Shown: piece by piece, positions 1 through 64,000 of the stretch
How positions within the stretch are numbered: the stretch's first letter is position 1
Layout of the letters: every line of letters starts with the position of its first letter
Origin: Candidatus Limnocylindrales bacterium
Lineage (GTDB): Bacteria > Desulfobacterota > Binatia > UBA1149 > CAITLU01
Assembly (NCBI GenBank): GCA_035571835.1
Contig: DATNBU010000011.1
Location: forward strand, 124,001-188,000
Direction of reading: 5' to 3'
DNA length: 64,000 nt
The notes under the pieces: model-generated
Told to the model about the DNA's origin: nothing
Seen by the model: only the letters and a program-made list of their open reading frames with translations
The model's database searches: none
Made by a program: the position numbers and the translations under genes

Positions 1-1262
1 CGTACGAGCTCGGATTCGTCGGAGGCACCGACACGCACAACGGCGTTCCGGGTGCGGTCAGCGAGATCGACTACGGTTCGATCGGCTTCAGCGGCGTCGC
101 CGACTCGGAGCCGGCCTTCATCCTGGCCGAAGCCACTCCGCCTTCGAAGATCCAGTCGAATCCCGGCGGCCTCTCGGTCGTGTGGGCCGAAGAGAATTCG
201 CGCGATGCGATCTTCGCGGCCCTGCGCCGCAAGGAGACGTACTCGACGAGCGGCACGCGCCCGATCGTGCGCTCGTTCGCCGGACGCTACCCGCTCGACC
301 TCTGCACCAACGGCGAGAATTTCGTCGCGGAAGGTTACGACAAGGGCAAGCCGATGGGCGGCGACATCGGTCCGGTCCTCGGCAAGGAGTCGCCGCGCTT
401 TGCGGTCATGGCGATGATGGACAACGGAACCGTCGAGCGTCCCGGCACGCCGCTGCAGCACATCCAGATGATCAAGGGCTGGATCGACAACGGTGAGACG
501 TTCGAGAAGGTCTACGAGATTGCCGGCAATCCCGAGAACGGCGCCGGCGTCAACGAAGCCACCTGCGAGGAAACGAATTCCGCGAACGGATTCCCGACTC
601 TGTGCACGGTCTGGGAGGATCCCGATTTCGATCCGGAGCTTCACGCGTTCTACTACGTGCGCGTCCTCGAGGATCCCGTCTGCCGTTGGAGCAAGCGGCT
701 GTGCAACACGCTCGGTGTCACTTGCCCGATCGATTCCGAAGATCCGTACGCCGAGTGCTGCGATCCGCACATTCCGACGACGATCCAGGAGCGCGCGGTG
801 GCATCGCCGATCTGGTACCACCCGGACCAGCTGGGCATCACCAAGGCAGCGGTAAAATTCGGCAAGGACGGCGGCGACGATCGCCTGCAGATCCAGGCGT
901 TCATTCCGGAGTCGCCGGGCGGCCTCGACCCCGCGGCCGACGGCATCACGCTGACGCTGCGCGACGACGCGACGGTATGGACCGCCGTGATCCCGGCCGG
1001 AGCCATGACCGTCAAGAAGCCCGGCTTCTTCCAGCTCAAGGACAAGGAAGGAACGCACGGCGGCGTGACGGGGCTGTCGATCAAGGTCTCGAAAGGTCTG
1101 GCGAAGATCAAGGTCAAGACCGGAGACCTCGACCTGGCAGCCATCGAGCGTGACCCCGACGTACCGACGACGCTGACACTCGATCTGACGAGCGGCGATT
1201 ACAGCTCGACGACCGTAAGGGAATGGACCTACGAGGCCCCGAAGCTTACCGTCGCATTCTGA
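1..1262 (+). CDS. DUF3604 domain protein, 5' end cut by window edge
   Basis: The frame is open from the left edge, so the start lies outside; 419 residues are visible. Near the edge are GGTDTHNG, then NPGG, VWAEEN and RKETYSTSGTR, the signature of DUF3604, a PHP/metallohydrolase-like family of unknown substrate. Roughly the last 140 residues form a separate beta-rich module (VKFGKDGG, then KDKEGTHGGVTGL) that resembles the C-terminal modules of three other exported proteins in this window, so export is likely although the signal peptide is out of view. The next gene begins 40 bp before this stop, and DUF3604, parvulin and HupE/UreJ run as one overlapping unit. I remember these three families co-occurring elsewhere, but cannot check it here. 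Function unknown. Confidence 0.85.
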   Translation, partial: YELGFVGGTDTHNGVPGAVSEIDYGSIGFSGVADSEPAFILAEATPPSKIQSNPGGLSVVWAEENSRDAIFAALRRKETYSTSGTRPIVRSFAGRYPLDLCTNGENFVAEGYDKGKPMGGDIGPVLGKESPRFAVMAMMDNGTVERPGTPLQHIQMIKGWIDNGETFEKVYEIAGNPENGAGVNEATCEETNSANGFPTLCTVWEDPDFDPELHAFYYVRVLEDPVCRWSKRLCNTLGVTCPIDSEDPYAECCDPHIPTTIQERAVASPIWYHPDQLGITKAAVKFGKDGGDDRLQIQAFIPESPGGLDPAADGITLTLRDDATVWTAVIPAGAMTVKKPGFFQLKDKEGTHGGVTGLSIKVSKGLAKIKVKTGDLDLAAIERDPDVPTTLTLDLTSGDYSSTTVREWTYEAPKLTVAF

Positions 1263-2257
1263 TCTCCCGCCTCCAAAGATTGCTCCGCGCTCCGGCCCTG
1301 CATTTTGCAGTGGCCGGAGCGCTGTGTTTTTTCGCGTCGACCCGGTTCGAGACGGTCGCGTCCGATGCGTCGGTCGCATCGCCCGCATCGCGGCGGCTCG
1401 TCATCGACGCGACCCGCATCCGCGGATTGCAGCGCGACTACCGCCTCGCCAACCACGCGTCTCCGACCGAATCCGAGACCAGAGCGCTCGTCGCGGACCT
1501 CATCGACGAGGAGATCCTGTTTCGCGAGGCGATCGCGATGGGGTTCGACAAAGCCGACCGCTCGATCGGCTGGCGGCTCGTCCAGAAAATGCGCTACCTC
1601 GGCGAAGACGCCGGCGAGGACGTGACGACGCTCTACCGGCGCGCGCTCGCGATGGGCCTTCACAAGTCGGATCCGGTCGTCCGCCGCATCCTCGTCGAGA
1701 AGATGCGGCTGATCATCGGGCACTCCGGTCCGAAGCCCACCGATGCGGAGATTGCCGACTGGTTCGCCGCGCATCAGAGCGAGTACGGACAGGCCGCGCG
1801 CGTGACGTTCCGTCACGTGTTCTTCGACAAGGGCAGGCGCGGCGCCGCTGCTGCGGAGCAGGCCGCGCAAGCCGCAGCTGCCGAAGCTGCAGGGCATGGC
1901 GTCGAGATCGCGAAGTCACTTCATGGCGATCCGTTCGTGATGGGCACCGATCTTCCGTCGCAGGCTCGCAAGGATCTCGAAAAGCTCTTCGGCGCGGCGT
2001 TCGCCGACCAGGTGCTCTCGCTGCCCCAGGGTACGTGGAGCGGGCCGGTGGCCTCGGCATACGGCTGGCATCTGGTGTGGATCGAGAAGCGCTTCGACCC
2101 GCGCATTCCGGCGCTTGCCGAAGTGCGATCCCGCGTCCTGAAAAGCCTCGAGGCATCGCGCCGCGATCATCGCGTCGCCGAGTACCTGGCGCGCGTGCGG
2201 CCGGCTTATACGATCGAGGTCGACGAGGCAGCGATGCGCGGAGAGAAAAATGGCTGA
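1223..2257 (+). CDS. Parvulin-type (PpiC) peptidyl-prolyl cis-trans isomerase
   Basis: 344 residues from ATG 1223. A hydrophobic segment near residue 25 (FAVAGALCFFA) is probably a membrane anchor or uncleaved signal, placing the enzyme outside the inner membrane. A helical region full of charged residues follows, then a parvulin core from about residue 190 (VTFRHVFF, GDPFVMGTDLP, LPQGTWSGPVASAYGWHLVWI). Parvulins isomerise prolyl bonds and help fold exported proteins. The ATG start overlaps DUF3604 by 40 bp; TTG 1280 (LLRAPALHF) is an alternative that removes the overlap. The stop overlaps the HupE/UreJ start by 8 bp, so the three genes are probably translated together. Its client could be either neighbour, but that is inference. 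Confidence 0.88.
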   Translation: MDLRGPEAYRRILISRLQRLLRAPALHFAVAGALCFFASTRFETVASDASVASPASRRLVIDATRIRGLQRDYRLANHASPTESETRALVADLIDEEILFREAIAMGFDKADRSIGWRLVQKMRYLGEDAGEDVTTLYRRALAMGLHKSDPVVRRILVEKMRLIIGHSGPKPTDAEIADWFAAHQSEYGQAARVTFRHVFFDKGRRGAAAAEQAAQAAAAEAAGHGVEIAKSLHGDPFVMGTDLPSQARKDLEKLFGAAFADQVLSLPQGTWSGPVASAYGWHLVWIEKRFDPRIPALAEVRSRVLKSLEASRRDHRVAEYLARVRPAYTIEVDEAAMRGEKNG

Positions 2258-3305
2258 GCGTCTGGCGTCTCGTCGCCGCACTGGCGCGCTCCCGACTCGC
2301 GCAGGCGAGCGTGGATGGCGATGCGTCGTTGCGGCACTCGTCGTCGCCGTGATGTCGCTCCCGGCCGGTCCGCGCATCGCGTCGGCGCACGCGCTCGATC
2401 CGGTGCTGTTCGAGCTCGACGAGCGCGCCGACGGCAAGATCGACGTCACGTGGAAGGCGCCGAACGCCAAAGTTCCGGGCCTCGACCTGGTCCCGATCCT
2501 GCCGCCCGAGTGCAAACGGGAAAGCGCCGCCGCCGACGTCAACGAAGAGGACGCGACGATCTCGCACTGGGTGCTCGACTGCGAAGGCGGCATCGTCGGA
2601 CGAACCGTCGGGATCGCGGGGCTCGAGAGCACCGACGCGCTGCTGCGCGTGAGCCTTCGCTCGGGCGCGGTCGACCGCCGCGTGCTGGGCGCGGATCATC
2701 CGACCATCGTCATCGCGGCGCAGCCGACGCGCATGGCGGTATTCCGCGACTATGCGCGGCTCGGCATCGAGCATATCGCCACCGGCATCGATCACCTGCT
2801 GTTCGTGTTCGGCCTGCTGCTGCTGGCCGGCGGCACGCGGCTGCTGCTCGCGACGATCACGGCGTTCACGCTCGGGCACTCGGTCACGCTTGCGCTTGCG
2901 GCCCTGCAGATCGTCACCGTGCCGCAGGCGCCGGTGGAGGTCCTGATCGCGCTGACGATCTACATCCTTGCCGTCGAGCTCGCGCGCCCTGCGCGGCCCG
3001 GAGGCACGATGCTGCGGCGTCGTCCGTGGGCAATGGCGTTCACGTTCGGGCTCCTGCACGGTCTCGGCTTTGCCGGTGCGCTGCGCGAAGCGGGCCTGCC
3101 GCCGAACGACGTGCCGCTGGCGCTCGTCTCGTTCAACGTCGGAATCGAGATCGGGCAGCTCGCGTTCGTGGCCGTTGTGCTTGCCGTGCTCGCTGCGCTG
3201 GCATCGGCGATGCGGTCGTTGCCGGCGTGGACCGCGCGAATTCCCGTCTACGCGATGGGGACCGCGTCCGCGTACTGGATCTTCACGCGCGCTGCGGCGC
3301 TCTGA
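2250..3305 (+). CDS. HupE/UreJ family membrane protein
   Basis: 351 residues. An N-terminal signal-like segment (ALVVAVMSLPAGPRIASAHA) precedes an exported domain of about 130 residues. Then comes a multi-helix C-terminal domain with the HupE/UreJ motifs: GIEHIATGIDHLLFVFGLLL, TLGHSVTLALA, FGLLHGLGFAGAL and FNVGIEIGQLAFV. The conserved His/Asp pairs in these helices are thought to bind or pass nickel or a similar metal; HupE and UreJ are nickel permease-like proteins. No hydrogenase or urease gene is nearby, so the substrate here is unknown. Translation starts inside the end of the parvulin gene (8-bp overlap). It converges on menE with only 21 bp between the stops and no visible terminator hairpin. 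Confidence 0.87.
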   Translation: MAERLASRRRTGALPTRAGERGWRCVVAALVVAVMSLPAGPRIASAHALDPVLFELDERADGKIDVTWKAPNAKVPGLDLVPILPPECKRESAAADVNEEDATISHWVLDCEGGIVGRTVGIAGLESTDALLRVSLRSGAVDRRVLGADHPTIVIAAQPTRMAVFRDYARLGIEHIATGIDHLLFVFGLLLLAGGTRLLLATITAFTLGHSVTLALAALQIVTVPQAPVEVLIALTIYILAVELARPARPGGTMLRRRPWAMAFTFGLLHGLGFAGALREAGLPPNDVPLALVSFNVGIEIGQLAFVAVVLAVLAALASAMRSLPAWTARIPVYAMGTASAYWIFTRAAAL

Positions 3306-3326
3306 CGTTCGGGCTCGCTGCAGCGA

Positions 3327-4772
3327 TCAGGCGCGCTTTCGCAGCAGCTTGCCGGTTGCGTTGCGCGGAAGATCGCCGACCACGCGCACTTCGCGCGGAA
3401 TCTTGTAGGCCGCGAGGCGGCCGCGGCACCAGCCGCGGATTTCATCCTCAGGCGGCGGTACGCCCGTACGCCGGAGCACGACCAGCGCAACGATTTTTTG
3501 ACCCCACTCGTCGTCCGGTTCTCCGATGACCATGCTTTCGGCAACGTCGCGATGCTCTTCGAGCACGCGTTCGACCTCGTTCGGCGAGACGTTTTCTCCG
3601 CCGCTTACGATCAGGTCGTCGAGCCGCCCGGAGACCTCGAGCGCACGATCTTCACCGAGCCGTCCGATGTCGCCGGTTGCGAGCCAGCCGCGTCGGAACG
3701 CCGCGCGGTCCGCAGCCGGATTGCGCAGATAGCCGCGTGCCACGCCGGGTCCGCGAACGAGGATCTGTCCCCAGCCGCCGGCGTGCTCGCCGTTCTCGAT
3801 CGGCTCGATGCGGATATCCACGCCGTCGAGCGCCTTGCCGGTCCTACCCTGCGCCGCGTAGATGCTGCCCGGTTCGCCTGTTGCGATCTGCGAGCATGCC
3901 TCGGTCATGCCGTACGTGGCGGCGACCGGCAGGCCGCGGTCGAGTGCGCGCCTTGCGAGCACGGCCGGCAGTGCTGCACCGCCGACGAGCACCGCGCGAA
4001 CGCGCGCCGACACGTCGAACGTGTGCTCGAGAACGCGGTGGAGCATCGTCGGCACGAGCGAAATCATCGTCGCGTCGCCGCGCGTAAGGACAGCGGCGCA
4101 GCGTGCGGCATCGAATCCGTCTTCCAGGACCACGGTGCTTCCTTCGAGCGCGGAGCGCGCGAGGATCGAAAGCCCACCGACGTGGAAGAGCGGCATCGTG
4201 GCAAGCCACGTATCGCCGGCGCCATGACCGAGCCGCCGGCGCGATCCGTCGGCGCTCGCCGCGAAATTGGCGTTTGTCAGCACGACTCCCTTCGGCGCGC
4301 CGGTCGTTCCGGACGTAAACACGACGGCAAGAGCGGCGTCCCCGTCGATGCGCGCCGGTACGCAGGACGATCTCGCTCCGGCGCGCGCGACGTCGGCGAA
4401 AGAATCGACAACGCGGACGTCGCCGGGATCCGCTCTCTCGCCGGAAATCGTATCGACGAGCAGTCGCGGCAGCGCATGCGAAAGGATCCGTTCGGCTTCC
4501 GGCCGCGCGAGCCGGGTATTGACGGGCAGCATCGCGGCGCCGAGCCGCTGCACGGCATGGAGCGCGGCGACCATCTCGGGCGACGGCGCGCTGCGCACGG
4601 CCACGATGTCCCCGCGACCGACACCGAGGCGCGAAAAGCCCTCTGCAAGCGATTCCGCGCGCGCCGCCAGCGATGACCACGAGATACGTTCGCCATCGCA
4701 GCAGAGCGCAACGTCGTCCGGACGCTCGCGCGCACGATCCGCGAGCCACGGCGTCTTGAGAGCGGCCGTCAT
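3327..4772 (-). CDS. menE: o-succinylbenzoate--CoA ligase (MenE)
   Basis: 481 residues, an adenylate-forming enzyme that activates o-succinylbenzoate with ATP and CoA, the fifth step from chorismate to menaquinone. Visible motifs are the P-loop FTSGTTGAPKG, then MPLFHVGGL, the YGMTEACSQIAT block, the TGDIGRL hinge aspartate region and the C-terminal catalytic lysine in PRNATGKLLRK. The size fits MenE and is shorter than most fatty-acyl ligases. The assignment rests on the operon: its ATG overlaps the menC stop as ATGA (4769-4772). It is the last gene of the unit and converges with the HupE/UreJ gene. Confidence 0.93.
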   Translation of the reverse strand: MTAALKTPWLADRARERPDDVALCCDGERISWSSLAARAESLAEGFSRLGVGRGDIVAVRSAPSPEMVAALHAVQRLGAAMLPVNTRLARPEAERILSHALPRLLVDTISGERADPGDVRVVDSFADVARAGARSSCVPARIDGDAALAVVFTSGTTGAPKGVVLTNANFAASADGSRRRLGHGAGDTWLATMPLFHVGGLSILARSALEGSTVVLEDGFDAARCAAVLTRGDATMISLVPTMLHRVLEHTFDVSARVRAVLVGGAALPAVLARRALDRGLPVAATYGMTEACSQIATGEPGSIYAAQGRTGKALDGVDIRIEPIENGEHAGGWGQILVRGPGVARGYLRNPAADRAAFRRGWLATGDIGRLGEDRALEVSGRLDDLIVSGGENVSPNEVERVLEEHRDVAESMVIGEPDDEWGQKIVALVVLRRTGVPPPEDEIRGWCRGRLAAYKIPREVRVVGDLPRNATGKLLRKRA

Positions 4773-5854
4773 GCGACGTCGACGCCGAGTCCGGGCCCGC
4801 GGACGTCGGCAGCTGCGGTTGCCGCGTCGCCGTCGTCGAGAAAGAACAAACCGCCGAGACCGATCGCAGAGGCCGCCTTGCCGCTGCGGTCGGCGACCGC
4901 CGCTGCCACGTGAAGCGCCGCCGCGCGGCCGACCGGCCCTTCGATCGAATCGGTCACGACGACGTCGATGCCGGCGCGCTCGGCGACGGCGGCCATCGCG
5001 ATTGCGGCGAGCGGCCCTCCGACGCGCTCGAGCTTGAGAACGAGCACGCGGAAACCACCCCGCCCGATCGCGCGCTCGAGGTCACGGATCTTCACGATCG
5101 ATTCGTCGAGCGCGACGAGCGATGAGCGCTCGAGCTCCGCGACGCAGGCGGCATCCCGCAGCGGCTCCTCGACGAGCTCGGGCCTGCTTCCGGCAAGTCG
5201 ATCGAGCGCATGCGCGGCTTCGCCCACGCCCCACGCGCCGTTGGCATCGAGGCGGATCGACGCGAGCGGGCCGATTGCAGCGCGCACAGCGCTGACACGG
5301 CGCACGTCGAGCTCGAGATCGTCCGCTCCGATCTTGATCTTGAAACAATCGAAACCGCGCGCAGCAAGGCGCGAAGCTTCGCTCGCCATCGCAACCGGCG
5401 CGGCCGCAGCGAGCAGCGCGCTGACCGGCAGCCGGCATCGATCCGCGCAAGCGCCGAGCAGACGCGCCACGCTCAGGCCCGAGCGCCGCGCTTCGATATC
5501 GACGAGTGCCGTCGCGAGCGACGACCGCACCGCCGACGCGCTCGCCTGCACGAAACTGCTCGCCGCGAGGTCTTCGGCGAGCGGCTTGCCGGTGCAGATG
5601 CTGCGGACCAGTGTGTCGAGCTGCGAATCGGTCCGGTCGGTGCGTTCGGCCGACAGCCACGTCACGGCGCTGGCCTCGCCGAGCCCGCAGGTGCCGTCGT
5701 CGCTGCGCAGCCGCAGCACACGGACGGACCGTGCCCGCACGACGCGGTCGCGACCTTGCAGAGGCTTTCGAAGCGGCACTTCGCTGCGCAGGACCTCGGC
5801 ATCGACGATGCGGCCGCGAAACCGCATCGGCGTTTCCGCGGTGGCATCCGGCAT
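4769..5854 (-). CDS. menC: o-succinylbenzoate synthase (MenC)
   Basis: 361 residues from ATG 5854, an enolase-superfamily enzyme that dehydrates SHCHC to o-succinylbenzoate. Superfamily residues are in order: the KxK pair in CFKIKIG, the metal ligands in RLDANGAW, VEEPL and VALDESI, and the second-half lysine in VLKLERVGG. The frame stays open upstream into menA, but ATG 5854 lies 5 bp after the menA stop and gives a normal N-terminus (MRFRGRIVDAEV soon after), so the longer ORF is rejected. The stop overlaps menE's start. Confidence 0.92.
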   Translation of the reverse strand: MPDATAETPMRFRGRIVDAEVLRSEVPLRKPLQGRDRVVRARSVRVLRLRSDDGTCGLGEASAVTWLSAERTDRTDSQLDTLVRSICTGKPLAEDLAASSFVQASASAVRSSLATALVDIEARRSGLSVARLLGACADRCRLPVSALLAAAAPVAMASEASRLAARGFDCFKIKIGADDLELDVRRVSAVRAAIGPLASIRLDANGAWGVGEAAHALDRLAGSRPELVEEPLRDAACVAELERSSLVALDESIVKIRDLERAIGRGGFRVLVLKLERVGGPLAAIAMAAVAERAGIDVVVTDSIEGPVGRAAALHVAAAVADRSGKAASAIGLGGLFFLDDGDAATAAADVRGPGLGVDVA

Positions 5855-5859
5855 CGCGA

Positions 5860-6765
5860 TCACGCGGACACTGCGATCGCCGCAGCCAGCAGCGCGCCGA
5901 AAACGAGCTGGAGCCGGGCGGTCTCTGCGAGCGATGCGTTGAGCGCTGCTCCGTGCCGCGTGCGAACGCCGTTCACAGCGCGCCACGCGAGTGGCACCGC
6001 AGCAAGCGGCAGGAGCATCGGCGGTCCGAAGCGCGCAAGGAGCAGCAACGGCCACGCCATCGATGCCGCGACCAGCAGCAGGTACTCGATGCGCGTCCGG
6101 CGGTCGCCGATGCGAACCGCGAGCGTCCGCTTGCCGGCCGCAGCATCGGTCGGAATGTCGCGCAGGTTATTGACCGCAAGGATCGCGGCCGCGAGCAGCG
6201 CAATCGGAACGGACGCGACGAGCGCGCCCGCGTCGACGGCAAGCCGCTGCAGCCAGACCGTTCCGGCTACCGGCACGACGCCGAAGAACAGGAACACGAA
6301 CGCGTCGCCGAGCCCGAGCGATGCGAGCGGTCTCGGACCGCCGGCGTACGCCCACGCGCAGACGAGCGACGCGACGCCGGTCACGAGAATGGGCATGCCG
6401 CCGCGCACGACGAGTGGAATCCCGAGAAGCGCCGCGATCGCGAGCACGACGACGAACGCGCGTCGCATCTCCGCCGCCGAGATCAGCCCTGCCTGCACGG
6501 CGCGCGTCGGCCCGAGCCGCGCGTCGGTATCGATGCCGGCTTCGGCATCGAAGCAGTCGTTCGCGAAATTGACGCCGACCTGGATCGCAAGCGCCGACAG
6601 CACGGTCGCGGCTGCGATCCATGCATCTCCGGCGCTGCGTGGCGGAGCGAGCGCGAGGCCCACGACGATCGGCACGATGCTCGCCGTGAGCGTGCGCGGC
6701 CGCGCGGCGAGCCACCAGTGCTTCCAGCGTGCGCGGCCGCCGGCGAGTGCGCGTGTCGCGTTCAT
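5860..6765 (-). CDS. menA: 1,4-dihydroxy-2-naphthoate polyprenyltransferase (MenA)
   Basis: 301 residues, a UbiA-superfamily integral membrane enzyme that joins the polyprenyl chain to DHNA, giving demethylmenaquinone. The first Asp-rich motif is NDCFDAEAGID near residue 70 and the second is NLRDIPTDAAAGKRTL near residue 205. About eight hydrophobic segments alternate between and after them. MenA is preferred over other UbiA enzymes because the gene lies between menB and menC and starts with the typical W..AARPRTL..SI.P...G. The stop is 5 bp from the menC start. Confidence 0.93.
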   Translation of the reverse strand: MNATRALAGGRARWKHWWLAARPRTLTASIVPIVVGLALAPPRSAGDAWIAAATVLSALAIQVGVNFANDCFDAEAGIDTDARLGPTRAVQAGLISAAEMRRAFVVVLAIAALLGIPLVVRGGMPILVTGVASLVCAWAYAGGPRPLASLGLGDAFVFLFFGVVPVAGTVWLQRLAVDAGALVASVPIALLAAAILAVNNLRDIPTDAAAGKRTLAVRIGDRRTRIEYLLLVAASMAWPLLLLARFGPPMLLPLAAVPLAWRAVNGVRTRHGAALNASLAETARLQLVFGALLAAAIAVSA

Positions 6766-6786
6766 CGGTACGGGGCGGCCCGCGAC

Positions 6787-7605
6787 CTACGGCAGGCGCC
6801 GGAACTTCGAGAAATCCGGCGGCCGCTTCTCGACGTACGCGTTGCGACCCTCCTGGCCTTCCTCGCTCATGTAGAACATCAGCGTGGCGTTTCCGGCGAG
6901 CTCCTGGATTCCCATCTGGCCGTCGAGCTCGGCGTTGAACGACGACTTGAGGCAGCGAAGCGCGAGCGGGCTCAGCTCGAGCATCTCGCGGCACCACTGG
7001 ACGGTCGTCGACTCGAGCTCGGCGAGCGGAACGACGGTGTTGACGAGACCCATCGCGAGCGCTTCGGCGGCATCGTACTGCCGGCAGAGGTACCAGATCT
7101 CGCGCGCTTTCTTCTGACCGACGATGCGCGCGAGATAAGACGCGCCGAGGCCGCCGTCGAAGCTGCCGACGCGCGGACCGGTCTGACCGAAGCGCGCGTT
7201 GTCGGCGGCGATCGTCAGGTCGCAGACGACGTGCAGCACGTGACCGCCGCCGATCGCCCAGCCTGCGACCATCGCGACCACGGGCTTCGGAATGCTGCGG
7301 ATCAGCCGCTGCAGGTCGAGCACGTTCAGCCGCGGCACGCCGTCCTTGCCGACATAGCCCTGGTCGCCGCGCACGCGCTGGTCGCCGCCGCTGCAGAACG
7401 CGTTACCGCCTTCGCCGGTCAGGATGATGACGCCGATCTCTTCGTCCTCGCGCGCGCGTGCGAACGCATCCAGCAGCTCCATGACCGTCTGCGGGCGAAA
7501 CGCGTTGTGGACTTCCGGCCGGTTGATCGCGACGCGGCCGATGCCTTCGGCTTTCGCGAACGTGATGTCTTCGTACGGGCGGATGGTCTGCCATGCGATG
7601 GTCAT
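6787..7605 (-). CDS. menB: 1,4-dihydroxy-2-naphthoyl-CoA synthase (MenB)
   Basis: 272 residues from ATG 7605, a crotonase-fold ring-closing enzyme that turns o-succinylbenzoyl-CoA into DHNA-CoA. MenB hallmarks are present: AFCSGGDQ (oxyanion region), [20 protein letters not shown], then [12 protein letters not shown] and the C-terminal [17 protein letters not shown]. The longer reading from 7623 overlaps menH by 11 bp; 7605 is preferred because GGAG lies 12 bases before it and the gap to menH is then 7 bp. A dedicated DHNA-CoA thioesterase (menI) is not in the operon, so that step must be served from elsewhere. Confidence 0.94.
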
Positions 7606-7612
7606 GTCCGAT

Positions 7613-8449
7613 TCATTCTCCATGGGCGTGGTGGTGCGCATCCGCACCGTGATGCGCGAGGAATTCGTCGACGATCGCGAGGTACTCGTCGGGCTTTTCG
7701 AGGTGGACGTTGTGGCCGGCGCCCTCGACGATCACGAGGTGGGCGTGCGCGAAAAGCGGCTGCATCGCACGCGCGATGGCGACATAGGCATCGTCGAGCG
7801 CGCCGGCGATCAGCAGCACCGGCGCCGTGATCTTGCGGACGTGATCTCCGAGCCAGTGCTGCGCACCGGTTCCGGCATGGCGGATGCTTCGCGCAAGCGC
7901 TTCGGCATCGCCGGCCAGGCGGCGCGCGCGCTGGTCGGCGCGAACCTTGTCTGGGAGCGCTGCCTGCGATGCGAACAGCGGGTGCTGTTCCCACGCGGCA
8001 ACGAACGCCTCGAGACCGCCGCGCGTGAGGCTGGCCGCGCGGGTTTCGTCTTCGAGGCGACGCGCGGCGCGCGCGGCCTCATCTTCGATTCCGAGTGATC
8101 CGCTTTCGAGGATCAGCGATGCGACGCAGCCCGGGCGCGTGACGGCGAAGTACAGCGCGATGCGCGCGCCCATCGAGTAGCCGATGATGTGGCCGGACGT
8201 CGATTCGAGCGCTTCGAGGACCGCTTCGATGCGGTGGCACGCCGAATCCATGCTGCAGTCGGCGTCTTCGCGTGCTTCGGCCGCCGGGCCGTGCCCGGGA
8301 AGATCGAACACCGCCACGCGCCGACCGCTCTGGAGCTTCGACGCGATCGCGTGCCAGTCATCCTTGCAGCCGAGAAATCCATGCAGCATCAGCACGGGAA
8401 TGTCGGCGCCGGCATCTTGGGATTTTTGAGGATCGGTCTCTGCCATCAT
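7613..8449 (-). CDS. menH: SHCHC synthase, alpha/beta hydrolase (MenH)
   Basis: 278 residues, an alpha/beta-hydrolase fold protein expected to eliminate pyruvate from SEPHCHC and give SHCHC. HGFLG (residues 23-27) forms the oxyanion region, the nucleophile Ser92 sits in GYSMGAR, and the distal triad fits GALDD and GAGHNVH (His near 255), the usual MenH layout. The start ATG overlaps menD's stop as ATGA (8446-8449). The C-terminus is His-rich ([13 protein letters not shown]), which looks incidental. The operon position makes MenH much more likely than a general esterase. Confidence 0.9.
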
Positions 8450-10362
8450 TCTCCTGCGGGAAACGGGACGGTCCCGGTATTCGCGTCATTGCAGCGGGAC
8501 GGGCCCGGCTGTCTGTCGGATGTGCACGTCCGCGCGGCGCGTTCGAGCTCTTCGAGAGCCGCGCGCTGCACGGACGATACGATGGCGAGATGAGCGGTTC
8601 GGCCTGCATCGCCGTCCGTCCGGACCTCGACGAGGGCGGGACCGCAGGCGGCTGCGGCAACGCCGCGAGCGAGCGACGCGTCGAGTGCATCGCGTGTGGT
8701 GACGCGCTCGAAGAACTGCGCGCCGAGCCCGCTCACGCGCTCGAAGTCGGTGCCGTGCGGAGTCGTGAACATGCGCTCGAACACGCCCGTCCGGTCGGAG
8801 CTCGCCTCGAGTTGCTCGCGCAGCGGGAGGAAGGAGAAGATCCCGCCACCGTCGTTGTTGACGACGACGACCAGCAGCGGAATTCGTTCGCGCGCGCCGA
8901 ACGCGAGAGCGGCCGCGTCGTGCAGCAGGCTGACGTCGCCGATCACGAGCACGGTCGGGTCGCTGGAAGCCGCGGCGATTCCCAAGGCGGTCGACAGCAC
9001 ACCGTCGATCCCGCTTGCTCCGCGGCTGGCATGGACGCGCAGGCGCACGCCGGACGAGACGACAAACGCGTCTGCATCGCGGACCGGCATGCTGTTGCCG
9101 ATCACGAGGTTCGCGCCGCCGGTTTTGGCGGCCGCCTCCGACAGGACGGAAACGACCGAACGCAGCACGACGCCGTCGAACAGTACCGATTCGCGGACGA
9201 ACGCGTGATCGAGAGCAGCGGATGCAATGCGCGAGAGCGACCTCCAGCGTTCGAGCCATTCGCTGCGGCCGCCATCGTCGATTGCGACGCCGCCGGCGAC
9301 TGGTGCGAGTGCCGCAAGGCTGCTCGAAAGGCCGGCCGCAAATTCGCGCGGGCCGGAGCGCACGACCGTGCTGGCCGCGCGAAACGGATCCGGCCACGCA
9401 TCGGCATCCGGAGTGACGACGAAATGCTCGGCAGGCCACGCATCTTCGAGCCAGCGCTGAAGGCTCCGCGGCGCCGGCGTCAGCCCGAAGCGAAGGATGC
9501 AGTCGGGTAGCAGCATCGCGCGCAGCGATTCGTCGCGCAACAGCGGCTCGCAGCCATCGACCACGTGCGAGCGATCGTGCGCGCCGAAGCGCAGCCCGCT
9601 CATCGGATCGGCAACGATTGGCCAGCCGAGCCGGACGGCAAGCGCCGCAATCTCGGCGGCCGGAAGCTCCGGGCCGGCGCACACGATGACGCCGCGCCGC
9701 GCAGTCGACATCACTCTCGCGATCGCATCGAGCTCGCCGGTATCCGGACACACGCGACCGCAGACGCTCGTGAACGGCCGGCCTCCGTCGCGTGCGGCGA
9801 CCGGATAGCGTTCGCGCGACGGGAAGCTGAGATCCGTGAACGGCTCGCGCAGCGGCACGTTCAGATGCACAGGGCCCCCGGCTCCGGACCTCGCTGACCA
9901 GATCGCGCGCGACGCGATCGAACGCAGCACGCGCGCGGCTTCCACGGTCTCGCCGAGCGTCGGAACGTCCGAGCTCCAGCGCGCGTGGCTGCCGAACAGA
10001 CCGCACTGGTCGATGGTCTGCGGCGCTGCGCAATCGCGAAGCTCGGGCGGCCGGTCAGCGGTCAGCAAAACGAGCGCGCCGCCGCCGAGCGACGATTCGC
10101 AGACCGCCGGCAGCAGATTGGCAGCGGCGGTTCCGGACGTCGTCACGACGGCGACCGGTGCAGCCGTCGCGCGCGCGATGCCGAGCGCGAAGAATCCCAT
10201 GCTGCGTTCGTCGGTCAGCACGTGCGAGCGGAGCTCCGACTGCTCGGACATGGCAAGAGCGAGCGATGTCGAGCGCGAGCCCGGTGCGATGCACACGTCG
10301 CGGACGCCGCCGCGGAGGAGCTCGTCGACGAGAACGCGCGCGGTAAAAAGCGAGACGCTCAT
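8446..10362 (-). CDS. menD: SEPHCHC synthase, ThDP-dependent (MenD)
   Basis: 638 residues from ATG 10362. MenD adds the succinic-semialdehyde unit of 2-oxoglutarate to isochorismate, the first committed menaquinone step. Visible are the N-terminal IAPGSRSTSLALAM, LTDERSMGFFALG, the TTSGTAAANLLPAV block, and the ThDP-binding GDVSLLHD through NNDGGGIFSFLPL. The frame is open far upstream (antisense-like extension); the family N-terminus begins at SVSLFTARVLVDELL, which fits 10362. ATG 10371 and ATG 10428 are in-frame alternatives, the latter overlapping menF. The start lies in the last unit of a tandem duplication described separately. Confidence 0.94.
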   Translation of the reverse strand: MSVSLFTARVLVDELLRGGVRDVCIAPGSRSTSLALAMSEQSELRSHVLTDERSMGFFALGIARATAAPVAVVTTSGTAAANLLPAVCESSLGGGALVLLTADRPPELRDCAAPQTIDQCGLFGSHARWSSDVPTLGETVEAARVLRSIASRAIWSARSGAGGPVHLNVPLREPFTDLSFPSRERYPVAARDGGRPFTSVCGRVCPDTGELDAIARVMSTARRGVIVCAGPELPAAEIAALAVRLGWPIVADPMSGLRFGAHDRSHVVDGCEPLLRDESLRAMLLPDCILRFGLTPAPRSLQRWLEDAWPAEHFVVTPDADAWPDPFRAASTVVRSGPREFAAGLSSSLAALAPVAGGVAIDDGGRSEWLERWRSLSRIASAALDHAFVRESVLFDGVVLRSVVSVLSEAAAKTGGANLVIGNSMPVRDADAFVVSSGVRLRVHASRGASGIDGVLSTALGIAAASSDPTVLVIGDVSLLHDAAALAFGARERIPLLVVVVNNDGGGIFSFLPLREQLEASSDRTGVFERMFTTPHGTDFERVSGLGAQFFERVTTRDALDASLARGVAAAACGPALVEVRTDGDAGRTAHLAIVSSVQRAALEELERAARTCTSDRQPGPSRCNDANTGTVPFPAGE

Positions 10363-10425
10363 GCCGCGCATTGCCCTCGGACGTTCGTGCTGCGCATTGG
10401 GCACTTGATGTTCATGCTGCGCATT
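10357..10425 (-). repeat. 2.6-unit tandem duplication spanning the menF stop / menD start
   Basis: Read on the minus strand, three units begin AATGCGC(A/G)GCA(T/C)GA: 27 bp (10425-10399), 26 bp (10398-10373) and a partial third (10372 on). In unit 1 the embedded ATGA contains the menF stop; in unit 3 the ATGA at the same offset contains the menD start; in unit 2 it has decayed to ACGA. The simplest reading is that menF and menD once overlapped by ATGA and that duplication of the junction separated them by about 50 bp. Confidence 0.85.
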
Positions 10426-11710
10426 CATTGGTCCCGCGTTCGAAGTACGGGAGGATGCTGGCCATCTTGCGTTCGGTTTCGTCGAACTCGCGTTCGGGTG
10501 AGGAGCCTTCGACGATGCCGGCTCCGGCCCAGACGTGTGCGGCGTCGGCGTCGATGAGCGCGGCGCGAAGCGCAACGGCCAGCTCTCCGTCTCCGGATGC
10601 GCCAATCCAGCCGATGCCGCCGCCGTACCAGCCGCGATCCGGCTCCTCGGCTGCGAGCCGCCGGCATGCATCCTCGCGCGGAGCGCCGCAGACCGCGGGC
10701 GTCGGATGCAGCCGCTCGGCAATCGAAAGCAGGTGCGACGTTTTTCCGGGTGCGAGTCGCGCCCGGATCGGCGTGTGAAGGTGATGCGCTTCCGGCAGCC
10801 GCTGAACGACCGGCTGCTCCGGGACATCGATCTCGCACGCGAACGGCGCGAGCGCATCGCGGATCGCATCGGAGACGATGCGATGCTCGCGCTGGTCTTT
10901 CGGTGACGCGAGAAGCTCGCGTGCGAGGGCTTCGTCGTGCGCGGCACTGTGGCCGCGACCGGCGCTTCCCGCCAGAGCATCGGCGTCGATGCGGCCCTGG
11001 TCGAGACGCAGCAGGCGCTCCGGGCTCGAACCGGCAAACGCGCGGCCGTTCCAGCGCACGAGGAACGTAAAGCAGGACGGTCTTGCCTCGGCGAGCGCAC
11101 GCACGAGGAGCGCGATCGGCGCGCGGCAGCGGGCGGTATGACGACGTGCAAGCACGACCTTCTCGATCTCGCCGGCGCGAATCGCATCCACTGCCGAGCT
11201 CACGCGACGATGCCAGTCGCTTGCCGGCTCGTCTGCGGCGGCGAAGCTCGTGGAACGGCCATCGCAAGGAGAGACGCCGTTGCAGGCGAGCAGCGACGCC
11301 GGCGTCTGCGCACGGCCGGCCGCATAAGCGACGATCATCCTGGTGACTGCGCCGCGCCGCACCCACAGCATGCGCGGCACGAACAGCCGCAGCGGCGGGA
11401 ATCCCGTCCATGTCGGACCGGGCGCGGCATCGTCGAACGCAAACCCGCCGACGGCAAGCGGCCAGTCGCCGTCGACGTCGTCGATGGTCGCGCGCAGCGA
11501 CTCGAGCTGTGCAATGGCGTCCCGGAAGCGCGTGCGTCCGGACGACTCGACGACGGCAACTGCGCCGAGCGCAGCAATCTCGACATCGCGCTCGTCCGAT
11601 CGCCAGTAGAACGCCGGTTCGCCGGGCGCGAGCTCGATGGCGTCGAGCGGATCGCGGGTCGCGGTCTCGGCGAGCAGCTCGCGGCGGATGCGCAGGGGAC
11701 GGCTGATCAT
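10412..11710 (-). CDS. menF: Isochorismate synthase (MenF-type)
   Basis: 432 residues, a chorismate-binding-fold enzyme that isomerises chorismate to isochorismate, the entry to menaquinone synthesis. Supporting motifs in the C-terminal half are GEIEKVVLARR, GSSPERLLR, LAGSAGRG, SPKDQREH, HHLHTPI, LHPTPAVCGAP and GWYGGGIGWI. The N-terminal half is more variable, as usual in the family. Next to menD and menG, MenF is far more likely than a siderophore or salicylate synthase. The ATG overlaps the stop of the 32-codon repeat ORF as ATGA; the stop falls in the duplication shared with menD. Confidence 0.93.
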   Translation of the reverse strand: MISRPLRIRRELLAETATRDPLDAIELAPGEPAFYWRSDERDVEIAALGAVAVVESSGRTRFRDAIAQLESLRATIDDVDGDWPLAVGGFAFDDAAPGPTWTGFPPLRLFVPRMLWVRRGAVTRMIVAYAAGRAQTPASLLACNGVSPCDGRSTSFAAADEPASDWHRRVSSAVDAIRAGEIEKVVLARRHTARCRAPIALLVRALAEARPSCFTFLVRWNGRAFAGSSPERLLRLDQGRIDADALAGSAGRGHSAAHDEALARELLASPKDQREHRIVSDAIRDALAPFACEIDVPEQPVVQRLPEAHHLHTPIRARLAPGKTSHLLSIAERLHPTPAVCGAPREDACRRLAAEEPDRGWYGGGIGWIGASGDGELAVALRAALIDADAAHVWAGAGIVEGSSPEREFDETERKMASILPYFERGTNECAA

Positions 11711-11805
11711 TTTAAGTTCGCCTGACGGCTCACTCTGAGGTTCGCCTGACGGATCACCCTGATGTTCGCCTGGCGGACCACTCTGGTGTTCGCCTGATGG
11801 CTCAT
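11707..11805 (-). CDS. 32-codon ORF made of an 8-residue tandem repeat, between menG and menF
   Basis: ATG 11805 overlaps the menG stop as ATGA and the TGA at 11709-11707 overlaps the menF start as ATGA, so a ribosome finishing menG could read through this ORF and re-initiate at menF. The 32-residue product is almost only repeats of RQANxRVx (HQANTRVV, RQANIRVI, RQANLRVS, RQANLK). Codons differ between units mainly at variable positions while Q-A-N-x-R-V is kept. It is too short and repetitive for any family I know. It may be a true small protein or only an expanded, translated spacer that preserves coupling. Confidence 0.5.
   Translation of the reverse strand: MSHQANTRVVRQANIRVIRQANLRVSRQANLK
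11716..11803. repeat. 24-bp tandem repeat, about 3.7 units, at the menG/menF junction
   Basis: Plus-strand units begin GTTCGCCTGRYGGMYCAC at 11716, 11740, 11764 and 11788, each 24 bp, the last cut by the menG stop. The period is a multiple of three, so unit-number changes keep the 32-codon ORF open. The units diverge by a few bases, so the array is not very recent. Confidence 0.93.
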
Positions 11806-12509
11806 TGAACCTGCTCGACGCGCACGGCGGTCACGATCTGCACGGCGCCGAGCATTGCGCTCTCTCGGTCGACGGCGGCGAAGCCGGCATCGGCGAGCAT
11901 CGTCCGCATCGTCGGCCACGGCGGAAGGTAGACGGCCGATTCCGGAAGGTACGAGTACGCCTTGCGATCGGCGAGCAGGCTGCCGACGAGCGGCACGACG
12001 CGATCGAAATACACGGAATGCCCGAGACGGATCGCGGCGTTCTCCGGGCGGTCCACTTCGACGATCGCGAGCCGGCCGCCCGGCCGCAGCACGCGCGCCA
12101 TTTCGCCAAACGCCGGCGCGAGCGACGCGAAGTTGCGAAGCGCGAATCCGCAGACGACGGCATCGAATGCGCCGCTGCGAATCGGAAGCCGCATCGCATC
12201 GCCGCGCACGAGCAGGCCGGCAAGGCCGCGAAGCGACGCGTGATCGAGCATGCGCGCCGCGTAGTCGGTTGCGACCACGCCGGCGCCGCGGGCCAGGCAC
12301 ATCTCGGCGAAGTCTCCCGTGCCGCAGGCGACGTCGAGCACGAGGTCATCGGCGCCGACGCCGATCCTGTCGAGCGCGCGGCGACGCCATTTCTGGTCGA
12401 GGCCGAACGTCAGCAAGCGGTTCATGCGGTCGTAATGCGGCGCGATGCGGTCGAACATCGCTTCGACGACGGCGGCTTTTTCGGCGGGCGAGGGAAGCGT
12501 CACTGCCAA
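11802..12509 (-). CDS. menG: Demethylmenaquinone methyltransferase (MenG/UbiE)
   Basis: 235 residues, the SAM-dependent methyltransferase that completes menaquinone (or acts on the ubiquinone precursor in other bacteria). The UbiE signature MFDRIAPHYDRMNRLLTFG is followed by KWRRRAL, SAM motif I DVACGTGDFAEM, and ADYAARML-like post-I residues (ATDYAARML). CGFALRNF and GEMARVLRPGGRL complete the core. With the other men genes the menaquinone role is favoured. It starts 10 bp inside the end of the MerR gene and ends in an ATGA overlap with the repeat ORF. Confidence 0.93.
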   Translation of the reverse strand: MAVTLPSPAEKAAVVEAMFDRIAPHYDRMNRLLTFGLDQKWRRRALDRIGVGADDLVLDVACGTGDFAEMCLARGAGVVATDYAARMLDHASLRGLAGLLVRGDAMRLPIRSGAFDAVVCGFALRNFASLAPAFGEMARVLRPGGRLAIVEVDRPENAAIRLGHSVYFDRVVPLVGSLLADRKAYSYLPESAVYLPPWPTMRTMLADAGFAAVDRESAMLGAVQIVTAVRVEQVQ

Positions 12510-13273
12510 CTGACCTTGAGCTTGGTGCGCGCGGCGACTTTGAGCGCATACGACAGCGTCGTCGCGTCGCCCTTTTTCTTGAGGCGGCGAAGCGCCTGGT
12601 TGACGAGCACGCGCTGGAAATGATGGGCGACGACCGCGGTGACCAGCGGGAGCAGCTCGCGGAACGCTGCGGCCACCTGCTCGCCGTTTTCCCCGCCGTC
12701 GGCGGACGCGTCCGCGCCGCGCTTCTTGCGGACGTAATCGTCGAACAGGTCGATGGCGCTGTCGCAGGTCTTGCGGATCGCGCGGTCGTGCCGGACGGCC
12801 AGCGCGAGCAGCTTCGTCAGCGGGAATCCGTAGCTCAGCAGCCGGATCGCGCCGCGGGCCGCGGCCAGGTCACCTTCGGTGTAGCGGCGCTTGCCGTCGT
12901 CGGTCTCCTGGCCCTCGGCCAGGCCGGCCTCCTCGACCGAACGGATGAGGGCCGGGGGCACGCCGAGCTGGCGGGCGAGCTCGTCTCCTGAGTAAGCGGG
13001 TCCATCGGTCTCTTCTTCGAGCGCGGCCAGCAGCGCAGTGTCGCTGGCGGCCGGTCCGGACTCGCGATCGAGCAGCAGCCGGATGGCCTTGAGTGACAGG
13101 CCTTTCGACGCCATCGATCGGATCAGGCGCAGCCGGTCGAGATGCTCCGGAGTGTAAACGGCCTTTCGCCCGGACCGTGCCGGAGGCTGTAAGAGCCCGC
13201 CAGACTGATAGAAACGCAGCGTATCGACCGAGATCCCGGCCGCCGCCGCAAGGTCCGAAACATCGTACTGCAT
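12500..13273 (-). CDS. MerR-family regulator with two HTH segments, first gene of the men unit
   Basis: 257 residues. The N-terminal MerR winged helix is clear (YDVSDLAAAAGISVDTLRFY, then GRKAVYTPEHLDRLRLIRS, residues 1-60). A second MerR-like HTH follows at about 95-165 (YSGDELARQLGVPPALI, KRRYTEGDLAAARGAIRLL), and the rest is helical and charged. No Cys cluster for metal sensing is visible, so the signal is unknown. It overlaps menG by 10 bp, so it is probably co-transcribed with, and may regulate, the menaquinone genes. The family usually activates promoters with long spacers and often acts on its own operon; direct control of men is inference. Confidence 0.88.
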   Translation of the reverse strand: MQYDVSDLAAAAGISVDTLRFYQSGGLLQPPARSGRKAVYTPEHLDRLRLIRSMASKGLSLKAIRLLLDRESGPAASDTALLAALEEETDGPAYSGDELARQLGVPPALIRSVEEAGLAEGQETDDGKRRYTEGDLAAARGAIRLLSYGFPLTKLLALAVRHDRAIRKTCDSAIDLFDDYVRKKRGADASADGGENGEQVAAAFRELLPLVTAVVAHHFQRVLVNQALRRLKKKGDATTLSYALKVAARTKLKVSWQ

Positions 13274-13281
13274 GAGTCCAG

Positions 13282-13310
13282 ACTCTTAGAGTGTTTACTC
13301 GAAAGGTCAA
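13282..13310 (-). promoter_or_regulatory. Candidate MerR operator/promoter ahead of the men operon
   Basis: Just upstream of the MerR ATG (13273), the minus strand holds TTGACC (13310-13305) and, downstream, the palindrome ACTCTAAGAGT (13292-13282); a second dyad GAGTAAACACTC lies between. A -10 of TAAGAG fits at 16-bp spacing, but no good hexamer appears at the 19-bp MerR spacing. No Shine-Dalgarno precedes the ATG, so a near-leaderless mRNA is possible. This is a pattern-based guess. Confidence 0.4.
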
Positions 13311-13370
13311 CGCTTGCCACACCCGGCTGCGTACTACTGACATGAAAGTAAACTTTTTTCTGGAACCGTA

Positions 13371-13398
13371 TTGATGCTGACACCGGGGTAAGTATAGG
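13371..13398 (+). promoter_or_regulatory. Candidate sigma70-type promoter for the 909-residue exported protein
   Basis: TTGATG at 13371-13376 and TATAGG at 13393-13398 are separated by 16 bp, each matching four of six consensus bases. A Shine-Dalgarno-like GGGAGG lies 8 bases before the ATG at 13443. Confidence 0.4.
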
Positions 13399-13442
13399 TT
13401 CTGTCCCAGACAAAACGTCCGCGTTTCCGGGAGGGCCGTTCG

Positions 13443-16172
13443 ATGACGAAGTTTTCTCCGCCGCTAGTGGCGATGGCGATTCTCGGTCTGGTAACGGTCC
13501 CAAAAGTTTCGGCCCAGGTGCCCCCTCCCCCAACCTCGGCCGAAAGAGGGTCGGCGCCGGTCATACTGACTGGCGCCGACCTTCCTTCATGGTCTCACCT
13601 CGCCGCCACCATCGTCTGCATGCCCTGGCCGTACGGCGCACTGATCGGCGACCGCAACGCGCATAGCGGCACGGCGGTCGTTCCTCCCGACGTTCGCGCG
13701 GGCGTTGTGCCGCAGGACATCGCGGCGTTTCGCTGGAATGGCTCCTCGTTCGAAGAAATCCCGGTACAGGTCGACGAGGTGATGCCGTACTGCCTGTCGA
13801 ACATCAATTCGGACTTCGGCCTCTACTCCGGTACCGACAAGGAATTCAGCTACGCGTGGGATGTCGAGAGCTGGAAGAAAGTCTCCGGCGTCTGCTCTGC
13901 GGAGTATCCGGAAGGTGAGACGGCAACGCCGGATCCCGCCGGCATGCTCGACGACGACGACGAGATCGTCTTCATGGCGTCCGACGCAGGCGACGTCGCG
14001 CCGGTCGGAGCTTCGTTTCCTCCCGACGTCTCCTCGGTGCACGCGGTTGCCGTCATCGATCCGCTCGCGCCGAGCTCGCCGCACTTCGTATATCTCGCCG
14101 TTCGTCCCGGCGGCTCGACGTTCACGAGCGACAACGGGCTCGTCGACTACGCCAGAGACGCCAACGCGGACGAGTGGATCGACCGGTACGACTTCGCCGA
14201 CGACGATCCGGAAAAAATCGGCTCGAGCAACACCGGTTATGGCCCGAACCTTTCCGGCACGGTCTGCGACGGCGGCCTGGTGCCGCGCGCGTCGACCGAC
14301 CGCTTCCCGCGCGACGGCGTAACCGTCAGCACAGACAAGTATCAGTTCCGCGCGAGCGGCCGCTGGATGATCCGCGGCATGCGGATCGCCAAGCCCGACG
14401 CACCGGGAGACTACGGTCCCGACCTGATCGACCGCTGGAAGGGCCGCGCATTCCAGCAATCGCCCGACTCGACGATCTCCGTCGTCGGTTTCGAAGACGA
14501 GCAGGTCAACTGGGAAGCCAACTCCGCGCTGCTCGGTGAACGGATGGGTCCGGTGCGCGCGATCCGCGAGATCTGGGGCGCCGACTCCGGCACCAACGTG
14601 ACCAACACCGAAACCTTTTACCGCGACGCCGTCACGTACCGATACCACGTGCGCGTGCATCCGATACCTCCCGACGGCCTGTACACGTCGTGGGATTACA
14701 ACCACGGCGTCGCGGTAAAGTACTACAACACGCTGAAGACCGACGGGGTCGACATCGACGGCGTCAACGACGACACCGGCAACATCGACGCGGTGAACGG
14801 CCAGCCGGCGTTCTTCGACCTTCCGGATCCGTCGTTCAACATTCCGTCCGCCCTGCTGAACTGGGAAGAGGTCTCCGGCGCCGGCGATGCGGGCTCGCTC
14901 GTCTACATCATCGAGATGAAGGGCGCGACGACGCTGGTGAACTCGGCGGTGGTGCCGTACTACCGCGACGACGCGTGCCTCGACGACGGCACCGGCGATG
15001 ATCCGGTTCCGCGGCCGTGGCCCGGCGAAGCCAGCACCGACCAGCGCGTGAAGGACGGATACTCGGCCCTTGCCGGCGGCACGCCGTACGATCAGCTCGC
15101 GTGCTCGCAGAAGCAGGGCGCGTGGGGCGCGCACGGCATTCACTATTTCGTCACCGGCGATACCGACAACGTCTTCACGCCGGAGACCGTCACCGAAATC
15201 GACGCGATGCAGTGGCAGTTCGCCGTGCCGACCTCCGAGCCTACCAATATCGGCCAGGCATATGGCGACAACGTGCGCATTCCGCTGCAGACCGTTGCGA
15301 TCGATCTGGCGAGCGCGCCCGTCAGCGTGCCGCCGCAGGCATCGGACGCCAGCGCGACCACGCAGCAGAACAAGCCGGCCGATGTCGTGCTCGCCGGGGC
15401 GGACCTCGACACCTGCGAGCTCACGTTCCGCATCGTCGATCCGCCGGCATCCGGACAGGTCGGAGCGATCTCCGGCCTCGCATGCTCGGCGGCTACGCCG
15501 AACACCGACACCGCGACCGTCACTTACACGCCGAACGCCGGATTCATCGGCAGTGATTCGTTCACGTACGTGGTCGGTGACAGCACGAGCGAATCGCAGC
15601 CGGCCACCGTCTCGATCACGGTTACTCCGCCGCCGCCGCCGTGTTCGGGCGGGCCGCGAACCGGCTGCCGCGTCTCGACGAAGTCCGGCAAAGGCCAGGT
15701 CCGGCTGAGCGACGCAGACGACACCGAGGACGATTCGCTGTCGTGGAAATGGCTCGCGGGCGAGCAGACCGACGTCGCCGACTTCGGAGACCCCGCGGCG
15801 ACAACCGACTACGAGCTGTGCGTGTTCGATGCGTCGGGCACGGCGGTCGCGTACGTCCAGTACGACGCGGCCGAAGACTGCGGCGGCAAACCCTGCTGGC
15901 GCAGCACCAGCTCGGGTTACGGCTTCAGCCGGCGCGTCGAGGACGAAGACGGCACCAAGAGCACGGCCAAGCTGACGCTCCGGGCCGGAGCGCAGGGCAA
16001 GGCGAAGATCACCGCCAGCGCGACCGGCGGGCTCCTGTCGGTCGGCGGACTTCCGCCCGAGCAGCCGGTCGTCGTCGAGCTCCGAGCCAAGGACGGAGCG
16101 TGCTGGCAGGCGACGTTCAGCGAGCCCGCTTCAGTATCCGAAGCCGGTTCATTCGAAGATCGCGCGGACTGA
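13443..16172 (+). CDS. Large exported protein with cadherin-like domain and Cys/Trp C-terminal module
   Basis: 909 residues. A signal peptide (LVAMAILGLVTVPKVSAQ) is followed by about 580 residues of acidic, aromatic sequence that I do not recognise, rich in D/N/Y/W. Residues ~600-705 look like a cadherin-like/VCBS-type beta-sandwich (YTPNAGFIGSDSFTYVVGD, then ATVSITVTPPPPP). The C-terminal ~190 residues contain Cys pairs and end in a compact module (KPCWRSTSSGYGF, KLTLRAGAQGKAKI, DGACWQATFSEP) that I have seen in other predicted exported proteins. A GGGAGG site precedes the ATG. No catalytic motif is visible, so a cell-surface or secreted structural role is likely, but function is unknown. 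A strong hairpin follows the stop. Confidence 0.85.
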   Translation: MTKFSPPLVAMAILGLVTVPKVSAQVPPPPTSAERGSAPVILTGADLPSWSHLAATIVCMPWPYGALIGDRNAHSGTAVVPPDVRAGVVPQDIAAFRWNGSSFEEIPVQVDEVMPYCLSNINSDFGLYSGTDKEFSYAWDVESWKKVSGVCSAEYPEGETATPDPAGMLDDDDEIVFMASDAGDVAPVGASFPPDVSSVHAVAVIDPLAPSSPHFVYLAVRPGGSTFTSDNGLVDYARDANADEWIDRYDFADDDPEKIGSSNTGYGPNLSGTVCDGGLVPRASTDRFPRDGVTVSTDKYQFRASGRWMIRGMRIAKPDAPGDYGPDLIDRWKGRAFQQSPDSTISVVGFEDEQVNWEANSALLGERMGPVRAIREIWGADSGTNVTNTETFYRDAVTYRYHVRVHPIPPDGLYTSWDYNHGVAVKYYNTLKTDGVDIDGVNDDTGNIDAVNGQPAFFDLPDPSFNIPSALLNWEEVSGAGDAGSLVYIIEMKGATTLVNSAVVPYYRDDACLDDGTGDDPVPRPWPGEASTDQRVKDGYSALAGGTPYDQLACSQKQGAWGAHGIHYFVTGDTDNVFTPETVTEIDAMQWQFAVPTSEPTNIGQAYGDNVRIPLQTVAIDLASAPVSVPPQASDASATTQQNKPADVVLAGADLDTCELTFRIVDPPASGQVGAISGLACSAATPNTDTATVTYTPNAGFIGSDSFTYVVGDSTSESQPATVSITVTPPPPPCSGGPRTGCRVSTKSGKGQVRLSDADDTEDDSLSWKWLAGEQTDVADFGDPAATTDYELCVFDASGTAVAYVQYDAAEDCGGKPCWRSTSSGYGFSRRVEDEDGTKSTAKLTLRAGAQGKAKITASATGGLLSVGGLPPEQPVVVELRAKDGACWQATFSEPASVSEAGSFEDRAD

Positions 16173-16197
16173 GATCTTCATCAGATTTTCCTGGACG

Positions 16198-16232
16198 GCG
16201 CAGGCCCGGTTTCGTGAAAACCGGGCCTGCGC
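16198..16232 (+). terminator. Hairpin terminator after the 909-residue gene
   Basis: A perfect 15-bp stem (GCGCAGGCCCGGTTT pairing with AAACCGGGCCTGCGC) has a 5-base loop, 25 bp after the stop. The following TCGTTTGC has few Ts, so it may be a weak intrinsic terminator or an mRNA end-protecting hairpin. Confidence 0.7.
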
Positions 16233-16447
16233 TCGTTTGCGGAGTGCAACGCAGCAAAGTTCGACCGCTGCGTTGCGACCGAAACGTGTGCGCATCTTCC
16301 GATTGCGTGCGCTTTCTGCTGCATGGCGTCTTGCTGTTTGCCCATCGCCCGATTCTTACTGGAAAAAAACGAACGGCATTGGTTCGACGCGTGCGCGATA
16401 CTCGCGAGCGCGGCGAACGAAACAGGAAATGGGGGCGGACGAGCGCG

Positions 16448-16669
16448 ATGCGCAAAACAACGAACGTGAGCGAAGCGGAAAATCTCTGGAAGGCGGCGGG
16501 GCAGGCCGCGTTGATCGGACTTGCCGGCGCGGCGGCGATGCTGGCAACGGAAATGATGCTGTTCCCGGGCCTTGTGCGCGCGGGCGACGCCGCGGTTTCG
16601 TGCTCCGCGGCCTGCGGTGCAAATCCGGCGGTGAGCGCGGCGAGCGCGGGACCCGACGCCGGGAATTGA
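16448..16669 (+). CDS. Small hypothetical membrane protein
   Basis: 73 residues (MRKTTNVSEAENLWKAAG, then a hydrophobic run ALIGLAGAAAMLATEMMLF, then an Ala/Cys/Ser-rich tail). A GGGGGCGGACGAG stretch just upstream could serve as the ribosome site. It looks like a single-pass membrane or exported small protein. I recognise no family. It stands alone between the hairpin at 16198-16232 and the convergent aldose epimerase. A chance ORF in GC-rich DNA remains possible. Confidence 0.4.
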   Translation: MRKTTNVSEAENLWKAAGQAALIGLAGAAAMLATEMMLFPGLVRAGDAAVSCSAACGANPAVSAASAGPDAGN

Positions 16670-16687
16670 CGGGCCAGGGTCGCCCGT

Positions 16688-17641
16688 TCAGCCGAGAACG
16701 CGCACGCGGAACGTCGCTTCGAACGGCCGGCCGCGCTCCGCAACAGGAAAACCCCTGCCTGCGCCAAGCGCGTTGGCCGGTGCCGTCATCGGCTCGATGC
16801 AGAAAAATTCCGCGCCGGCCGGCGCGAAGATCTGCACGTACGGATAGCCCTCGGCCAGCTCGACCTCGATCCGCCTGCCGCCGCCTTCGATCGCGAACAC
16901 ACCGGGAGGGATGATTCCGGTGAATCCGTCATCGTAGGTGCGACCTGCGAGCGGCGCGCGCGGGATCGTCACGTCCTCCATCTCACCGGTTGGAATCGAG
17001 CGCGCATCGAGTACCAGGCGCCGGCGCACCGGCAGCTCGACGATCCAGCTTTCGCGCCGGATTCCCGGCAGCTGGAAGTACGGATGATACCCGAACGAAA
17101 CCGGAACCGGCCGCTCGCTGGTCGCTTCGATCGTGGTCGTGACGGCAAGCTCGGCCGACGAGAGCGAGATCCGCATCGTCACGTCGTGTGGAAACGGGAA
17201 GCTCGCGAGGAGCGCCGGCGATTCGAAACGGAAGCGGGCGGTAAGCAGCGCGGCGGTCGCGGACGATGTCTCGCTCGTGATCTCCCAGGGCGTGCGGCCG
17301 CCGAGCAGTCCGTGATTGGGAAGACCGTTGGCATCCCTTGCGACGCGCGCGCCGGCCTCGCCGTCCGTGGAGAGATCGACTCGCGCACCGCAGGCTTCGT
17401 ACGTGTCGCCCGACAACCGGTTGGCCCACGGATGCAGGAACGGGATGCCGCAGGTCTTTGCGCGCTCGGCGTACGCCGCGATCCCGGCGCGAAGGTGCAG
17501 AAGCTGCTCGCCGTCGTGCACCAGCGACGTGCACAGCATGTTGAGCGTCGGCAGGAACGTCGCATCGAGCCGCCTGTCGGGCGACACGAGGGTCCGGGCC
17601 GGGAAGTCGGCTTCGCTCGCGTGAAGGATCCGCGCGGTCAC
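16688..17641 (-). CDS. Aldose 1-epimerase / galactose mutarotase-like
   Basis: 317 residues from a GTG that directly abuts the beta-helix stop (TGA then GTG). The mutarotase fold is indicated by HPWANRL (first substrate His), LPNHGLLGG, SFGYHPYFQLP (second His region) and the catalytic Glu in EFFCIEPMTAPANAL. The family interconverts alpha and beta anomers of hexoses; D-hexose-6-phosphate mutarotases look similar. No signal peptide is visible, so it is cytoplasmic. The zero-base spacing to the upstream exported beta-helix gene implies co-transcription and perhaps carbohydrate processing, but no other sugar genes are adjacent. Confidence 0.88.
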   Translation of the reverse strand: MTARILHASEADFPARTLVSPDRRLDATFLPTLNMLCTSLVHDGEQLLHLRAGIAAYAERAKTCGIPFLHPWANRLSGDTYEACGARVDLSTDGEAGARVARDANGLPNHGLLGGRTPWEITSETSSATAALLTARFRFESPALLASFPFPHDVTMRISLSSAELAVTTTIEATSERPVPVSFGYHPYFQLPGIRRESWIVELPVRRRLVLDARSIPTGEMEDVTIPRAPLAGRTYDDGFTGIIPPGVFAIEGGGRRIEVELAEGYPYVQIFAPAGAEFFCIEPMTAPANALGAGRGFPVAERGRPFEATFRVRVLG

Positions 17642-19597
17642 TCAGCGGCAGTCGAGCGCTGCCGCCGATCCTTCGCAAACGGGCGACGAGCTTCCCGGGG
17701 TGTTCCATTCGAGGGCCCCGCATTCGTCCGTGTTCCCGAGTACGAGCGACGTGCGAACCGCCGTCGCGGAGGGCAGCGTCGCGCTGGAGTCGCTCCTCGC
17801 CTTGATCGTGACGCGCAGGCGTCCGTCTTCCGAGCTGCTGCGATCCTTGACGATGGCCTTGGTGACGCCCGCGACCGTTCCGTCGCGGTCGCTGTACTTC
17901 CATGTGGTGCCGGCCCCGTTCACGGTCCATGCGGCGCCGCCGGGGAGCAGCGCATCGAATGCGCCCGCACCGGATGTCGAATCGAGCAGGAAATGGATTC
18001 CGCTCGCCGGCGGATCGATGCCGGCCCACGGTTTCGGGATGACGACTTCCGCGGAGAACTTGACGTACAGCGGAGTCGCGCGCGCCTTGACGCGTGCGCG
18101 CTCGAGCTCGATTCCGCTTTCGCAGAGCGGCGCATTGCTGCACTGACAGCCCGTGCAGACCTGGCCGCCCGTGCAGTCGCCGTCTGACTCGCACTGCTCG
18201 CTGCCGCAGATGGCCTGATCGCCGCAGACCGGATCGGCCGCTGCGCAGATGCATCCGAGGCACGCCGTACACGGATCGGAGCACGACGGCAGACCGGGCT
18301 CGCCGCAGACCTCTCCGGCGTCGATGTTGCCGTCGTTGCAGTTCGGGAGCTGGGCTTCGTATGCACCCATGTCGTATCCGCCGCCGACCGGACGGCCGCC
18401 GCCGTCGATGTCGGTTCCCGGCGCGCCGGTCGCGGTACCCGCGTCGATCGCCGGCGACGACGGCAGCAGGTGAAAATCGCTCGCCGGATTGAAGAAATGG
18501 TCGGTGGGCGTTGCCAGGAACGAATGCGCGTCGCGCCCGGCCGCCTGCCACGTCGCCAGCGAGATCACCGTGTCGCCGCCGTCGGTGCTGAAACGGTTCA
18601 TCAGCGAATTGTAGTCGGACGTGAAGCCGCTGAGGCTCGACGAATCGATCGTGATCACGCCGCGGAACGAGTGATAGTTGTACAGGATGTTGTTACGAAT
18701 CGTATTGCCCGTCGATCCGCCGCTGATGTTGATGCACCAGCGTCCGTTGGACGCGTTGATGATCGTGTTGTTGATGACGAGATTGCCCGTCGCTCCGGTC
18801 GCACCGTCGATCCTGTACAGGCTGATGCCGCTTGCGTGATTGTCATACAGCAGATTGTTGCGCACGACGCTGGTGACGACGCCGTCCATGTTGATTCCAG
18901 AGCCGCCCGCGACGCCGTTGCCGTGAATCACGTTGTTCTCGACGAGCGCGTCGGAGATGGTTCCGTCGCCTCCCTGCGATTCGTCGCCGTTCATGTGGAT
19001 GCCGTTGGCGTTGTTGTCGTGCGAATGGTTGCCGCGGATCACCGGCCGGTCGCCGCTGTTGGACACGTAGATTCCGTGTTCGTCGATCGAGCCGAACGTC
19101 TCGTTGTTCTCGATCAGCAGGTCGTCGACGAAACCGGTGAAGATTCCCCAGCGGCCATTGGTGCCGCACGTGCAGTTGCGCACCGTGATGTGGTGCGAGA
19201 CGGCGGCGCGGATGCCGGCGCGCGTGCGGTTGCTCGACGTGAACCCGTCGATCGTGATGTACGCGGCGTTCTCGATGTTGATGCCGTCGGGCGTCTCCGG
19301 ATTGTCGCTGGTGATGTGCACGTTCGGCCCGGATGCAGCGAATTCGATCGGCGAGCCGGCTGTCGCAACTATGCGGACGTCGAAGCCCGCATAGTTGCCG
19401 TCGGCTACGTGCACGGTATCGCCGGGCACGACCGTGTCGGCGGCTTTCTGCAGCGTCGCCCATGCGGCGGCGGGCGTCATGCCGTCGGCGGCGTCGTTTC
19501 CGCCTGGCGCAACGTAGCGATCGGCGGCATGCGCCGGTGGAGACAGTACAGCAGCAAGGATCGCGGCGACCGCGATCCGTTTCGAGATGACTGGCAT
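17642..19597 (-). CDS. Exported right-handed parallel beta-helix protein with Cys-rich tail
   Basis: 651 residues from ATG 19597, preceded by GGAGGGGG. A signal peptide (AVAAILAAVLSPPAHAA) leads to DRYVAPGGNDAADG, typical of secreted pectate-lyase-like helices, then about 300 residues of beta-helix coils with many N..I.NN and GI repeats. A Cys-rich segment follows (NDGNIDAGEVCG, then roughly 17 Cys in 75 residues), then the shared C-terminal module ending DECGALEWNTPG...C...LDCR, which the truncated gene at the right edge also has. The longer open frame to 19720 lacks a ribosome site and is rejected. Probably carbohydrate-binding or cleaving at the cell surface; no catalytic residues identified. 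Confidence 0.88.
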   Translation of the reverse strand: MPVISKRIAVAAILAAVLSPPAHAADRYVAPGGNDAADGMTPAAAWATLQKAADTVVPGDTVHVADGNYAGFDVRIVATAGSPIEFAASGPNVHITSDNPETPDGINIENAAYITIDGFTSSNRTRAGIRAAVSHHITVRNCTCGTNGRWGIFTGFVDDLLIENNETFGSIDEHGIYVSNSGDRPVIRGNHSHDNNANGIHMNGDESQGGDGTISDALVENNVIHGNGVAGGSGINMDGVVTSVVRNNLLYDNHASGISLYRIDGATGATGNLVINNTIINASNGRWCINISGGSTGNTIRNNILYNYHSFRGVITIDSSSLSGFTSDYNSLMNRFSTDGGDTVISLATWQAAGRDAHSFLATPTDHFFNPASDFHLLPSSPAIDAGTATGAPGTDIDGGGRPVGGGYDMGAYEAQLPNCNDGNIDAGEVCGEPGLPSCSDPCTACLGCICAAADPVCGDQAICGSEQCESDGDCTGGQVCTGCQCSNAPLCESGIELERARVKARATPLYVKFSAEVVIPKPWAGIDPPASGIHFLLDSTSGAGAFDALLPGGAAWTVNGAGTTWKYSDRDGTVAGVTKAIVKDRSSSEDGRLRVTIKARSDSSATLPSATAVRTSLVLGNTDECGALEWNTPGSSSPVCEGSAAALDCR

Positions 19598-19739
19598 GAG
19601 ATCCCCCTCCGCGAGGACCGAGTGTGGCTCGGCGGGCGGTCTTCGCGCAAGGGCAAGTCGGGGAAGTTCCGGCACGCCGGCGCGAAAACCGGACAAGTCG
19701 CGGTTTCCCGCGTCGCGCACGGGCGGATAGCCTTACGCC

Positions 19740-20879
19740 GTGAGCACTGAACATGTTTTCAACGGTCGATGGCGGCCGCTGTTCGAGCGCTTTGCGCGTC
19801 TCGGCGAACGGATCCCGCTCGTGGAGCTCGCCGATCTGCCGACGCCCGTGCGGCTGCTCGCGCATCTCGGCAATGCCATCGATGTCCGCCAGCTGTGGCT
19901 GAAAGACGACGGTCTCAGCAGCGCGCACTACGGCGGAAACAAGGTTCGCAAGCTCGAGCTGCTGCTCGCCGCCGCAACAGCGCGCGGCGCCCGAACCGTG
20001 ATGACGTTCGGTTACGCGGGTTCCAATCACGCAACCGCAACTGCCGTGCACGCGGCGCGGATCGGCCTCGGCAGCATCTCGATGCTGCTTCCGCAGGAGA
20101 ACGCGGCGTACCTGCGAAAGAACCTTCTCGTCAGTGCGTCCGTCGGCGCCGAGATCCACGAGTATCCGTCGCAGGTCGCTCTGGCGGCGGCAGCGGCGCT
20201 GACGCTCGTGCGGCGCCGTGTTCGCGACGGCTCGATGCCGTTCGTGATTGCGCCTGGCGGATCGTCCGAGCTCGGCACGATCGGATTCGTCAACGCGGCG
20301 TTCGAGCTTGCCGCACAGGCGGGCGAAGGGCTGCTGCCGCTGCCCCGCCGCATCTACGCGGCGGCCGGAAGCCTCGGTACGGTCGTCGGGCTCGGCATCG
20401 GATTTGCTGCGCTCGCTCTGCCGGTTCGCATCATCGGCGTACGGGTCGTCGACGAGCGGTTCGTCAATCCGGCGCGCGCGCAGTCGCTGTGGCAGAAAAC
20501 CGTGCGGCTTCTGCGCTCCAGCGACGCTTCGTTTCCCGAGGTCGGCAGCTTTGCCGACCATGTCGAGCTGCGCAGCGAGTTCTTCGGCGGGCTGTATGCG
20601 CGTGTCACCGAAGCCGGCGAGGAAGCCCGCGCGCTTGCGAGCGCGCACGAAGGCCTCGATCTCGACATCACGTATACGGCCAAAGCCCTCGCCTGCCTGA
20701 TTGCCGACGCGCGCGCAGGGCGGATCGGCGACGATCCGGTGTTGTTCTGGAACACCGTCAGCGCAGCCCCTGCCGATTCTCTGCCCGCCGGCGCTGCGCC
20801 CGAGGATCTGCCGCGGCGGCTGCAGCGTTATTTCGACCGGACGACGGGTTCTTCCTTCGCCGCCGCGTCCGGGAAATGA
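19740..20879 (+). CDS. PLP-dependent enzyme, D-cysteine desulfhydrase / ACC deaminase-like
   Basis: 379 residues from GTG 19740. Key motifs: LWLKDDGLSSAHYGGNKVRKLELLL with the Schiff-base lysine in GGNKVRK, TFGYAGSNHATATA (the phosphate/cofactor loop), APGGSSELGTIGFV and AAGSLGTVVGL. These place it in the beta-family of PLP enzymes with D-cysteine desulfhydrase and ACC deaminase; substrate unknown. It is divergent from the beta-helix gene (about 140 bp apart) and its stop overlaps the next ATG as ATGA. Confidence 0.87.
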   Translation: MSTEHVFNGRWRPLFERFARLGERIPLVELADLPTPVRLLAHLGNAIDVRQLWLKDDGLSSAHYGGNKVRKLELLLAAATARGARTVMTFGYAGSNHATATAVHAARIGLGSISMLLPQENAAYLRKNLLVSASVGAEIHEYPSQVALAAAAALTLVRRRVRDGSMPFVIAPGGSSELGTIGFVNAAFELAAQAGEGLLPLPRRIYAAAGSLGTVVGLGIGFAALALPVRIIGVRVVDERFVNPARAQSLWQKTVRLLRSSDASFPEVGSFADHVELRSEFFGGLYARVTEAGEEARALASAHEGLDLDITYTAKALACLIADARAGRIGDDPVLFWNTVSAAPADSLPAGAAPEDLPRRLQRYFDRTTGSSFAAASGK

Positions 20880-21277
20880 TCCGCGCCATGAGCAACTCCC
20901 CATTGGCCGCCTGGCACGAGCTCGTAAAAACGAAGAACAGCGACGGGATCCTTCCGCTGCTTGCCGACGACGTCGTATTCTTCTCTCCGATCGTACACAC
21001 GCCGCAGGCAGGCCAGGCGTTGACGCTCCTGTACCTGACCGCCGCTGTCCATGCGTTCGGCAACGATACGTTCCGCTACGTTCGCGAAATCGTCGGCAAC
21101 CGCGACGCCGTTCTCGAATTCGAGGTGACCGTCGACGGCATCCGCGTAAACGGCGTCGACATGATCCGCTGGAACGACGACGGCAGGATCGTCGAGTTCA
21201 AGGTGATGCTGCGTCCGCTGAAGGCGATCAACCTGATGCACCAGAAGATGGCGGCCATGCTCGAACAGCTCGGCTGA
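20876..21277 (+). CDS. NTF2-like (SnoaL-type) small protein
   Basis: 133 residues from ATG 20876, coupled as ATGA to the PLP enzyme; ATG 20888 is an alternative. The sequence (WHELVKTKNSDGILPLLADD, then VVFFSPIV, and later GRIVEFKVMLRPLKAINL) fits the NTF2-like cone fold, an alpha+beta barrel used by many small isomerases, lyases and binding proteins. No catalytic assignment is possible. Coupled translation suggests it serves the same pathway as the PLP enzyme. Confidence 0.8.
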   Translation: MIRAMSNSPLAAWHELVKTKNSDGILPLLADDVVFFSPIVHTPQAGQALTLLYLTAAVHAFGNDTFRYVREIVGNRDAVLEFEVTVDGIRVNGVDMIRWNDDGRIVEFKVMLRPLKAINLMHQKMAAMLEQLG

Positions 21278-21321
21278 GCGTTCGCATCGGGGCCGGCGGT
21301 CGGTTTGCATCTGCGGTGCCG

Positions 21322-22422
21322 TCACCGCACCGGTTGCCTGCCGGAATCCACCTTTCGGATCAGCTTCTCGACGCGCTCTTCCACTTCGTGAATTTCATGA
21401 CTGCCGAGGCCGAGCTGAATGCGGTTGCCGCGCCGTGCGAAGCCGTCCTCGATCTCCGGCTCGAAAGGTGCTTCGGGCGCAACGACGTGCAGCATGCCGG
21501 CGTTGTCGACCTCGAGCTCGGCGACGACGGCCAGCGCGCGGATCGTCTTCTTGTCCACCTTGCGCAGGCGATCGACTGTCTCGCGGCGAAGCCATGGCAC
21601 ACGGATCCGGAACCAGTTGTTCACGTTCAGGTTCCACGGAAGCAGGTCGAACGCCATGCCGTTGTCGACCGCATACGAGCGCGGGTCGCTCGCGTCGGTG
21701 GACACCAGGATGTTTCCCTGATGACCGTCGCGATGACCGATCACATAGGTCAGTACGTTCAGATCGGCCAGGTAGCGGGCGTAAAGCGGATCACTGCGGA
21801 AGCGCTTCTTGTCGTACGCGTCTTTCGGCGCCGTCACGTCCTCGAGCCAGACGGCGACGGTGCCGAGCACGCAAGACGAGCCCGCAAGCGTCGGCTTCGA
21901 ATCGGCTTGAAAGGAACGGATCTTCTCCAGCGCAAAGCAGCGGGGCTCGATCGTCGGAACCACATAGTCGTTTTCATCGAAGAGCCATCGCTGGATTTCG
22001 TAAGTGGCGAGCTCTCTGCGCGGCGAATTGTTCCAGCCGTCGGCGGTTTCCGGCGGGGCAGACTTCCACTTCGCCTGCAGCGTCTTGCCGTCGGAAAAAG
22101 CGATCGCGAGCTTCCAGGCGCCGGTCACGCCGCTGCCGGCAGGCTTGGCCTCGCGGATTTCGATGTCCTGCTCGCCGAGGCGTTTTTCGAGCTCGGCCGG
22201 CGCCATCGGCCAGTTGCGCGGAAGTCCCGCGGCATTCGTCGAGCCCGCGATCGCCAGACACAAAAGAGCGCCTGCAGAAACGAAAGATGCCGGTCGCGCG
22301 TTCCGCGCACGGCGCGCCTTGGTGTTGGGAACGATTGCCCGGTAGTCCGCCATGGCACGACGATGACAGACGTCGCGCCTGCCAGCAGCAACCATTGCTT
22401 CGGCGCTGTCGGGTGCTGCCAT
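21322..22422 (-). CDS. Exported protein-kinase-like protein (PI3/4-kinase / HipA-like catalytic loop)
   Basis: 366 residues. A hydrophobic signal-like segment (SAGALLCLAIAGSTNAAG) follows a basic N-terminus. Then come KLAIAFSDGKTLQAKWK with a candidate ATP lysine, RRELATYEIQRWLF with a candidate helix C Glu, the catalytic-loop-like YVIGHRDGHQGNILV (H-x-D-x4-N) and AVDNGMAFD like a metal-binding DFG/DNG. This loop resembles PI3/PI4-kinase-like, HipA and Fam20-type atypical kinases. Start uncertain: ATG 22422 has AGGGTG upstream; ATG 22353 gives a shorter leader. Its start is divergent from the peroxiredoxin gene with only 24 bp between. Protein, sugar or lipid substrate cannot be told. Confidence 0.65.
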   Translation of the reverse strand: MAAPDSAEAMVAAGRRDVCHRRAMADYRAIVPNTKARRARNARPASFVSAGALLCLAIAGSTNAAGLPRNWPMAPAELEKRLGEQDIEIREAKPAGSGVTGAWKLAIAFSDGKTLQAKWKSAPPETADGWNNSPRRELATYEIQRWLFDENDYVVPTIEPRCFALEKIRSFQADSKPTLAGSSCVLGTVAVWLEDVTAPKDAYDKKRFRSDPLYARYLADLNVLTYVIGHRDGHQGNILVSTDASDPRSYAVDNGMAFDLLPWNLNVNNWFRIRVPWLRRETVDRLRKVDKKTIRALAVVAELEVDNAGMLHVVAPEAPFEPEIEDGFARRGNRIQLGLGSHEIHEVEERVEKLIRKVDSGRQPVR

Positions 22423-22446
22423 ATTTCACCCTGAAGGAGTCGCCCC

Positions 22447-22914
22447 GTGATCGAAGTCGGAAAGAAAGCCCCCGCGTTCGCACTGAAAGACCAGGATGGC
22501 CAGACCCGCCGCCTGTCGGATTACGCCGGGCAATGGGTCGTTCTTTATTTCTATCCGAAGGACGACACGCCCGGCTGCACGATCCAGGCGTGCGAGTTCA
22601 CGGCCGGCATTCGCCAGTTCGGCAAGCTCGATGCGGTCGTGCTCGGCTGCAGCGGCGACAGTGAGGAAAGCCATCGCAAGTTCATCGCGAAGCACAAGCT
22701 CAAGATCACGCTGCTGTCGGATCCTGCGCACCAGACGATGGAGAAGTACGGCGCGTGGGGCGAGAAGAACATGTACGGGAAGAAGACGATCGGCGTGATC
22801 CGATCGACCGTGCTGATCGATCCGGCCGGCAAGGTCGTGCGTCACTGGAAGAAGGTGCAGGCCAAGGGGCACGCCGAGTCGGTGCAGACTGCGATCGGGG
22901 AAGCGCAGGCCTGA
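22447..22914 (+). CDS. bcp: Thioredoxin-dependent peroxiredoxin, BCP/PrxQ type
   Basis: 155 residues from GTG 22447, with AAGGAG 6 bases before it. The peroxidatic Cys44 lies in DDTPGCTIQACEF and the resolving Cys49 five residues later, the arrangement of atypical two-Cys BCP/PrxQ enzymes that reduce peroxides using thioredoxin. The rest (FYPKDD, SGDSEESHRKF, GVIRSTVLIDPAGKV) fits full length. Cytoplasmic. It shares its very short upstream region with the divergent exported kinase-like gene. Confidence 0.93.
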   Translation: MIEVGKKAPAFALKDQDGQTRRLSDYAGQWVVLYFYPKDDTPGCTIQACEFTAGIRQFGKLDAVVLGCSGDSEESHRKFIAKHKLKITLLSDPAHQTMEKYGAWGEKNMYGKKTIGVIRSTVLIDPAGKVVRHWKKVQAKGHAESVQTAIGEAQA

Positions 22915-22945
22915 CGCTGTCCGATACGACGAGGGCCGCGGCGGA

Positions 22946-23584
22946 CTACTTCTTGTGTTCGAACTCGGCCGCGAGCGCGACGGCGCTGTCGAGCGCGCCC
23001 TTCGTGAAGACCAGCACCTGCTCGAAGCTTTCATCGGTCAGCTCGCGCGCTTCGTCGTTGCCGCGCAGTAGGTTCACGAACAGGCGCTCGCGCTCGATCT
23101 GCAGCGGCAGGCGCCCGGCCCCCCAGTCTTCGAGAAACTTCGCGACCGCGGGGTTGCTTGTCCGGGTAAGCTTGAGGATCGTCGGCAGAGGATCGTTGCG
23201 TGCGACGATGGCCGAGATGCGAAGCACCAGATCAAACGAAAGCGTCTGCGCTCCCGCTTCGACGGCTTCGAGATAGGACGAATCGCGCAGCTCGAGAGCG
23301 CGCGCGAGATCGGAGATCGTAAGACCCGCCAGCTCACGAAGCTCGCGAACGTAGTTGCCGGCTTCGCGAGCGAGCTTCCCCGGATGCGCCGGCCCCTGCA
23401 GAAGCGGCCGAAGCTTGAGCGGATCGCCGGTCACTTTGAGGAAGAAGTCGATTGCGCTGCCGGCCGCATCTCCGGTCATTGCCGCCAGACCCGACAGCAT
23501 CGTCAACTCACCGGAGGCAGCCGGATCGGGTTTCTTGTGGCGCGGCCGCTTGCGGCGCGCGCCCTTCGCGTGGTCCTTGCTCAT
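22946..23584 (-). CDS. XRE-type HTH transcriptional regulator
   Basis: 212 residues. A very basic N-terminus (MSKDHAKGARRKRPRHKK) is followed by ~60 residues and then a Cro/C1-type HTH at about 72-135 (LRELAGLTISDLARALELRD, then SYLEAVEAGAQTLSFDLVLRISAI). The C-terminal part (LFVNLLRGNDEARELTDESFEQVL) is helical and unknown. DNA binding is expected; targets are unknown. It lies convergent to the peroxiredoxin gene (31 bp between stops). Confidence 0.82.
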   Translation of the reverse strand: MSKDHAKGARRKRPRHKKPDPAASGELTMLSGLAAMTGDAAGSAIDFFLKVTGDPLKLRPLLQGPAHPGKLAREAGNYVRELRELAGLTISDLARALELRDSSYLEAVEAGAQTLSFDLVLRISAIVARNDPLPTILKLTRTSNPAVAKFLEDWGAGRLPLQIERERLFVNLLRGNDEARELTDESFEQVLVFTKGALDSAVALAAEFEHKK

Positions 23585-23774
23585 CCGGCGGGGAGCGTTT
23601 CAGATTGCGCGATGACACGCCAGCGTGACGCGGCCGCTCCTGCCCATCCCTCCCGAAACTGGTAGAGATGACGCTCGCCACGCGGGATGCGCCGGACCGA
23701 CGAAAAAGCCGGCTGCCACTTTACGCCCTGAAGCGCGACGCATCGTCGTCGCCTCGCGCAATCGCCGGCAGGCG

Positions 23775-24629
23775 ATGGGGATGCATATGCAAAACACAAT
23801 CGCCGTCCACGCCGTTTCGTTGTCGCTGCTGCTGCAGGCGAGCATCGCTGCTGCGGTGACGACTGTTCCCGGGTCCTCCAATCCAAACCTCGCAGGTCGC
23901 GCCGACGGCTACGCATGCTGCGGCGGCGACTCGGTGCCACAGTCCTCTCCGGCCGCGGTCACCGAAACCGACTTCTCGCCATGCGACGTGCTCAACTTCT
24001 CCGCCACGGGAAAGGTAAACTTCGCCGGAGTCCCGGTGACCGGCAACAATCCGGACGGCGAGGGCGCATTCAGCCTGTTGAACTACAACGATGGGATTGC
24101 GCCGGCCCTGAACGTCCGTGTGGATGCCCTGGTCGGAGTCTTTCTCGGTCCGGATTCGCCGACCGGATCGCCGACACCCACGCCGATCAGCTTTCAGTCC
24201 GGACTGGGCTTTGCATGGTTGGCTCCCGGGATCGGCCAGATGTTCTTCGTCGGTGACGGCCTCACATCCGACAGCAACGCGGGCCTGTTCAACGGCGAGC
24301 AGCAGTCGTTCATCGTTCCCGCCGGCGCCACGCGGCTCTTTCTCGGCACGGTCGACGGCGAGGGCTGGTACAACAATTCGGGAAGTTTCTCCGTCGACGT
24401 TTCGATCTCGGACAAGCCGTTCGACGAGTGCGGCGATCCTGCGAAACCCGCGGGAATAACCGCAAGCGACGCACTGGTCGCGCTGCGTACTGCGGTTGGA
24501 ACCGGAAGCTGCCTGGTTTGCACGTGCGACGTCGATGCGTCGGGCGGCATCGTCGCGAGCGACGCGCTGGCCGTGCTGCGGCACGCGGTCGGACTCAACG
24601 TGCAGCTTGTGTGTCAGCCCTGCTGCTAG
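23775..24629 (+). CDS. Exported protein with a paired ASDAL/Cys C-terminal module
   Basis: About 284 residues. ATG 23775 is used; ATG 23781 and ATG 23787 (GGGG six bases before it) are alternatives. A signal peptide (VSLSLLLQASIAAAV) leads to a Gly/Asn/Pro-rich beta domain (GRADGYACCGGDSVP, NPDGEGAFSLLNYNDG, GLFNGEQQSFIVPAGATRLFLG), like exported surface proteins. The last ~65 residues are the two-copy module: ITASDALVALRTAVG, CLVCTCDVDASG, IVASDALAVLRHAVG, then LVCQPCC. This resembles type I dockerin calcium loops/helices (DVD..G.ITASDAL.VLR) but with added Cys. Convergent with a second gene carrying the same module. Confidence 0.82.
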   Translation: MGMHMQNTIAVHAVSLSLLLQASIAAAVTTVPGSSNPNLAGRADGYACCGGDSVPQSSPAAVTETDFSPCDVLNFSATGKVNFAGVPVTGNNPDGEGAFSLLNYNDGIAPALNVRVDALVGVFLGPDSPTGSPTPTPISFQSGLGFAWLAPGIGQMFFVGDGLTSDSNAGLFNGEQQSFIVPAGATRLFLGTVDGEGWYNNSGSFSVDVSISDKPFDECGDPAKPAGITASDALVALRTAVGTGSCLVCTCDVDASGGIVASDALAVLRHAVGLNVQLVCQPCC

Positions 24630-24707
24630 ACGCTGCCGGTGCGCCGTCGAAGTGATCCGGCGGATGGGGCGAAAGAGCGCTATTTCAATACCGGCTCTTC
24701 ACGTCGA

Positions 24708-25466
24708 TCAGGAACAAGCGGGGCAGTTCAAAGTCACCTCGTTACCCACCGCGTAACGCAGCACCGACAGCGCGTCGTTCGTGGTCGCTCCATTGACGCC
24801 GTCAGCGTCGCACCGGCACGGATCGCAGCTCTGGATGGCGACCGCGGTGCGCAGCACGAACAGCGCATCGGCTACCGTGACCAGATGAAACGGCTCGGCC
24901 GGATCCGCACATTGTCCGGCCGGCGAGATTCCGATCGGATAGAAGAACGGGTCATCCAGGTTGGCGGTGATTTTCGCACTGGGGCCGCCGCCGGTCTTGG
25001 TTGCACGCAGCTCGATGCGCGCTGCAACTGCGTCGAGCGGCGACGTCGCGGAACCACCCGTCAGTTTCCACTGCGTTGCGCTTGTTGCGGACGTGCTCGG
25101 CGGAATTCCCGGGAGCTCGTTCTCGCATCCGGCATCGCTCGTCCACACGACGACGAGGCCGGCCCGGCCCCCGGCATTGTTCGGAATGTCGAGCAGCACA
25201 TCGACGCCGTATTCGTACGTGTCGCCGCCGTCGACCGCAATGCACTGGCTGATTGCCGCCGTCGTGACGCTGTCGAGCTCGAACTGGACAGAGCCGGAGA
25301 TTTCCGATCCGTCGGAGTCCTCCGGCGACCAGCTTGCGGCAGGTGACAAATCCCATCCTCGCAGGTCCTGATCGAAGTAAGAGTTGGTGAATGCGTAAGA
25401 CGTCGAAGCCAACACGGCCGGGGCGACGACGGACAACGTGAAAAGCGACACCCGCGTAGTCACCAT
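24708..25466 (-). CDS. Exported protein with carbohydrate-binding-like domain and ASDAL/Cys module
   Basis: 252 residues; AGGAGGG precedes ATG 25466. A signal peptide (LSVVAPAVLASTSYAF) is followed by a jelly-roll-like domain (TNSYFDQDLRGWDLSP, then QFELDSVTTAAISQCIAV and RIELRATKTGG) resembling CBM-type beta-sandwiches. The C-terminal ~68 residues are the same paired module as in the convergent neighbour (TVADALFVLRTAVAI, CDPCRCDADG, TTNDALSVLRYAVG, LNCPACS). Two adjacent genes with this module and different N-termini suggest a common assembly or anchoring mechanism. Function otherwise unknown. Confidence 0.84.
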   Translation of the reverse strand: MVTTRVSLFTLSVVAPAVLASTSYAFTNSYFDQDLRGWDLSPAASWSPEDSDGSEISGSVQFELDSVTTAAISQCIAVDGGDTYEYGVDVLLDIPNNAGGRAGLVVVWTSDAGCENELPGIPPSTSATSATQWKLTGGSATSPLDAVAARIELRATKTGGGPSAKITANLDDPFFYPIGISPAGQCADPAEPFHLVTVADALFVLRTAVAIQSCDPCRCDADGVNGATTNDALSVLRYAVGNEVTLNCPACS

Positions 25467-25619
25467 GACGAACCCTCCTGATGGAAGTGCCCGGATTCTA
25501 GCTGCGCGAAAAATTTCCGACGAGAGAAACGGATCCGAATCCGCGCCAGGTGAGGGCTGTGGTTTACCCGGAATGGACCGGGTCGTTGTCGCGGTTCTGC
25601 GACGACGCAGCGCTGTACG

Positions 25620-26570
25620 TCAGATCGCGCGACGCCGCGCCAGCGTGGACGAAATCAGGCGACGCAGCGGGCCGGCTTCGCGGCGCTGGCGCGCGGCCGC
25701 GATCGACTCGAGGATGGCCGGGACGGCCCTGCGTGCCGCTTCGCGGCCGCACTCGATCGCCTCGGCTCCGCGCAGCAGCTCGAACACGCCGATGTGCTCG
25801 GAGCGCGGCGCGATGAATGCGTCGGGCGGATCGACGCGCAGCCGTGCTTCGGCAATATGGGACTGCACGACGGCGCTGCCCTTCGCCAGCACGTCGAGCA
25901 CTCCGAGCTGGACGGACGGGTTTGCGGCATCCGTCGGCGGGGCGCAGGCCGCGTCCGCGGCTTCGGCCACGTCGGTGCCGGCGTCGAAAAGGTCGTTGGT
26001 GAATTCTTCGATGAAACTTCCGATGCGCAGGATGCTCGCTGCAATCACGTAGTCGGCGCCCATCGCGCGCGCGACACTGACCGGAATCGGGTTGACGAGA
26101 CCGCCGTCGACGAGCACGCGGCCGTGCGTGGTCTGCGGACGGAACACGCCTGGGATCGCGATGCTGGCGCGTACGGCGTCAGCCGTCGGCCCATTGTCGA
26201 GCACGACCTCTTCGCCGGTATCGAGATCGGTGGCGACCGCAGCGAAACGCATCGGCAGCGCTTCGATCGTCTCGCCGAAAAACGGCGTGACGAGGTCCAT
26301 TCCGCGGCGGCCGTCCATGAGACCGCCGCGCTTCCACGTCGGATCGAACAGCTTGTAGAAACGGCTGCGCGTCAGCGACGACATCGCCTCGCTCAGCTCG
26401 TTGAGGTGGCCCGATGCGAACGCCGCGCCGACGATCGCGCCGGCACTGGTGCCGGCCACGCAATGGACAGGGATCCCGGCAGCCGCCAGCTCCTGGATCA
26501 CGCCGATGGCCGAAAGCGCGGCTGCGCCTCCACCTCCGAGTGCCAGACCGATGTGAAGATCCTCGCTCAC
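25620..26570 (-). CDS. Patatin-like phospholipase / serine hydrolase
   Basis: About 316 residues from GTG 26570 (AGGG upstream); GTG 26588 would add six residues but has no ribosome site. Patatin signatures: the oxyanion-loop GLALGGGGAAALSAIGVI, nucleophile Ser in AGTSAGAIVGAAFASG, and the catalytic Asp in LVDGGLVNPIPVSVARAMGAD. The Ser-Asp dyad predicts an acyl hydrolase acting on lipids or lysophospholipids. Bacterial relatives include RssA-type proteins. No signal peptide. A terminator hairpin just upstream belongs to hsp20. Confidence 0.9.
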   Translation of the reverse strand: MSEDLHIGLALGGGGAAALSAIGVIQELAAAGIPVHCVAGTSAGAIVGAAFASGHLNELSEAMSSLTRSRFYKLFDPTWKRGGLMDGRRGMDLVTPFFGETIEALPMRFAAVATDLDTGEEVVLDNGPTADAVRASIAIPGVFRPQTTHGRVLVDGGLVNPIPVSVARAMGADYVIAASILRIGSFIEEFTNDLFDAGTDVAEAADAACAPPTDAANPSVQLGVLDVLAKGSAVVQSHIAEARLRVDPPDAFIAPRSEHIGVFELLRGAEAIECGREAARRAVPAILESIAAARQRREAGPLRRLISSTLARRRAI

Positions 26571-26596
26571 AACTACAACCCTAGACACAAAACGAG

Positions 26597-26630
26597 GAAG
26601 GCGGCGATTCCTTTCGGGACCGCCGCCTTC
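26597..26630 (-). terminator. Intrinsic terminator after hsp20
   Basis: GAAGGCGGCG (26597-26606) pairs with CGCCGCCTTC (26621-26630) around a 14-base loop. On the minus strand it is followed by CTCGTTTTGTG, a short T-tract, just after the hsp20 stop. Confidence 0.75.
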
Positions 26631-26684
26631 GAAAATGCCCGACCGGGCGAACGGGCTTTCAATCCGTACAGCGGGCGCTGACGG

Positions 26685-27134
26685 TCAGTGCTGGATCTCG
26701 ATCTTCTTGGCGCCCATCTTCTCCGGCGCCTTCATCGTGATTTCGAGCACTCCATCCTTGCACTGGGCCTTGACGGTCGATGGATCGACGTCCCACGGCA
26801 GCGAGATCGAGCGTTCGAACGCGCCGTAGACGACTTCGCGGTAGGTGCGTCCGTTCTCTGCGTTCTCGCTGGAGTCGCGCCGTTCACCCCGAACGGTGAG
26901 GCGGTCGCCCTCGACCGAAATATCCAGGGCTTCGCGAGCGATGCCCGGAACATCGAGCCGTACGACGAGCTCTCCTTCGCGCAGGAAAGACTCCAGAGGG
27001 GGAACCCACCGTCCGGTAGACACGCCCGGAAGCCACTCGTTGTCGTTACCGAAAAAACGGCCCAGCAGGCTGTCGAACTCGCGATGCAGCGGCGACAGGT
27101 CACGGGCCGGGGGTCTCAGGGTAATCGCTCTCAT
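26685..27134 (-). CDS. Hsp20 / alpha-crystallin small heat-shock protein
   Basis: 149 residues. The alpha-crystallin core runs from about residue 50: LREGELVVRLDVPGI, DISVEGDRLTVRGER, AFERSISLPWDVD, CKDGVLEITMKAPE, then the C-terminal KKIEIQH in place of the usual I-x-I. These chaperones form oligomers that hold unfolding proteins in the cytoplasm. GGAGG stands 11 bases before the ATG. The 134 bp upstream contain A/T-rich stretches but no convincing CIRCE element. Confidence 0.95.
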   Translation of the reverse strand: MRAITLRPPARDLSPLHREFDSLLGRFFGNDNEWLPGVSTGRWVPPLESFLREGELVVRLDVPGIAREALDISVEGDRLTVRGERRDSSENAENGRTYREVVYGAFERSISLPWDVDPSTVKAQCKDGVLEITMKAPEKMGAKKIEIQH

Positions 27135-27269
27135 TTCGAAAGATACCTCCGTAAAAGAAGTTTTGCCGTTGGCCCTTTCGAAATAATCACCGCCACTTTC
27201 GGCGCAATATGGTCCCTCGAATTTTTTGAGCCGGGTTTTGAGCGGGCAGTCGATGCGCCTCCGGCGACC

Positions 27270-29294
27270 TCACGGAACGAGCTCGCACGACATCCGCGAG
27301 TCCGCGCCGGTGCACTCGAGCGATCCCGCGAAGACGTCGTCGCCGATCGTCAGCGTGACCGTTGCGGCGCCGGCTGCCACATCCGCGAGCGCCGCACCGC
27401 GGGCTTTCAGGCCCATCTTGAATGCGTCGTCCGCGCTGCCCTTGAGCTGCGCCTTGGTTATGCCGTCGACCGCCGCGCTCCGGTCGACGTAGCGGAACGA
27501 CGGCGTCGCGCGCAGCAGATCGGTCATCCTCGATGCCAGCGACGCGGTGTAACCGCCGCTCCCGGCCTGCGTGATCGCAAGCGTGACCGTTTCGACGTCG
27601 GGTGCGATCGCAGCGCCCGCCGGAAGATCGAACGCGAGCTTGATGCCGACCTTGTCGTCCTCGTCGCCGGAGCCGGCCTTCACGCGGATGCTCGCGCGTG
27701 CGAGGGCGCTCGACGACGGCCCAGGCGTGGCCGGAAGCGCGCACTCGTCGCATCCGGCCGAAAGCGGATCGAGGATGCAGGTGCCGTCGCAGCAGTCGCC
27801 GATGCCGTCGTGGTCGCTGTCGACCTGGCTCGGGTTGATCACGCGCGGGCAGTTGTCGTCGCACCCCGCGACGGCGCCGTCACACGACCGATCCCCGGAC
27901 ACACCGCTTGCATTGCCGTCGTCGGCAATGCTGTCGCCGTCGGAGTCGGCGTCCGCGCCTATGGCAATGGCGACGGTCTGCGCCACCGAGCCGCCGACGG
28001 AAACCACCAGACGCGCGCTTCCGCTTCCGGCATCGTCGATCACAACCACAGCGCCTGCCGCACTCGTGAGCGACAACGACTCGGTCTTTCCGTTTCCGTC
28101 GGTGTTCGGCGAGACGATCGTGGCCGCGCCGCCGAGCGCGAGCGTGACGGAAAGCGCGGACGGCGGATCCGCCACGTTCGAGAACAGGTCGACCGGAAGG
28201 ATCCGCAGCGAAGTCTGTGAGGTGGCGCCGTCGGCGGGGATCACGATGCGCTCGGCCGGCAGCACGAGCGTGCGCCCGGCGCCCGCGGCCGGTGCAACGC
28301 GAAGCCGCGGCCGCGCGCGCGCGACAAACGTTGACGCAGAAGCTTCGGTGAACGCGCGCGCGGAAACGGCGCTTCCACTGACGACGCGGACCTGGTCGGT
28401 GGTCGGCTCGCTTCCGCTGACCGAAAGCGCGAACGGCGTGCCGAGCACCGGATCTCCAGGTGCAGGCAGGTAGTTGCGCTCGATGTCCCATTCGAGCTGG
28501 CTCGGGGTCGCCGGATCCGGCGCCGGTGCAGCACCGCCGCCGAGAAGATCCTTCGGATCGAGCGGCGGAAACAGAGGCCAGCGGGTCAGGATGAAAGGGC
28601 CATCGGTGAAGAGCTTGTTCGCATCGGTTCCGGTCCACGCGCCGGCAACCAGTGCGACGTCGAGCCCGCCGATCGAAGCCGGAGCGGCGATCTCGACGCC
28701 GACGCTGTCGAAGAAGCGTCCGTTGTCGAGCGAGCCCATCTGGCGGCCGGCGTACGCGGTGGCTTCCTGCAACTCGAGCGCGTTGTCGGCGCTTCCGTCG
28801 GCATTGGTCGGGCCGATGATGCCGTCGCCGTCCAGGTCGGCGAACGCATAGACGGTCGCAGGCCTCAGGTCGAGATCACTCGCCGTGACGACGTTGCCGT
28901 ACGGCGGCGATCCGGTGCCGTCACTCGCCATCACCGTGAACGAAGCTTCGCCGCCGTCGCCGATGGTGCCGCCGCCTGCGACGACGGTCGTGATGGCCGG
29001 ACCGCCGGCGGCGCGCGAAGGCGGAGGAATCGATGACGACAGCACAGCGGCGGCGCGCACGACGAGATCGACGTCGCCCGTGATGCCGGTGTTGATCACG
29101 TCGTCGGATGTTCCGAAGCGCTTGTCGCCGCCGGGCAGAAGCAGCGGCATTCCGGGAAAGATCGGGTACGCCTTGCCGGTCGAAGGATCGACCGGATCAC
29201 CGCTCAGCACCTGCTGCGCGAACGACGCGGCCGGCGGAACCGCGGCGGAGAGCGCGAGAAGAGCGAGGAACGCGAGAGCGCCGCTACGTCTCAT
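27270..29294 (-). CDS. Exported protein with thrombospondin type-3-like calcium repeats
   Basis: 674 residues. A signal peptide (ALAFLALLALSAAVPPAASFAQ) precedes a large beta-rich region of unknown family with Ig-like stretches (PADGATSQTSLRILPVDLFS). At about 470-515 is a thrombospondin-3-like calcium segment (ADSDGDSIADDGN, CDDNCPRVINPSQVDSDHDG, IGDCCDG). The C-terminal ~145 residues match the shared module seen in the DUF3604 and beta-helix proteins (KAGSGDEDDKVGIKLAF, YVDRSAAVDGITKAQLKG, VTLTIGDDVFAGSLEC). The ATG overlaps the upstream gene's stop as ATGA, so the pair form an operon. Function unknown; probably cell-surface. Confidence 0.84.
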   Translation of the reverse strand: MRRSGALAFLALLALSAAVPPAASFAQQVLSGDPVDPSTGKAYPIFPGMPLLLPGGDKRFGTSDDVINTGITGDVDLVVRAAAVLSSSIPPPSRAAGGPAITTVVAGGGTIGDGGEASFTVMASDGTGSPPYGNVVTASDLDLRPATVYAFADLDGDGIIGPTNADGSADNALELQEATAYAGRQMGSLDNGRFFDSVGVEIAAPASIGGLDVALVAGAWTGTDANKLFTDGPFILTRWPLFPPLDPKDLLGGGAAPAPDPATPSQLEWDIERNYLPAPGDPVLGTPFALSVSGSEPTTDQVRVVSGSAVSARAFTEASASTFVARARPRLRVAPAAGAGRTLVLPAERIVIPADGATSQTSLRILPVDLFSNVADPPSALSVTLALGGAATIVSPNTDGNGKTESLSLTSAAGAVVVIDDAGSGSARLVVSVGGSVAQTVAIAIGADADSDGDSIADDGNASGVSGDRSCDGAVAGCDDNCPRVINPSQVDSDHDGIGDCCDGTCILDPLSAGCDECALPATPGPSSSALARASIRVKAGSGDEDDKVGIKLAFDLPAGAAIAPDVETVTLAITQAGSGGYTASLASRMTDLLRATPSFRYVDRSAAVDGITKAQLKGSADDAFKMGLKARGAALADVAAGAATVTLTIGDDVFAGSLECTGADSRMSCELVP

Positions 29295-29782
29295 GCCCCG
29301 CCCTCCGAAGACGACTGCGCGGTGTTGCTGAGAAAGGTGCCTTCGCCCGGCAGCGTCACGTAGGCGACGACGCTCAGGTCCCCGGGGGCAAAGATCGCCG
29401 GAAGCGACAGCGTCATCTCATGCAGCGCAAGACGCGTGATCGACGCGCCGGCATCGGGCGATCCGGCCGATTCGAGCGCCGCGATCTCGCCGAGGCTGAG
29501 CCCGTCGGCAAGGCCTGCGAACGTTCCGGAGACCGCCTGCTCGCCGAAGCGATAGCGCACGAACGACGAGCCCTGGCTGACGACGATGCTGAGCGGATAG
29601 TCGATCTGCAGCGCGTCGTCGAAGCCCCAGCTCCCGAGGAGGTCGACGACGCGGGACGGCGATCCGCCGGATGCCGAAGCCTGGCCTATGACCAGCACCG
29701 GATCGGTGGACCCCGCACGCACGAACGTCGCGATCGTCAGAAGAGCCAGTGCGCTCCCCACAATCGCGACGGATTTTGTCAT
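29291..29782 (-). CDS. Small exported hypothetical protein
   Basis: 163 residues from ATG 29782 (the frame stays open to 29884). A signal peptide (SVAIVGSALALLTIATFVRAG) precedes a compact domain (DPVLVIGQASASGGSPSRV, DYPLSIVVSQGSSFVRYRFG, ALHEMTLSLPAIFAPGD). No known family is recognised. Its stop overlaps the next gene's ATG as ATGA, so it is the first of a two-gene exported-protein operon and may be a partner or chaperone for the larger protein. Confidence 0.68.
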   Translation of the reverse strand: MTKSVAIVGSALALLTIATFVRAGSTDPVLVIGQASASGGSPSRVVDLLGSWGFDDALQIDYPLSIVVSQGSSFVRYRFGEQAVSGTFAGLADGLSLGEIAALESAGSPDAGASITRLALHEMTLSLPAIFAPGDLSVVAYVTLPGEGTFLSNTAQSSSEGGA

Positions 29783-29919
29783 CGACAGGAATCTACGGGT
29801 TTCGATCACGACGTTCGCCCCCAGAACTTGTGGTATCAGCATCGTTTGCCCAAAGGCCATCCACAGACTTCCGTAACCAAGCAATTTGCGCGCCCGTTCG
29901 GCGCGGTAGGTTACGCAAA

Positions 29920-30007
29920 AGCGCCGTGCGGCGCGCGGGTAAGGAGCGCCGCGCGGCGCGTGGCTCAGGGAGCGCCGCGCGTCGCATCGGTTGCGGCGCG
30001 CGGCGCT
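29920..30007. repeat. GC-rich palindromic tandem units with a terminal hairpin
   Basis: The core AGCGCCG(T/C)GCG recurs at 29920, 29945 and 29971 (period 25-26 bp), and the inverse CGCGCGGCGCT occurs at 29997-30007. The last two form a perfect 11-bp stem with a 15-base loop (29971-30007). It lies between two minus-strand exported-protein genes and may end transcription of the upstream Cys-rich gene, though no T-tract follows. Confidence 0.7.
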
Positions 30008-30025
30008 TGCCGTTTGAGCGGAGCG

Positions 30026-31216
30026 TTACCTGACGGCGCAGGCGACGGATCCTTCAATAATTACGTTGCCGTCCGCGTCGAGGATCTGCGCGCTGATCGA
30101 CGGAGGGGCTCCGGTAAGGAAATCGTCCGCGATCGCGACGTCGCCGGCCGCGATGTCGCCGGCGTCGCTGTCGAAATCGAATTCGACTTCTCCGCCCGAC
30201 GTGGCCGCTGCTGCAGTCACGACCTCATTTGCTCCGGAGACTACACGAGCCGTGTACGAACCGGTGCGCAGGCCACGACCATCGACCGAAGCGCGCGAGC
30301 GGTCCGATCGCTTTTCGCATTCGAGCCGGAGCTCCTCGCTGCCGGTCGGAATCACCACGCCCGTGCATGCATCGATGCTGCAGATGCCGGCGCCGATGTC
30401 GACGCCGCCGCGAGCCGCGCACTCCGACGGCAGGCGATCTTCGCACTCACTGCCGCTGTCGTCCGGCTCGCAGCAGCGCGTGTCGTCGTCGACCGGAGGG
30501 ATCGCCGCGCACGGATTGTCGGTGCACGACGTGGCCGCCACGACGATGCCGCCCTGAGCGCTGCATTCCTCGACCGAGCGGTCTTCGCATTCGGGGCCGC
30601 TGTCGTCGGGCACGCAGCAGATCACGTCGTCGTCGGGTGCGGGCGTCGTCGTGTCGCACGGATTCGGCATGCAGGTCTCAGCGGTCGAAACCGTTCCGCC
30701 TTCGGCGAGACATTCGTCGGCCGTGCGATCTTCGCATTCGGGGCCGTCGTCGTCCGCAACGCAGCAGACGATCTTCGAGTCGTCCGACGCATTGCCGCCG
30801 GCGGGAATGTCGCCGGCGAGGACATCCTCTCCCGCCGCGTTGCGGATGATCAGGATCGAGCCGCGCGGATCGAAGCCGAGCAGAAGGTCGCTCGAGGAGC
30901 GCGGCTGGCTGCGGAGCCTCGTACGGATGCGGCCGTTGTCGTCGGCGACGAGCTCGGCGATCAGCACGTCACTCACGACCGCCTGGTAGGTCGCACCGGC
31001 GTCGAGTCCGCTCGCGCGCAGGTCGAAGCGGCCGTCGTCGGCGCTGCGGATGCGAAGCTTCACGCGTCCCGCGGCGTCCGCGGCCACGCCGGTCGAAACG
31101 AGGGTGACGTCGGCGCCGCCTCCGTGCTGATGCGCAACCGCATCGGCGGGGACGATGGCAGTGCCGGCCAGCGTGGCGAGCAGCGCGAAGGAAAGAGTTG
31201 CGGCAGGGTTTTTCAT
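30026..31216 (-). CDS. Exported protein with three Cys-rich ~45-residue repeats
   Basis: 396 residues from ATG 31216, with AAGGAG eight bases upstream; the open frame to 31660 is rejected. A signal peptide (LSFALLATLAGTAIVPADAVA) leads to a beta domain (residues ~35-138: VKLRIRSADDGRFDLRASG, LLLGFDPRGSILI). Residues ~147-284 hold three repeats, each CCxxDDxGxECEDR, then ExSxxCxAxGG-like, then two more Cys (six Cys per unit). A second beta domain like the first follows (~297-396). Disulfide-linked, exported architecture; no family recognised. It is divergent from the response-regulator gene across 194 bp. Confidence 0.83.
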   Translation of the reverse strand: MKNPAATLSFALLATLAGTAIVPADAVAHQHGGGADVTLVSTGVAADAAGRVKLRIRSADDGRFDLRASGLDAGATYQAVVSDVLIAELVADDNGRIRTRLRSQPRSSSDLLLGFDPRGSILIIRNAAGEDVLAGDIPAGGNASDDSKIVCCVADDDGPECEDRTADECLAEGGTVSTAETCMPNPCDTTTPAPDDDVICCVPDDSGPECEDRSVEECSAQGGIVVAATSCTDNPCAAIPPVDDDTRCCEPDDSGSECEDRLPSECAARGGVDIGAGICSIDACTGVVIPTGSEELRLECEKRSDRSRASVDGRGLRTGSYTARVVSGANEVVTAAAATSGGEVEFDFDSDAGDIAAGDVAIADDFLTGAPPSISAQILDADGNVIIEGSVACAVR

Positions 31217-31410
31217 TGCGGTCTCCTTTCCCGGAGGCAGTTCGCTCGCTCCGGAGATGACCCGGATTGAGCAAGGCCTGTGCCGGACCCGTTTCCGCAG
31301 AAAACCAGCGGAATTCGCCGGCTGCCGGGTGGATTCGCGCGGGGCAGTTCGCCCGGCCGCAGCGGTGCGGGCGACTTCGCCCGGAGCGCTGTCTCGGCTA
31401 AGCACGCGGC

Positions 31411-32865
31411 GTGGCCGATATCCTGATCGTGGAGGACGAAGAGGTCCTGCGCCTGACGATCGCGCGCAATCTTCGTGGCGCCGGCCATTCGACGCGCGTT
31501 GCCGAGAGCGCCGAGGACGGCCTGGCCATGATCGCAGAGGGACCGCCCGACCTGGTGCTGACCGACCAGCGGCTGCCGGGAAAGTCCGGGCACGAGCTGC
31601 TGCTGGCCGTGCGAGCCGAGCATCCGGACATTCCGATCGTGATCCTGACCGCACATGCAACGATCGAGGACGCGGTCTACGCCATGCGCGACGGCGCGGC
31701 CGATTACCTGCGCAAGCCGGTCGATCTCGCGGAGCTGCAGCTCGTCATCGAGCGCTGCCTTCGCGGCAAGAGCCTGCGCCTCGAGCTCGACTACTATCGT
31801 GCGCGCGACGTCGGCGACTCGGTCAGCGAAAGCATTCTCGGAAAGTCCGAAGCGGTCGACCGCCTGCGCGGCGTCATCCAGCGCGTGGCGGGGCTGCAGA
31901 AAGAAGGCGGCGTCGGACCGACCGTGCTGCTGACGGGTGAGACCGGTACCGGCAAGGGTCTCGTCGCCCGTGCGATTCACCGCGCATCGCTGCGCGCGAG
32001 CGCACCGCTGATCGAGGTCAACTGCACGGCGATTCCCGAGGATCTGCTGGAGGCCGAGCTGTTCGGTTATGAGCGCGGCGCGTTCACCGGTGCGGTCGCC
32101 GCCAAACCCGGCCTGCTCGAAGCGGCAGAGTCCGGGACGTTGTTCTTCGACGAGATCGGCCACATGAGCCTCGCGCTGCAGGCCAAGCTGCTCAAGGTCA
32201 TCGAAGACCGCACGGTTCGCCGTCTCGGCAGCACGCGCGAACGCCCGGTGCGATGCTCGTTCATCACCGCGACGCACATGGACCTCGAAAAGCTCGTCGC
32301 GGACGGCCGTTTTCGCGAAGATCTGTACCACCGCATCCATGTGGTCGAGGTGACGATGCCGCCGCTGCGCGAGCGCGACGGCGACGTGCTGATGCTGGCG
32401 TCGCACTTCCTTGCGCGCCATGCGCGCGATTACGGCATTCCTGCGCCGCGGCTGACGGACGCCGCGCTGCGCGCGCTTCGCGCGCATGCATGGCCGGGCA
32501 ACATCCGCGAGCTCAGCCATACGCTCGAGCGCGCGGTCGTGCTCGCGACGGGAAACACCATCGACGCCGGCGATCTTGGGCTCCGCGCGCAGATTCATCC
32601 CGCAGCGTCCACAGCCACTGCCGCGACATCCGCCGCTGCCTCTGCGCAGCCGGCCGCCGAAAAATCGTCCGCGATGGTTCAGGTCGCCACGGGATCGGCG
32701 GTGTCGGTCGATTTCACGGCCGGACCGGTTTCGATGGAAACCGTCGAGCGCGAGATGCTGTTTGCCGCGCTCGAAAAAGCCGGCGGCAGCAAGACCGAAG
32801 CCGGCCGCCTGCTCGGCATGTCGCGCGACATGTTCCGCTACCGCCTGTCCAAATACGAAGGCTGA
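31411..32865 (+). CDS. NtrC-family sigma54-dependent response regulator
   Basis: 484 residues from GTG 31411. Receiver domain 1-120 with phosphoacceptor Asp52 (VLTDQRLPG) and Lys102 (RKPVD). The AAA+ domain has Walker A GETGTGKG (~176-183), the sigma54-contact GAFTGA (223-228), Walker B LFFDEIG (~244-250) and arginine fingers in FREDLYHRI. The C-terminal Fis-type HTH (TEAGRLLGMSRDMFRYRL) ends the protein. It activates sigma54 promoters when phosphorylated. The likely partner is the convergent histidine kinase, whose 3' end overlaps this gene by 28 bp. Confidence 0.95.
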   Translation: MADILIVEDEEVLRLTIARNLRGAGHSTRVAESAEDGLAMIAEGPPDLVLTDQRLPGKSGHELLLAVRAEHPDIPIVILTAHATIEDAVYAMRDGAADYLRKPVDLAELQLVIERCLRGKSLRLELDYYRARDVGDSVSESILGKSEAVDRLRGVIQRVAGLQKEGGVGPTVLLTGETGTGKGLVARAIHRASLRASAPLIEVNCTAIPEDLLEAELFGYERGAFTGAVAAKPGLLEAAESGTLFFDEIGHMSLALQAKLLKVIEDRTVRRLGSTRERPVRCSFITATHMDLEKLVADGRFREDLYHRIHVVEVTMPPLRERDGDVLMLASHFLARHARDYGIPAPRLTDAALRALRAHAWPGNIRELSHTLERAVVLATGNTIDAGDLGLRAQIHPAASTATAATSAAASAQPAAEKSSAMVQVATGSAVSVDFTAGPVSMETVEREMLFAALEKAGGSKTEAGRLLGMSRDMFRYRLSKYEG

Positions 32866-35333
32866 TCGCGGTCGGGTACCGTGACGCGGAAGCACGCCCC
32901 GGGGTGATCCGAGTCGACCACTTCGATGGTCGCGTGATGCGCGTCGGCGATGCGCTTGACGGTGGCGAGCCCTATGCCGGTGCCTTTCGCCTTGGTCGTG
33001 AAGAACATCCGGAACATGCGCTCGCGGCGGTCGGGCGGAATGCCCGGGCCTTGGTCGCGGACTTCGAGATACGACGCATGCCCGTTGCGCGAAGCCGATA
33101 CGGTGACCGTCGCGCCGTCCGGGCTCGCATCGACGGCGTTGGCAATGAGCTCGACGGTGAGCTGCTCGAACAGCTCCGGATCGACGAACGCGCGCGAATC
33201 GGTGGAAACCCGACTGTCGTCGATCGTGATGCGGCGCTGCTGCGCACGTCCGCGCACCTGTTCGGCCGCGCGCCGGGCAATCTCCCCGAGCGCCGTCACG
33301 CTCGGATTGACGTGGAACGGCCTGGCGAAGTCGAGCAGCGAATCGATGCGCGAGCTCAGGCGATCGGTCTCGCGCACGAACGCGTCGACCAGCTCGGTGA
33401 CCGGATGGTCGGCAAGCTCGATCGATGCCTGCTGGGCCGTCGCGCGCATCCCCGCGAGCGGATTGCGGATCGTGTGCGCGACGGCGCCGGCGATCTCGCC
33501 GATCGCCGCAAGCCGCTCCTTGACGATGAGCTCGTCCTGGGCTTCGCGAAGCTCGGTCAGCGCATGGCCGAGCTCCACGTTCTTGCCCTCGAGATCGCGG
33601 TTGAGCGTGTCGATGACCTGGTACGACTCGGCGTTGCGCATCGCGACCGCGAGCTGGCCCGCGATCGTGCGCAGCAGATCGATGTCTTCGCGCGTGTAGG
33701 CTGCACCCGAGCGGCGCGGTCCGATCGCCAGCAGACCGGTCGCCTTTCCTTCGAGCGCAAGGCCGAACGCGACCGCCGCTCCGCATGCATCGAGCGCCGC
33801 GGCATCGGGGTCATGGTCGGTGATCGCCTCGCGAGCCGCGGCCACGCGCGCAAGCGCGGCAAGCTCCGGAGCCTCGGGGCCGTCGCGATGGACGTCGATG
33901 GTCGCATTGGCACCCGGTGCATGCAGCAGCCCGCCTCGCAGCCTCGGGGCGTCGCTGCCTGCGATCGTGTAGATGCACGCGAACGTCGGCTGCACCGAAT
34001 CGTCGACGAGGCCGAGCACGCTGGTGACGAGCTGGTCGAGGTCGAGGATCGTCGAGAACGCGCGGACCGCCGAGCGCACCACGTCGCGGTAGACCCAGCG
34101 CCTGCGGTCGTAGAGCCGGTTGACGGTTTCCTGCAGGCGGCGCCGGCTCGGATCGAACAGCACGAGCAGCGTGACGATCACCGTGCCTTCGGCAAGACGC
34201 GAGGCCACCGGCGACGCGTTCTCGAACATCGCATCGAACAGGTTGATGGCGATCGAATAGACGCCGAAGACCGCGGTGCTCAGCGTCGCATAGACGATGG
34301 TGCGCTTGACCACCGTGTCGATGTCGAACAGGTCGTAGCGCGCGACCGCATATCCGATGCCGATCGGGAACAGCACGAACGGCAGTGCAAGGAAGTTGAG
34401 CGGCACGGAAAAGCCGCCCGCGTAGGCCGCGAACAAAAAGACCATGGTCGGGAGAAATCCGCCGATGCTTGCGAGCAGGACGACCTGGCAGCGCCGCCGC
34501 ACTGCTTCGCTGCGACCACGCACGTAGTGGCGCGCGAAGAATGCGAACGCGGCCAGCGCACCCGCGGCCATGGCCAGGTGCAGCGCGCGATCGAGCGCGA
34601 GCAGCGCATCCCTGTTGGTGTAGAAGAACGCGTTCGACAGCAGCCCGAACGACAGCGACGCGGCCAGCGCCGCGCCGAGAAGGGCGTTCTCGAGCCGTCC
34701 GATGCGGCGCTCGACCGGGAAGCGGCTGACCATGAACATCGTCGCCGTCGGCGTGAGCCCGGCAAAGAAGAAGTACAGCTCGCGGAAACGGTAGGGCCCG
34801 AACAGATCGATCGACGTCGCCAGGAAAAGCGATTGCACGAGCGCAAAGAGGCCGACTGCTCGCGCGCCCGGATCGCCGGAGCCGACGTAGAACATCACGA
34901 TCGCGAGCAGCAGCAGCACGACCGCATCGAACAGGTAGATGCCGGTGCTGACAGCGAAATGCCGGGTGCTGAAGCGCTCGCTCGGTACCTCGATGTCGCG
35001 CAATGTGCCTTCGTGGCGGATCGAGTAGCGGACGGGCCGCCCGAGCGGTTGTGATCCGGCTGCATCGTCGATCTGGCCGACCGACGTGAGCGGCGCGCCT
35101 TCGACGCCTTCGATCCACGAATAATACGGGAGCCCCGAAGCCGCGCCCGACCAGGCAGGCGTTCCCACGGCCGGAACGAAACCGTTCTGCCAGACGAAGA
35201 AGCCGGGAAACGGCGCACCGATGCGCGCGAACGCGGAGTAGCCGCAGGTCGCGACGATGACCGCCGCCACGCCCGCAAGCGCTGCGCTCGTCCATCGGAC
35301 GGTCGTCGTTGCGCCATGGTCGGGTGTTGTCAT
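32838..35333 (-). CDS. Membrane histidine kinase with GAF domain, partner of the NtrC regulator
   Basis: 831 residues. The N-terminus has one TM helix, an extracytoplasmic ~95-residue region (GYSAFARIGAPFPGFFVW, then PAWSGAASGLPYYSWI) and about seven further TM helices (residues ~130-345). A GAF-like domain follows (~405-570). The dimerisation box holds the phosphorylated His in AVAHTIRNPLAG (near 620), and the ATPase has the N box ELIANAVDAS (~730), RDQGPGIP (~760) and GTGIGLATVKRI (~785). GGAACGAGGG precedes ATG 35333. The signal is unknown; the multi-helix front end could sense lipid, membrane or small-molecule cues. Its 3' end overlaps the regulator gene tail to tail. Confidence 0.93.
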   Translation of the reverse strand: MTTPDHGATTTVRWTSAALAGVAAVIVATCGYSAFARIGAPFPGFFVWQNGFVPAVGTPAWSGAASGLPYYSWIEGVEGAPLTSVGQIDDAAGSQPLGRPVRYSIRHEGTLRDIEVPSERFSTRHFAVSTGIYLFDAVVLLLLAIVMFYVGSGDPGARAVGLFALVQSLFLATSIDLFGPYRFRELYFFFAGLTPTATMFMVSRFPVERRIGRLENALLGAALAASLSFGLLSNAFFYTNRDALLALDRALHLAMAAGALAAFAFFARHYVRGRSEAVRRRCQVVLLASIGGFLPTMVFLFAAYAGGFSVPLNFLALPFVLFPIGIGYAVARYDLFDIDTVVKRTIVYATLSTAVFGVYSIAINLFDAMFENASPVASRLAEGTVIVTLLVLFDPSRRRLQETVNRLYDRRRWVYRDVVRSAVRAFSTILDLDQLVTSVLGLVDDSVQPTFACIYTIAGSDAPRLRGGLLHAPGANATIDVHRDGPEAPELAALARVAAAREAITDHDPDAAALDACGAAVAFGLALEGKATGLLAIGPRRSGAAYTREDIDLLRTIAGQLAVAMRNAESYQVIDTLNRDLEGKNVELGHALTELREAQDELIVKERLAAIGEIAGAVAHTIRNPLAGMRATAQQASIELADHPVTELVDAFVRETDRLSSRIDSLLDFARPFHVNPSVTALGEIARRAAEQVRGRAQQRRITIDDSRVSTDSRAFVDPELFEQLTVELIANAVDASPDGATVTVSASRNGHASYLEVRDQGPGIPPDRRERMFRMFFTTKAKGTGIGLATVKRIADAHHATIEVVDSDHPGACFRVTVPDRDQPSYLDRR

Positions 35334-35398
35334 CCCTCGTTCCTGCGAATAGTCGGGGCCACGTGGGCCTCCCGGAGCTTTCGCACCCTGCGACGGTC

Positions 35399-37006
35399 GT
35401 GCAAGGTTCGCACCAAGGCAAGCCCGTTCGCCTGTGGGCAGCGGTGGTCATGAGCGCGCTGCTGTATGCGGCTGCGCATCCGCCGTGGTCGCTCTGGCCG
35501 CTCGCGCTGGTTGCCGTCTCGCCGGTTTCCGCCGTGCTGCTCGACGGAAGGTCGCGCGTATCTTCGGCGCGGGCGGCTGCGGCCGGCCTGCTTTTCGGAG
35601 GCCTCGCGACGTATCTGATCGTCGGTCACTGGACGTGGCAGGCCGCGTCGCGGTTTTTCCCGGACGCGCCGCTGGTCGCAATTGCGCTTACGGCGGCGAT
35701 GCCGATCGTCGCGTCGGCGGTTGCGCTGTACTACGCGCTCGCGTTCGTGCTGATCGCTCGGCTCGCGCGCCGCGGCGCGGCCGCTGGAGTAATCGGCAGC
35801 GCCGCGCTGTGGGCGGCGGCCGAGCTCGCGCGCTCGTCGCTCGGCTACGGCAACCCGTGGGGTTCGTTCGCGTCGGCCATGATCGCTGCCGACAGCGCAC
35901 TGTCGGGCTTTCGTCCGCAGACGCCGGTCGCGGACATTTTGTCCGTGGGCGGCGCGCCGGCCGTTGCGCTCGCGGCGAGCGCAATCGGCGCATCGCTCGG
36001 CCTGGCCTGGATCGAGCGGCGGAATGCGGTTCGGCGAGGGCAGGCGATTGCGGCGGGCGCATTGGTCGCGGCGACGCTCGTTGCGGCGGGTCACTTCGGC
36101 GCGACGCTGGCACCGCTTCGCGACAGCACGTCGATGCCGCAGCAGCCGCTGCGCGTCGCGCTGGTGCAGGCCGGCATCGGCAAGAACCAGCTGTGGGAAA
36201 GCGGCGGCGCGGCCGAATCTCTCGCCCGACACGTCGAGATCACGCGGTCGTTCGAGACACGCGGCGCAGATCTGGTCGTCTGGTCCGAGAATGCGCTTCC
36301 GTTTCTGCTCGATGCCAACCCCGACAAGCAGGCCGAGCTGCGTGCGCTCGCTCGCGAGCGCGAAACATCGCTTCTGGTCGGGGGCTCGCGGTCGGAGAAA
36401 GGCCCGCGCGGCACCACGAGCGTGTTCAACTCGGCGTTTCTTTTCCCCGCCGACGGCGGCGAGCCGATGGTCTACGACAAGCGCATCCTGCTGCCGCTGG
36501 TCGAGCACGTCCCGGGATGGGCCGCGATGCTGCGGGCGTCGCCGTGGCAGGGCGCGTTTGCCGTAGGTCTGAGTCCCGGCCTCTTCAACGTGAAGGGATG
36601 GCGCGTGGCTCCGCTTCTGTGCCTGGAAGCGCTCTATCCCGGCGAAGCGGCAGCGCGCGTCGAGGACGGAGCCGACCTGCTCGTCAATCTGTCGAACGAT
36701 TCGTGGTTCGACGACGGCGCCGGGCCCGAGCAGCACTTCCAGCATGCGACGCTGCGCGCGGCCGAGACGCGGCGTCCGCTGGTTCGCGTTGCGACCACCG
36801 GCGTTTCTGCGCTCGTTCGCGAGGACGGCCTGGTTTCGTGGCGGCTGCCGACGCGAACCACGTCGGTCGCGCTGCTCGACGTAGTGCCGCCCGCGCACGA
36901 CTCGCTTTTCGTACGCGGAGGACGCGTCGGATTTTCGCTGCTGGTCGTCGCGATTGCCGCCGCGGCCGCGGTACTGCCGTCACGCACAGGAGGAATCGAT
37001 GAGTGA
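35399..37006 (+). CDS. lnt: Apolipoprotein N-acyltransferase (Lnt)
   Basis: Six or more N-terminal TM helices precede a nitrilase domain from about residue 250. The Glu-Lys-Cys triad is visible: Glu in VVWSENALPFLL, Lys in YDKRILLPLVEHVPG, Cys in PLLCLEALYPGEAA. Lnt adds the third acyl chain to lipoproteins in the inner membrane. Start uncertain: GTG 35399 (VQGSHQGKPVRLWAAVV) is used; ATG 35309 is also open but would overlap the divergent histidine-kinase start by 25 bp. The stop overlaps the next ATG by 8 bp (GATGAGTGA). Confidence 0.9.
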   Translation: MQGSHQGKPVRLWAAVVMSALLYAAAHPPWSLWPLALVAVSPVSAVLLDGRSRVSSARAAAAGLLFGGLATYLIVGHWTWQAASRFFPDAPLVAIALTAAMPIVASAVALYYALAFVLIARLARRGAAAGVIGSAALWAAAELARSSLGYGNPWGSFASAMIAADSALSGFRPQTPVADILSVGGAPAVALAASAIGASLGLAWIERRNAVRRGQAIAAGALVAATLVAAGHFGATLAPLRDSTSMPQQPLRVALVQAGIGKNQLWESGGAAESLARHVEITRSFETRGADLVVWSENALPFLLDANPDKQAELRALARERETSLLVGGSRSEKGPRGTTSVFNSAFLFPADGGEPMVYDKRILLPLVEHVPGWAAMLRASPWQGAFAVGLSPGLFNVKGWRVAPLLCLEALYPGEAAARVEDGADLLVNLSNDSWFDDGAGPEQHFQHATLRAAETRRPLVRVATTGVSALVREDGLVSWRLPTRTTSVALLDVVPPAHDSLFVRGGRVGFSLLVVAIAAAAAVLPSRTGGIDE

Positions 37007-37418
37007 GCTTTCTGAACATCCGAATGCCGAACATCCCAACGCCGCGCTGGTCCGCGATCTGTTCCGTGCGTTTCGCGAGAGCGACCTCGCGGCGATCGAG
37101 CGCGCGGTCCCGGAGCACGCCGTCTGGGAGTTCCCGGGACGGCGCGGAAAGATCGCGGGCCGGCACGAAGGCCGCGCCGGCATCCTCGGATTCCTGATGA
37201 ACGTGATGTCGCTGACCGACGGAACCTTCCATCTCGACCTCGAGGACGTCGTAGCCGGCGATCGCCATGCAGTGGCGCTTTTTCGCGGCCACGGCCGGCG
37301 CGGGGACAAGGTGCTCGACAACCCGACATGCCTTCGCATGCGCATCGAGAACGGCCAGATCGTCGAGCTGCGCGAGTTCGTCTGGGATCTGTTCGCCGTC
37401 GACGATTTCTGGAGCTGA
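36999..37418 (+). CDS. NTF2-like (SnoaL-type) protein with a 5-residue N-terminal repeat
   Basis: 139 residues from ATG 36999 with an ideal AGGAGG site four bases upstream. It overlaps Lnt's stop by 8 bp. After MSELS the sequence EHPNA is repeated twice (15-bp tandem DNA repeat 37014-37043), then a typical NTF2-like cone-fold domain (LVRDLFRAFRESDLAAI, AVWEFPGRRGKIAGRHEGR, RIENGQIVELREFVWDLF). Many relatives bind or isomerise small hydrophobic molecules; no catalytic assignment. Confidence 0.85.
   Translation: MSELSEHPNAEHPNAALVRDLFRAFRESDLAAIERAVPEHAVWEFPGRRGKIAGRHEGRAGILGFLMNVMSLTDGTFHLDLEDVVAGDRHAVALFRGHGRRGDKVLDNPTCLRMRIENGQIVELREFVWDLFAVDDFWS
37014..37043 (+). repeat. 15-bp tandem duplication at the start of the NTF2-like gene
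   Basis: GAACATCCGAATGCC and GAACATCCCAACGCC are adjacent, five codons each (EHPNA twice), five codons after the ATG. Confidence 0.85.
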
Positions 37419-37427
37419 CGGATTCGC

Positions 37428-37988
37428 TCAGCGGGTCTCCGTGCTGCGGACGATGCGCAGGATCTCGTCTGCTTCCGGCAGCTCGTTGGCGCTTGCGGGC
37501 ACGTGTTTCCACACGACGGTTCCACTTCGATCGATGAGGAACGCTCCGGCCTTCTGCCAGCGGGTTCCGGATGCCGTCCGGTTCCGGATTCCGTCGCGTC
37601 GCAGCGCCATCGCGCCGCCAAGCGACGCACGGCCGAGAAAATGCGAAATTCCCGAATAGCCGAGGCCGCACTGGCCGTACAGCGTCCGCTCCGGATCATC
37701 GATCCAGCGCGCGCGTCCAGCGCCGCCGATCTCCGCCAGCCACTCCCGCGTCACCCGTGCATCGCCGTGACCGACGAAGATCACGTCGACCCGCTCATCG
37801 CGTGCGGCCAGATCGCGCAGCGACCGCACGGTTTTTTCGGCGAACGGGCAGCCAGTGTGTCGCAGGAAGACTATGCAGCGCAGCGGCTGCTCGCCTGGGA
37901 CGATGGATGCGATCGGGAGTTGTTGGCCGATGCGCGGCTCGGCGCCGATGCGTTGCTGGCGGGGTTTTCGAAGCCCGATGATCGCCAC
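37428..37988 (-). CDS. Peroxiredoxin-like (AhpC/TSA-type) family protein
   Basis: 186 residues. The thioredoxin-fold core contains CIVFLRHTGCPFAEKTVRSL, similar to the CxxC-lacking AhpC/TSA-like family with HTGCPF, then VIFVGHGDARVTREWLAE and GAFLIDRSGTVVWKH. A single Cys sits in the peroxidatic-like position. The substrate is uncertain: a peroxide or disulfide. Convergent with the NTF2-like gene, 9 bp between stops. Confidence 0.8.
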   Translation of the reverse strand: MAIIGLRKPRQQRIGAEPRIGQQLPIASIVPGEQPLRCIVFLRHTGCPFAEKTVRSLRDLAARDERVDVIFVGHGDARVTREWLAEIGGAGRARWIDDPERTLYGQCGLGYSGISHFLGRASLGGAMALRRDGIRNRTASGTRWQKAGAFLIDRSGTVVWKHVPASANELPEADEILRIVRSTETR

Positions 37989-38073
37989 GTTCCATCCCTG
38001 ACCGGCGCGAGGCGCTCAGTCAAAGCGATTGTTCATCGGCGATTCGTCTTCGTCGCAGACTCTTCATGGACCA

Positions 38074-38102
38074 GCTTCGCGGCGCGCGATGCGCCGCGAA
38101 GC
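38074..38102 (-). terminator. Hairpin downstream of the DUF4142 gene
   Basis: GCTTCGCGGCGC (38074-38085) pairs perfectly with GCGCCGCGAAGC (38091-38102) around a 5-base loop, 25 bp past the DUF4142 stop on the minus strand. No T-tract follows, so it may be a weak intrinsic terminator. Confidence 0.6.
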
Positions 38103-38126
38103 ACCGCATTACAAAATGGCGATCCG

Positions 38127-38741
38127 TTACGCGCCCTGCTTCGAGTGGTGATGCACTGACGAGACGCTGGCCTTCTTGCCGGTACGGTGGTTGCTCGCCG
38201 ATGCACCGGCGGCGGCCGCGAGTTTCTGCGAATCGCTCAGGTGTTCCTCGACGACTTTCAGCGTCTTCTGCGCGAAAGCCTTGACCTCGGCATCCTGGCC
38301 GCTCTTGCTCTCGTCCTTGAACAGCGTCTGCATCTCCTTGTGCGCGTTCACGCCGGCTTCGCGGATGTACGTCTTGTCGAAGTCGGTGCCCGACAGCCCT
38401 TTGAGCTTGTCGATGAGCGCCTGGTGCTTGGGATCCGGCGCCGCCGGAAGCGTAATGCCCTTGTTCGAAGCGATGCCCTTCAGCTCGTCGTTGGCCTTGG
38501 TGTGGTCGTCGATCATGTGCTGGGCATGATGCTTGACCTCCGGCGACGATGCCTTCTCGAGCGCAAGCTTGCCGAGCTCGACCTCGGCGATTCCGCCACC
38601 CGCAGCCTTGAGCATGAACTGCTTGTCGCCGGAGGCGACCGAATCCGCTTTCTGCTGGTTCACGCTCTGGGCGGTCGCATAGCCGCTCGCCGCGCCGATC
38701 GCGGCGAGAAAGACAATGGTGGCAATGCTCTGGGCTTTCAT
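38127..38741 (-). CDS. DUF4142 exported protein, ferritin-like fold
   Basis: 204 residues from ATG 38741 (AGGAGG nine bases upstream). A signal peptide (IATIVFLAAIGAASGYATAQ) is followed by a helical domain with DUF4142 hallmarks: DKQFMLKAAGGGIAEVELGK, HAQHMIDDHTKANDELKGIA, FDKTYIREAGVNAHKEMQTL, QDAEVKAFAQKTLKVVEEHL. Periplasmic, function unknown; the fold resembles ferritin-like helical bundles. The C-terminus ends in a His/Lys-rich tail (HHHSKQGA). Not in an obvious operon. Confidence 0.88.
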   Translation of the reverse strand: MKAQSIATIVFLAAIGAASGYATAQSVNQQKADSVASGDKQFMLKAAGGGIAEVELGKLALEKASSPEVKHHAQHMIDDHTKANDELKGIASNKGITLPAAPDPKHQALIDKLKGLSGTDFDKTYIREAGVNAHKEMQTLFKDESKSGQDAEVKAFAQKTLKVVEEHLSDSQKLAAAAGASASNHRTGKKASVSSVHHHSKQGA

Positions 38742-38808
38742 GGTCGCTACCTCCTGAATGAACACGGCGGTTTCCGAATGCGGGATCCGCCGGATACTGC
38801 GTGCGAAG

Positions 38809-39978
38809 TCACGGCTTCAGCACGACCTTGATGCAGTTCTCCTTGTGCTTGAACATTTCATAGCCGCCCGGTGCTTCGTCGAGGCTCATCTCGTGCGTGA
38901 TGACGAATGACGGGTCGATCTCGCCGGCCTCGATCTTCTTCATCAGCGTGTCGGCATAGCGCTGGACGTTGGTCTGGCCGGTCTTCAGCGTGAGCCCTTT
39001 GTTCATCGCCGCGCCGAACGGAATCTTGTCGAGGAAGCCGAGATACACGCCGGGGATCGAAAGCGTTCCGCCCTTGCGGCAGCACATGATGATCTCGCGC
39101 AGGACATGCGGGCGGTCGGTCGCGAGGTACGTGCTCATCTTCACCTGGTCGAGCATCGCATCGAACGATCCGGTCGCATGCGCCTCGCATCCGACGGCAT
39201 CGACGCAGCTGTCGGGACCGCGGCCTTCGGTCATGCTCATCAGGCGGTCATAGACGTCGACCTGGTCGAAGTTGATGGTTTCGGCATGACCGTGCTCGGC
39301 GGCCATCGCGAGCCGCTCGGGCACGCGATCGATCGCGATCACGCGGCCGGCACCGAACATCCATGCGCTCTGGATCGTGAACTGCCCGACCGGTCCGCAG
39401 CCCCAGACGGCGACCGTGTCGCCGGCTTCGATGTTGCAGTTTTCCGCGGCCATGTAGCCGGTCGGAAAGATGTCGGACAGGAACAGCACCTGTTCGTCCC
39501 TGAGCCCGGCCGGAACCTTGATCGGCCCGACGTCGGCGTGGGGAACGCGCAGATACTCGGCCTGCCCGCCCGGGAATCCACCGAGCAGATGCGAATAGCC
39601 GAACAACCCGGCGGGCGACTGGCCCATGGCCTCGCGCGCGAGCTTCGCGTTCGGGTTGGTCGTGTCGCACAGCGAGAACAGTTTCTTGCGGCAGAAGAAG
39701 CATTCCCCGCACGAGATCGTGAACGGCACGACGACCCGGTCGCCGACCTTGAGTTTTGTGACGCCGGCCCCGACCTCGACGACTTCCCCCATCGGCTCGT
39801 GGCCGATGACGTCGCCTTTTTCCATGGTCGGCATCAGCCCGTCATAGAGATGAAGATCCGATCCGCAGATGGCCGTCGAAGTGATCCGGATGATACAGTC
39901 GCGCGGATCCTGGATCTGCGGGTCGGGAACGTTCTCTACGCGTACATCCTTGGTGCCATACCAGCAAAGTGCTTTCAT
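38809..39978 (-). CDS. Zinc-dependent alcohol dehydrogenase (MDR family)
   Basis: 389 residues from ATG 39978 (CGGAG nine bases upstream; the frame to 40062 has no site). Catalytic zinc ligands are in [13 protein letters not shown] and GHEPMGEVV; four structural-zinc Cys are in [16 protein letters not shown]; the NAD(P) site is [10 protein letters not shown], with AIDRVPERL after. The insertion after the zinc lobe ([20 protein letters not shown]) resembles glutathione-independent formaldehyde dehydrogenase-type members. Substrate uncertain. It is divergent from the 2-keto-acid decarboxylase gene by about 200 bp, which suggests aldehyde reduction after decarboxylation. Confidence 0.9.
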
Positions 39979-40182
39979 GAGTCTGCTCCGGCTCGTGTTT
40001 CCGCAATGCCCCGGATGGCGCGGCGACTGCGACCGGGGCTGGTAACGGAAAGACGATGCCATCCGTGATTCTTTTCAAGAAGCCGATCGCAGCGAGCGCG
40101 CGAAAGAATGAGCAGCCGAGCGATCGGTTGCGTCGACTCGCAGACTGCGGGCGGGCGAAATGACTGCGCAGGCAAACCCCTC

Positions 40183-41865
40183 ATGAGCAGTACGACGACG
40201 ATCGGCCGCTACCTCGTCGAGCGCCTCGAGCAGGCCGGAACGCGCCACGTCTTCGGGATTCCGGGCGACTACGTGCTGCGTTTCTACGATCTGCTCGTCG
40301 ACAGCCGGCTCGAGGTCGTCGGCACCTGCACCGAGTCCGGCGCCGGCTTCGCAGCCGACGCCTATGCGAGGGTGAACGGCCTCGGTGTGCTGTGCGTGAC
40401 CTACTGCGTGGGCGGCCTCAATGCGCTCAATGCGGTGGCGGGTGCGTACGCGGAGAAGTCACCCCTTGTCGTGATCAGCGGCGCGCCTGGTCTCGGCGAG
40501 CGCGAAAAGACACCGCTGCTGCACCACAAGGTCCGCGATTTCCAGACGCAGCTCGAGATCTACGAGAAAGTCACCGCCGCCGCCGCCGCGCTCGAGAGCG
40601 CCGAGTCCGCGCCGCGAAAGATCGACGAGTGCCTGCGCACGTGCCTTCTTCACAAACGGCCGGTGTTCCTCGAGCTTCCGCGCGACATGGTGGACGCCGA
40701 ATGCGCGGCGCCGGGTCCGTTCGAGCTTGCCTCGGCCGCGAGCGATCCGGGCGTGCTCGACGAGTGTCTGGACGAGGCGCTCTCGATGCTGCGCAATGCG
40801 CGGCGCCCGGTGATCCTTGCCGGCGTCGAGATTCACCGCTTCGGCCTCCAGGACGAGCTCGTGCGCCTGGTGGAGCGCACCGGTTATCCGGTCGCCGCGA
40901 CGATCCTCGGCAAGTCGGTCATCACCGAGATCCATCCGCAGTATCTCGGCGTGTACGAAGGCGCGATGGGGCGTGAAGAAGTGCGCGCCGCGGTCGAGGA
41001 CGCCGACTGCGTGCTGATCCTCGGTGCGTTCATGACCGACATCAACCTGGGCGTCTATACCGCCAATCTGGAGATCGAGCGCACGATCAACGTGAACTCC
41101 GAGCGGGCATCGATCAAACGGCACCACTTCGACGACGTGACGCTGCGCGATTTCATGACCGGGCTCTTGCGGGCCGAGCTTCGTGGTGCGGCCGATCCTT
41201 CGTACCGGAGCGCGGCATCGATGTTGTGGACGAGCGATTTCGAGCCCGAACCCACCGCGCCGATGACCGTGCGCCGGTTCTTCCAGCGGCTGAACCGCTT
41301 CCTCGAAGCGGGTGATGTCGTCATTGCCGATATCGGCGATTCGCTGTTCGGCGCCGCCGACCTCGTGATTCGCGAGCGCACCGATTTCCTGAGCCCGGCG
41401 TATTACACGTCGATGGGCTTTGCCGTCCCGGCTGCAATCGGCGCGCAGATGCACGATCGCAGCTCGCGTCCGATCGTGATCGTCGGCGACGGTGCGTTCC
41501 AGATGACCGGCCACGAGCTGTCGACCGCCGTACGGTTCGGGCTCGACCCGATCGTGTTTGTGCTGAACAACAAGGGCTACACGACCGAACGGTTCATTCA
41601 CGAAGGTCCCTACAACGACATTCACGACTGGGCCTATCACCGCATGCCCGAGCTGCTCTGCAGCGGATGGGGCACCGAAGTGCGGACGGAGGACGAGCTC
41701 GAGGCTGCGCTTGCCGAGGCCAGGCGCAATCGCGGCACGTTCTCGATCCTCAACATCCATCTCGACAAGATGGATCGGTCGAATGCTCTCGAACGTCTCG
41801 GGAAACGCATGGCGGCAAACGTTGCGAGCTCGGGTGGAAGACGGGTTAAGAAGCGCGCGCGCTGA
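40183..41865 (+). CDS. ThDP-dependent 2-keto-acid decarboxylase (pyruvate/indolepyruvate type)
   Basis: 560 residues from ATG 40183. The catalytic Glu51 lies in TCTESGAGFAADAYARVNG, His114-His115 in LLHHKVRDF as in pyruvate decarboxylases, and the ThDP motif GDGAFQMTGHELS to VLNNKGYTTE is complete. Pyruvate, branched-chain and indolepyruvate decarboxylases share these, so the substrate is open. The product aldehyde could be reduced by the divergent alcohol dehydrogenase. The open frame to 40108 lacks a better start; the site near 40183 is weak. Confidence 0.9.
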   Translation: MSSTTTIGRYLVERLEQAGTRHVFGIPGDYVLRFYDLLVDSRLEVVGTCTESGAGFAADAYARVNGLGVLCVTYCVGGLNALNAVAGAYAEKSPLVVISGAPGLGEREKTPLLHHKVRDFQTQLEIYEKVTAAAAALESAESAPRKIDECLRTCLLHKRPVFLELPRDMVDAECAAPGPFELASAASDPGVLDECLDEALSMLRNARRPVILAGVEIHRFGLQDELVRLVERTGYPVAATILGKSVITEIHPQYLGVYEGAMGREEVRAAVEDADCVLILGAFMTDINLGVYTANLEIERTINVNSERASIKRHHFDDVTLRDFMTGLLRAELRGAADPSYRSAASMLWTSDFEPEPTAPMTVRRFFQRLNRFLEAGDVVIADIGDSLFGAADLVIRERTDFLSPAYYTSMGFAVPAAIGAQMHDRSSRPIVIVGDGAFQMTGHELSTAVRFGLDPIVFVLNNKGYTTERFIHEGPYNDIHDWAYHRMPELLCSGWGTEVRTEDELEAALAEARRNRGTFSILNIHLDKMDRSNALERLGKRMAANVASSGGRRVKKRAR

Positions 41866-41914
41866 GCCGTCGCATAATGTTGCGTCGGACCGGTCGGCAG
41901 CGTAAGCGCACGTC

Positions 41915-43066
41915 ATGCACCATGGCATCGAAGAGGCCCAGCTCATCGCAGCCGGAATCTACGATCCGGCGTCACCGCACGCCGCCGATCGCCTCGCGCT
42001 CATCGAGTGGCTTGCCGGACGCGGCGTCACGCTCGAGCAGATGATCGAGCGCGGCGGCCGGTCCCTTTCCGGTCTTGCGGGTGATCTGGCCATTCGGCCG
42101 GGGCGCCGCATCACCGCGCGCGACATTGCCGAAGAGACCGGGATGACCGTCGACGAAGTGATGTCGCTCGCACTGGCCGCCGGCTTTCCCCCTGAGGCGC
42201 CCGACGCTCCGTCGTTCACGGAAGGCGATGCACACGTGTTCTCTGTGTTTCGCGGCGGCGCGAGCCTTTTCGGAGATGCCGCGACGCGGCGTTTCACGCG
42301 CGTGCTCGGCTCATCGCTGTCGCGCGTCGCGGAAGCGGCCGTCACTCTTTTCCAGGTCAACGTCGAGCAGCCAATCCTCGAGTCGGGCGGCGGCGAGCTT
42401 GCCATCGCGCAGGAAAACCTGCGTGCCGTTGAAACACTCGAGGGCCTGCGCACGGTGATCGACAACCTTTTCGGGTCTCACGTAGAGACCGCGATCCGGC
42501 GACTCCGCGAAGCGAGGCCGACGAGGTCGCCCGACACCGTGCAGTTCGCGGTCGGTTTCGTCGATCTCGTAGGCTTTACGACAGTGACGCAGCGGATGCC
42601 GGTACGCGAGCTCGCCCTTCTGGTCGAGCAATTCGAGGAGACCGCGTACGACGTCGTTGCGGCATTCGACGGCCGGGTCGTCAAGCTGATCGGCGACGAG
42701 GTCATGTTCGTGACGCGCGACTGCGGCCATGCATGCCGGATCGCGCTCACGTTGTTCGAACGCTTTGCCGAGGATCGCACGGTTACGCCACGTGGAGCGC
42801 TCGCCTACGGCGAGATGCTCGTGCGCGGCGGCGACTACTACGGACCGATCGTGAACCTCTCGTCGCGCATCGCGCAGATCGCGGTGCCGAGCGAGCTGCT
42901 CGTGACCGCCGAAGTCGCCCGTAACGTCGAGGCGGGCGATCTCGTATTCGAGCCGGCCGGGCGAAGAATGCTCAAGGGCTTCGACGAGCCGGTCAGCCTG
43001 CTTACGGTAAGCCGCACGAAGCCGGCGGCCGCCGGCGACTTCACGACGAGCGAGGATCCTGCATGA
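41915..43066 (+). CDS. Class III adenylate/guanylate cyclase with N-terminal regulatory region
   Basis: 383 residues. The N-terminal ~190 residues look like a sensory/adaptor region of the pH-responsive type (residues near GDLAIRPGRRITARDIAEETG and GGASLFGDAATRRFTRVLG). The cyclase domain has metal Asp in FAVGFVDLVGFTTVTQ, the base-recognising Lys region GRVVKLIGDEVMFV with the second metal Asp, and the transition-state Asn-Arg in PIVNLSSRI. This fits cAMP synthesis. Its stop overlaps the DUF1003 start as ATGA (43063-43066), so the pair are co-translated. Confidence 0.9.
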   Translation: MHHGIEEAQLIAAGIYDPASPHAADRLALIEWLAGRGVTLEQMIERGGRSLSGLAGDLAIRPGRRITARDIAEETGMTVDEVMSLALAAGFPPEAPDAPSFTEGDAHVFSVFRGGASLFGDAATRRFTRVLGSSLSRVAEAAVTLFQVNVEQPILESGGGELAIAQENLRAVETLEGLRTVIDNLFGSHVETAIRRLREARPTRSPDTVQFAVGFVDLVGFTTVTQRMPVRELALLVEQFEETAYDVVAAFDGRVVKLIGDEVMFVTRDCGHACRIALTLFERFAEDRTVTPRGALAYGEMLVRGGDYYGPIVNLSSRIAQIAVPSELLVTAEVARNVEAGDLVFEPAGRRMLKGFDEPVSLLTVSRTKPAAAGDFTTSEDPA

Positions 43067-43575
43067 GCATTTCGTTCCCTAAATCGGCGAATCACCATTT
43101 TCGTTTCCATGCTCCCCACGCGCATCTCGCCACGGTGTTCGGCGAAGGCTGGTTCGCCAACAAGGCGGAGGCCTTTGCGAGGCTGTTCGGGACGCCGAAG
43201 TTTCTCATCGGGCAGACGGTCGTCGTCCTGATCTGGGTAGGGCTCAACACGACGCGCGTGACGGAGTTCGACCTCTACCCGTTCATCCTGCTCAACCTCG
43301 CGTTCAGTCTTCAGTCGGCGTACGCAGCTCCGCTCATCCTGCTCGCGCAGACCCGGCAGGCCGATCGTGACAAGGCGTATGCCGATGCGGACGCGCAGCA
43401 TCGCGAAGAGCTGGCCCAGTCCGGAATTGCGCTTCAGCGGCAGGCGGCCGAGCAGAACGAACAGCTGCGGCAGCTTCTCGAGCAGAACACGCGTCTTACC
43501 GAGACCACGGCCGAGCTCAGTCGCCGCATCGCGGATCTGACCGAGCAGATCCATGGGAGGATGGTCACCGGCTGA
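43063..43575 (+). CDS. DUF1003 membrane protein with C-terminal coiled coil
   Basis: 170 residues. DUF1003 hallmarks: GTPKFLIGQTVVVLIWVGLN (TM1), DLYPFILLNLAFSLQSAYAAP (TM2) and LLAQTRQADRDKAYADAD. The last ~60 residues are a predicted coiled coil (QAAEQNEQLRQLLEQNT, TTAELSRRIADLTEQIH). Function unknown. Translational coupling to the cyclase suggests it localises or regulates that enzyme, which is inference. Confidence 0.9.
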   Translation: MSISFPKSANHHFRFHAPHAHLATVFGEGWFANKAEAFARLFGTPKFLIGQTVVVLIWVGLNTTRVTEFDLYPFILLNLAFSLQSAYAAPLILLAQTRQADRDKAYADADAQHREELAQSGIALQRQAAEQNEQLRQLLEQNTRLTETTAELSRRIADLTEQIHGRMVTG

Positions 43576-43614
43576 TCCGGGAACGATGGCTCGCTGATGC
43601 CCGGCGGCGAGATT

Positions 43615-44940
43615 CTAGAGGGGAAGGTCGCCGGCCGGCGGCGGCGCAATGCGGCTGACGCAAGTCGCGATCACGAGATCGCCGCCGACGTTGAGCGTCG
43701 TGCGACACATGTCGAGGATGCGATCGACGCCGAGGATGATGCCGATTCCCTCGGCCGGCACTCCGACCGTCGTCAGCACGATCGCGATCAGCGGCAGCGA
43801 TCCTCCCGGTACGCCGGCCGTGCCGACTCCGGCGAGCACCGCCATCAGCACGACCGTGGCCTGCTGCGCCCACGTGAGGTCCACGCCGAAGACCTGCGCG
43901 AGGAAAAGCACGGTGATGCCTTCGTAGAGCGCGGTCCCGTTCTGGTTCGCGGTCGCGCCGACGGTCAGCACGAAACGGCTGACCTCGCGGTGGAGCCCGA
44001 GATTTTCCTCGGCGACGCGAAGCGACGTCGGCAGCGTTGCGTTCGACGACGAGGTTCCGAATGCCGTGACGATCGCGTCGGAAATGCCCGAGAAGAAGCG
44101 CAGCGGGCTCATGCCGGCGACGACGCGAATCACGGCGCCGTAGACCACCACGGCCTGCAGCGCGAGCGCGAGCAGCACGCACGCGACGAAACCGGCCAGC
44201 GTCGTCAGGATCTCGAAGCCGAGTGTTGCCGTCAGCGAGAAGACCAGGCCCGCGACGCCGACCGGTGCGATCACCATCGCCCATCCGATGATCGTCATCG
44301 AAACGTCGTAGAGACCCTCGAGCATCGCGACCAGCGGCGCGGTGCGGGCGGGCGCAGCCGTGATTGCTGCACCGAACACGAGCGCGAACACCATCACCGC
44401 GAGCATGCCGCCGCCCGGCGAGCTGCCGTCGAGCGCGCCGACCATTTCCTGAAGCGGATTCTTCGGGATCAGGTCGAGCAGCACGGTGCGCATCGACTTG
44501 GCCTGGCGGCTCTGCTCGATGGCCGATGCAGTGCGGTCTTTCGATGCGAAACGTTCGCGAAGCTCGACGCGGGTCGTCTCGCTCAGCCGATCGCCGGGAC
44601 GCAGCGTGTTCGCGACCCCGAGGCCGATCGCCACCGAGAAACCCGACAGGACGAGCGTCAGCGCGAGCGTGACCAGTCCCATCCTGCGCAGACGCGAAAG
44701 ATCACCGATCTCGACGACGCCGAGCACCAGCGCCGAGAACACCAGCGGCACGACCACCATGAAAATCAGCCGCAGGAAGATCTGCCCTGCCGGCTGCGCG
44801 ATGTTGTCGACGATCCACAGAAGAGCGGGGTGTGCTGCTCCAAGGCCGAGATTGGCAGCGACTCCGAGCGTCGCGCCGACAACCAGGCCGGCGAGGATCC
44901 GCCAGTGAAGCGCGAGGCGTTCGCCCTCGGCACTGCTCAC
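43615..44940 (-). CDS. Dicarboxylate/amino-acid:cation symporter (DAACS family)
   Basis: 441 residues from GTG 44940, which overlaps the SGNH stop as GTGA. The transport core has the serine-rich hairpin AFGTSSSNATLP, the NxxGTALYEG helix (ATANQNGTALYEG), a second hairpin AGVGTAGVPGGSL and GIILGVDRILDMCRTTLNV, the GltP/DctA-type substrate-binding set. A charged extra segment (TRVELRERFASKDRTAS) lies between early helices, like several eukaryote-like members. It takes up glutamate, aspartate or C4-dicarboxylates with H+ or Na+; which one cannot be decided. Confidence 0.92.
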   Translation of the reverse strand: MSSAEGERLALHWRILAGLVVGATLGVAANLGLGAAHPALLWIVDNIAQPAGQIFLRLIFMVVVPLVFSALVLGVVEIGDLSRLRRMGLVTLALTLVLSGFSVAIGLGVANTLRPGDRLSETTRVELRERFASKDRTASAIEQSRQAKSMRTVLLDLIPKNPLQEMVGALDGSSPGGGMLAVMVFALVFGAAITAAPARTAPLVAMLEGLYDVSMTIIGWAMVIAPVGVAGLVFSLTATLGFEILTTLAGFVACVLLALALQAVVVYGAVIRVVAGMSPLRFFSGISDAIVTAFGTSSSNATLPTSLRVAEENLGLHREVSRFVLTVGATANQNGTALYEGITVLFLAQVFGVDLTWAQQATVVLMAVLAGVGTAGVPGGSLPLIAIVLTTVGVPAEGIGIILGVDRILDMCRTTLNVGGDLVIATCVSRIAPPPAGDLPL

Positions 44941-46082
44941 TGCGCCGCCGCCTGCTGTTCGAGCGCCGCAACGACGCGGCTGACGCCGGTCGGCGACCAG
45001 TGCGCGTGATCGACGTAGAGCGCGAGCGGCGCGAACTGCGACCGTCCGCTGACGCGTTCGGCGGCGGTGATGTCGACGAAGTCGATGACCGACATGCCCT
45101 GCTTCCGGGCCAGCTCCATCACCCGCGTACGCTCGGCCAGGAACGTCGGCCAGTTGTAGTGCGAGTGGCCGCGAATGCGTGTGACTTCGGGGATCGTGTT
45201 GTAGATGAGCGGGGTAACGATCAGCGTCGTCCGCTTGACGCTTTCGCGGCTGCGGTACGCGGTAAGCCAGTCGATGAGCTCTTCCGGCGACGAGTACTTT
45301 CCGCCCTGGTCGAAGTCGTTCTCGCACAGCACGTAGATCACTTCGTCGATCGCGCCGTGGTAGCGCGCCGCGGCGCGATCGAGCGCACAGGTGATATCGG
45401 CGGCCGCTGCCCGCGCGATGCCGATGTTGACGTAACGGCGCGTCGGATCCCTTGCCTGCAGCTGCGACGACAGCGTCTCCGAATCGTCGATCGCGAGCCC
45501 GTTGGCCACGCTGTCGCCGGCCACCAGCACGACGCGCGGTGCATCGCTTTTCGGCAGCGTCGTGCGTTCGCCGGCCTCATTGGTCGAATGACGAACGATG
45601 CGGAACGCATAGCGGTCGAGGAACGCCTGGAGCTCGGCCGGAAGCGTGCGGTCCTCGTCGACGAAAAAGCTCATCTGGTCGAACGGGTTGTACAGGTTGG
45701 TGCGAAGATACGTGACCTTCTTGCGAAGGTTCGGCTTCTGCTCGAGGCACGGGCCTTTTTCCGAATTGACCGACGCTTCCTCGGTCTTGAGCTCGGAAAA
45801 CGGCGAGTTGCCGAGGCCGACGCCTGACGCCTTCATCGCCGGAAGCAGCGCCTTGATGTCGCTTGCGCGCACGATCATCTGCGATGCCGGGTCGTGAGGG
45901 TCTGCCGCCGGTGCCGGCGGCGGCGTGCGCATGGACTCAAGCAGCGAGAACACGAGGCTGGTTCCACCAAGGTAGCCGGACGCGAGCGAATGGATCCCCT
46001 CGGCGACGAGAAGGGGAACGGCTGTCGCTGCGAGAACCACGACGATGGGAAACCACCACGGACGGTGGCCGGATGCCGGCAT
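44937..46082 (-). CDS. Exported SGNH/GDSL-type hydrolase-like protein
   Basis: 381 residues from ATG 46082 (the frame stays open but lacks starts with sites). A single N-terminal TM/signal anchor (WWFPIVVVLAATAVPLLVAEG) precedes a SGNH domain: block I VVLVAGDSVANGLAID, ENDFDQGG resembling block III, and the C-terminal DHAHWSPTGVSRVV (Asp-x2-His-like). Probably acts in the periplasm on acyl groups, perhaps of polysaccharides. The stop overlaps the symporter's GTG as GTGA. Confidence 0.85.
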   Translation of the reverse strand: MPASGHRPWWFPIVVVLAATAVPLLVAEGIHSLASGYLGGTSLVFSLLESMRTPPPAPAADPHDPASQMIVRASDIKALLPAMKASGVGLGNSPFSELKTEEASVNSEKGPCLEQKPNLRKKVTYLRTNLYNPFDQMSFFVDEDRTLPAELQAFLDRYAFRIVRHSTNEAGERTTLPKSDAPRVVLVAGDSVANGLAIDDSETLSSQLQARDPTRRYVNIGIARAAAADITCALDRAAARYHGAIDEVIYVLCENDFDQGGKYSSPEELIDWLTAYRSRESVKRTTLIVTPLIYNTIPEVTRIRGHSHYNWPTFLAERTRVMELARKQGMSVIDFVDITAAERVSGRSQFAPLALYVDHAHWSPTGVSRVVAALEQQAAAQ

Positions 46083-46159
46083 CGCGAGAGTGTACGGATT
46101 CGCAGCGGGAGAGACGAGCGGGCAGGTGCGCAGCGCACCGGTCCGCTCGCCTCCGTCAG

Positions 46160-47053
46160 CTACTTCGCCGCTCGCAGCGCCGGATACGGGATCGGAGTTC
46201 CGGTGCTGCGCGCGAGCTCGAAGAACGCGTCGGTCAGGCGCTGCGTGACCGCGCCCGGAACCGTATCGCCGATCTTCTGGCCGTCGAGCGAGCGGATCGG
46301 GACGATGCGCGCGCCGGATCCGGACAGGAACGCTTCGTCGGCCGCGAAGAAATCGATGCGGCCCATCGTGCGTTCCTTCGACGCGATGCCGAGCTTCTCG
46401 CACAGCTCGAGGATCGTGCGGCGCGTGATCCCGTCGAGCGCGCCGTCGGTGGTCGGCGGTGTCATCACGACGCCGGCGCACACCGCGAACACGTTCGCGC
46501 TGGTCGCTTCGGCGACCGCGCCCTGCTGGTTGAGAAGCAGCGCATCGTCGGCGCCGCGCCGCTTCGCTTCGCCTTTGCAGAGCGCATTGTTGAGGTAGTT
46601 GAGGCTCTTGACGCGAGGATCGAGCACGTCGGCGCTCGGACGGCGCAGGCTGGCCGTCACCAGGTCCACGCCGAGTGCCGCCCGCGCCGGCGGGAACAGC
46701 TCGACGGTATCGACGATGCAGATCATCTTCGGCTCGGCGCAGGTCGTCGGATCGACGCCGAGCGGGCCTTCGCCGCGCGTGATCAGCAGGCGCACGTAAG
46801 CGTCGAGCGAGCCGGTCGCGGCCACCGTTTCGAGGACGACGTCGCGTGCCTGCCGGACGCCGCCGGGAATTTCGATCGCGATCGCGCGCGCCGAAACCTG
46901 CAGGCGGCGCATGTGATCGTCGAGGCGGAACAGGCGCCCGCTGTACGCGCGCATGCCTTCGAAGATCCCGTCGCCGTAAAGAAATCCGTGGTCGGTGACG
47001 GACAGTTTGGCGTCCTTGCCGTCCACGATACTGCCGTCGATCCAGACTTTCAT
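46160..47053 (-). CDS. Branched-chain / D-amino-acid aminotransferase family (class IV)
   Basis: 297 residues from ATG 47053, with GAGGAG seven bases upstream. The class IV fold is clear: LSVTDHGFLYGDGIFEGMRAY, the PLP lysine in RVKSLNYLNNALCKGEA, and EATSANVF/GVVMTPP. Both branched-chain transaminases and D-amino-acid transaminases look like this; IlvE is a good guess but not certain. The ATG overlaps the IclR stop as ATGA, so the regulator may control this gene or itself. Confidence 0.9.
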   Translation of the reverse strand: MKVWIDGSIVDGKDAKLSVTDHGFLYGDGIFEGMRAYSGRLFRLDDHMRRLQVSARAIAIEIPGGVRQARDVVLETVAATGSLDAYVRLLITRGEGPLGVDPTTCAEPKMICIVDTVELFPPARAALGVDLVTASLRRPSADVLDPRVKSLNYLNNALCKGEAKRRGADDALLLNQQGAVAEATSANVFAVCAGVVMTPPTTDGALDGITRRTILELCEKLGIASKERTMGRIDFFAADEAFLSGSGARIVPIRSLDGQKIGDTVPGAVTQRLTDAFFELARSTGTPIPYPALRAAK

Positions 47054-47835
47054 GCGATGCTCCTCTGCGGACTTTCGAGCTCGAGCCGGCCGGCAATATC
47101 GGCCGCCGCCTGGACGACGCGCTCCGCAAGCGCGGCCAGGCGTTCGCCGCCTGCGCGCGTGCTCGGCGCGGCGATCACCATCGAGCCGAGCATGTTCCCG
47201 CGCAGCAGCACCGGAGCGGCCACGACCGTCATGCCCGGAATCCATTCGTCGCGGTTGGTGGCCCAGCCGCGTTTGCGCGCGCGCGCGACTTCGCGCTCGA
47301 GGTCCTTGCGTGCGCTGGTCGTCTGGCCGGTGAATGCCGGCCACGGTTCGGGGGGAAGGGTGACGCTGTCGGGCGCGAACGCCAGATGCAGCTTGCCGAC
47401 AGCGCTCGCGTGCACCGGGACCTCGGAGCCGATTGCGGGCGCGACGCGAAGAACCGAGCGGCCCTCGCTCTTGTCGAGGACGACGATGCGGCCGCGCCGC
47501 GCAATCGTAAGGAACGCCGTCTCGCCGGTGGCCTCGGATTCGCGTTCGAGCACCGCGTGCGCGGCGGCCGCGAGCGGCTCGCGCTCGAGCACGCCGAGCC
47601 CGAGCGCGACCAGCGCGATGCCCGGCCGGTAACGGCCGTGCTCGTCCTGCTCGACGAGGCCGCGGCGGCCGAGCGACGCGAGCAGCCGATGCGCGCTCGA
47701 TTTCGGAACGCCGAGCGCACGGCCGACATCGCTGACTCCGCGCGCGCTTCCGCTCGAATGCAGGAAGAACAGCAGGTCGACGGCCTTCTCGACGGTCCCC
47801 GTCTGCGTTCCGGATAGTGGAACAGCGTTCTTCAT
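47050..47835 (-). CDS. IclR-family transcriptional regulator
   Basis: 261 residues. The N-terminal winged HTH (TVEKAVDLLFFLHSSG, GRALGVPKSSAHRLLASLGR, RGLVEQDEHGRYRPG) is followed by the IclR effector domain (RVAPAIGSEVPVHASAVGKL, RKRGWATNRDEWIPGMTVVA, VLLRGNMLGSMVIAAP). IclR proteins often repress catabolic operons and are relieved by small acids. The target could be the divergent acyl-CoA ligase or the coupled aminotransferase; neither is shown. Confidence 0.93.
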   Translation of the reverse strand: MKNAVPLSGTQTGTVEKAVDLLFFLHSSGSARGVSDVGRALGVPKSSAHRLLASLGRRGLVEQDEHGRYRPGIALVALGLGVLEREPLAAAAHAVLERESEATGETAFLTIARRGRIVVLDKSEGRSVLRVAPAIGSEVPVHASAVGKLHLAFAPDSVTLPPEPWPAFTGQTTSARKDLEREVARARKRGWATNRDEWIPGMTVVAAPVLLRGNMLGSMVIAAPSTRAGGERLAALAERVVQAAADIAGRLELESPQRSIA

Positions 47836-47997
47836 GGCTGAACGCTTGTAGCGCGCCGGCGCGCGCCGGGCAAGAGAAATGCCCGGGAGGCGGAAACCGG
47901 TGTCTGTCCCCGATTTTTGTCCCGGATTTTCCGGTTAGACTCGCGCGCCATCGAACGCTGCACGGCCGGCGCGGCGCTTGGGAATCCGGTTTTACGG

Positions 47998-49488
47998 GTG
48001 GACGAGAATCTCTACAGCATCCTTCGCGCCGGGTTTTCCGAAGTCATCGACCGCGCCGCATTCGTATCGCCCGGCGAGCCGTCGGTCTCCTGGCGCGAGC
48101 TCGATGACCTCGTCGCGGGCTTCGCGTCGGTGCTGATGTCTCGCGGCGTCGAGCCGGGAGATCGGGTCGTCGCGCAGGTCGAAAAATCGCTCGGCGCCGT
48201 CGCGCTCTATCTGGCGACGATCCGCATCGGCGCCGTCTTCGTTCCGCTCAACACCGCGTACACGGATGCGGAAGTTGCCTCCTTCCTCGCCGACGCGGAG
48301 CCGCGCGTGTTTGTCGCGTCGACGAAGCGCGAATCGCCGTCCGGCGTCATGCCGGAGCTGCTCGGCACGACGATCACAAGTCCGCTGTGGTCCGAAGCCC
48401 TGTCGGTGAAGCCTGCGCGCGCCGTCGCGCCGCGAACGAAGGACGATCTCGCCGCCATCGTCTACACCTCCGGCACCACGGGCCGTTCCAAGGGTGCGAT
48501 GCTTTCGCACGGCAACCTGGCATCGAATGCGGCCACTCTGGTCAAGCTTTGGGAAATGACCGCAAGCGACGTGCTGCTGCACGCGTTGCCGATCTATCAC
48601 GTGCACGGTCTTTTCGTTGCGCTGCACACGGCGATGCTCGCCGGCGCGACGACGCTGTTCCTTGCGAAGTTCGACGCGGAAGTCGTTCGCCGCGCGCTTG
48701 CCGGCGCGACCATGATGATGGGCGTGCCGACGTTCTATACGCGCCTGCTCGCGCTCGACGGCTTCGGCCGCGACGATTGCGGCGGAATGCGTCTTTTCAT
48801 CTCAGGCTCGGCGCCGCTGCTCGCCGACACGCACCGCGAGTTCGAGGAACGCACGGGCCATCGCATTCTCGAGCGTTACGGGATGACCGAGACCGGGATG
48901 CTGACGTCGAATCCGCTTCGCGGCGAGCGCATTGCCGGCACGGTCGGCTTCGCGCTGCCCGACGTACGCATTCGCGTTGCGGACGCGACCGGCGCTCCTG
49001 TGCCGGCCGGCGACGCCGGAGTGCTGGAAGTGGCCGGGCCCAACGTATTCGCCGGCTACTGGCGAAGGCCCGAACGAAGCCCCGAAGACTTCCGCCCCGA
49101 CGGCTACTTCATAACCGGTGATATCGGCGTTGCCGCAGCCGGCGGTCGCATCACGCTGGTCGGCCGCGCGAAGGATCTGATCATCACCGGCGGGCTCAAC
49201 GTGTATCCGAAGGAAGTCGAGGAAGTCCTCGACGCCGTCGATGGCGTCGTCGAAAGCGCGGTAATCGGCGTCCCGGATGCGGACTTCGGCGAGGCGATCG
49301 TGGCGGTCGTCGTTCGCGAGGATGGAGATGCCGTAACGGCGGAAAGTCTGGAGACGGCTGCGCGCACGAGCCTGGCGCGATTCAAGCATCCGCGGCGCAT
49401 CGAATTCGTCGACGCGCTTCCGCGAAACGCGATCGGAAAAGTGCAGAAGAACGTGCTTCGCGAGCGTTACGCAGGCCGCGCGCGCTGA
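47998..49488 (+). CDS. AMP-forming acyl-CoA synthetase, malonyl-CoA synthetase (MatB)-like
   Basis: 496 residues from GTG 47998 (VDENLYSILRAGF), chosen over the TTG at 47917 that the open frame also allows. ANL signatures: IVYTSGTTGRSKGAMLSHGN, ALPIYHVHGLF, FISGSAPLLADTHREF, ERYGMTETGMLTSNP, TGDIGV and the C-terminal Lys in PRNAIGKVQK. The HVHGLFVAL / MMMGVPTFYTRLL / RTGHRILERYGMTE set matches malonyl-CoA synthetases I know. It is divergent from the IclR regulator across about 160 bp, a typical IclR target arrangement. Other short or branched acids remain possible. Confidence 0.87.
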   Translation: MDENLYSILRAGFSEVIDRAAFVSPGEPSVSWRELDDLVAGFASVLMSRGVEPGDRVVAQVEKSLGAVALYLATIRIGAVFVPLNTAYTDAEVASFLADAEPRVFVASTKRESPSGVMPELLGTTITSPLWSEALSVKPARAVAPRTKDDLAAIVYTSGTTGRSKGAMLSHGNLASNAATLVKLWEMTASDVLLHALPIYHVHGLFVALHTAMLAGATTLFLAKFDAEVVRRALAGATMMMGVPTFYTRLLALDGFGRDDCGGMRLFISGSAPLLADTHREFEERTGHRILERYGMTETGMLTSNPLRGERIAGTVGFALPDVRIRVADATGAPVPAGDAGVLEVAGPNVFAGYWRRPERSPEDFRPDGYFITGDIGVAAAGGRITLVGRAKDLIITGGLNVYPKEVEEVLDAVDGVVESAVIGVPDADFGEAIVAVVVREDGDAVTAESLETAARTSLARFKHPRRIEFVDALPRNAIGKVQKNVLRERYAGRAR

Positions 49489-49494
49489 TCGGGA

Positions 49495-49830
49495 TCAGTA
49501 CTGCTCGCTCCAGTCTCCGAGCGGCCGCTCGAACGTGAAGCGGGCCGGCTGGACGACCAGAAAGTGCGCCGGCGTCGCGTAGTCGCGCGTCGCCGCTGCG
49601 AACGGCAATGCGACGACGAATAACGCGGTGCCGACCACGGTGGCCACCAGGCCAAGCGGACGCACGATAACGACGTCGAGAATGATCGCAGGCCCTTCGG
49701 ACGCTTCCTGATCCAGCGTGACGTCGGAATCGGCAGGATCGTACACGGCCCGTGCGGGCGAAGCCGCGAGCAGGAACGCGGCGATGCTGATCGCGGAAAT
49801 CACCGGACGAAGGCGCGTGACTCGAAACAT
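49495..49830 (-). CDS. Small exported membrane-associated hypothetical protein
   Basis: 111 residues. A signal segment (AISIAAFLLAASPARAVYD) precedes a short acidic stretch, then VIVRPLGLVATVVGTALFVVALPF, a TM helix, and a conserved tail (PAHFLVVQPARFTFERPLGD). Similar small proteins are annotated elsewhere as putative multidrug transporters, but nothing here supports transport. It ends 6 bp from the acyl-CoA ligase stop (convergent). Confidence 0.78.
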   Translation of the reverse strand: MFRVTRLRPVISAISIAAFLLAASPARAVYDPADSDVTLDQEASEGPAIILDVVIVRPLGLVATVVGTALFVVALPFAAATRDYATPAHFLVVQPARFTFERPLGDWSEQY

Positions 49831-49917
49831 GATGTTTTTCTCCGGGAGGCTGGCGGCAAGCCTACGCTCGACCTGCGGACGGCGTCAATACGACCTCAGT
49901 CATTCCCTTCGACGTAA

Positions 49918-50589
49918 TCAGCTCGCGTACGCATACTCGCCGCCGCGCTCGAGCGCCTTGCGGTAGGCGGGACGCGAATGGATGCGCGCGAGGAAGTCCA
50001 TCAGCCGCGGCCGGGATTTGTCGAGGCCGGCGCGCGATGCTGCCGCTTCGAGAGGAAAGCTCATCTGGATGTCGGCGGCCGTCATCTCGCTGCCCGCGAA
50101 CCACGGGCTGCGGCCAAGCTCGCCTTCCATGTAGTCGAGGTGGCGGGCGAGCTGCGGATTGATGAACGTGTTCATCGCAGTATCGGCGATCCGCCGGATG
50201 ATCGGTTTGACGAAGAACGGAGCCGGCGCGGTTTCGAGGCGCGTGAAGACGAGCTTGAGAAGTAGCGGCGGCATCGCCGAGCCTTCGGCGTAGTGCAGCC
50301 AGTACGTGTAGCGAAGGCGCTCGGGCGTTCCGGCCGGCGGGATCAGGCGCCCGTTGCCGTACTTGTCGACGAGGTACTCGACGATCGCGCCGGACTCGGC
50401 GACCGTGTGGTCGCCGTCGGTGATCACCGGAGACTTGCCGAGCGGATGCACGGCGCGCAGCGAATCGGGAGCCAGCATCGTCTCGGTGTTGCGCTCGTAG
50501 CGCTTGACCTCGTACGGAACACCGAGCTCCTCGAGCAGCCAGAGCACACGCTGGGAGCGGGAATTGTTCAGGTGATGCACGACAACCAT
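49918..50589 (-). CDS. Glutathione S-transferase-like protein
   Basis: 223 residues. N-terminal thioredoxin fold with HHLNNSRSQRVLWLLEELGV and the glutathione-binding VHPLGKSPVITDGDHTVAESGAI spread over two motifs; helical C-terminal domain with ADIQMSFPLE and PRLMDFLARIHSRPAYRKAL. Substrate unknown. It is divergent from the POT transporter start by 2 bp, with no room for separate full promoters. Confidence 0.92.
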   Translation of the reverse strand: MVVVHHLNNSRSQRVLWLLEELGVPYEVKRYERNTETMLAPDSLRAVHPLGKSPVITDGDHTVAESGAIVEYLVDKYGNGRLIPPAGTPERLRYTYWLHYAEGSAMPPLLLKLVFTRLETAPAPFFVKPIIRRIADTAMNTFINPQLARHLDYMEGELGRSPWFAGSEMTAADIQMSFPLEAAASRAGLDKSRPRLMDFLARIHSRPAYRKALERGGEYAYAS

Positions 50590-50591
50590 CG

Positions 50592-52103
50592 GTGAGCCTC
50601 CTTCATCGAACGGGACGGACGCGGCTGCGCCGTCGCGTTCAGATCCGTTTCACGGCGCCGACTCAAGCCCGGGCGGTTCGCCGGCGCGGCGCGGGATGCT
50701 ATCGTCGCAGCGCTCTGGAAGCCTCCCTCGATCATGTCCCGCCGGCCGCGGCGCGGACGTTTCTCGGCCATCCCGCGGGCCTGTTCGTCCTGTTCTTCAC
50801 CGAGATGTGGGAACGGATGAGCTACTACGGGATGCGCGCGCTGCTCGTGCTGTACATGACGAGCTATCTGTTCGCGGACGACGCGCGCGCGCACAACGTC
50901 CTCGGGTACGACGCAATCCGGAGCACGATCGAAGGCGTGTTCGGAGGCCAGAACACGCAGCAGCTCGCGTCGCAGCTCTACGGCCTTTACACGGGCCTGG
51001 TCTACCTGACGCCGTTCTTCGGCGGGATGCTCGCCGACCGCGTGCTCGGTCAGCGAAAGAGCGTCTACATCGGCGGAGTGCTGATGATGATCGGCCACTT
51101 CCTGATGGCGGTCGAGTCGCTGTTCTTCGTTGCGCTGTTCTTCCTGATCTGCGGCAACGGCTGCTTCAAGCCCAACATCTCGACGCAGGTCGGACGCCTC
51201 TACGGCGAGGGCGACCCGCGCCGCGACGCTGCGTTCACGATCTTCTACATGGGCATCAACCTCGGCGCGTTCTTCGCGCCGCTCGTTTGCGGCACGCTCG
51301 GGCAGAGCGAGCGCTTCGGCTGGCACTGGGGCTTCGCGTCGGCCGGCGTCGGCATGGCGCTCGGGCTCGTCGTCTATTTTCTGGGTCAGAGCACGCTCGC
51401 GCCCGACACGCTGAACGCAGAGGACGAACGCGCAGGCGTCCGTCCGCCGCTCACGGCCGCCGAAAAGTATGCAATCCTGTCGCTGTGCGTGCTGTGCGTG
51501 CTGAATATCGTCTTCTGGGGCGTCTACGAGCAGCAGGGCAACACGATGCAGCTGTGGGCCGACGCACGCACCGACTGGCACGTGTTCGGCCGCGAGCTGC
51601 CGTCGACGTGGTATCAGGCATTCAATCCTCTGATGATTTTCGTGTTTGCGCCGGTGCTGAGCGCAGTCTGGGCGTGGCAGGCCAGGCGCGCGGGCGGCGA
51701 GCCGTCGAGCGTCGTCAAGATGGCCATCGGCTGCGCGCTGCTCGGCGTCGGATACATCGTGATGATTGCCGCAGCGACAGTCGTGCCGTCGCCGGGTCGT
51801 GGATCGATTTCGTGGCTGGTCGGCGCGACGTTCATCTTCACGATCGGCGAGCTCTACCTGTCGCCGATCGGCCTCTCGCTGGTTACCAAGGTGGCGCCGC
51901 GTCGCTACGTATCGATGCTGATGGGCATGTGGTTCCTGTCGAGCTTTTTCGGCAACTACATGAGCGGCCTGCTCGGCACCTTCTATTCGGTGCTTCCGGG
52001 CAACCAGTTCTTCGCGATGCTGGCCGTGCTCGCGATCGCAACCGGTGCGACGATGTGGGCCATGAACCGGCCGCTCCAGCGCTGGCTCGGCGGACACATG
52101 TGA
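50592..52103 (+). CDS. POT/PTR-family proton-coupled peptide transporter
   Basis: About 503 residues from GTG 50592; no better in-frame start is visible before the core (GLFVLFFTEMWERMSYYGMR). POT signatures: the ExxER-like FTEMWERMSYYGM at the start of TM1, FFGGMLADRVLGQR, the FYMGINLGAFFAPL motif and IGELYLSPIGLSLV near the end. Twelve or more TM helices are expected. Takes up di/tripeptides or similar with protons. The first ~45 residues have no homology that I recognise, so the true start may be later. Confidence 0.9.
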   Translation: MSLLHRTGRTRLRRRVQIRFTAPTQARAVRRRGAGCYRRSALEASLDHVPPAAARTFLGHPAGLFVLFFTEMWERMSYYGMRALLVLYMTSYLFADDARAHNVLGYDAIRSTIEGVFGGQNTQQLASQLYGLYTGLVYLTPFFGGMLADRVLGQRKSVYIGGVLMMIGHFLMAVESLFFVALFFLICGNGCFKPNISTQVGRLYGEGDPRRDAAFTIFYMGINLGAFFAPLVCGTLGQSERFGWHWGFASAGVGMALGLVVYFLGQSTLAPDTLNAEDERAGVRPPLTAAEKYAILSLCVLCVLNIVFWGVYEQQGNTMQLWADARTDWHVFGRELPSTWYQAFNPLMIFVFAPVLSAVWAWQARRAGGEPSSVVKMAIGCALLGVGYIVMIAAATVVPSPGRGSISWLVGATFIFTIGELYLSPIGLSLVTKVAPRRYVSMLMGMWFLSSFFGNYMSGLLGTFYSVLPGNQFFAMLAVLAIATGATMWAMNRPLQRWLGGHM

Positions 52104-52179
52104 AAACTGCAGCGTGCCGCTCGCGTTGCGATCCTGCCGGGCGCGGTCTACCCGTGCCCGGGTTCTTCGGAGGTCACGC

Positions 52180-53028
52180 ATGAAATTCGGACTGTTCGGC
52201 ATCAATTTCGGCGCATGCGCCGAGCCGGCCGTGGCGATCGAGATCGCACGCGCGGCCGAGCAGGCAGGGTTCGATTCGCTGTGGACCGGGGAGCACGTCG
52301 TGCTGCCGGATCCGCAGGTGCCGCCGTCTCCGGTACCGCCGCAGACGCCGATGCTCGATCCGGTCGTCGCGCTCGCCGCCATCGCGCAGCACACGAAACG
52401 GATCCTGCTCGGCACAGGCATCATCATTCTGCCGCAGCGAAATCCGCTGGTGCTTGCCAAGGAGCTCGCGACGCTCGACATCGTCTCCGGAGGCCGGCTG
52501 CTGTTCGGCGTGGGCGTCGGTTATCTCGAGGCCGAGTTCCGCGCGCTCGGCATTCCGTTCGAGAACAAAGGCGCTCGCACGATGGACTACCTTCGTGCGA
52601 TGCAGGCGATCTGGACGCAGCCCTCACCCACTTACGAAGGTCGCTTCGCAAGTTTTTCGGGCGTCGACGCGCAGCCGCGGCCGGTGCAGAAGCCGCATCC
52701 GCCGATCGTCTTCGGCGGTCACACTGCGGCGGCATTCGGGCGAGCCGTCGAGATCGCGGCAGGCTGGTACGGGTTCTCTCAGGACGTCGAGCAGACCGCG
52801 CGATGCCTGGAAGGTCTTCGCAGCGCCGCCGAACGCCGGGAACGTCCGCAGTCGCTCGGGCCGCTCGAGATCAGCGTGACGCCGCCGGCCGGCCTTCCGG
52901 ACGCGGACGCGGTACGGCGCTATGAGGATCTCGGAGTCGACCGGCTGATCCTTCTGCCCCGTGCGGTCAGCCGCGCGGATGTCATGCGCTACGTCGGCGA
53001 CGCAGCGGCTGCGTTCATCGCGCGCTGA
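52180..53028 (+). CDS. LLM-class (F420/FMN-type) oxidoreductase
   Basis: 282 residues from ATG 52180, CGGAGG six bases upstream. A luciferase-like TIM barrel: FGINFGACAEPAVAIEIARA, FDSLWTGEHVVLP, GTGIIILPQRNPLVLAKELA, GRLLFGVGVGYLEAEF and PHPPIVFGGHT. The F420-dependent type is favoured (no flavin reductase nearby), which would imply F420 in this organism, but cofactor use cannot be read directly. Substrate unknown. Confidence 0.89.
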   Translation: MKFGLFGINFGACAEPAVAIEIARAAEQAGFDSLWTGEHVVLPDPQVPPSPVPPQTPMLDPVVALAAIAQHTKRILLGTGIIILPQRNPLVLAKELATLDIVSGGRLLFGVGVGYLEAEFRALGIPFENKGARTMDYLRAMQAIWTQPSPTYEGRFASFSGVDAQPRPVQKPHPPIVFGGHTAAAFGRAVEIAAGWYGFSQDVEQTARCLEGLRSAAERRERPQSLGPLEISVTPPAGLPDADAVRRYEDLGVDRLILLPRAVSRADVMRYVGDAAAAFIAR

Positions 53029-53068
53029 AAAAAAGAAGGGCGAAGCTGCTTTCGCAGCTTCGCCCTTC
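53027..53068 (-). terminator. Strong intrinsic terminator of the Gly/His/Tyr-rich gene
   Basis: GAAGGGCGAAGCTGC (53035-53049) pairs perfectly with GCAGCTTCGCCCTTC (53054-53068) around TTTC. On the minus strand an uninterrupted T-tract (7 bases) follows the hairpin, 36 bp after the gene's stop. The A-tract on the plus strand abuts the LLM stop. Confidence 0.92.
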
Positions 53069-53103
53069 GCAACCGTCCTGCCGGACCAGCCGGCTTCCGG
53101 AAT

Positions 53104-53484
53104 CTAGTACCTGTAGTACGGGCCCGGCGCGTAGTACGGACCGTAGCCGTAATAGACCGGCGGGTAGTACACGCGCGGAGCGTAGTAGTACGGATCTGCC
53201 GCTACTGCCGCTGCTCCGAGGAACGCGCTCGTAATGCCGAGGCCGATCGCCCAACCCGGATAGTAGCCGTAGTGACCGTAGTGACCGCCGTAGTGCCCAC
53301 CATAGTGACCGCCGTAATGGCCGCCGCCGTAGTGTCCACCACCGTAGTGTCCACCGCTGTAATGACCGCCGCCGCCGTAATGGCCGCCGCCACCGCCGTA
53401 GTGTCCGCCGGCATGAGCCGTCGAAGCCCCAAGCGCCGTGGCGAGAATTGCCGCTGCCAGGATTCTCATGCCAGTTTTCATCAT
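53104..53484 (-). CDS. Gly/His/Tyr-rich exported repeat protein
   Basis: 126 residues from ATG 53484 (GAGG seven bases upstream); the frame to 53517 is open. A signal peptide (ILAAAILATALGASTAHAG) leads into about 40 residues of GGHYGGG and GGHYGGHYGG repeats, then a TM-like segment (AIGLGITSAFLGAAAVAA) and a Tyr/Pro tail (YYYAPRVYYPPVYYGYGPYY). Similar low-complexity exported proteins are thought to bind metal (His) or form glycine-rich fibres. The strong terminator suggests a stable monocistronic mRNA. Confidence 0.85.
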   Translation of the reverse strand: MMKTGMRILAAAILATALGASTAHAGGHYGGGGGHYGGGGHYSGGHYGGGHYGGGHYGGHYGGHYGGHYGHYGYYPGWAIGLGITSAFLGAAAVAADPYYYAPRVYYPPVYYGYGPYYAPGPYYRY

Positions 53485-53517
53485 CTCTTTTCCTCTCCTC
53501 ATGGCCTGCCGGACCAT

Positions 53518-53811
53518 GTCTGCCGGGGCTTGCGGCCGGCACCTCCGCCGTCACGCTTCCCGAGCGATTTTAGGACGAACGAACGTTACGCTTCTTCAGA
53601 ATTCCTTTCCAGAGACGTTCGGTTTGTTGCGGGCGAACATTGACCGGACCGGGCGCCGCGGAGCGGAAAGCCTTCTGAAGTGCGCTGCGGCGGACGGGGG
53701 TGGCGCAATCTGATGCCGGCGATACGCCTTCACGCGGAGGCACTGTGGGCGGCGAACGTAAAGTCACGCCCGCAGGCACTCGCGCCGGATGCCGCGCCGC
53801 GCGGCCAGCGT
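53518..53811. other. Intergenic region, no supported gene
   Basis: 294 bp between the Gly/His/Tyr-rich gene and the carbonic anhydrase gene, both on the minus strand. Short open frames here (for example 53570-53779 on the minus strand) have no ribosome site and biased composition. No clear promoter hexamers or hairpin were seen. Confidence 0.6.
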
Positions 53812-54444
53812 TCAGTCCGGCACCCCGTCGAAGAAATCGACTCGACCGCTTGCCAGATCGTATTCTGCGCCGACCACGAGCAGGCCCTTTTCGGAGATCA
53901 GCTTCTCGAGCAGCGGCGAGCCGCGGCGAAGATGATTGGCCGTGGCCTCCACGTTGGCGCGACCAGCCGCCTTCATCAGCGCGTCATGTTCGCCCGCAAT
54001 CCGGGTTTTCATCAGCGGCTCGACGGCCGGGCGCACCGAATCGACGATGAAGCGTAGATTGGACGATTCGGGACTCGGATGACCTTCGAGCTCGTCGACG
54101 GTCGCCTTGATCGCACCGCACTCGGTGTGTCCGAGCACGACGACCAGCCGTGAGCCGAACAGCGAGGCGGCAAACTCGACGCTGCCGACCTGTGACGGCG
54201 CGACGATGTTGCCCGCCACGCGAATCACGAAGAGATCTCCCAGCCCCTGGTCGAAGACGACTTCGGCCGGCACGCGCGAATCCGAGCAGCCGAGAATGAT
54301 CGCAATCGGCGACTGCCCGGCCGCGAGCTCGGCGCGGTGCATGTAGCTCAGCAGCGAATCGAGGCTGCGCACGTTGGAGACGTACCGTTCGTTGCCGTCG
54401 CGCAGACGGCGAAGCGCTTCCGGGCCGGAGATGATGTCGGACAT
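53812..54444 (-). CDS. Beta-class carbonic anhydrase
   Basis: 210 residues. Zinc ligands of beta-CA are in order: Cys53 and Asp55 in ILGCSDSRVPAE, then His106 and Cys109 in LGHTECGAI. FDQGLGDLFVIRVAGN and SVEFAASLFGSRLVVVLGH fit the fold, which hydrates CO2 to bicarbonate in the cytoplasm (or periplasm in some relatives). A single gene with no obvious operon partner. Confidence 0.95.
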   Translation of the reverse strand: MSDIISGPEALRRLRDGNERYVSNVRSLDSLLSYMHRAELAAGQSPIAIILGCSDSRVPAEVVFDQGLGDLFVIRVAGNIVAPSQVGSVEFAASLFGSRLVVVLGHTECGAIKATVDELEGHPSPESSNLRFIVDSVRPAVEPLMKTRIAGEHDALMKAAGRANVEATANHLRRGSPLLEKLISEKGLLVVGAEYDLASGRVDFFDGVPD

Positions 54445-54563
54445 CGCGCTTCCTTAGCAGGGTGCTCCCCGGAGTCGAGGCCGGTGCGGGCCGGAGAAAT
54501 ACGCAGACCCTGGCGATGGCGCGAAAGGCCGGCAACCGCCGGGACGCCGCGATGCTCGGCGCT

Positions 54564-55508
54564 TCAGTGAACCGAGGTGCCGGAGGCCAGCGTGTCCTCG
54601 GGCGAGCGGCCGGCCGCAATGGGCACCGGCGCGGGCAGGATTCGCAGGCTGCGGCTGAGGTCCACGTAAAGCTCGTGAACCCACGACGGCTGGCCTGCAG
54701 CGGGTTCGGACTCGCCGGTCCGGCGAAAATCGCGCGGCGCGATCAGCACCGAGACGTGCTCGAGTCCGGCATCGGCGCTCAGCACGAACAGATCCTCGGC
54801 AGCAATGTCACCGACGGCCACGCAGCCGATCGATTTGGAGCCGCCGTGAATCATGATGTCGCCGCCGAGGCGCGGGCGGCGGTCGCGCTCTCCCATGCGC
54901 TGGTCGAACGCGTTCGGATACGAGAGCCGCATCGAGACGTGGTACGCGCTGTTCGGATTGAGCTTTTCGATTTCGTAGATGCCTTCGGGCACCTGGCGGT
55001 CGCCTTCGCGCAGCTTGGGTCCCGGTCCGCCGCTTGCGGCTTCGATCGCGATCGTACGCACGAACGACAGGGCATACGGCGACTGGCCGGCGTAGACTTC
55101 GACGCGCCGCTCGCGCTTGAGCACGACGATCTCGGCGCTCGCCGGCGGGTACGAAACGCCGGCGCGGTCGAAGTACGGTTTCCAGCGGCTGCGCGCGCGG
55201 TCTCCGATTTCGGCAAGACGGGTGGCGACGGTGTGCTCACCCCATCCGATGTAACGCGGTTCGGCCGAAGCGGCGTCCGGTTCGAGGTCGGCAGGTGTAA
55301 GCCGCGGCGTCGTGCGGCGGATGTGCACCGGTTGATGCGGCGGCGACGCGCAGCCGAAAGCCGCCGCGCCGAGCGCGCCGGTGGCGCCGAAGCCGCCCAG
55401 CGAAAGCGCAACGAGCAACGCGCGGCCAGGCCATCCGCGAGGCCATTCGCGAAACCATTCGCCAGGCCAACGAATCGGCCGGCATTTCATTCGACAGAGT
55501 CCGGTCAT
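54564..55508 (-). CDS. Exported L,D-transpeptidase (YkuD family) with an N-terminal Trp-rich repeat
   Basis: 314 residues from ATG 55508 (GGAAGAGGGG upstream). An N-terminal Trp/Pro/Arg stretch of four 4-residue units (WPGE, WFRE, WPRG, WPGR) precedes a hydrophobic segment (ALLVALSLGGFGATGALGAAAFGC) with a possible lipobox-like Cys. The YkuD core ends with the catalytic signature IMIHGGSKSIGCVAVGD (His..Cys). It is expected to cross-link or attach peptidoglycan. The DNA of the Trp stretch is a 12-bp tandem repeat listed separately. Confidence 0.88.
   Translation of the reverse strand: MTGLCRMKCRPIRWPGEWFREWPRGWPGRALLVALSLGGFGATGALGAAAFGCASPPHQPVHIRRTTPRLTPADLEPDAASAEPRYIGWGEHTVATRLAEIGDRARSRWKPYFDRAGVSYPPASAEIVVLKRERRVEVYAGQSPYALSFVRTIAIEAASGGPGPKLREGDRQVPEGIYEIEKLNPNSAYHVSMRLSYPNAFDQRMGERDRRPRLGGDIMIHGGSKSIGCVAVGDIAAEDLFVLSADAGLEHVSVLIAPRDFRRTGESEPAAGQPSWVHELYVDLSRSLRILPAPVPIAAGRSPEDTLASGTSVH
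55422..55469 (-). repeat. 12-bp tandem repeat, four units, at the start of the L,D-transpeptidase gene
   Basis: Units of 12 bp at 55422, 55434, 55446 and 55458 (plus strand: GCGGCCAGGCCA, TCCGCGAGGCCA, TTCGCGAAACCA, TTCGCCAGGCCA) encode W-P/F-x-x four times on the minus strand. Divergence between units shows it is not brand new, and the period keeps the frame. Confidence 0.88.
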
Positions 55509-55611
55509 TCCCCTCTTCCAATTGCCGTTCGCCGCGGTCCGGTACGCGGCCGTGCCCGTTCTAGCACGCAACCGGGCAGCTAGCCGAGCGATTTCCGGCC
55601 ACGGCATTTTG

Positions 55612-56370
55612 CTAGCGCGTCACCGTCAGCAGCCGCGCCGGCAGCACTTTGAGGAGCTGCGCGAGCACCGTCCACGGCATCCTTGGTACGTACGCGAAGC
55701 CGGTGCCGCCTTCGATCATCGAAACCATCGCCTCGGTTCCGGTCTCGGCCGAGACCACGAACGGGCGGCTCGGCATGTGCCGGTTGATCTCGGTATCGAT
55801 GAACCCGGGCGCGAGATCGCTGACGCGGATGCCGCTGCCGGCGACTTCGGCGCGCACGGCTTCGAGATAGCGCGAAAGCCCCGACTTGCTGGCCGAATAG
55901 GCGCCCTGGTTCGGCAACCCGCGCACCGCGGCAACCGACGTGACGCCGACGACGTGGCCGCGACGCTGCCGGTAGAAGAGCTCGACGGCGGCGTCGATCG
56001 TGGCCATCGCGCCGAGCAGGTTGGTCTCGACCACCTGGCGCGCGGCATCGAACGCGCCTTTGCCGATCGGGGTCGAACCGCCGATTCCGGAATTCGCGAT
56101 CACGATGTCGAGGCCGCCGAGCGCGTCGGCCGCCTCGTTCAGCACGCGCGGCACCGATGCGAAGTCGGTGACGTCGAGGCCCCGCACGATCACGTTCGCT
56201 GCGCCGCCGGTACGGAGCTCGGCGGCCAGCGCTTCCAGCTTGTCGGTGCGTCGAGCCGTCAGCGCGAGCGCGTAACCGCGGCGCGCGAAGCCGCGCGCCA
56301 TGCCTTCACCGAGACCGCCCGATGCACCCGTAAGAAAAACTGACTTTGCCGTGTTTCCGGAACTGGCCAT
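55612..56370 (-). CDS. Short-chain dehydrogenase/reductase
   Basis: 252 residues. NAD(P) motif TGASGGLGEGM, a downstream NSG-type region (DIVIANSGIGG), the Ser of GVTSVAAV and the catalytic Tyr/Lys in YSASKSG. The substrate is unknown; the C-terminus (FAYVPRMPWTVLAQLLKVLP) suggests a membrane-near or lipid substrate. The small gap to the neighbours and same strand suggest a loose cluster with the TauE/SafE gene (33 bp). Confidence 0.92.
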   Translation of the reverse strand: MASSGNTAKSVFLTGASGGLGEGMARGFARRGYALALTARRTDKLEALAAELRTGGAANVIVRGLDVTDFASVPRVLNEAADALGGLDIVIANSGIGGSTPIGKGAFDAARQVVETNLLGAMATIDAAVELFYRQRRGHVVGVTSVAAVRGLPNQGAYSASKSGLSRYLEAVRAEVAGSGIRVSDLAPGFIDTEINRHMPSRPFVVSAETGTEAMVSMIEGGTGFAYVPRMPWTVLAQLLKVLPARLLTVTR

Positions 56371-56402
56371 TGGAACCTCCGATAAGCCCGGGAGCCCGAT
56401 GC

Positions 56403-57185
56403 CTAATGCATCCAGTAGAAGACTGCGAGAACGGCACCGATGGCGACCATCACGCCGCGCAGCGCGCCGGCGTTTACCCTGCCCGCAAGATAGCCGCCGA
56501 GCGCGCCGCCGATCAGCGCGCCGACCGCCATCGCGGCCGTGACGATCCAGTCGATGCTGCCCGAGAACACGAAGAACACGGCGGCGGCAACATTGACGAC
56601 GAGCGCGACGACCTGCTTGAGCGCGTTCAGCCGCGGCAGCGGCTCGTCGAGCACGGTGCCGAGCGCCGCGAGCAGCACCACTCCGAGACCTGCGCCGAAG
56701 TAGCCGCCATAGATCGCAGCCGTGCCCACCACGAGCGGTGCCCAGTGCGCATGCCCGTGATTCGTGCCGCGACGCAGCTCGCGCGCCGCAAGCATCGCCC
56801 TCACGCGATCCTGCATCGCGAGCAGGATCGACGACGCCAGCAGAAGAACCGGAACGACGTCGCGAAACGTTTTTTCACCGGTGTGAAGCAGCAGCAGGCC
56901 TCCGATGAGGCCGCCGATGATTCCTGCGGGAACGAGCATCGCGAGAAGCGGACGCTGTCCGCGCAGCGCCGCGGCTTGCGCAAGCGTGGCGCCGATGTGA
57001 CCGGGACACAGCGCGACCGTGTTCGTGATGTTTGCGGCCAGCGCGGGCATGCCCGCGGCCATCAGCACGGGGAACGTGATCAGCGTGCCGCCGCCTGCAA
57101 GCGCATTGACGGCTCCGGCGGCAACGGCCGCCGCTGCAACCGCCAGCAGCTCGAGTGGCCCGAAGGCGTGCGCGGCAGCAAGCAA
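56403..57185 (-). CDS. TauE/SafE-family (TSUP) permease
   Basis: 260 residues from TTG 57185, the only near start after the lipase-like stop. Eight predicted TM helices with the typical AGAVNALAGGGTLITFPVL near the N-terminus and AIYGGYFGAGLGVVLLAAL in the second half. TSUP proteins move sulfite, organosulfonates or related anions; the substrate is unknown. Start codon uncertain: the frame is open into the upstream gene. Confidence 0.88.
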   Translation of the reverse strand: MLAAAHAFGPLELLAVAAAAVAAGAVNALAGGGTLITFPVLMAAGMPALAANITNTVALCPGHIGATLAQAAALRGQRPLLAMLVPAGIIGGLIGGLLLLHTGEKTFRDVVPVLLLASSILLAMQDRVRAMLAARELRRGTNHGHAHWAPLVVGTAAIYGGYFGAGLGVVLLAALGTVLDEPLPRLNALKQVVALVVNVAAAVFFVFSGSIDWIVTAAMAVGALIGGALGGYLAGRVNAGALRGVMVAIGAVLAVFYWMH

Positions 57186-57192
57186 AGCCGGC

Positions 57193-57912
57193 TCAGGAAT
57201 TGCGGCGCGAGTGACGGGCGAGGCGATCGGCGATGATCCGGTAGACCTCGGGACAGAATCCGAGGCCGATGTGAGTGGTGCGCACCTCGACGTGCTCGAT
57301 GCCGGGGCTTCTGCGGTCGATGCAGGCTTCCCATGCCACGATGCCGTCGGCCTTCGAGAAGATGGCGGTAACCGGCACGCTTAGCGGCCGGTCGTAGCGC
57401 GCGTCGACGAGCCGCTCGAGCTCGTCGAGATCGAAACCGCGGCGGCGATAACGGCCGGCTACGGTCGTGTACTTGGGGCCGCCGACGACCGGGCTTCCGA
57501 GCGTGATCACGCTGCGGATGAGGTCGGGCCGCTCGCGCGCGGCCTCGCGGGCGATATATCCGCCGAGGCTCCAGCCAAGCAGATGCACTTCGGCGTCGGC
57601 TTCGGGAGCGATCTCGGAGATTCGCGCAAGCACGCGCGGCATCAGGCGCGCGACGTTGCCGGTGTTGCGGCCGAGACCCCAGTGAAAGCTGCGATAGCCG
57701 AGCAGGCGAAGAAAGCCCTGCAGGACCGCCGTCGAGGATTCGCTCGCACCGTAACCGGGAAGCACGACGACGTGTGCGCCGCGTCCGCGCGGAAGCGTTG
57801 CCAGAAGCGGCGCGCGCAGCAGCAGTCGCGCAGGCTCGACGGCGCCGCGAAGCTCGCCGAGCAGCAGGCGTGCAGGCGGCGGAACGATCGTGCGTACGGT
57901 AGGGCCGATCAT
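57193..57912 (-). CDS. Alpha/beta hydrolase, lipase-like
   Basis: 239 residues from ATG 57912; a much longer open frame to 60150 is rejected because it is antisense to the EEP gene. VVVLPGYGASESS is the oxyanion region, the nucleophile is in LLGWSLGGYIAREAA, and the distal Asp/His fit FSKADGIVAWEA and TTHIGLG. Resembles PGAP1-like or triacylglycerol lipase-type proteins. No clear signal peptide. Confidence 0.85.
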   Translation of the reverse strand: MIGPTVRTIVPPPARLLLGELRGAVEPARLLLRAPLLATLPRGRGAHVVVLPGYGASESSTAVLQGFLRLLGYRSFHWGLGRNTGNVARLMPRVLARISEIAPEADAEVHLLGWSLGGYIAREAARERPDLIRSVITLGSPVVGGPKYTTVAGRYRRRGFDLDELERLVDARYDRPLSVPVTAIFSKADGIVAWEACIDRRSPGIEHVEVRTTHIGLGFCPEVYRIIADRLARHSRRNS

Positions 57913-58018
57913 GCTGCGCAGACCGTACCCGATCGCGCGCGATCGGCCAAGGCAGCCGCATTTCGGTCGGCGCGAAGCGAATCCGGCGATCGCCGATTGC
58001 GCCGGATCGCGAACGCTT

Positions 58019-58594
58019 TCACGCCTTCCATGCGAGCGCGGTTTCGAGGCGGTCGTTGCCCCAGAACAGCTCGCCGCCGACGACGAAACTCGGCGCGCCG
58101 AAGATGCCGAGCGCGATCGCTTCGTCGGTATTCGTGCGCAGCTTCGACTTGGCCTCTTCGCTCGAGGCTTCGCGGACGAGCTCGGCCGGCTGGCCGACGG
58201 CGGCGAGCACGGAGGCAACCACGGCGGGATCCGAGATCTCTTCGTCCCTGGCGAAGTTGGCCTCGTAGATTCCGCGTACGAACGCAGGCACCCACGGCGC
58301 GTCGTCGAAACGTGCGGCGATGCGCGCGGCGACGAGCCCGTTACGCGGAAAGCTCGTCGGATGCCGCAGCGGAATGTTCTGCGCGGCGCAGATGCGCGCG
58401 AGGTCGCGCCACATGTATTTCCCCTTGACCGGGTAGATATTGAACGGCGAATCCAGCCACCCCTGAGTCCGGAAGATCGGACCGAGAAGGAACGGTCGCC
58501 AGCGCAGCGCGACACCTCGCGCGCGGGCTTCGTCTTCGACGCGCATGGCCGACGGATACGAATAGGTGCTTCCGAACTCGAACCAGAAATCCAT
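58019..58594 (-). CDS. DsbA-family 2-hydroxychromene-2-carboxylate isomerase-like protein
   Basis: 191 residues. DsbA/thioredoxin-like fold with WFEFGSTYSYPSAMR at the active-site position (Ser in place of Cys), typical of HCCA isomerases and kappa GSTs. RWRPFLLGPIFRTQGW and GIFGAPSFVVGGELFWGNDR match the family. Naphthalene/aromatic catabolic role is known for some members, but no aromatic pathway is nearby; substrate unknown. Confidence 0.9.
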   Translation of the reverse strand: MDFWFEFGSTYSYPSAMRVEDEARARGVALRWRPFLLGPIFRTQGWLDSPFNIYPVKGKYMWRDLARICAAQNIPLRHPTSFPRNGLVAARIAARFDDAPWVPAFVRGIYEANFARDEEISDPAVVASVLAAVGQPAELVREASSEEAKSKLRTNTDEAIALGIFGAPSFVVGGELFWGNDRLETALAWKA

Positions 58595-58737
58595 CCCGAC
58601 CGGCTCCTTGTGCCCTTCATTCGACCCTTGTCATGATCGGTCGCCGCTGTCAGCCGGGCGGGTCTGGCCTGCAGGGACAAATCCGGTATGATCGCGATTC
58701 CGATTCGAAGAGATCCATGACGACGGAGGTCCGGACG

Positions 58738-60027
58738 ATGCGACGAGGCTTTGCGAACCACACCAGTATGGCGGCAATTCGCGTTTCCGCAGTGATGGCG
58801 GGGATTTCGTTCGCGCTGCTGCCGGCGGCGTCGTTCGCGGGAACGTTCTCGGTCATGAGCTACAACGTCCGCGGCCTGCCGCCCCAGGTGATCGAGGACC
58901 GCCACACGGAAATCGGCGAGATCGCGCCGCTGCTCGAGGATTACCACACGCCGGCGCCGCCGTACGTCGGCATGGATGCGTTTGTCGGGCTGCAGGAAGT
59001 CTTCTACCAGGACTACTACGACACGCTGACCAATCCGCAGACGGTCAGCTACGCATACATCACCGCCAAGGACAACGGCGGCCCGACCAACATCGGCGAC
59101 GGCCTTACCAATCTTTCGGATTTCCCGATCACCGGCTTCACCAGGACGCAGTGGGACGACTGCTTCGGCACATTCGACAACGGCAGCGATTGCGGAACCA
59201 ACAAGGGCTTTACGTACTCGAAGGTCTTTCTCGAAGAGAACGTCTCGGTCGACGTGTACACGCTCCATGCGGACGCAGGCCAGGACAGCGGAAGCCGTGA
59301 GGCGCGCCGCAAGAACATCCTGCAGCTCGTCGACGCCATCAATGCGAACTCGGCGCCAACGCGGCCGCTGATCGTGCTCGGCGACACCAACAGCCTCTAC
59401 ACGCGGCTCGGCAACGACAACATCCAGGAGCTGCTCAACGGCACCGGCGTCAAGGATGTGTGGGTCGAGCTTCGCCGCAGCGGCATCGTGCCGACCGCCG
59501 GTGCGCCGATCGATACCGATTGCCCGACCGACCCGGGCGGCGCCAACTGCGAGCTGGTCGACAAGATCTTCTATCGCGACGGAACGGTGCTCGCGCTCGC
59601 GCCGCAGAGCTATGACGCGCTCAAGGAAATGTTCTCGGACGACGACGGCGAGCTCTCGGATCACACGCCGATCACCGTCACGTTCGACTACGCGGTGCTG
59701 ACGACGACCACGACGACGACCACCACGTCCTCGACCTCGACCTCGACGTCGACATCGACGACAATCCCCGTCGACCGGCCGTGCGGCGATCCGATCGCGC
59801 TCGTCGCGAATACAAGGCGGGCCAACCGGGTCATCGCCGGTGGTGTGCGCGCGGTGGTCGCGAGCGACGCGCTGTTCGTGCTCAAGGCGGCGGTGGGAAG
59901 CTTGAGTTGTCAGCTTTGCACCTGCGACGTCGACAACAGCACCAAGATCACGGCTACGGATGCGCTGCGCGTGCTGAAGAAGGCGGTCGGGCAGGACATC
60001 ACGTTGACCTGTCCGCCGTGCATCTAA
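58738..60027 (+). CDS. Exported endonuclease/exonuclease/phosphatase (EEP) protein with Thr/Ser linker and ASDAL/Cys module
   Basis: 429 residues from ATG 58738 (GGAGG eight bases upstream). A signal peptide (AVMAGISFALLPAASFAG) precedes the EEP domain: SVMSYNVRGLP, VGLQEVFYQD (catalytic Glu), TLHADAGQD, VLGDTNSLY and ELSDHTPIT (His/Asp). Such proteins include DNases and sphingomyelinases. A low-complexity linker (59698-59763, ACG/TCG codons: a TTTT and STST stretch) leads to the paired module IAGGVRAVVASDALFVLKAA, CQLCTCDVDNS, ITATDALRVLKKAVG and LTCPPC. The module is the same as in the two exported genes at 23775 and 24708. Confidence 0.87.
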   Translation: MRRGFANHTSMAAIRVSAVMAGISFALLPAASFAGTFSVMSYNVRGLPPQVIEDRHTEIGEIAPLLEDYHTPAPPYVGMDAFVGLQEVFYQDYYDTLTNPQTVSYAYITAKDNGGPTNIGDGLTNLSDFPITGFTRTQWDDCFGTFDNGSDCGTNKGFTYSKVFLEENVSVDVYTLHADAGQDSGSREARRKNILQLVDAINANSAPTRPLIVLGDTNSLYTRLGNDNIQELLNGTGVKDVWVELRRSGIVPTAGAPIDTDCPTDPGGANCELVDKIFYRDGTVLALAPQSYDALKEMFSDDDGELSDHTPITVTFDYAVLTTTTTTTTTSSTSTSTSTSTTIPVDRPCGDPIALVANTRRANRVIAGGVRAVVASDALFVLKAAVGSLSCQLCTCDVDNSTKITATDALRVLKKAVGQDITLTCPPCI

Positions 60028-60217
60028 CGTCAGCGCTCGATTGGTGGGCCGGACGTCGATAAGGGCCCATCTGCTTCGTTGGATTCCGGCTTCGTTCGGT
60101 CGACGTACGGGAAGTACGACTCCCTCTCTACGCCGGAATCCGCCTCGCATCTGGACCCTTCTCGACGCCCGGCTGGTGGAACGAACACTCCCGTCGCTTG
60201 AGTGATTCCTTGGATAG
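60028..60217. other. Intergenic region holding a long imperfect inverted repeat
   Basis: Between the convergent EEP gene and the small membrane protein gene. No gene is supported; the inverted repeat is listed separately. Confidence 0.6.
60048..60173. repeat. Imperfect ~42-bp inverted repeat with secondary hairpin in the loop
   Basis: Arm 60048-60090 (starts GCCGGACGTCGATAAGGG, ends GGATTCCGGC) and arm 60132-60173 (starts GCCGGAATCC, ends GACGCCCGGC) are reverse complements over most of their length. The 41-base loop holds CGTACGGGAAGTACG (5-bp stem). It could be an REP-like element or a folded terminator between the convergent genes. Confidence 0.85.
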
Positions 60218-60613
60218 TCAGTCGCGCGTTCGCAGCAGCCATGCTGCGAAGACTGCGGCGATGGCGAGGTCGGGGAGGCCTATCAGAACGGCTGTGCCGG
60301 GAAGCGTGCCGGTTGCGGCGGCGAGGATCAGGACGAGTGCGAAGGCGGCTTTGCCGGCGGCGCCGACGGCGAGGAATGTGCGGTCGGCGCGACCTGACAC
60401 GCCGATCTGCCAGTACGCGATGCCGAACACGAAGATCCAGATCGACAGTACCCAAAGATAGACCGGCGATCCGTCGGGCAGGCCGAACAGGCGGCGCACG
60501 TATGGGAACGGCGGCGCGAAGATCAGCGCGCCGAACGCGTTGATCGGGCCGCTTGCGCGCAGCAGCGTGCGCACGAACGGGTCGATGTTGCTGGAGGTGG
60601 CGGCGGTCGTCAT
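60218..60613 (-). CDS. Small multi-pass membrane protein, unknown function
   Basis: 131 residues from ATG 60613, which is 1 bp after the VOC stop. Four predicted TM helices (including YLWVLSIWIFVFGIAYWQIG, AAFALVLILAAATG, AVLIGLPDLAIAAVFAAWLL). No family recognised. The frame to 60733 overlaps the VOC gene and is rejected. Coupled to the VOC gene on the same strand. Confidence 0.75.
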   Translation of the reverse strand: MTTAATSSNIDPFVRTLLRASGPINAFGALIFAPPFPYVRRLFGLPDGSPVYLWVLSIWIFVFGIAYWQIGVSGRADRTFLAVGAAGKAAFALVLILAAATGTLPGTAVLIGLPDLAIAAVFAAWLLRTRD

Positions 60614-60614
60614 C

Positions 60615-61061
60615 TCAAGCCTCGGGCGGTGTCCAGTGGTCGTGGCGTTCGCGGCGTTCGCTGCGATAGTTCGTGACCTCGAGGCGGATACCGTCGGGAT
60701 CGTCGAAGAACGCGGCGAAGTAATCGTCGGCATACTGCGGATAGAGCTTCGGCTCGGTCACCTCGAGGCCTTCGCGGCGAAGCGCATCGGCCACCGCCCT
60801 GACGTCGTCGGCCGTCTCCACGCGGAAACAGAAATGGTGAAGGCCGGACGCATACGGATCGTGCGGCTGCGCGCTGCGGGCAGGTCTCAGCACGAAGCCG
60901 AAATGGCGGTTGTAGTACGACGCGTGCGGCTCTCCGCCGATCTCGAATCTGCCGCTGCGAAATCCGAGGATCCGCATCACGACGTCGTAGTAGCGACGCG
61001 ACACCTCGAGGTCGCGGACGGCGAGATACACATGATCGATGCCGAGGACTTCGACCGTCAT
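60615..61061 (-). CDS. VOC-superfamily (glyoxalase/bleomycin-resistance-type) protein
   Basis: 148 residues, a single betaalphabetabetabeta pair duplicated: IDHVYLAVRDLEVSRRYYDV (first metal His), YNRHFGFVLRPA, HHFCFRVETADDVRAV (second metal His), and YAAFFDDPDGIRLEV-like (AAFFDDPDGIRLEVTNY, metal Glu). Enzyme type unknown. Ends 1 bp before the small membrane protein and starts 3 bp from the GFA gene stop. Confidence 0.9.
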   Translation of the reverse strand: MTVEVLGIDHVYLAVRDLEVSRRYYDVVMRILGFRSGRFEIGGEPHASYYNRHFGFVLRPARSAQPHDPYASGLHHFCFRVETADDVRAVADALRREGLEVTEPKLYPQYADDYFAAFFDDPDGIRLEVTNYRSERRERHDHWTPPEA

Positions 61062-61064
61062 GAC

Positions 61065-61445
61065 TTACTTCCTCCAGCCGTGCTGGCGCGCGGCTTCGTC
61101 CCAGTTCTGTCCGTCGAATGTCACGATCGGCAGCGACGCGATGTCGAGATCGCGAAGGCAGCGGGCGTTGACGCTCCAGCGCGACGGGTCCATGCGCGGG
61201 CGATGGAATGGGTGAATTCCGCAATGCCGACAGAACATGTGCGTCGCAGTGCCGGTGTTGAAGCGGTACGCCGTGATCTCGTCCTCGCCCGACAGGATCG
61301 TTACCGCGGCGATCTCGGCGACCGGTACGTAGACCGCGCCTTTCGCCGAGCACATCGAGCAGTTGCAGACGGAAAGACGCGTCGGGCTCGCGTCCACTTC
61401 GAAGGTGACGCGGCCGCAGTGACAGGCTCCGTGATAGATCGGCAT
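61065..61445 (-). CDS. GFA-family (glutathione-dependent formaldehyde-activating, CENP-V-like) protein
   Basis: 126 residues from ATG 61445 with GGAGG ten bases upstream. Zinc ligand pattern: YHGACHCGRVTFEV, SVCNCSMCSAKGAVYV and FCRHCGIHPFHR. The frame stays open for 30 more codons through a 27-bp tandem repeat (GTG 61535 or others), so the real N-terminus may be longer by about 30 residues (repeats of GPTFTQEA type). Function usually unknown; a VOC gene lies directly downstream. Confidence 0.88.
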   Translation of the reverse strand: MPIYHGACHCGRVTFEVDASPTRLSVCNCSMCSAKGAVYVPVAEIAAVTILSGEDEITAYRFNTGTATHMFCRHCGIHPFHRPRMDPSRWSVNARCLRDLDIASLPIVTFDGQNWDEAARQHGWRK

Positions 61446-61454
61446 GGATTCACG

Positions 61455-61548
61455 GCCTCCTTCCGGGAATGTCGGGCCCACGGCTTCCTGCGTGAGCGTC
61501 GGCCTCGCGGCCTCCTGCGTGAACGTCGGCCCCACGGCCTCCTTGGCA
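61455..61548 (-). repeat. 27-bp tandem repeat with a Shine-Dalgarno-like core, about 3.5 units, before the GFA gene
   Basis: Units at 61455-61481, 61482-61508, 61509-61535 and a partial one from 61536. On the minus strand the units carry GGAGGCC, GGAAGCC or GGAGGC in phase with GTG/GCG or the final ATG context, and translate to GPTFTQEA-, RPTLTQEA-, GPTFPEGG-type 9-residue units. Confidence 0.88.
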
Positions 61549-61565
61549 CGGACGGGCGCGCGACG

Positions 61566-61606
61566 AAAAAAAAGCCGGCCAGCGCGAACGGCTGGCCGGC
61601 TTTTTT
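61566..61606 (-). terminator. Intrinsic terminator of the outer-membrane barrel gene
   Basis: GCCGGCCAGC (61574-61583) pairs with GCTGGCCGGC (61591-61600), flanked by 8 As on the left and 6 Ts on the right. On the minus strand it follows the barrel gene stop by 20 bp with a T-tract; the structure could also act on the plus strand. Confidence 0.92.
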
Positions 61607-61625
61607 GATTCGCAGTTCGCGATGA

Positions 61626-62312
61626 TCAGGGCCGGTAGAGGAACCCGAGACCGACCAGCACCATGTCGTAGCCGTCGACCTGGCCGACGCCGAGCATGTA
61701 GCTGACGCCGGTCGTCAGCACGAGCTTGTTGGTCACGTACCCGTCGAGTCCGATGCCGAAGCGCAACGCGGCGCCGTCATCGGTCTTGTTCTTGTTCTCC
61801 GCGTTGTTGACGTTGGTTTCCATGCTCAGATAGTTGAGCCCGATCAGCGCGAGCGGCTGGATGCGGCCGGGCAGAAAGTACACTTTCTGATCGATTCCGA
61901 GCGCCCATCCGTTGACCTGTCCGACGTCATCGTTGTGCCCATGACCGCCGCTGGCGTTGAACTTCTGGTAGCGCTCGATGTCGAGGTCGCTCGCGGTCCA
62001 GCGATTGAACCGGTATCCAAGGTGCGCGTTGTAGCCGCCGCTGTCACGGGCATCGATCTCGTTCTGTCCCTGGCCGGCGGGAGTAGTCGGGGCCGACTTG
62101 CCGACGCCATCGAAATTGGCGTGCGCATAGGTCGCGCCGAATCCGAGCATCGGGCCCGAGCGCGCCGGGTCGTTGTTTTCCTCTTCGACCGTCTGCCGCC
62201 TGGCCGGCTTCTTTGTGGTCAGCTCGCCCAGATCGTCGTCCTGGGCGTAAACGGCCGGCGCCGCGACGATCATCGCGGCGAACGACAAGACAAGCATGCG
62301 TCCGAATTTCAT
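61626..62312 (-). CDS. Outer-membrane beta-barrel protein (OmpW/porin-like)
   Basis: 228 residues from ATG 62312 (AGGAGG six bases upstream). A signal peptide (MLVLSFAAMIVAAPAVYAQ) precedes an acidic stretch and an alternating hydrophobic/polar barrel (GPMLGFGATYAHANFDGVG, GYNAHLGYRFNRWTASDLDI, LALIGLNYLSMETNVNN) ending in GLGFLYRP. The terminal residue is not an aromatic, so the exact end-signal is atypical. Likely a small outer-membrane barrel of about eight strands. Confidence 0.88.
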   Translation of the reverse strand: MKFGRMLVLSFAAMIVAAPAVYAQDDDLGELTTKKPARRQTVEEENNDPARSGPMLGFGATYAHANFDGVGKSAPTTPAGQGQNEIDARDSGGYNAHLGYRFNRWTASDLDIERYQKFNASGGHGHNDDVGQVNGWALGIDQKVYFLPGRIQPLALIGLNYLSMETNVNNAENKNKTDDGAALRFGIGLDGYVTNKLVLTTGVSYMLGVGQVDGYDMVLVGLGFLYRP

Positions 62313-62720
62313 TCGGCTCCTCCTTTGTACCTTTTTCCCAACGTGAGCTTCGCGGTTCTTCGATCTGGTCCCAATCCGGCCGACCGCCTCCACTCCGGCG
62401 ATCCGCCACCTGCCCGCAAGGTTTTGCCGGGAAAGTCCCGGGATTCCGCGGCCTGCCTGCGCCGCCGGCGCAAGCACGGCTCCATCGCTTTTACCGGATG
62501 ACCGCCCGGGAGTCACGCCTGACGACCCCCGGAGTCGCACGGAGCCGGACGAATGAGCGATTCGGCACAGGCAGACGATCATACGACCTGGCACGGCCGA
62601 AGATCACAGTTCCGGCGCGCGTTCCGCCATTCGACGAGGAAGCGAGCGCGATCCGTGCCGATGAGCAGGCCCGCCGATGCGATGTGGCCCGGTGCATCGG
62701 TCAAGGCTGGCAGGCCGCGC
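62313..62720. other. Intergenic region, no supported gene
   Basis: 408 bp between the OMP start and the GNAT stop. Open frames here (for example on either strand at 62491-62697 and 62553 onward) have no ribosome site and run into the GNAT gene antisense. It may hold the OMP promoter; no confident -35/-10 pair was found. Confidence 0.55.
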
Positions 62721-63242
62721 CTACTCTCGTTCGTCGAGACGAAGGCCGACGATGACGAGATCGCGCTCGATGCCGTCGAGCTCGGCGACGCGCGCCAGCT
62801 CTCCCCAGCGGCGGAATCCGAAGGCTTCGAACAGCGTGAGGCTCGGATCGTTGTGACCGAAGATGAAGCCGAGCAGCGTTTTCAGGCCGAGGGAGGGCGC
62901 CCGGTCGATCGCGCGGCCGATGAGTGCCCTTCCGACTCCGCGGCGCTGGTGATCGGGTGCGACGTACACGCTGAGCTCGGCCGTCGCGCGATAGGCGGGC
63001 CGGCCGTAGAACGGCTGGAAACTGAGCCAGCCGGCAATCGAAGCGCCGCTCCGCGCAGCGCTTCCTGCGGCTTCGGCGACCCACAGCGGATGGCACTGCG
63101 GGTCGTGCTCGCGAAACCACGCGGCGCGGCTCATGGCGGTGATCGGCTCGGTGTCGGCTGTCGCGCGGCGGCCCGGAATCGCCGCGTTGTAGATCTCGAC
63201 GATGCGCGCGAGATCGCCCGGCGTCGCATCGCGGATGTTCAT
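62721..63242 (-). CDS. GNAT N-acetyltransferase, phosphinothricin-type
   Basis: 173 residues from ATG 63242 (MNIRDATPGDLARIVEIYNA). The acetyl-CoA site is VAPDHQRRGVGRALIGRAI, with FQPFYGRPAYRATAELSVY before and HNDPSLTLFEAFGFRRWGEL after, the layout of PAT/Yncoid-type acetyltransferases. Acceptor unknown. The open frame to 63326 overlaps the next gene and is rejected. Confidence 0.9.
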   Translation of the reverse strand: MNIRDATPGDLARIVEIYNAAIPGRRATADTEPITAMSRAAWFREHDPQCHPLWVAEAAGSAARSGASIAGWLSFQPFYGRPAYRATAELSVYVAPDHQRRGVGRALIGRAIDRAPSLGLKTLLGFIFGHNDPSLTLFEAFGFRRWGELARVAELDGIERDLVIVGLRLDERE

Positions 63243-63294
63243 GGGCGGCTTTGTCCTGCGGATCGGTCCGGGTCGCGCAACGCCCGATCCGCGG

Positions 63295-63750
63295 TCACGG
63301 CGCGAGCGGCCACAGCGAAGCTCCAAGCGCGACGACGCTCAGCACGATTCGCACCTCATGCCACCGGCCCCAGCGCTCGAGGGCGTCCGGCAACTCGGCA
63401 GGCGAGATCGACGCGTGGGCGAAGCTTTCGTTGATGGCGCGGAAGATCGCGAAGAACATCACGATCATCAGGGCCATCAGCACGGCCGAGATCGTGGCGC
63501 CGACGCGCGCGGGATGATTCGTCCACCAGAGCGTGATCGCCGCGGCAATTGCGACGAGGGCGGTGATCGACGTCAGCGGCCGGAAATAGCCGATGAGCCG
63601 CCGGTCGTTGGCGGCGTACCATGAAAAGAACTCGGACGGTGGAAGCGATCGCCAGTACGGAACGTTGAGGAACCCTTCCGTCAGCATCGCCCCGGTGTAG
63701 ATGCCGAGGCATGCGATCGAAAGAAGCTGCAGGGAAGAGATGTCGGCCAA
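63295..63750 (-). CDS. Four-TM membrane protein, DUF1772-like
   Basis: 151 residues from TTG 63750, with GGAGGCGCG directly upstream. Four hydrophobic helices (LLSIACLGIYTGAMLTEGF, TSITALVAIAAAITLWW, TISAVLMALMIVMFFAI, RIVLSVVALGASLWPLAP) and a conserved Glu/Asn pattern resemble DUF1772/anthrone-oxygenase-like proteins. Function unknown. Its ribosome site lies in the 3' arm of a strong hairpin. Confidence 0.82.
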   Translation of the reverse strand: MADISSLQLLSIACLGIYTGAMLTEGFLNVPYWRSLPPSEFFSWYAANDRRLIGYFRPLTSITALVAIAAAITLWWTNHPARVGATISAVLMALMIVMFFAIFRAINESFAHASISPAELPDALERWGRWHEVRIVLSVVALGASLWPLAP

Positions 63751-63753
63751 CGC

Positions 63754-63793
63754 GCCTCCGGATCCGCCGCACCTGGCGTGCGGATCCGGAGGC
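63754..63793 (-). promoter_or_regulatory. Hairpin sequestering the ribosome site of the TTG-start gene
   Basis: GCCTCCGGATCCGC (63754-63767) pairs with GCGGATCCGGAGGC (63780-63793), 14 bp with a 12-base loop. On the minus strand the 63793 arm is transcribed first and the 63754 arm last; the downstream arm ends in GGAGGC, 3 bases before the TTG at 63750. It also sits just after the stop of the truncated gene, so it could serve as terminator, translational switch, or both. Confidence 0.75.
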
Positions 63794-63808
63794 TATGCGT
63801 CGGTTGGA

Positions 63809-64000
63809 TCAGCGGCAAGCGAGGCGATCGGTGTCGCCTTCGCAGTGCGGTGCGGCGCCGCCGGGCCCGTTCCACGCGATGCTCGCGCACTCGTCGGCTG
63901 CGCCGAACACGACCATCGCGCCGAGGCCCGACGCCGACGGCAGCGTCGACGGCGGGCCCGACGCGCGAACCTTGATGGCAATGCGACCGTCTTCGACCAT
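63809..64000 (-). CDS. Truncated exported protein with shared Cys-rich C-terminal module
   Basis: About 63 C-terminal residues are visible; the gene begins beyond the right edge. The end (GRIAIKVRASG, then VVFGAADECASIAWNG and PHCEGDTDRLACR) aligns with the last residues of the beta-helix protein at 17642 (DECGALEWNTPG, then VCEGSAAALDCR), spacing and Cys conserved. An exported protein of unknown N-terminal domain is expected. Confidence 0.75.
   Translation of the reverse strand: MVEDGRIAIKVRASGPPSTLPSASGLGAMVVFGAADECASIAWNGPGGAAPHCEGDTDRLACR

Follow-up and report, generated by a model that had tools for sequence, protein, structure and literature searches.

The predicted kinase gene of the window

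The window is the whole stretch of DNA that was analysed, 64,000 nucleotides long. The open reading frame (ORF) at 21322-22422 has a coding-like composition (GC 0.77 at the third position and 0.47 at the second) and is a genuine gene. Its features are given below, with conservation in two alignments of the family, A3 (28 rows) and A1 (12 rows).

21322..22422, minus strand: exported-looking, atypical kinase gene (predicted Fam20/PI4KII fold); 366 aa, ATG start
22231..22353, minus strand: leader from M24 to A64 with hydrophobic core, from sequence and hydropathy; M1 and M10 are alternative starts
21325..22230, minus strand: mature kinase domain, covered by the AlphaFold2 model; pLDDT 92.9, pTM 0.92
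22069..22071, minus strand: K118, predicted ATP-binding lysine in the third strand; invariant, 28 of 28
22012..22014, minus strand: E137, predicted alpha-C glutamate; invariant, 28 of 28, within a search pattern
21937..21939, minus strand: C162, possible disulfide partner of C184; 28 of 28 in A3, 11 of 12 in A1
21871..21873, minus strand: C184; 28 of 28 in A3, 12 of 12 in A1
21712..21729, minus strand: catalytic loop DGHQGN with D232 (predicted base) and N237 (predicted metal ligand); both 28 of 28
21664..21666, minus strand: D253 of DNG, predicted metal-binding aspartate (DFG equivalent); 28 of 28, within a search pattern
22447..22914, plus strand: divergent peroxiredoxin gene (Pfam AhpC-TSA, E 6.9e-41)

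The sequence-only reading had proposed a possible secreted kinase from a signal-like N-terminus and the motifs HRDGHQGN and D-N-G-x-A-F-D. Both motifs are present in this frame, as HRDGHQGN (with D232 and N237) and AVDNGMAFD (with D253). The upstream lysine and glutamate that it suggested were located as K118 (in AKWK) and E137 (in RREL). The leader consists of a basic stretch and the hydrophobic segment FVSAGALLCLAIAG (aa 47-60), followed by STNA and then A, and this segment lies inside the product whichever of M1, M10 and M24 is the start. Cleavage is likely between STNA and AGLPRN; the corresponding sites are AFA before EGLPRN in a paralogue and ANA before DGLPRN in a relative.

With the M1 start, the divergent peroxiredoxin gene does lie 24 bp away, as had also been pointed out. 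A functional tie between the two genes was not adopted; the peroxiredoxin looks like an incidental neighbour and is probably not part of the kinase system. Three candidate peroxiredoxin genes lie near kinase relatives, of which by Pfam one matches AhpC-TSA (L033), one is below the cut-off (L026) and one has no match (L036). No ORF similar to the window peroxiredoxin was found by phmmer at E<=1e-4 in the kinase loci scanned. ORFs resembling it occur in L063 (18646-19170) and L067 (1234-1761), approximately 6-7 kb from NTT-HEAT-cNBD genes that have no kinase; they are unexplained and were treated as chance. The interval 21200-22600 yielded no promoter-like site, and its two terminator-like matches are close to the number in shuffles (mean 1.4). 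Elsewhere in the window, two exported-looking proteins (23625-24629 and 24708-25466) carry C-terminal tandem motifs (ASDALAVLRHAVG), which by eye we take to be dockerin-like, and a similar protein is encoded in L049 (5883-6713).

Predicted fold and similarity to known kinases

The mature domain of the window protein was modelled by AlphaFold2 with alignment A3. In the model, K54 (K118) is part of the third strand and E73 (E137) of the helix that follows; D168 and N173 belong to the loop behind the long helix 148-163, and D189 comes just past the strand 185-187. In this predicted structure, the placement of the residues is the kinase order. The spacing of D232 and N237 is that of the D-R-H-x-x-N loop of PI3/4-kinases.

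The best Foldseek match of the model was PI4KIIalpha (E 1e-7, TMq 0.53), and the best VIA-align match was hydra Fam20 (Z 17.8, rmsd 3.7 A, 252 of 302 residues aligned). Lower VIA-align matches were Fam20C (Z 16.6-17.2), Fam20A (16.1-16.4) and PI4KII (15.2-16.2), and CtkA (12.3) and PI3K-like kinases (10-11) were lower still. The second model, of a Kiloniellales member (L025, Alphaproteobacteria; pLDDT 90.0), gave Z scores of 16.2 for Fam20 and 15.4 for PI4KII, which is the same order but counts as a tie. The viral fold library returned generic PI3K/PI4K and kinase matches. Since Fam20 and PI4KII stand on top in two models, the predicted fold is that of a Fam20/PI4KII-type atypical kinase, and by profile the protein belongs to neither family. 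The fold expected by the sequence-only reading is thus predicted, with Fam20 and PI4KII scoring highest and the HipA-like CtkA lower; activity is inferred. The scores also led to the rejection of HipA as the nearest relative (CtkA Z 12.3 vs Fam20 17.8).

At the sequence level, PF00454 (PI3_PI4_kinase) matched the window protein around the catalytic loop with 20.2 bits (E 8e-4; cut-off 27.1) and matched 14 of the 28 members at E<=1, below the cut-off. The Fam20C Pfam family gave no match to the window protein at E<=10 and none among the 28 members at E<=1, and the CotH and HipA_C Pfam families matched neither the window protein nor the 28 members. No CotH chain was among the best 50 fold matches listed by Foldseek and VIA-align, and this absence excludes nothing. 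The sole kinase match of the PDB sequence search was one PI3-kinase (E 0.07-0.2), which stood behind tyrosyl-tRNA synthetases (E 0.01-0.13). The synthetases were dropped as chance, because their alignments span the catalytic loop but lack its Asp, and because a kinase fold is predicted.

Distribution and conservation of the family

The window protein belongs to a new, undescribed bacterial family, which passes no Pfam or NCBIfam cut-off. With the window protein, the NCBIfam search returned UbiB alone (E 0.12), phmmer against the PDB gave no match, and a one-sequence scan of the genome_contigs collection found no relative. PADLOC with three proteins found none, and the plasmid search gave no match. 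Among the top-ranked matches in open-licence PMC, no paper on the kinase family or on its pairing with NTT genes was found, which is a weak negative.

A profile scan of the genome_contigs collection gave 29 kinase loci, labelled as Deltaproteobacteria/Myxococcota, Kiloniellales/Rhodospirillales, Acidobacteriota, Oligoflexia and unplaced MAGs. Most relatives came from a scan with two peptide patterns, NN[SCD]PR[KR]E.. and [PR]R..DNG., either one being enough. Alignment A3 combines the window protein with 27 loci; of the 29, L040 (truncated at a contig end) and L041 (frame broken) were omitted. Together, A1 and A3 cover 32 of the 34 family genes. The window's class has 12 kinase copies in 9 of 148 genomes, the same by single-protein or profile search, and in an evenly drawn sample of 395 genomes from the phylum the kinase was found only in the window's own genome (G000) and in G360, both of this class. 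The paralogue in G000 lies on another contig and shares 50% identity with the window kinase over residues 53-365.

K118, E137, C162, C184, D232, N237, D253, N254 and G255 are invariant in the 28 rows of A3, and in A1 they are found in 12 of 12 rows except C162 (11 of 12). The histidine of the 'HRD' is variable (21 of 28 in A3). The invariance of E137 and DNG is partly selected, because both lie in search patterns; K118, D232, N237, C162 and C184 lie outside them. The five catalytic residues are invariant in both alignments, and therefore the motif is not chance. The catalytic Asp and Asn of the first reading, D232 and N237, are accordingly conserved in the aligned homologues.

Evidence for export

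Export was judged by regex and hydropathy alone. Among the 34 family ORFs, three follow another domain in a fusion and one is N-terminally cut, which leaves 30 unfused and uncut. All of these 30 have a strongly hydrophobic 12-mer (mean Kyte-Doolittle at least 1.97) upstream of the domain, and 20 of them match a loose lipobox pattern, for which there was no control. Under a strict rule (lipobox after a hydrophobic stretch, limited to called genes of at least 150 aa), 12 of 29 kinases matched vs 4 of 238 neighbouring genes (Fisher P 3e-10). In L013, L014 and L048, the kinase is the C-terminal part of an ORF behind a beta-lactamase-like domain, which is homologous to a separate protein of L045 (Pfam Beta-lactamase2, E 2e-16). 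Beta-lactamase-type proteins are normally periplasmic. The two conserved cysteines (C162 and C184) would fit an oxidising compartment. As far as sequence features can tell, export is supported family-wide by the leader, the lipobox, the cysteines and the beta-lactamase-like fusion, and the signal-like N-terminus claimed earlier for the window protein finds its support here.

ATP/ADP-translocase-like genes beside the kinases

An NTT-like gene, of the ATP/ADP translocase type, is present in the available flank of 14 of the 34 kinase genes (13 of 33 loci). It lies within approximately 50 bp of the kinase in L013, L016, L022, L025, L027, L028, L045 and L047. NTT-HEAT-cNBD and kinase genes are convergent in L013, L014, L045 and L047; the NTT gene is downstream on the kinase strand in L016, L022, L025, L027 and L028, and an NTT-HEAT gene is on the same strand upstream in L018 and downstream in L041. 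In the window's class, an NTT gene was found within 5 kb of 8 of the 12 kinases vs approximately 0.1 expected; the expectation ignores shared ancestry, and the NTT count of G452 is one too high, which is conservative. Counted by family, the linkage was found in 3 of 4 (P 4e-5).

The window copy has no NTT gene in its 64 kb. Among the 34 family genes, 20 have none in the available flank, and 10 of these, the window copy included, have at least 5 kb on both sides. The paralogue in the same genome does have NTT neighbours, in locus L045, which is arranged as follows.

9326-10729, plus strand: NTT1
10747-14256, plus strand: NTT-HEAT-cNBD
14278-15264, minus strand: paralogue kinase
15261-16328, minus strand: beta-lactamase-like gene
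16550-19600: PPDK-like protein, 1017 aa; N-terminus signal-like, PPDK_N ATP-binding domain (E 1e-25)

The kinase of L045 thus has the NTT genes on one side and the beta-lactamase-like and PPDK-like genes on the other. In L047, L013 and L014 the kinase is likewise flanked by homologues of these genes, and the same holds in G525, provided that L048 and L066 connect over a contig break. Positions 5729-9151 of L045 encode a large protein that by eye looks CARDB-like, and a protein of 1206 aa with CARDB repeats and a Peptidase_M23 domain lies beside the NTT genes of L047 (14357-17974).

A profile of 11 NTT-like proteins, 10 from near kinases and one from contig C13 of G000, matched solved ADP,ATP carriers (E 7.1e-25 for 9j3n, and 3.3e-21). 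The Pfam family TLC (PF03219) was over the cut-off in 4 of the 8 neighbours scanned (L015, L016, L022 and L025), under it in L013 and L018, and absent from L041 and the second L016 protein; it was also absent from both L045 proteins, which were scanned separately. These patchy matches mean that some of the NTT-like neighbours are divergent. In the window's genome, PF03219 matched a single ORF, on contig C13 and far from both kinases, and it matched in 0 of 14 control genomes. Some of the neighbours matched by profiles A4 and A5 had themselves gone into building these profiles, so the independent evidence for NTT is Pfam and the solved carriers. A4 matches 132 of the 148 class genomes at E<=0.001, many solely through the cyclic-nucleotide-binding part; approximately five candidates were scored per genome, and hits above 990 bits alone were used.

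Of the 11 NTT-HEAT-cNBD matches above 990 bits in the class, 5 lie within 2 kb of a kinase and 1 at a contig break. NTT-HEAT-cNBD genes without a kinase in the genome were found in G445, G446, G482, G483 and G485, and in G484 the two are on different contigs. The kinase-free loci of G445 and G446 keep the PPDK-like and FYTG-type proteins, NTT1 and NTT-HEAT-cNBD (frame interrupted in G446), and that of G445 also retains the beta-lactamase. The translocase is therefore not there for the kinase alone. Even without the kinase, this locus combines NTT proteins with an ATP-binding enzyme that looks exported. No exported ATP-using enzyme was recognised in L063-L065 and L067, either by eye or by phmmer with nine query proteins.

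The kinase tree, built from 32 rows without L040 and L041, places the window protein in a starred six-member clade (98/93). An NTT link exists for four of its five companions there (L013, L014, L045 and L047); L048, the fifth, counts as linked solely by the contig-break argument, on which it was also labelled in the tree. We infer that the window copy most likely arose by duplication from an NTT-linked ancestor and then lost the linkage. The NTT label requires 7 changes on the tree, of which starred branches force at least 4, and clustering just as strong arises in 14 of 500 shuffles. A kinase subclade of L030, L031, L033 and L036 (100/100) has no NTT gene in the available flanks. We assume that a neighbour common to L030, L031 and L033 is trimethylamine-methyltransferase-like and that one common to L031, L033 and L036 is aminotransferase-like, from their looks.

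Phosphatases and other recurring neighbours

A calcineurin-like phosphoesterase gene overlaps the kinase stop in L015, L017 and L020; its products pass the PF00149 cut-off (E 5e-5 to 8e-5) and have a signal-like N-terminus by eye. In L021, L025 and L028, a Y_phosphatase3 gene (E 4e-64 to 2e-62) adjoins or neighbours the kinase, and its product has a lipobox-like leader, also by eye. The PPDK-like protein of L045 is a second candidate exported ATP-using enzyme. It has homologues in L047, L048, L013, L014, L062 and L068 (Pfam was run on L045 and L048), and the PPDK-like genes adjoin NTT genes and genes of FYTGFAPRTQDP-motif proteins, of which the L048 copy has no Pfam match. A fusion of a sodium:dicarboxylate symporter with a solute-binding domain occurs near the kinase in distant lineages, namely in L022 (2870-5029) and L027 (2-2008) by Pfam and in L016 (1365-3665) by phmmer similarity. 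A Phytase-like (PF13449) protein is encoded between the NTT gene and the lipoprotein-like Tyr phosphatase gene of L025 (5604-6671).

Proposed function and alternatives

The periplasm is generally regarded as free of ATP, and the presence of an exported kinase is therefore a puzzle in its own right. We believe that the ATP/ADP-translocase neighbours would be a concrete, testable answer to the missing extracytoplasmic ATP. With confidence that is evenly balanced, we speculated that the window gene encodes an extracytoplasmic atypical kinase with translocase-supplied ATP; its family, fold, conserved catalytic set and leader can be read from the sequence or the model, and its activity, substrate and transport direction are inferred. 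The kinase activity of the whole family is likewise an inference, and the sequence matches to kinases are all below cut-off. The exported kinase, in the periplasm or at the surface, would move the phosphate of ATP onto an extracytoplasmic substrate (protein, glycan or lipid). The ATP would reach it through NTT-type ATP/ADP translocases encoded beside many of its relatives and beside its paralogue, and exported phosphatases beside some relatives may reverse the phosphate mark. The window copy would be a solo paralogue that shares the ATP pool made by the other locus (L045). Beyond this, we tentatively suggest, doubtful as it still seems to us, that there is a dedicated extracytoplasmic phosphorylation system, in which NTT proteins would export ATP for ADP, exported kinases (this family and the PPDK-like enzyme) would mark the envelope or surface, and phosphatases would unmark it.

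Three other explanations were weighed. The protein might be an exported kinase-fold enzyme with another chemistry, such as AMP transfer as in SelO or glutamylation as in SidJ, or with another donor, so that no ATP supply would be needed. Kinase-fold proteins with different chemistries exist, according to sources available in part, and the conserved NNSPR and the DNG in place of DFG are unusual; however, every canonical phosphotransfer residue is kept, and the NTT and phosphatase neighbours fit phosphorylation, so that we consider this explanation unlikely. The intact catalytic residues, all five of them in all 28 + 12 aligned rows, also speak against a pseudokinase or ligand-binding envelope scaffold, for example one that tunes a beta-lactamase-like or transporter partner. 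We find such a scaffold improbable, although the kinase is fused or adjacent to a beta-lactamase-like protein and Fam20A is a pseudokinase of the secretory pathway (PMC5865150, available in part).

The remaining explanation concerns the neighbours rather than the enzyme. The NTT association may reflect a locus built around the ATP need of the exported-looking PPDK-like enzyme, with the kinase as a passenger in some lineages. This would agree with G445 and G446, where the PPDK-like and FYTG-type proteins and both NTTs (in G445 the beta-lactamase too) are kept without a kinase, but kinase-NTT pairs without a PPDK-like gene in the available flank were found in L015-L018, L022, L025, L027, L028 and L041. 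We give it little credence, and even a passenger kinase would still imply extracytoplasmic ATP. A kinase supplied with ATP by translocases remains our preferred explanation of the window gene. If it is right, ATP-driven chemistry outside the bacterial cytoplasm would be a genetic system, and the Fam20-type solution of an exported kinase with lumenal ATP import would have arisen or persisted in bacteria too. If the wider system is true, it would be a bacterial counterpart of phosphorylation in the Golgi/ER lumen and would give a function to the NTT-HEAT-cNBD proteins of free-living bacteria.

Comparison with known systems

Type II PI4-kinases are cytosolic and have a lipid substrate. They were the top Foldseek match, with weak PF00454 similarity around the catalytic loop, whereas the bacterial family is exported-looking and below the PF00454 cut-off. 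HipA/CtkA shares the kinase fold (CtkA Z 12.3), but its structural score is clearly lower and the window family has no HipA Pfam match. CotH spore-coat kinases are products of the mother cell, a compartment that contains ATP. According to the accessible part of PMC7821199, CotH is a bacterial atypical kinase related to Fam20C; the window family differs in having no CotH Pfam match. A Legionella survey placed four novel families with the FAM20/CotH group (PMC9758233, seen in excerpt).

The Fam20 kinases of Metazoa (Fam20A/B/C) are the best solved fold match, across nearly the whole domain, and, as may also hold for the window family, work outside the cytosol and contain disulfides. Available portions of PMC7948968 and PMC5865150 describe the Fam20 kinases of animals as acting in the secretory pathway. 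A catalytic Asp with a basic residue two positions on is common to both (Asp299/His301 in the part of PMC5865150 at hand vs D232 and H/R/K234 here). In contrast, identity is 11-18%, there is no Fam20C Pfam match, the window family is bacterial, and Fam20 has four disulfides (same partial source) vs two conserved cysteines in the bacterial family. ATP import into the ER has been ascribed to SLC35B1 (PMC12267056 and PMC9010763, both in part), and by analogy an NTT-fed exported kinase would follow the same logic.

The kinase neighbours match solved NTT/TLC carriers, whereas the characterised members of these translocases serve parasites and plastids. Some neighbours also share the NTT-HEAT-cNBD architecture described in PMC5381601, insofar as its text was available. 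That portion describes NTT-HEAT and NTT-HEAT-cNBD proteins as widespread among free-living bacteria and without a characterised function, and it mentions no kinase link for these fusions.
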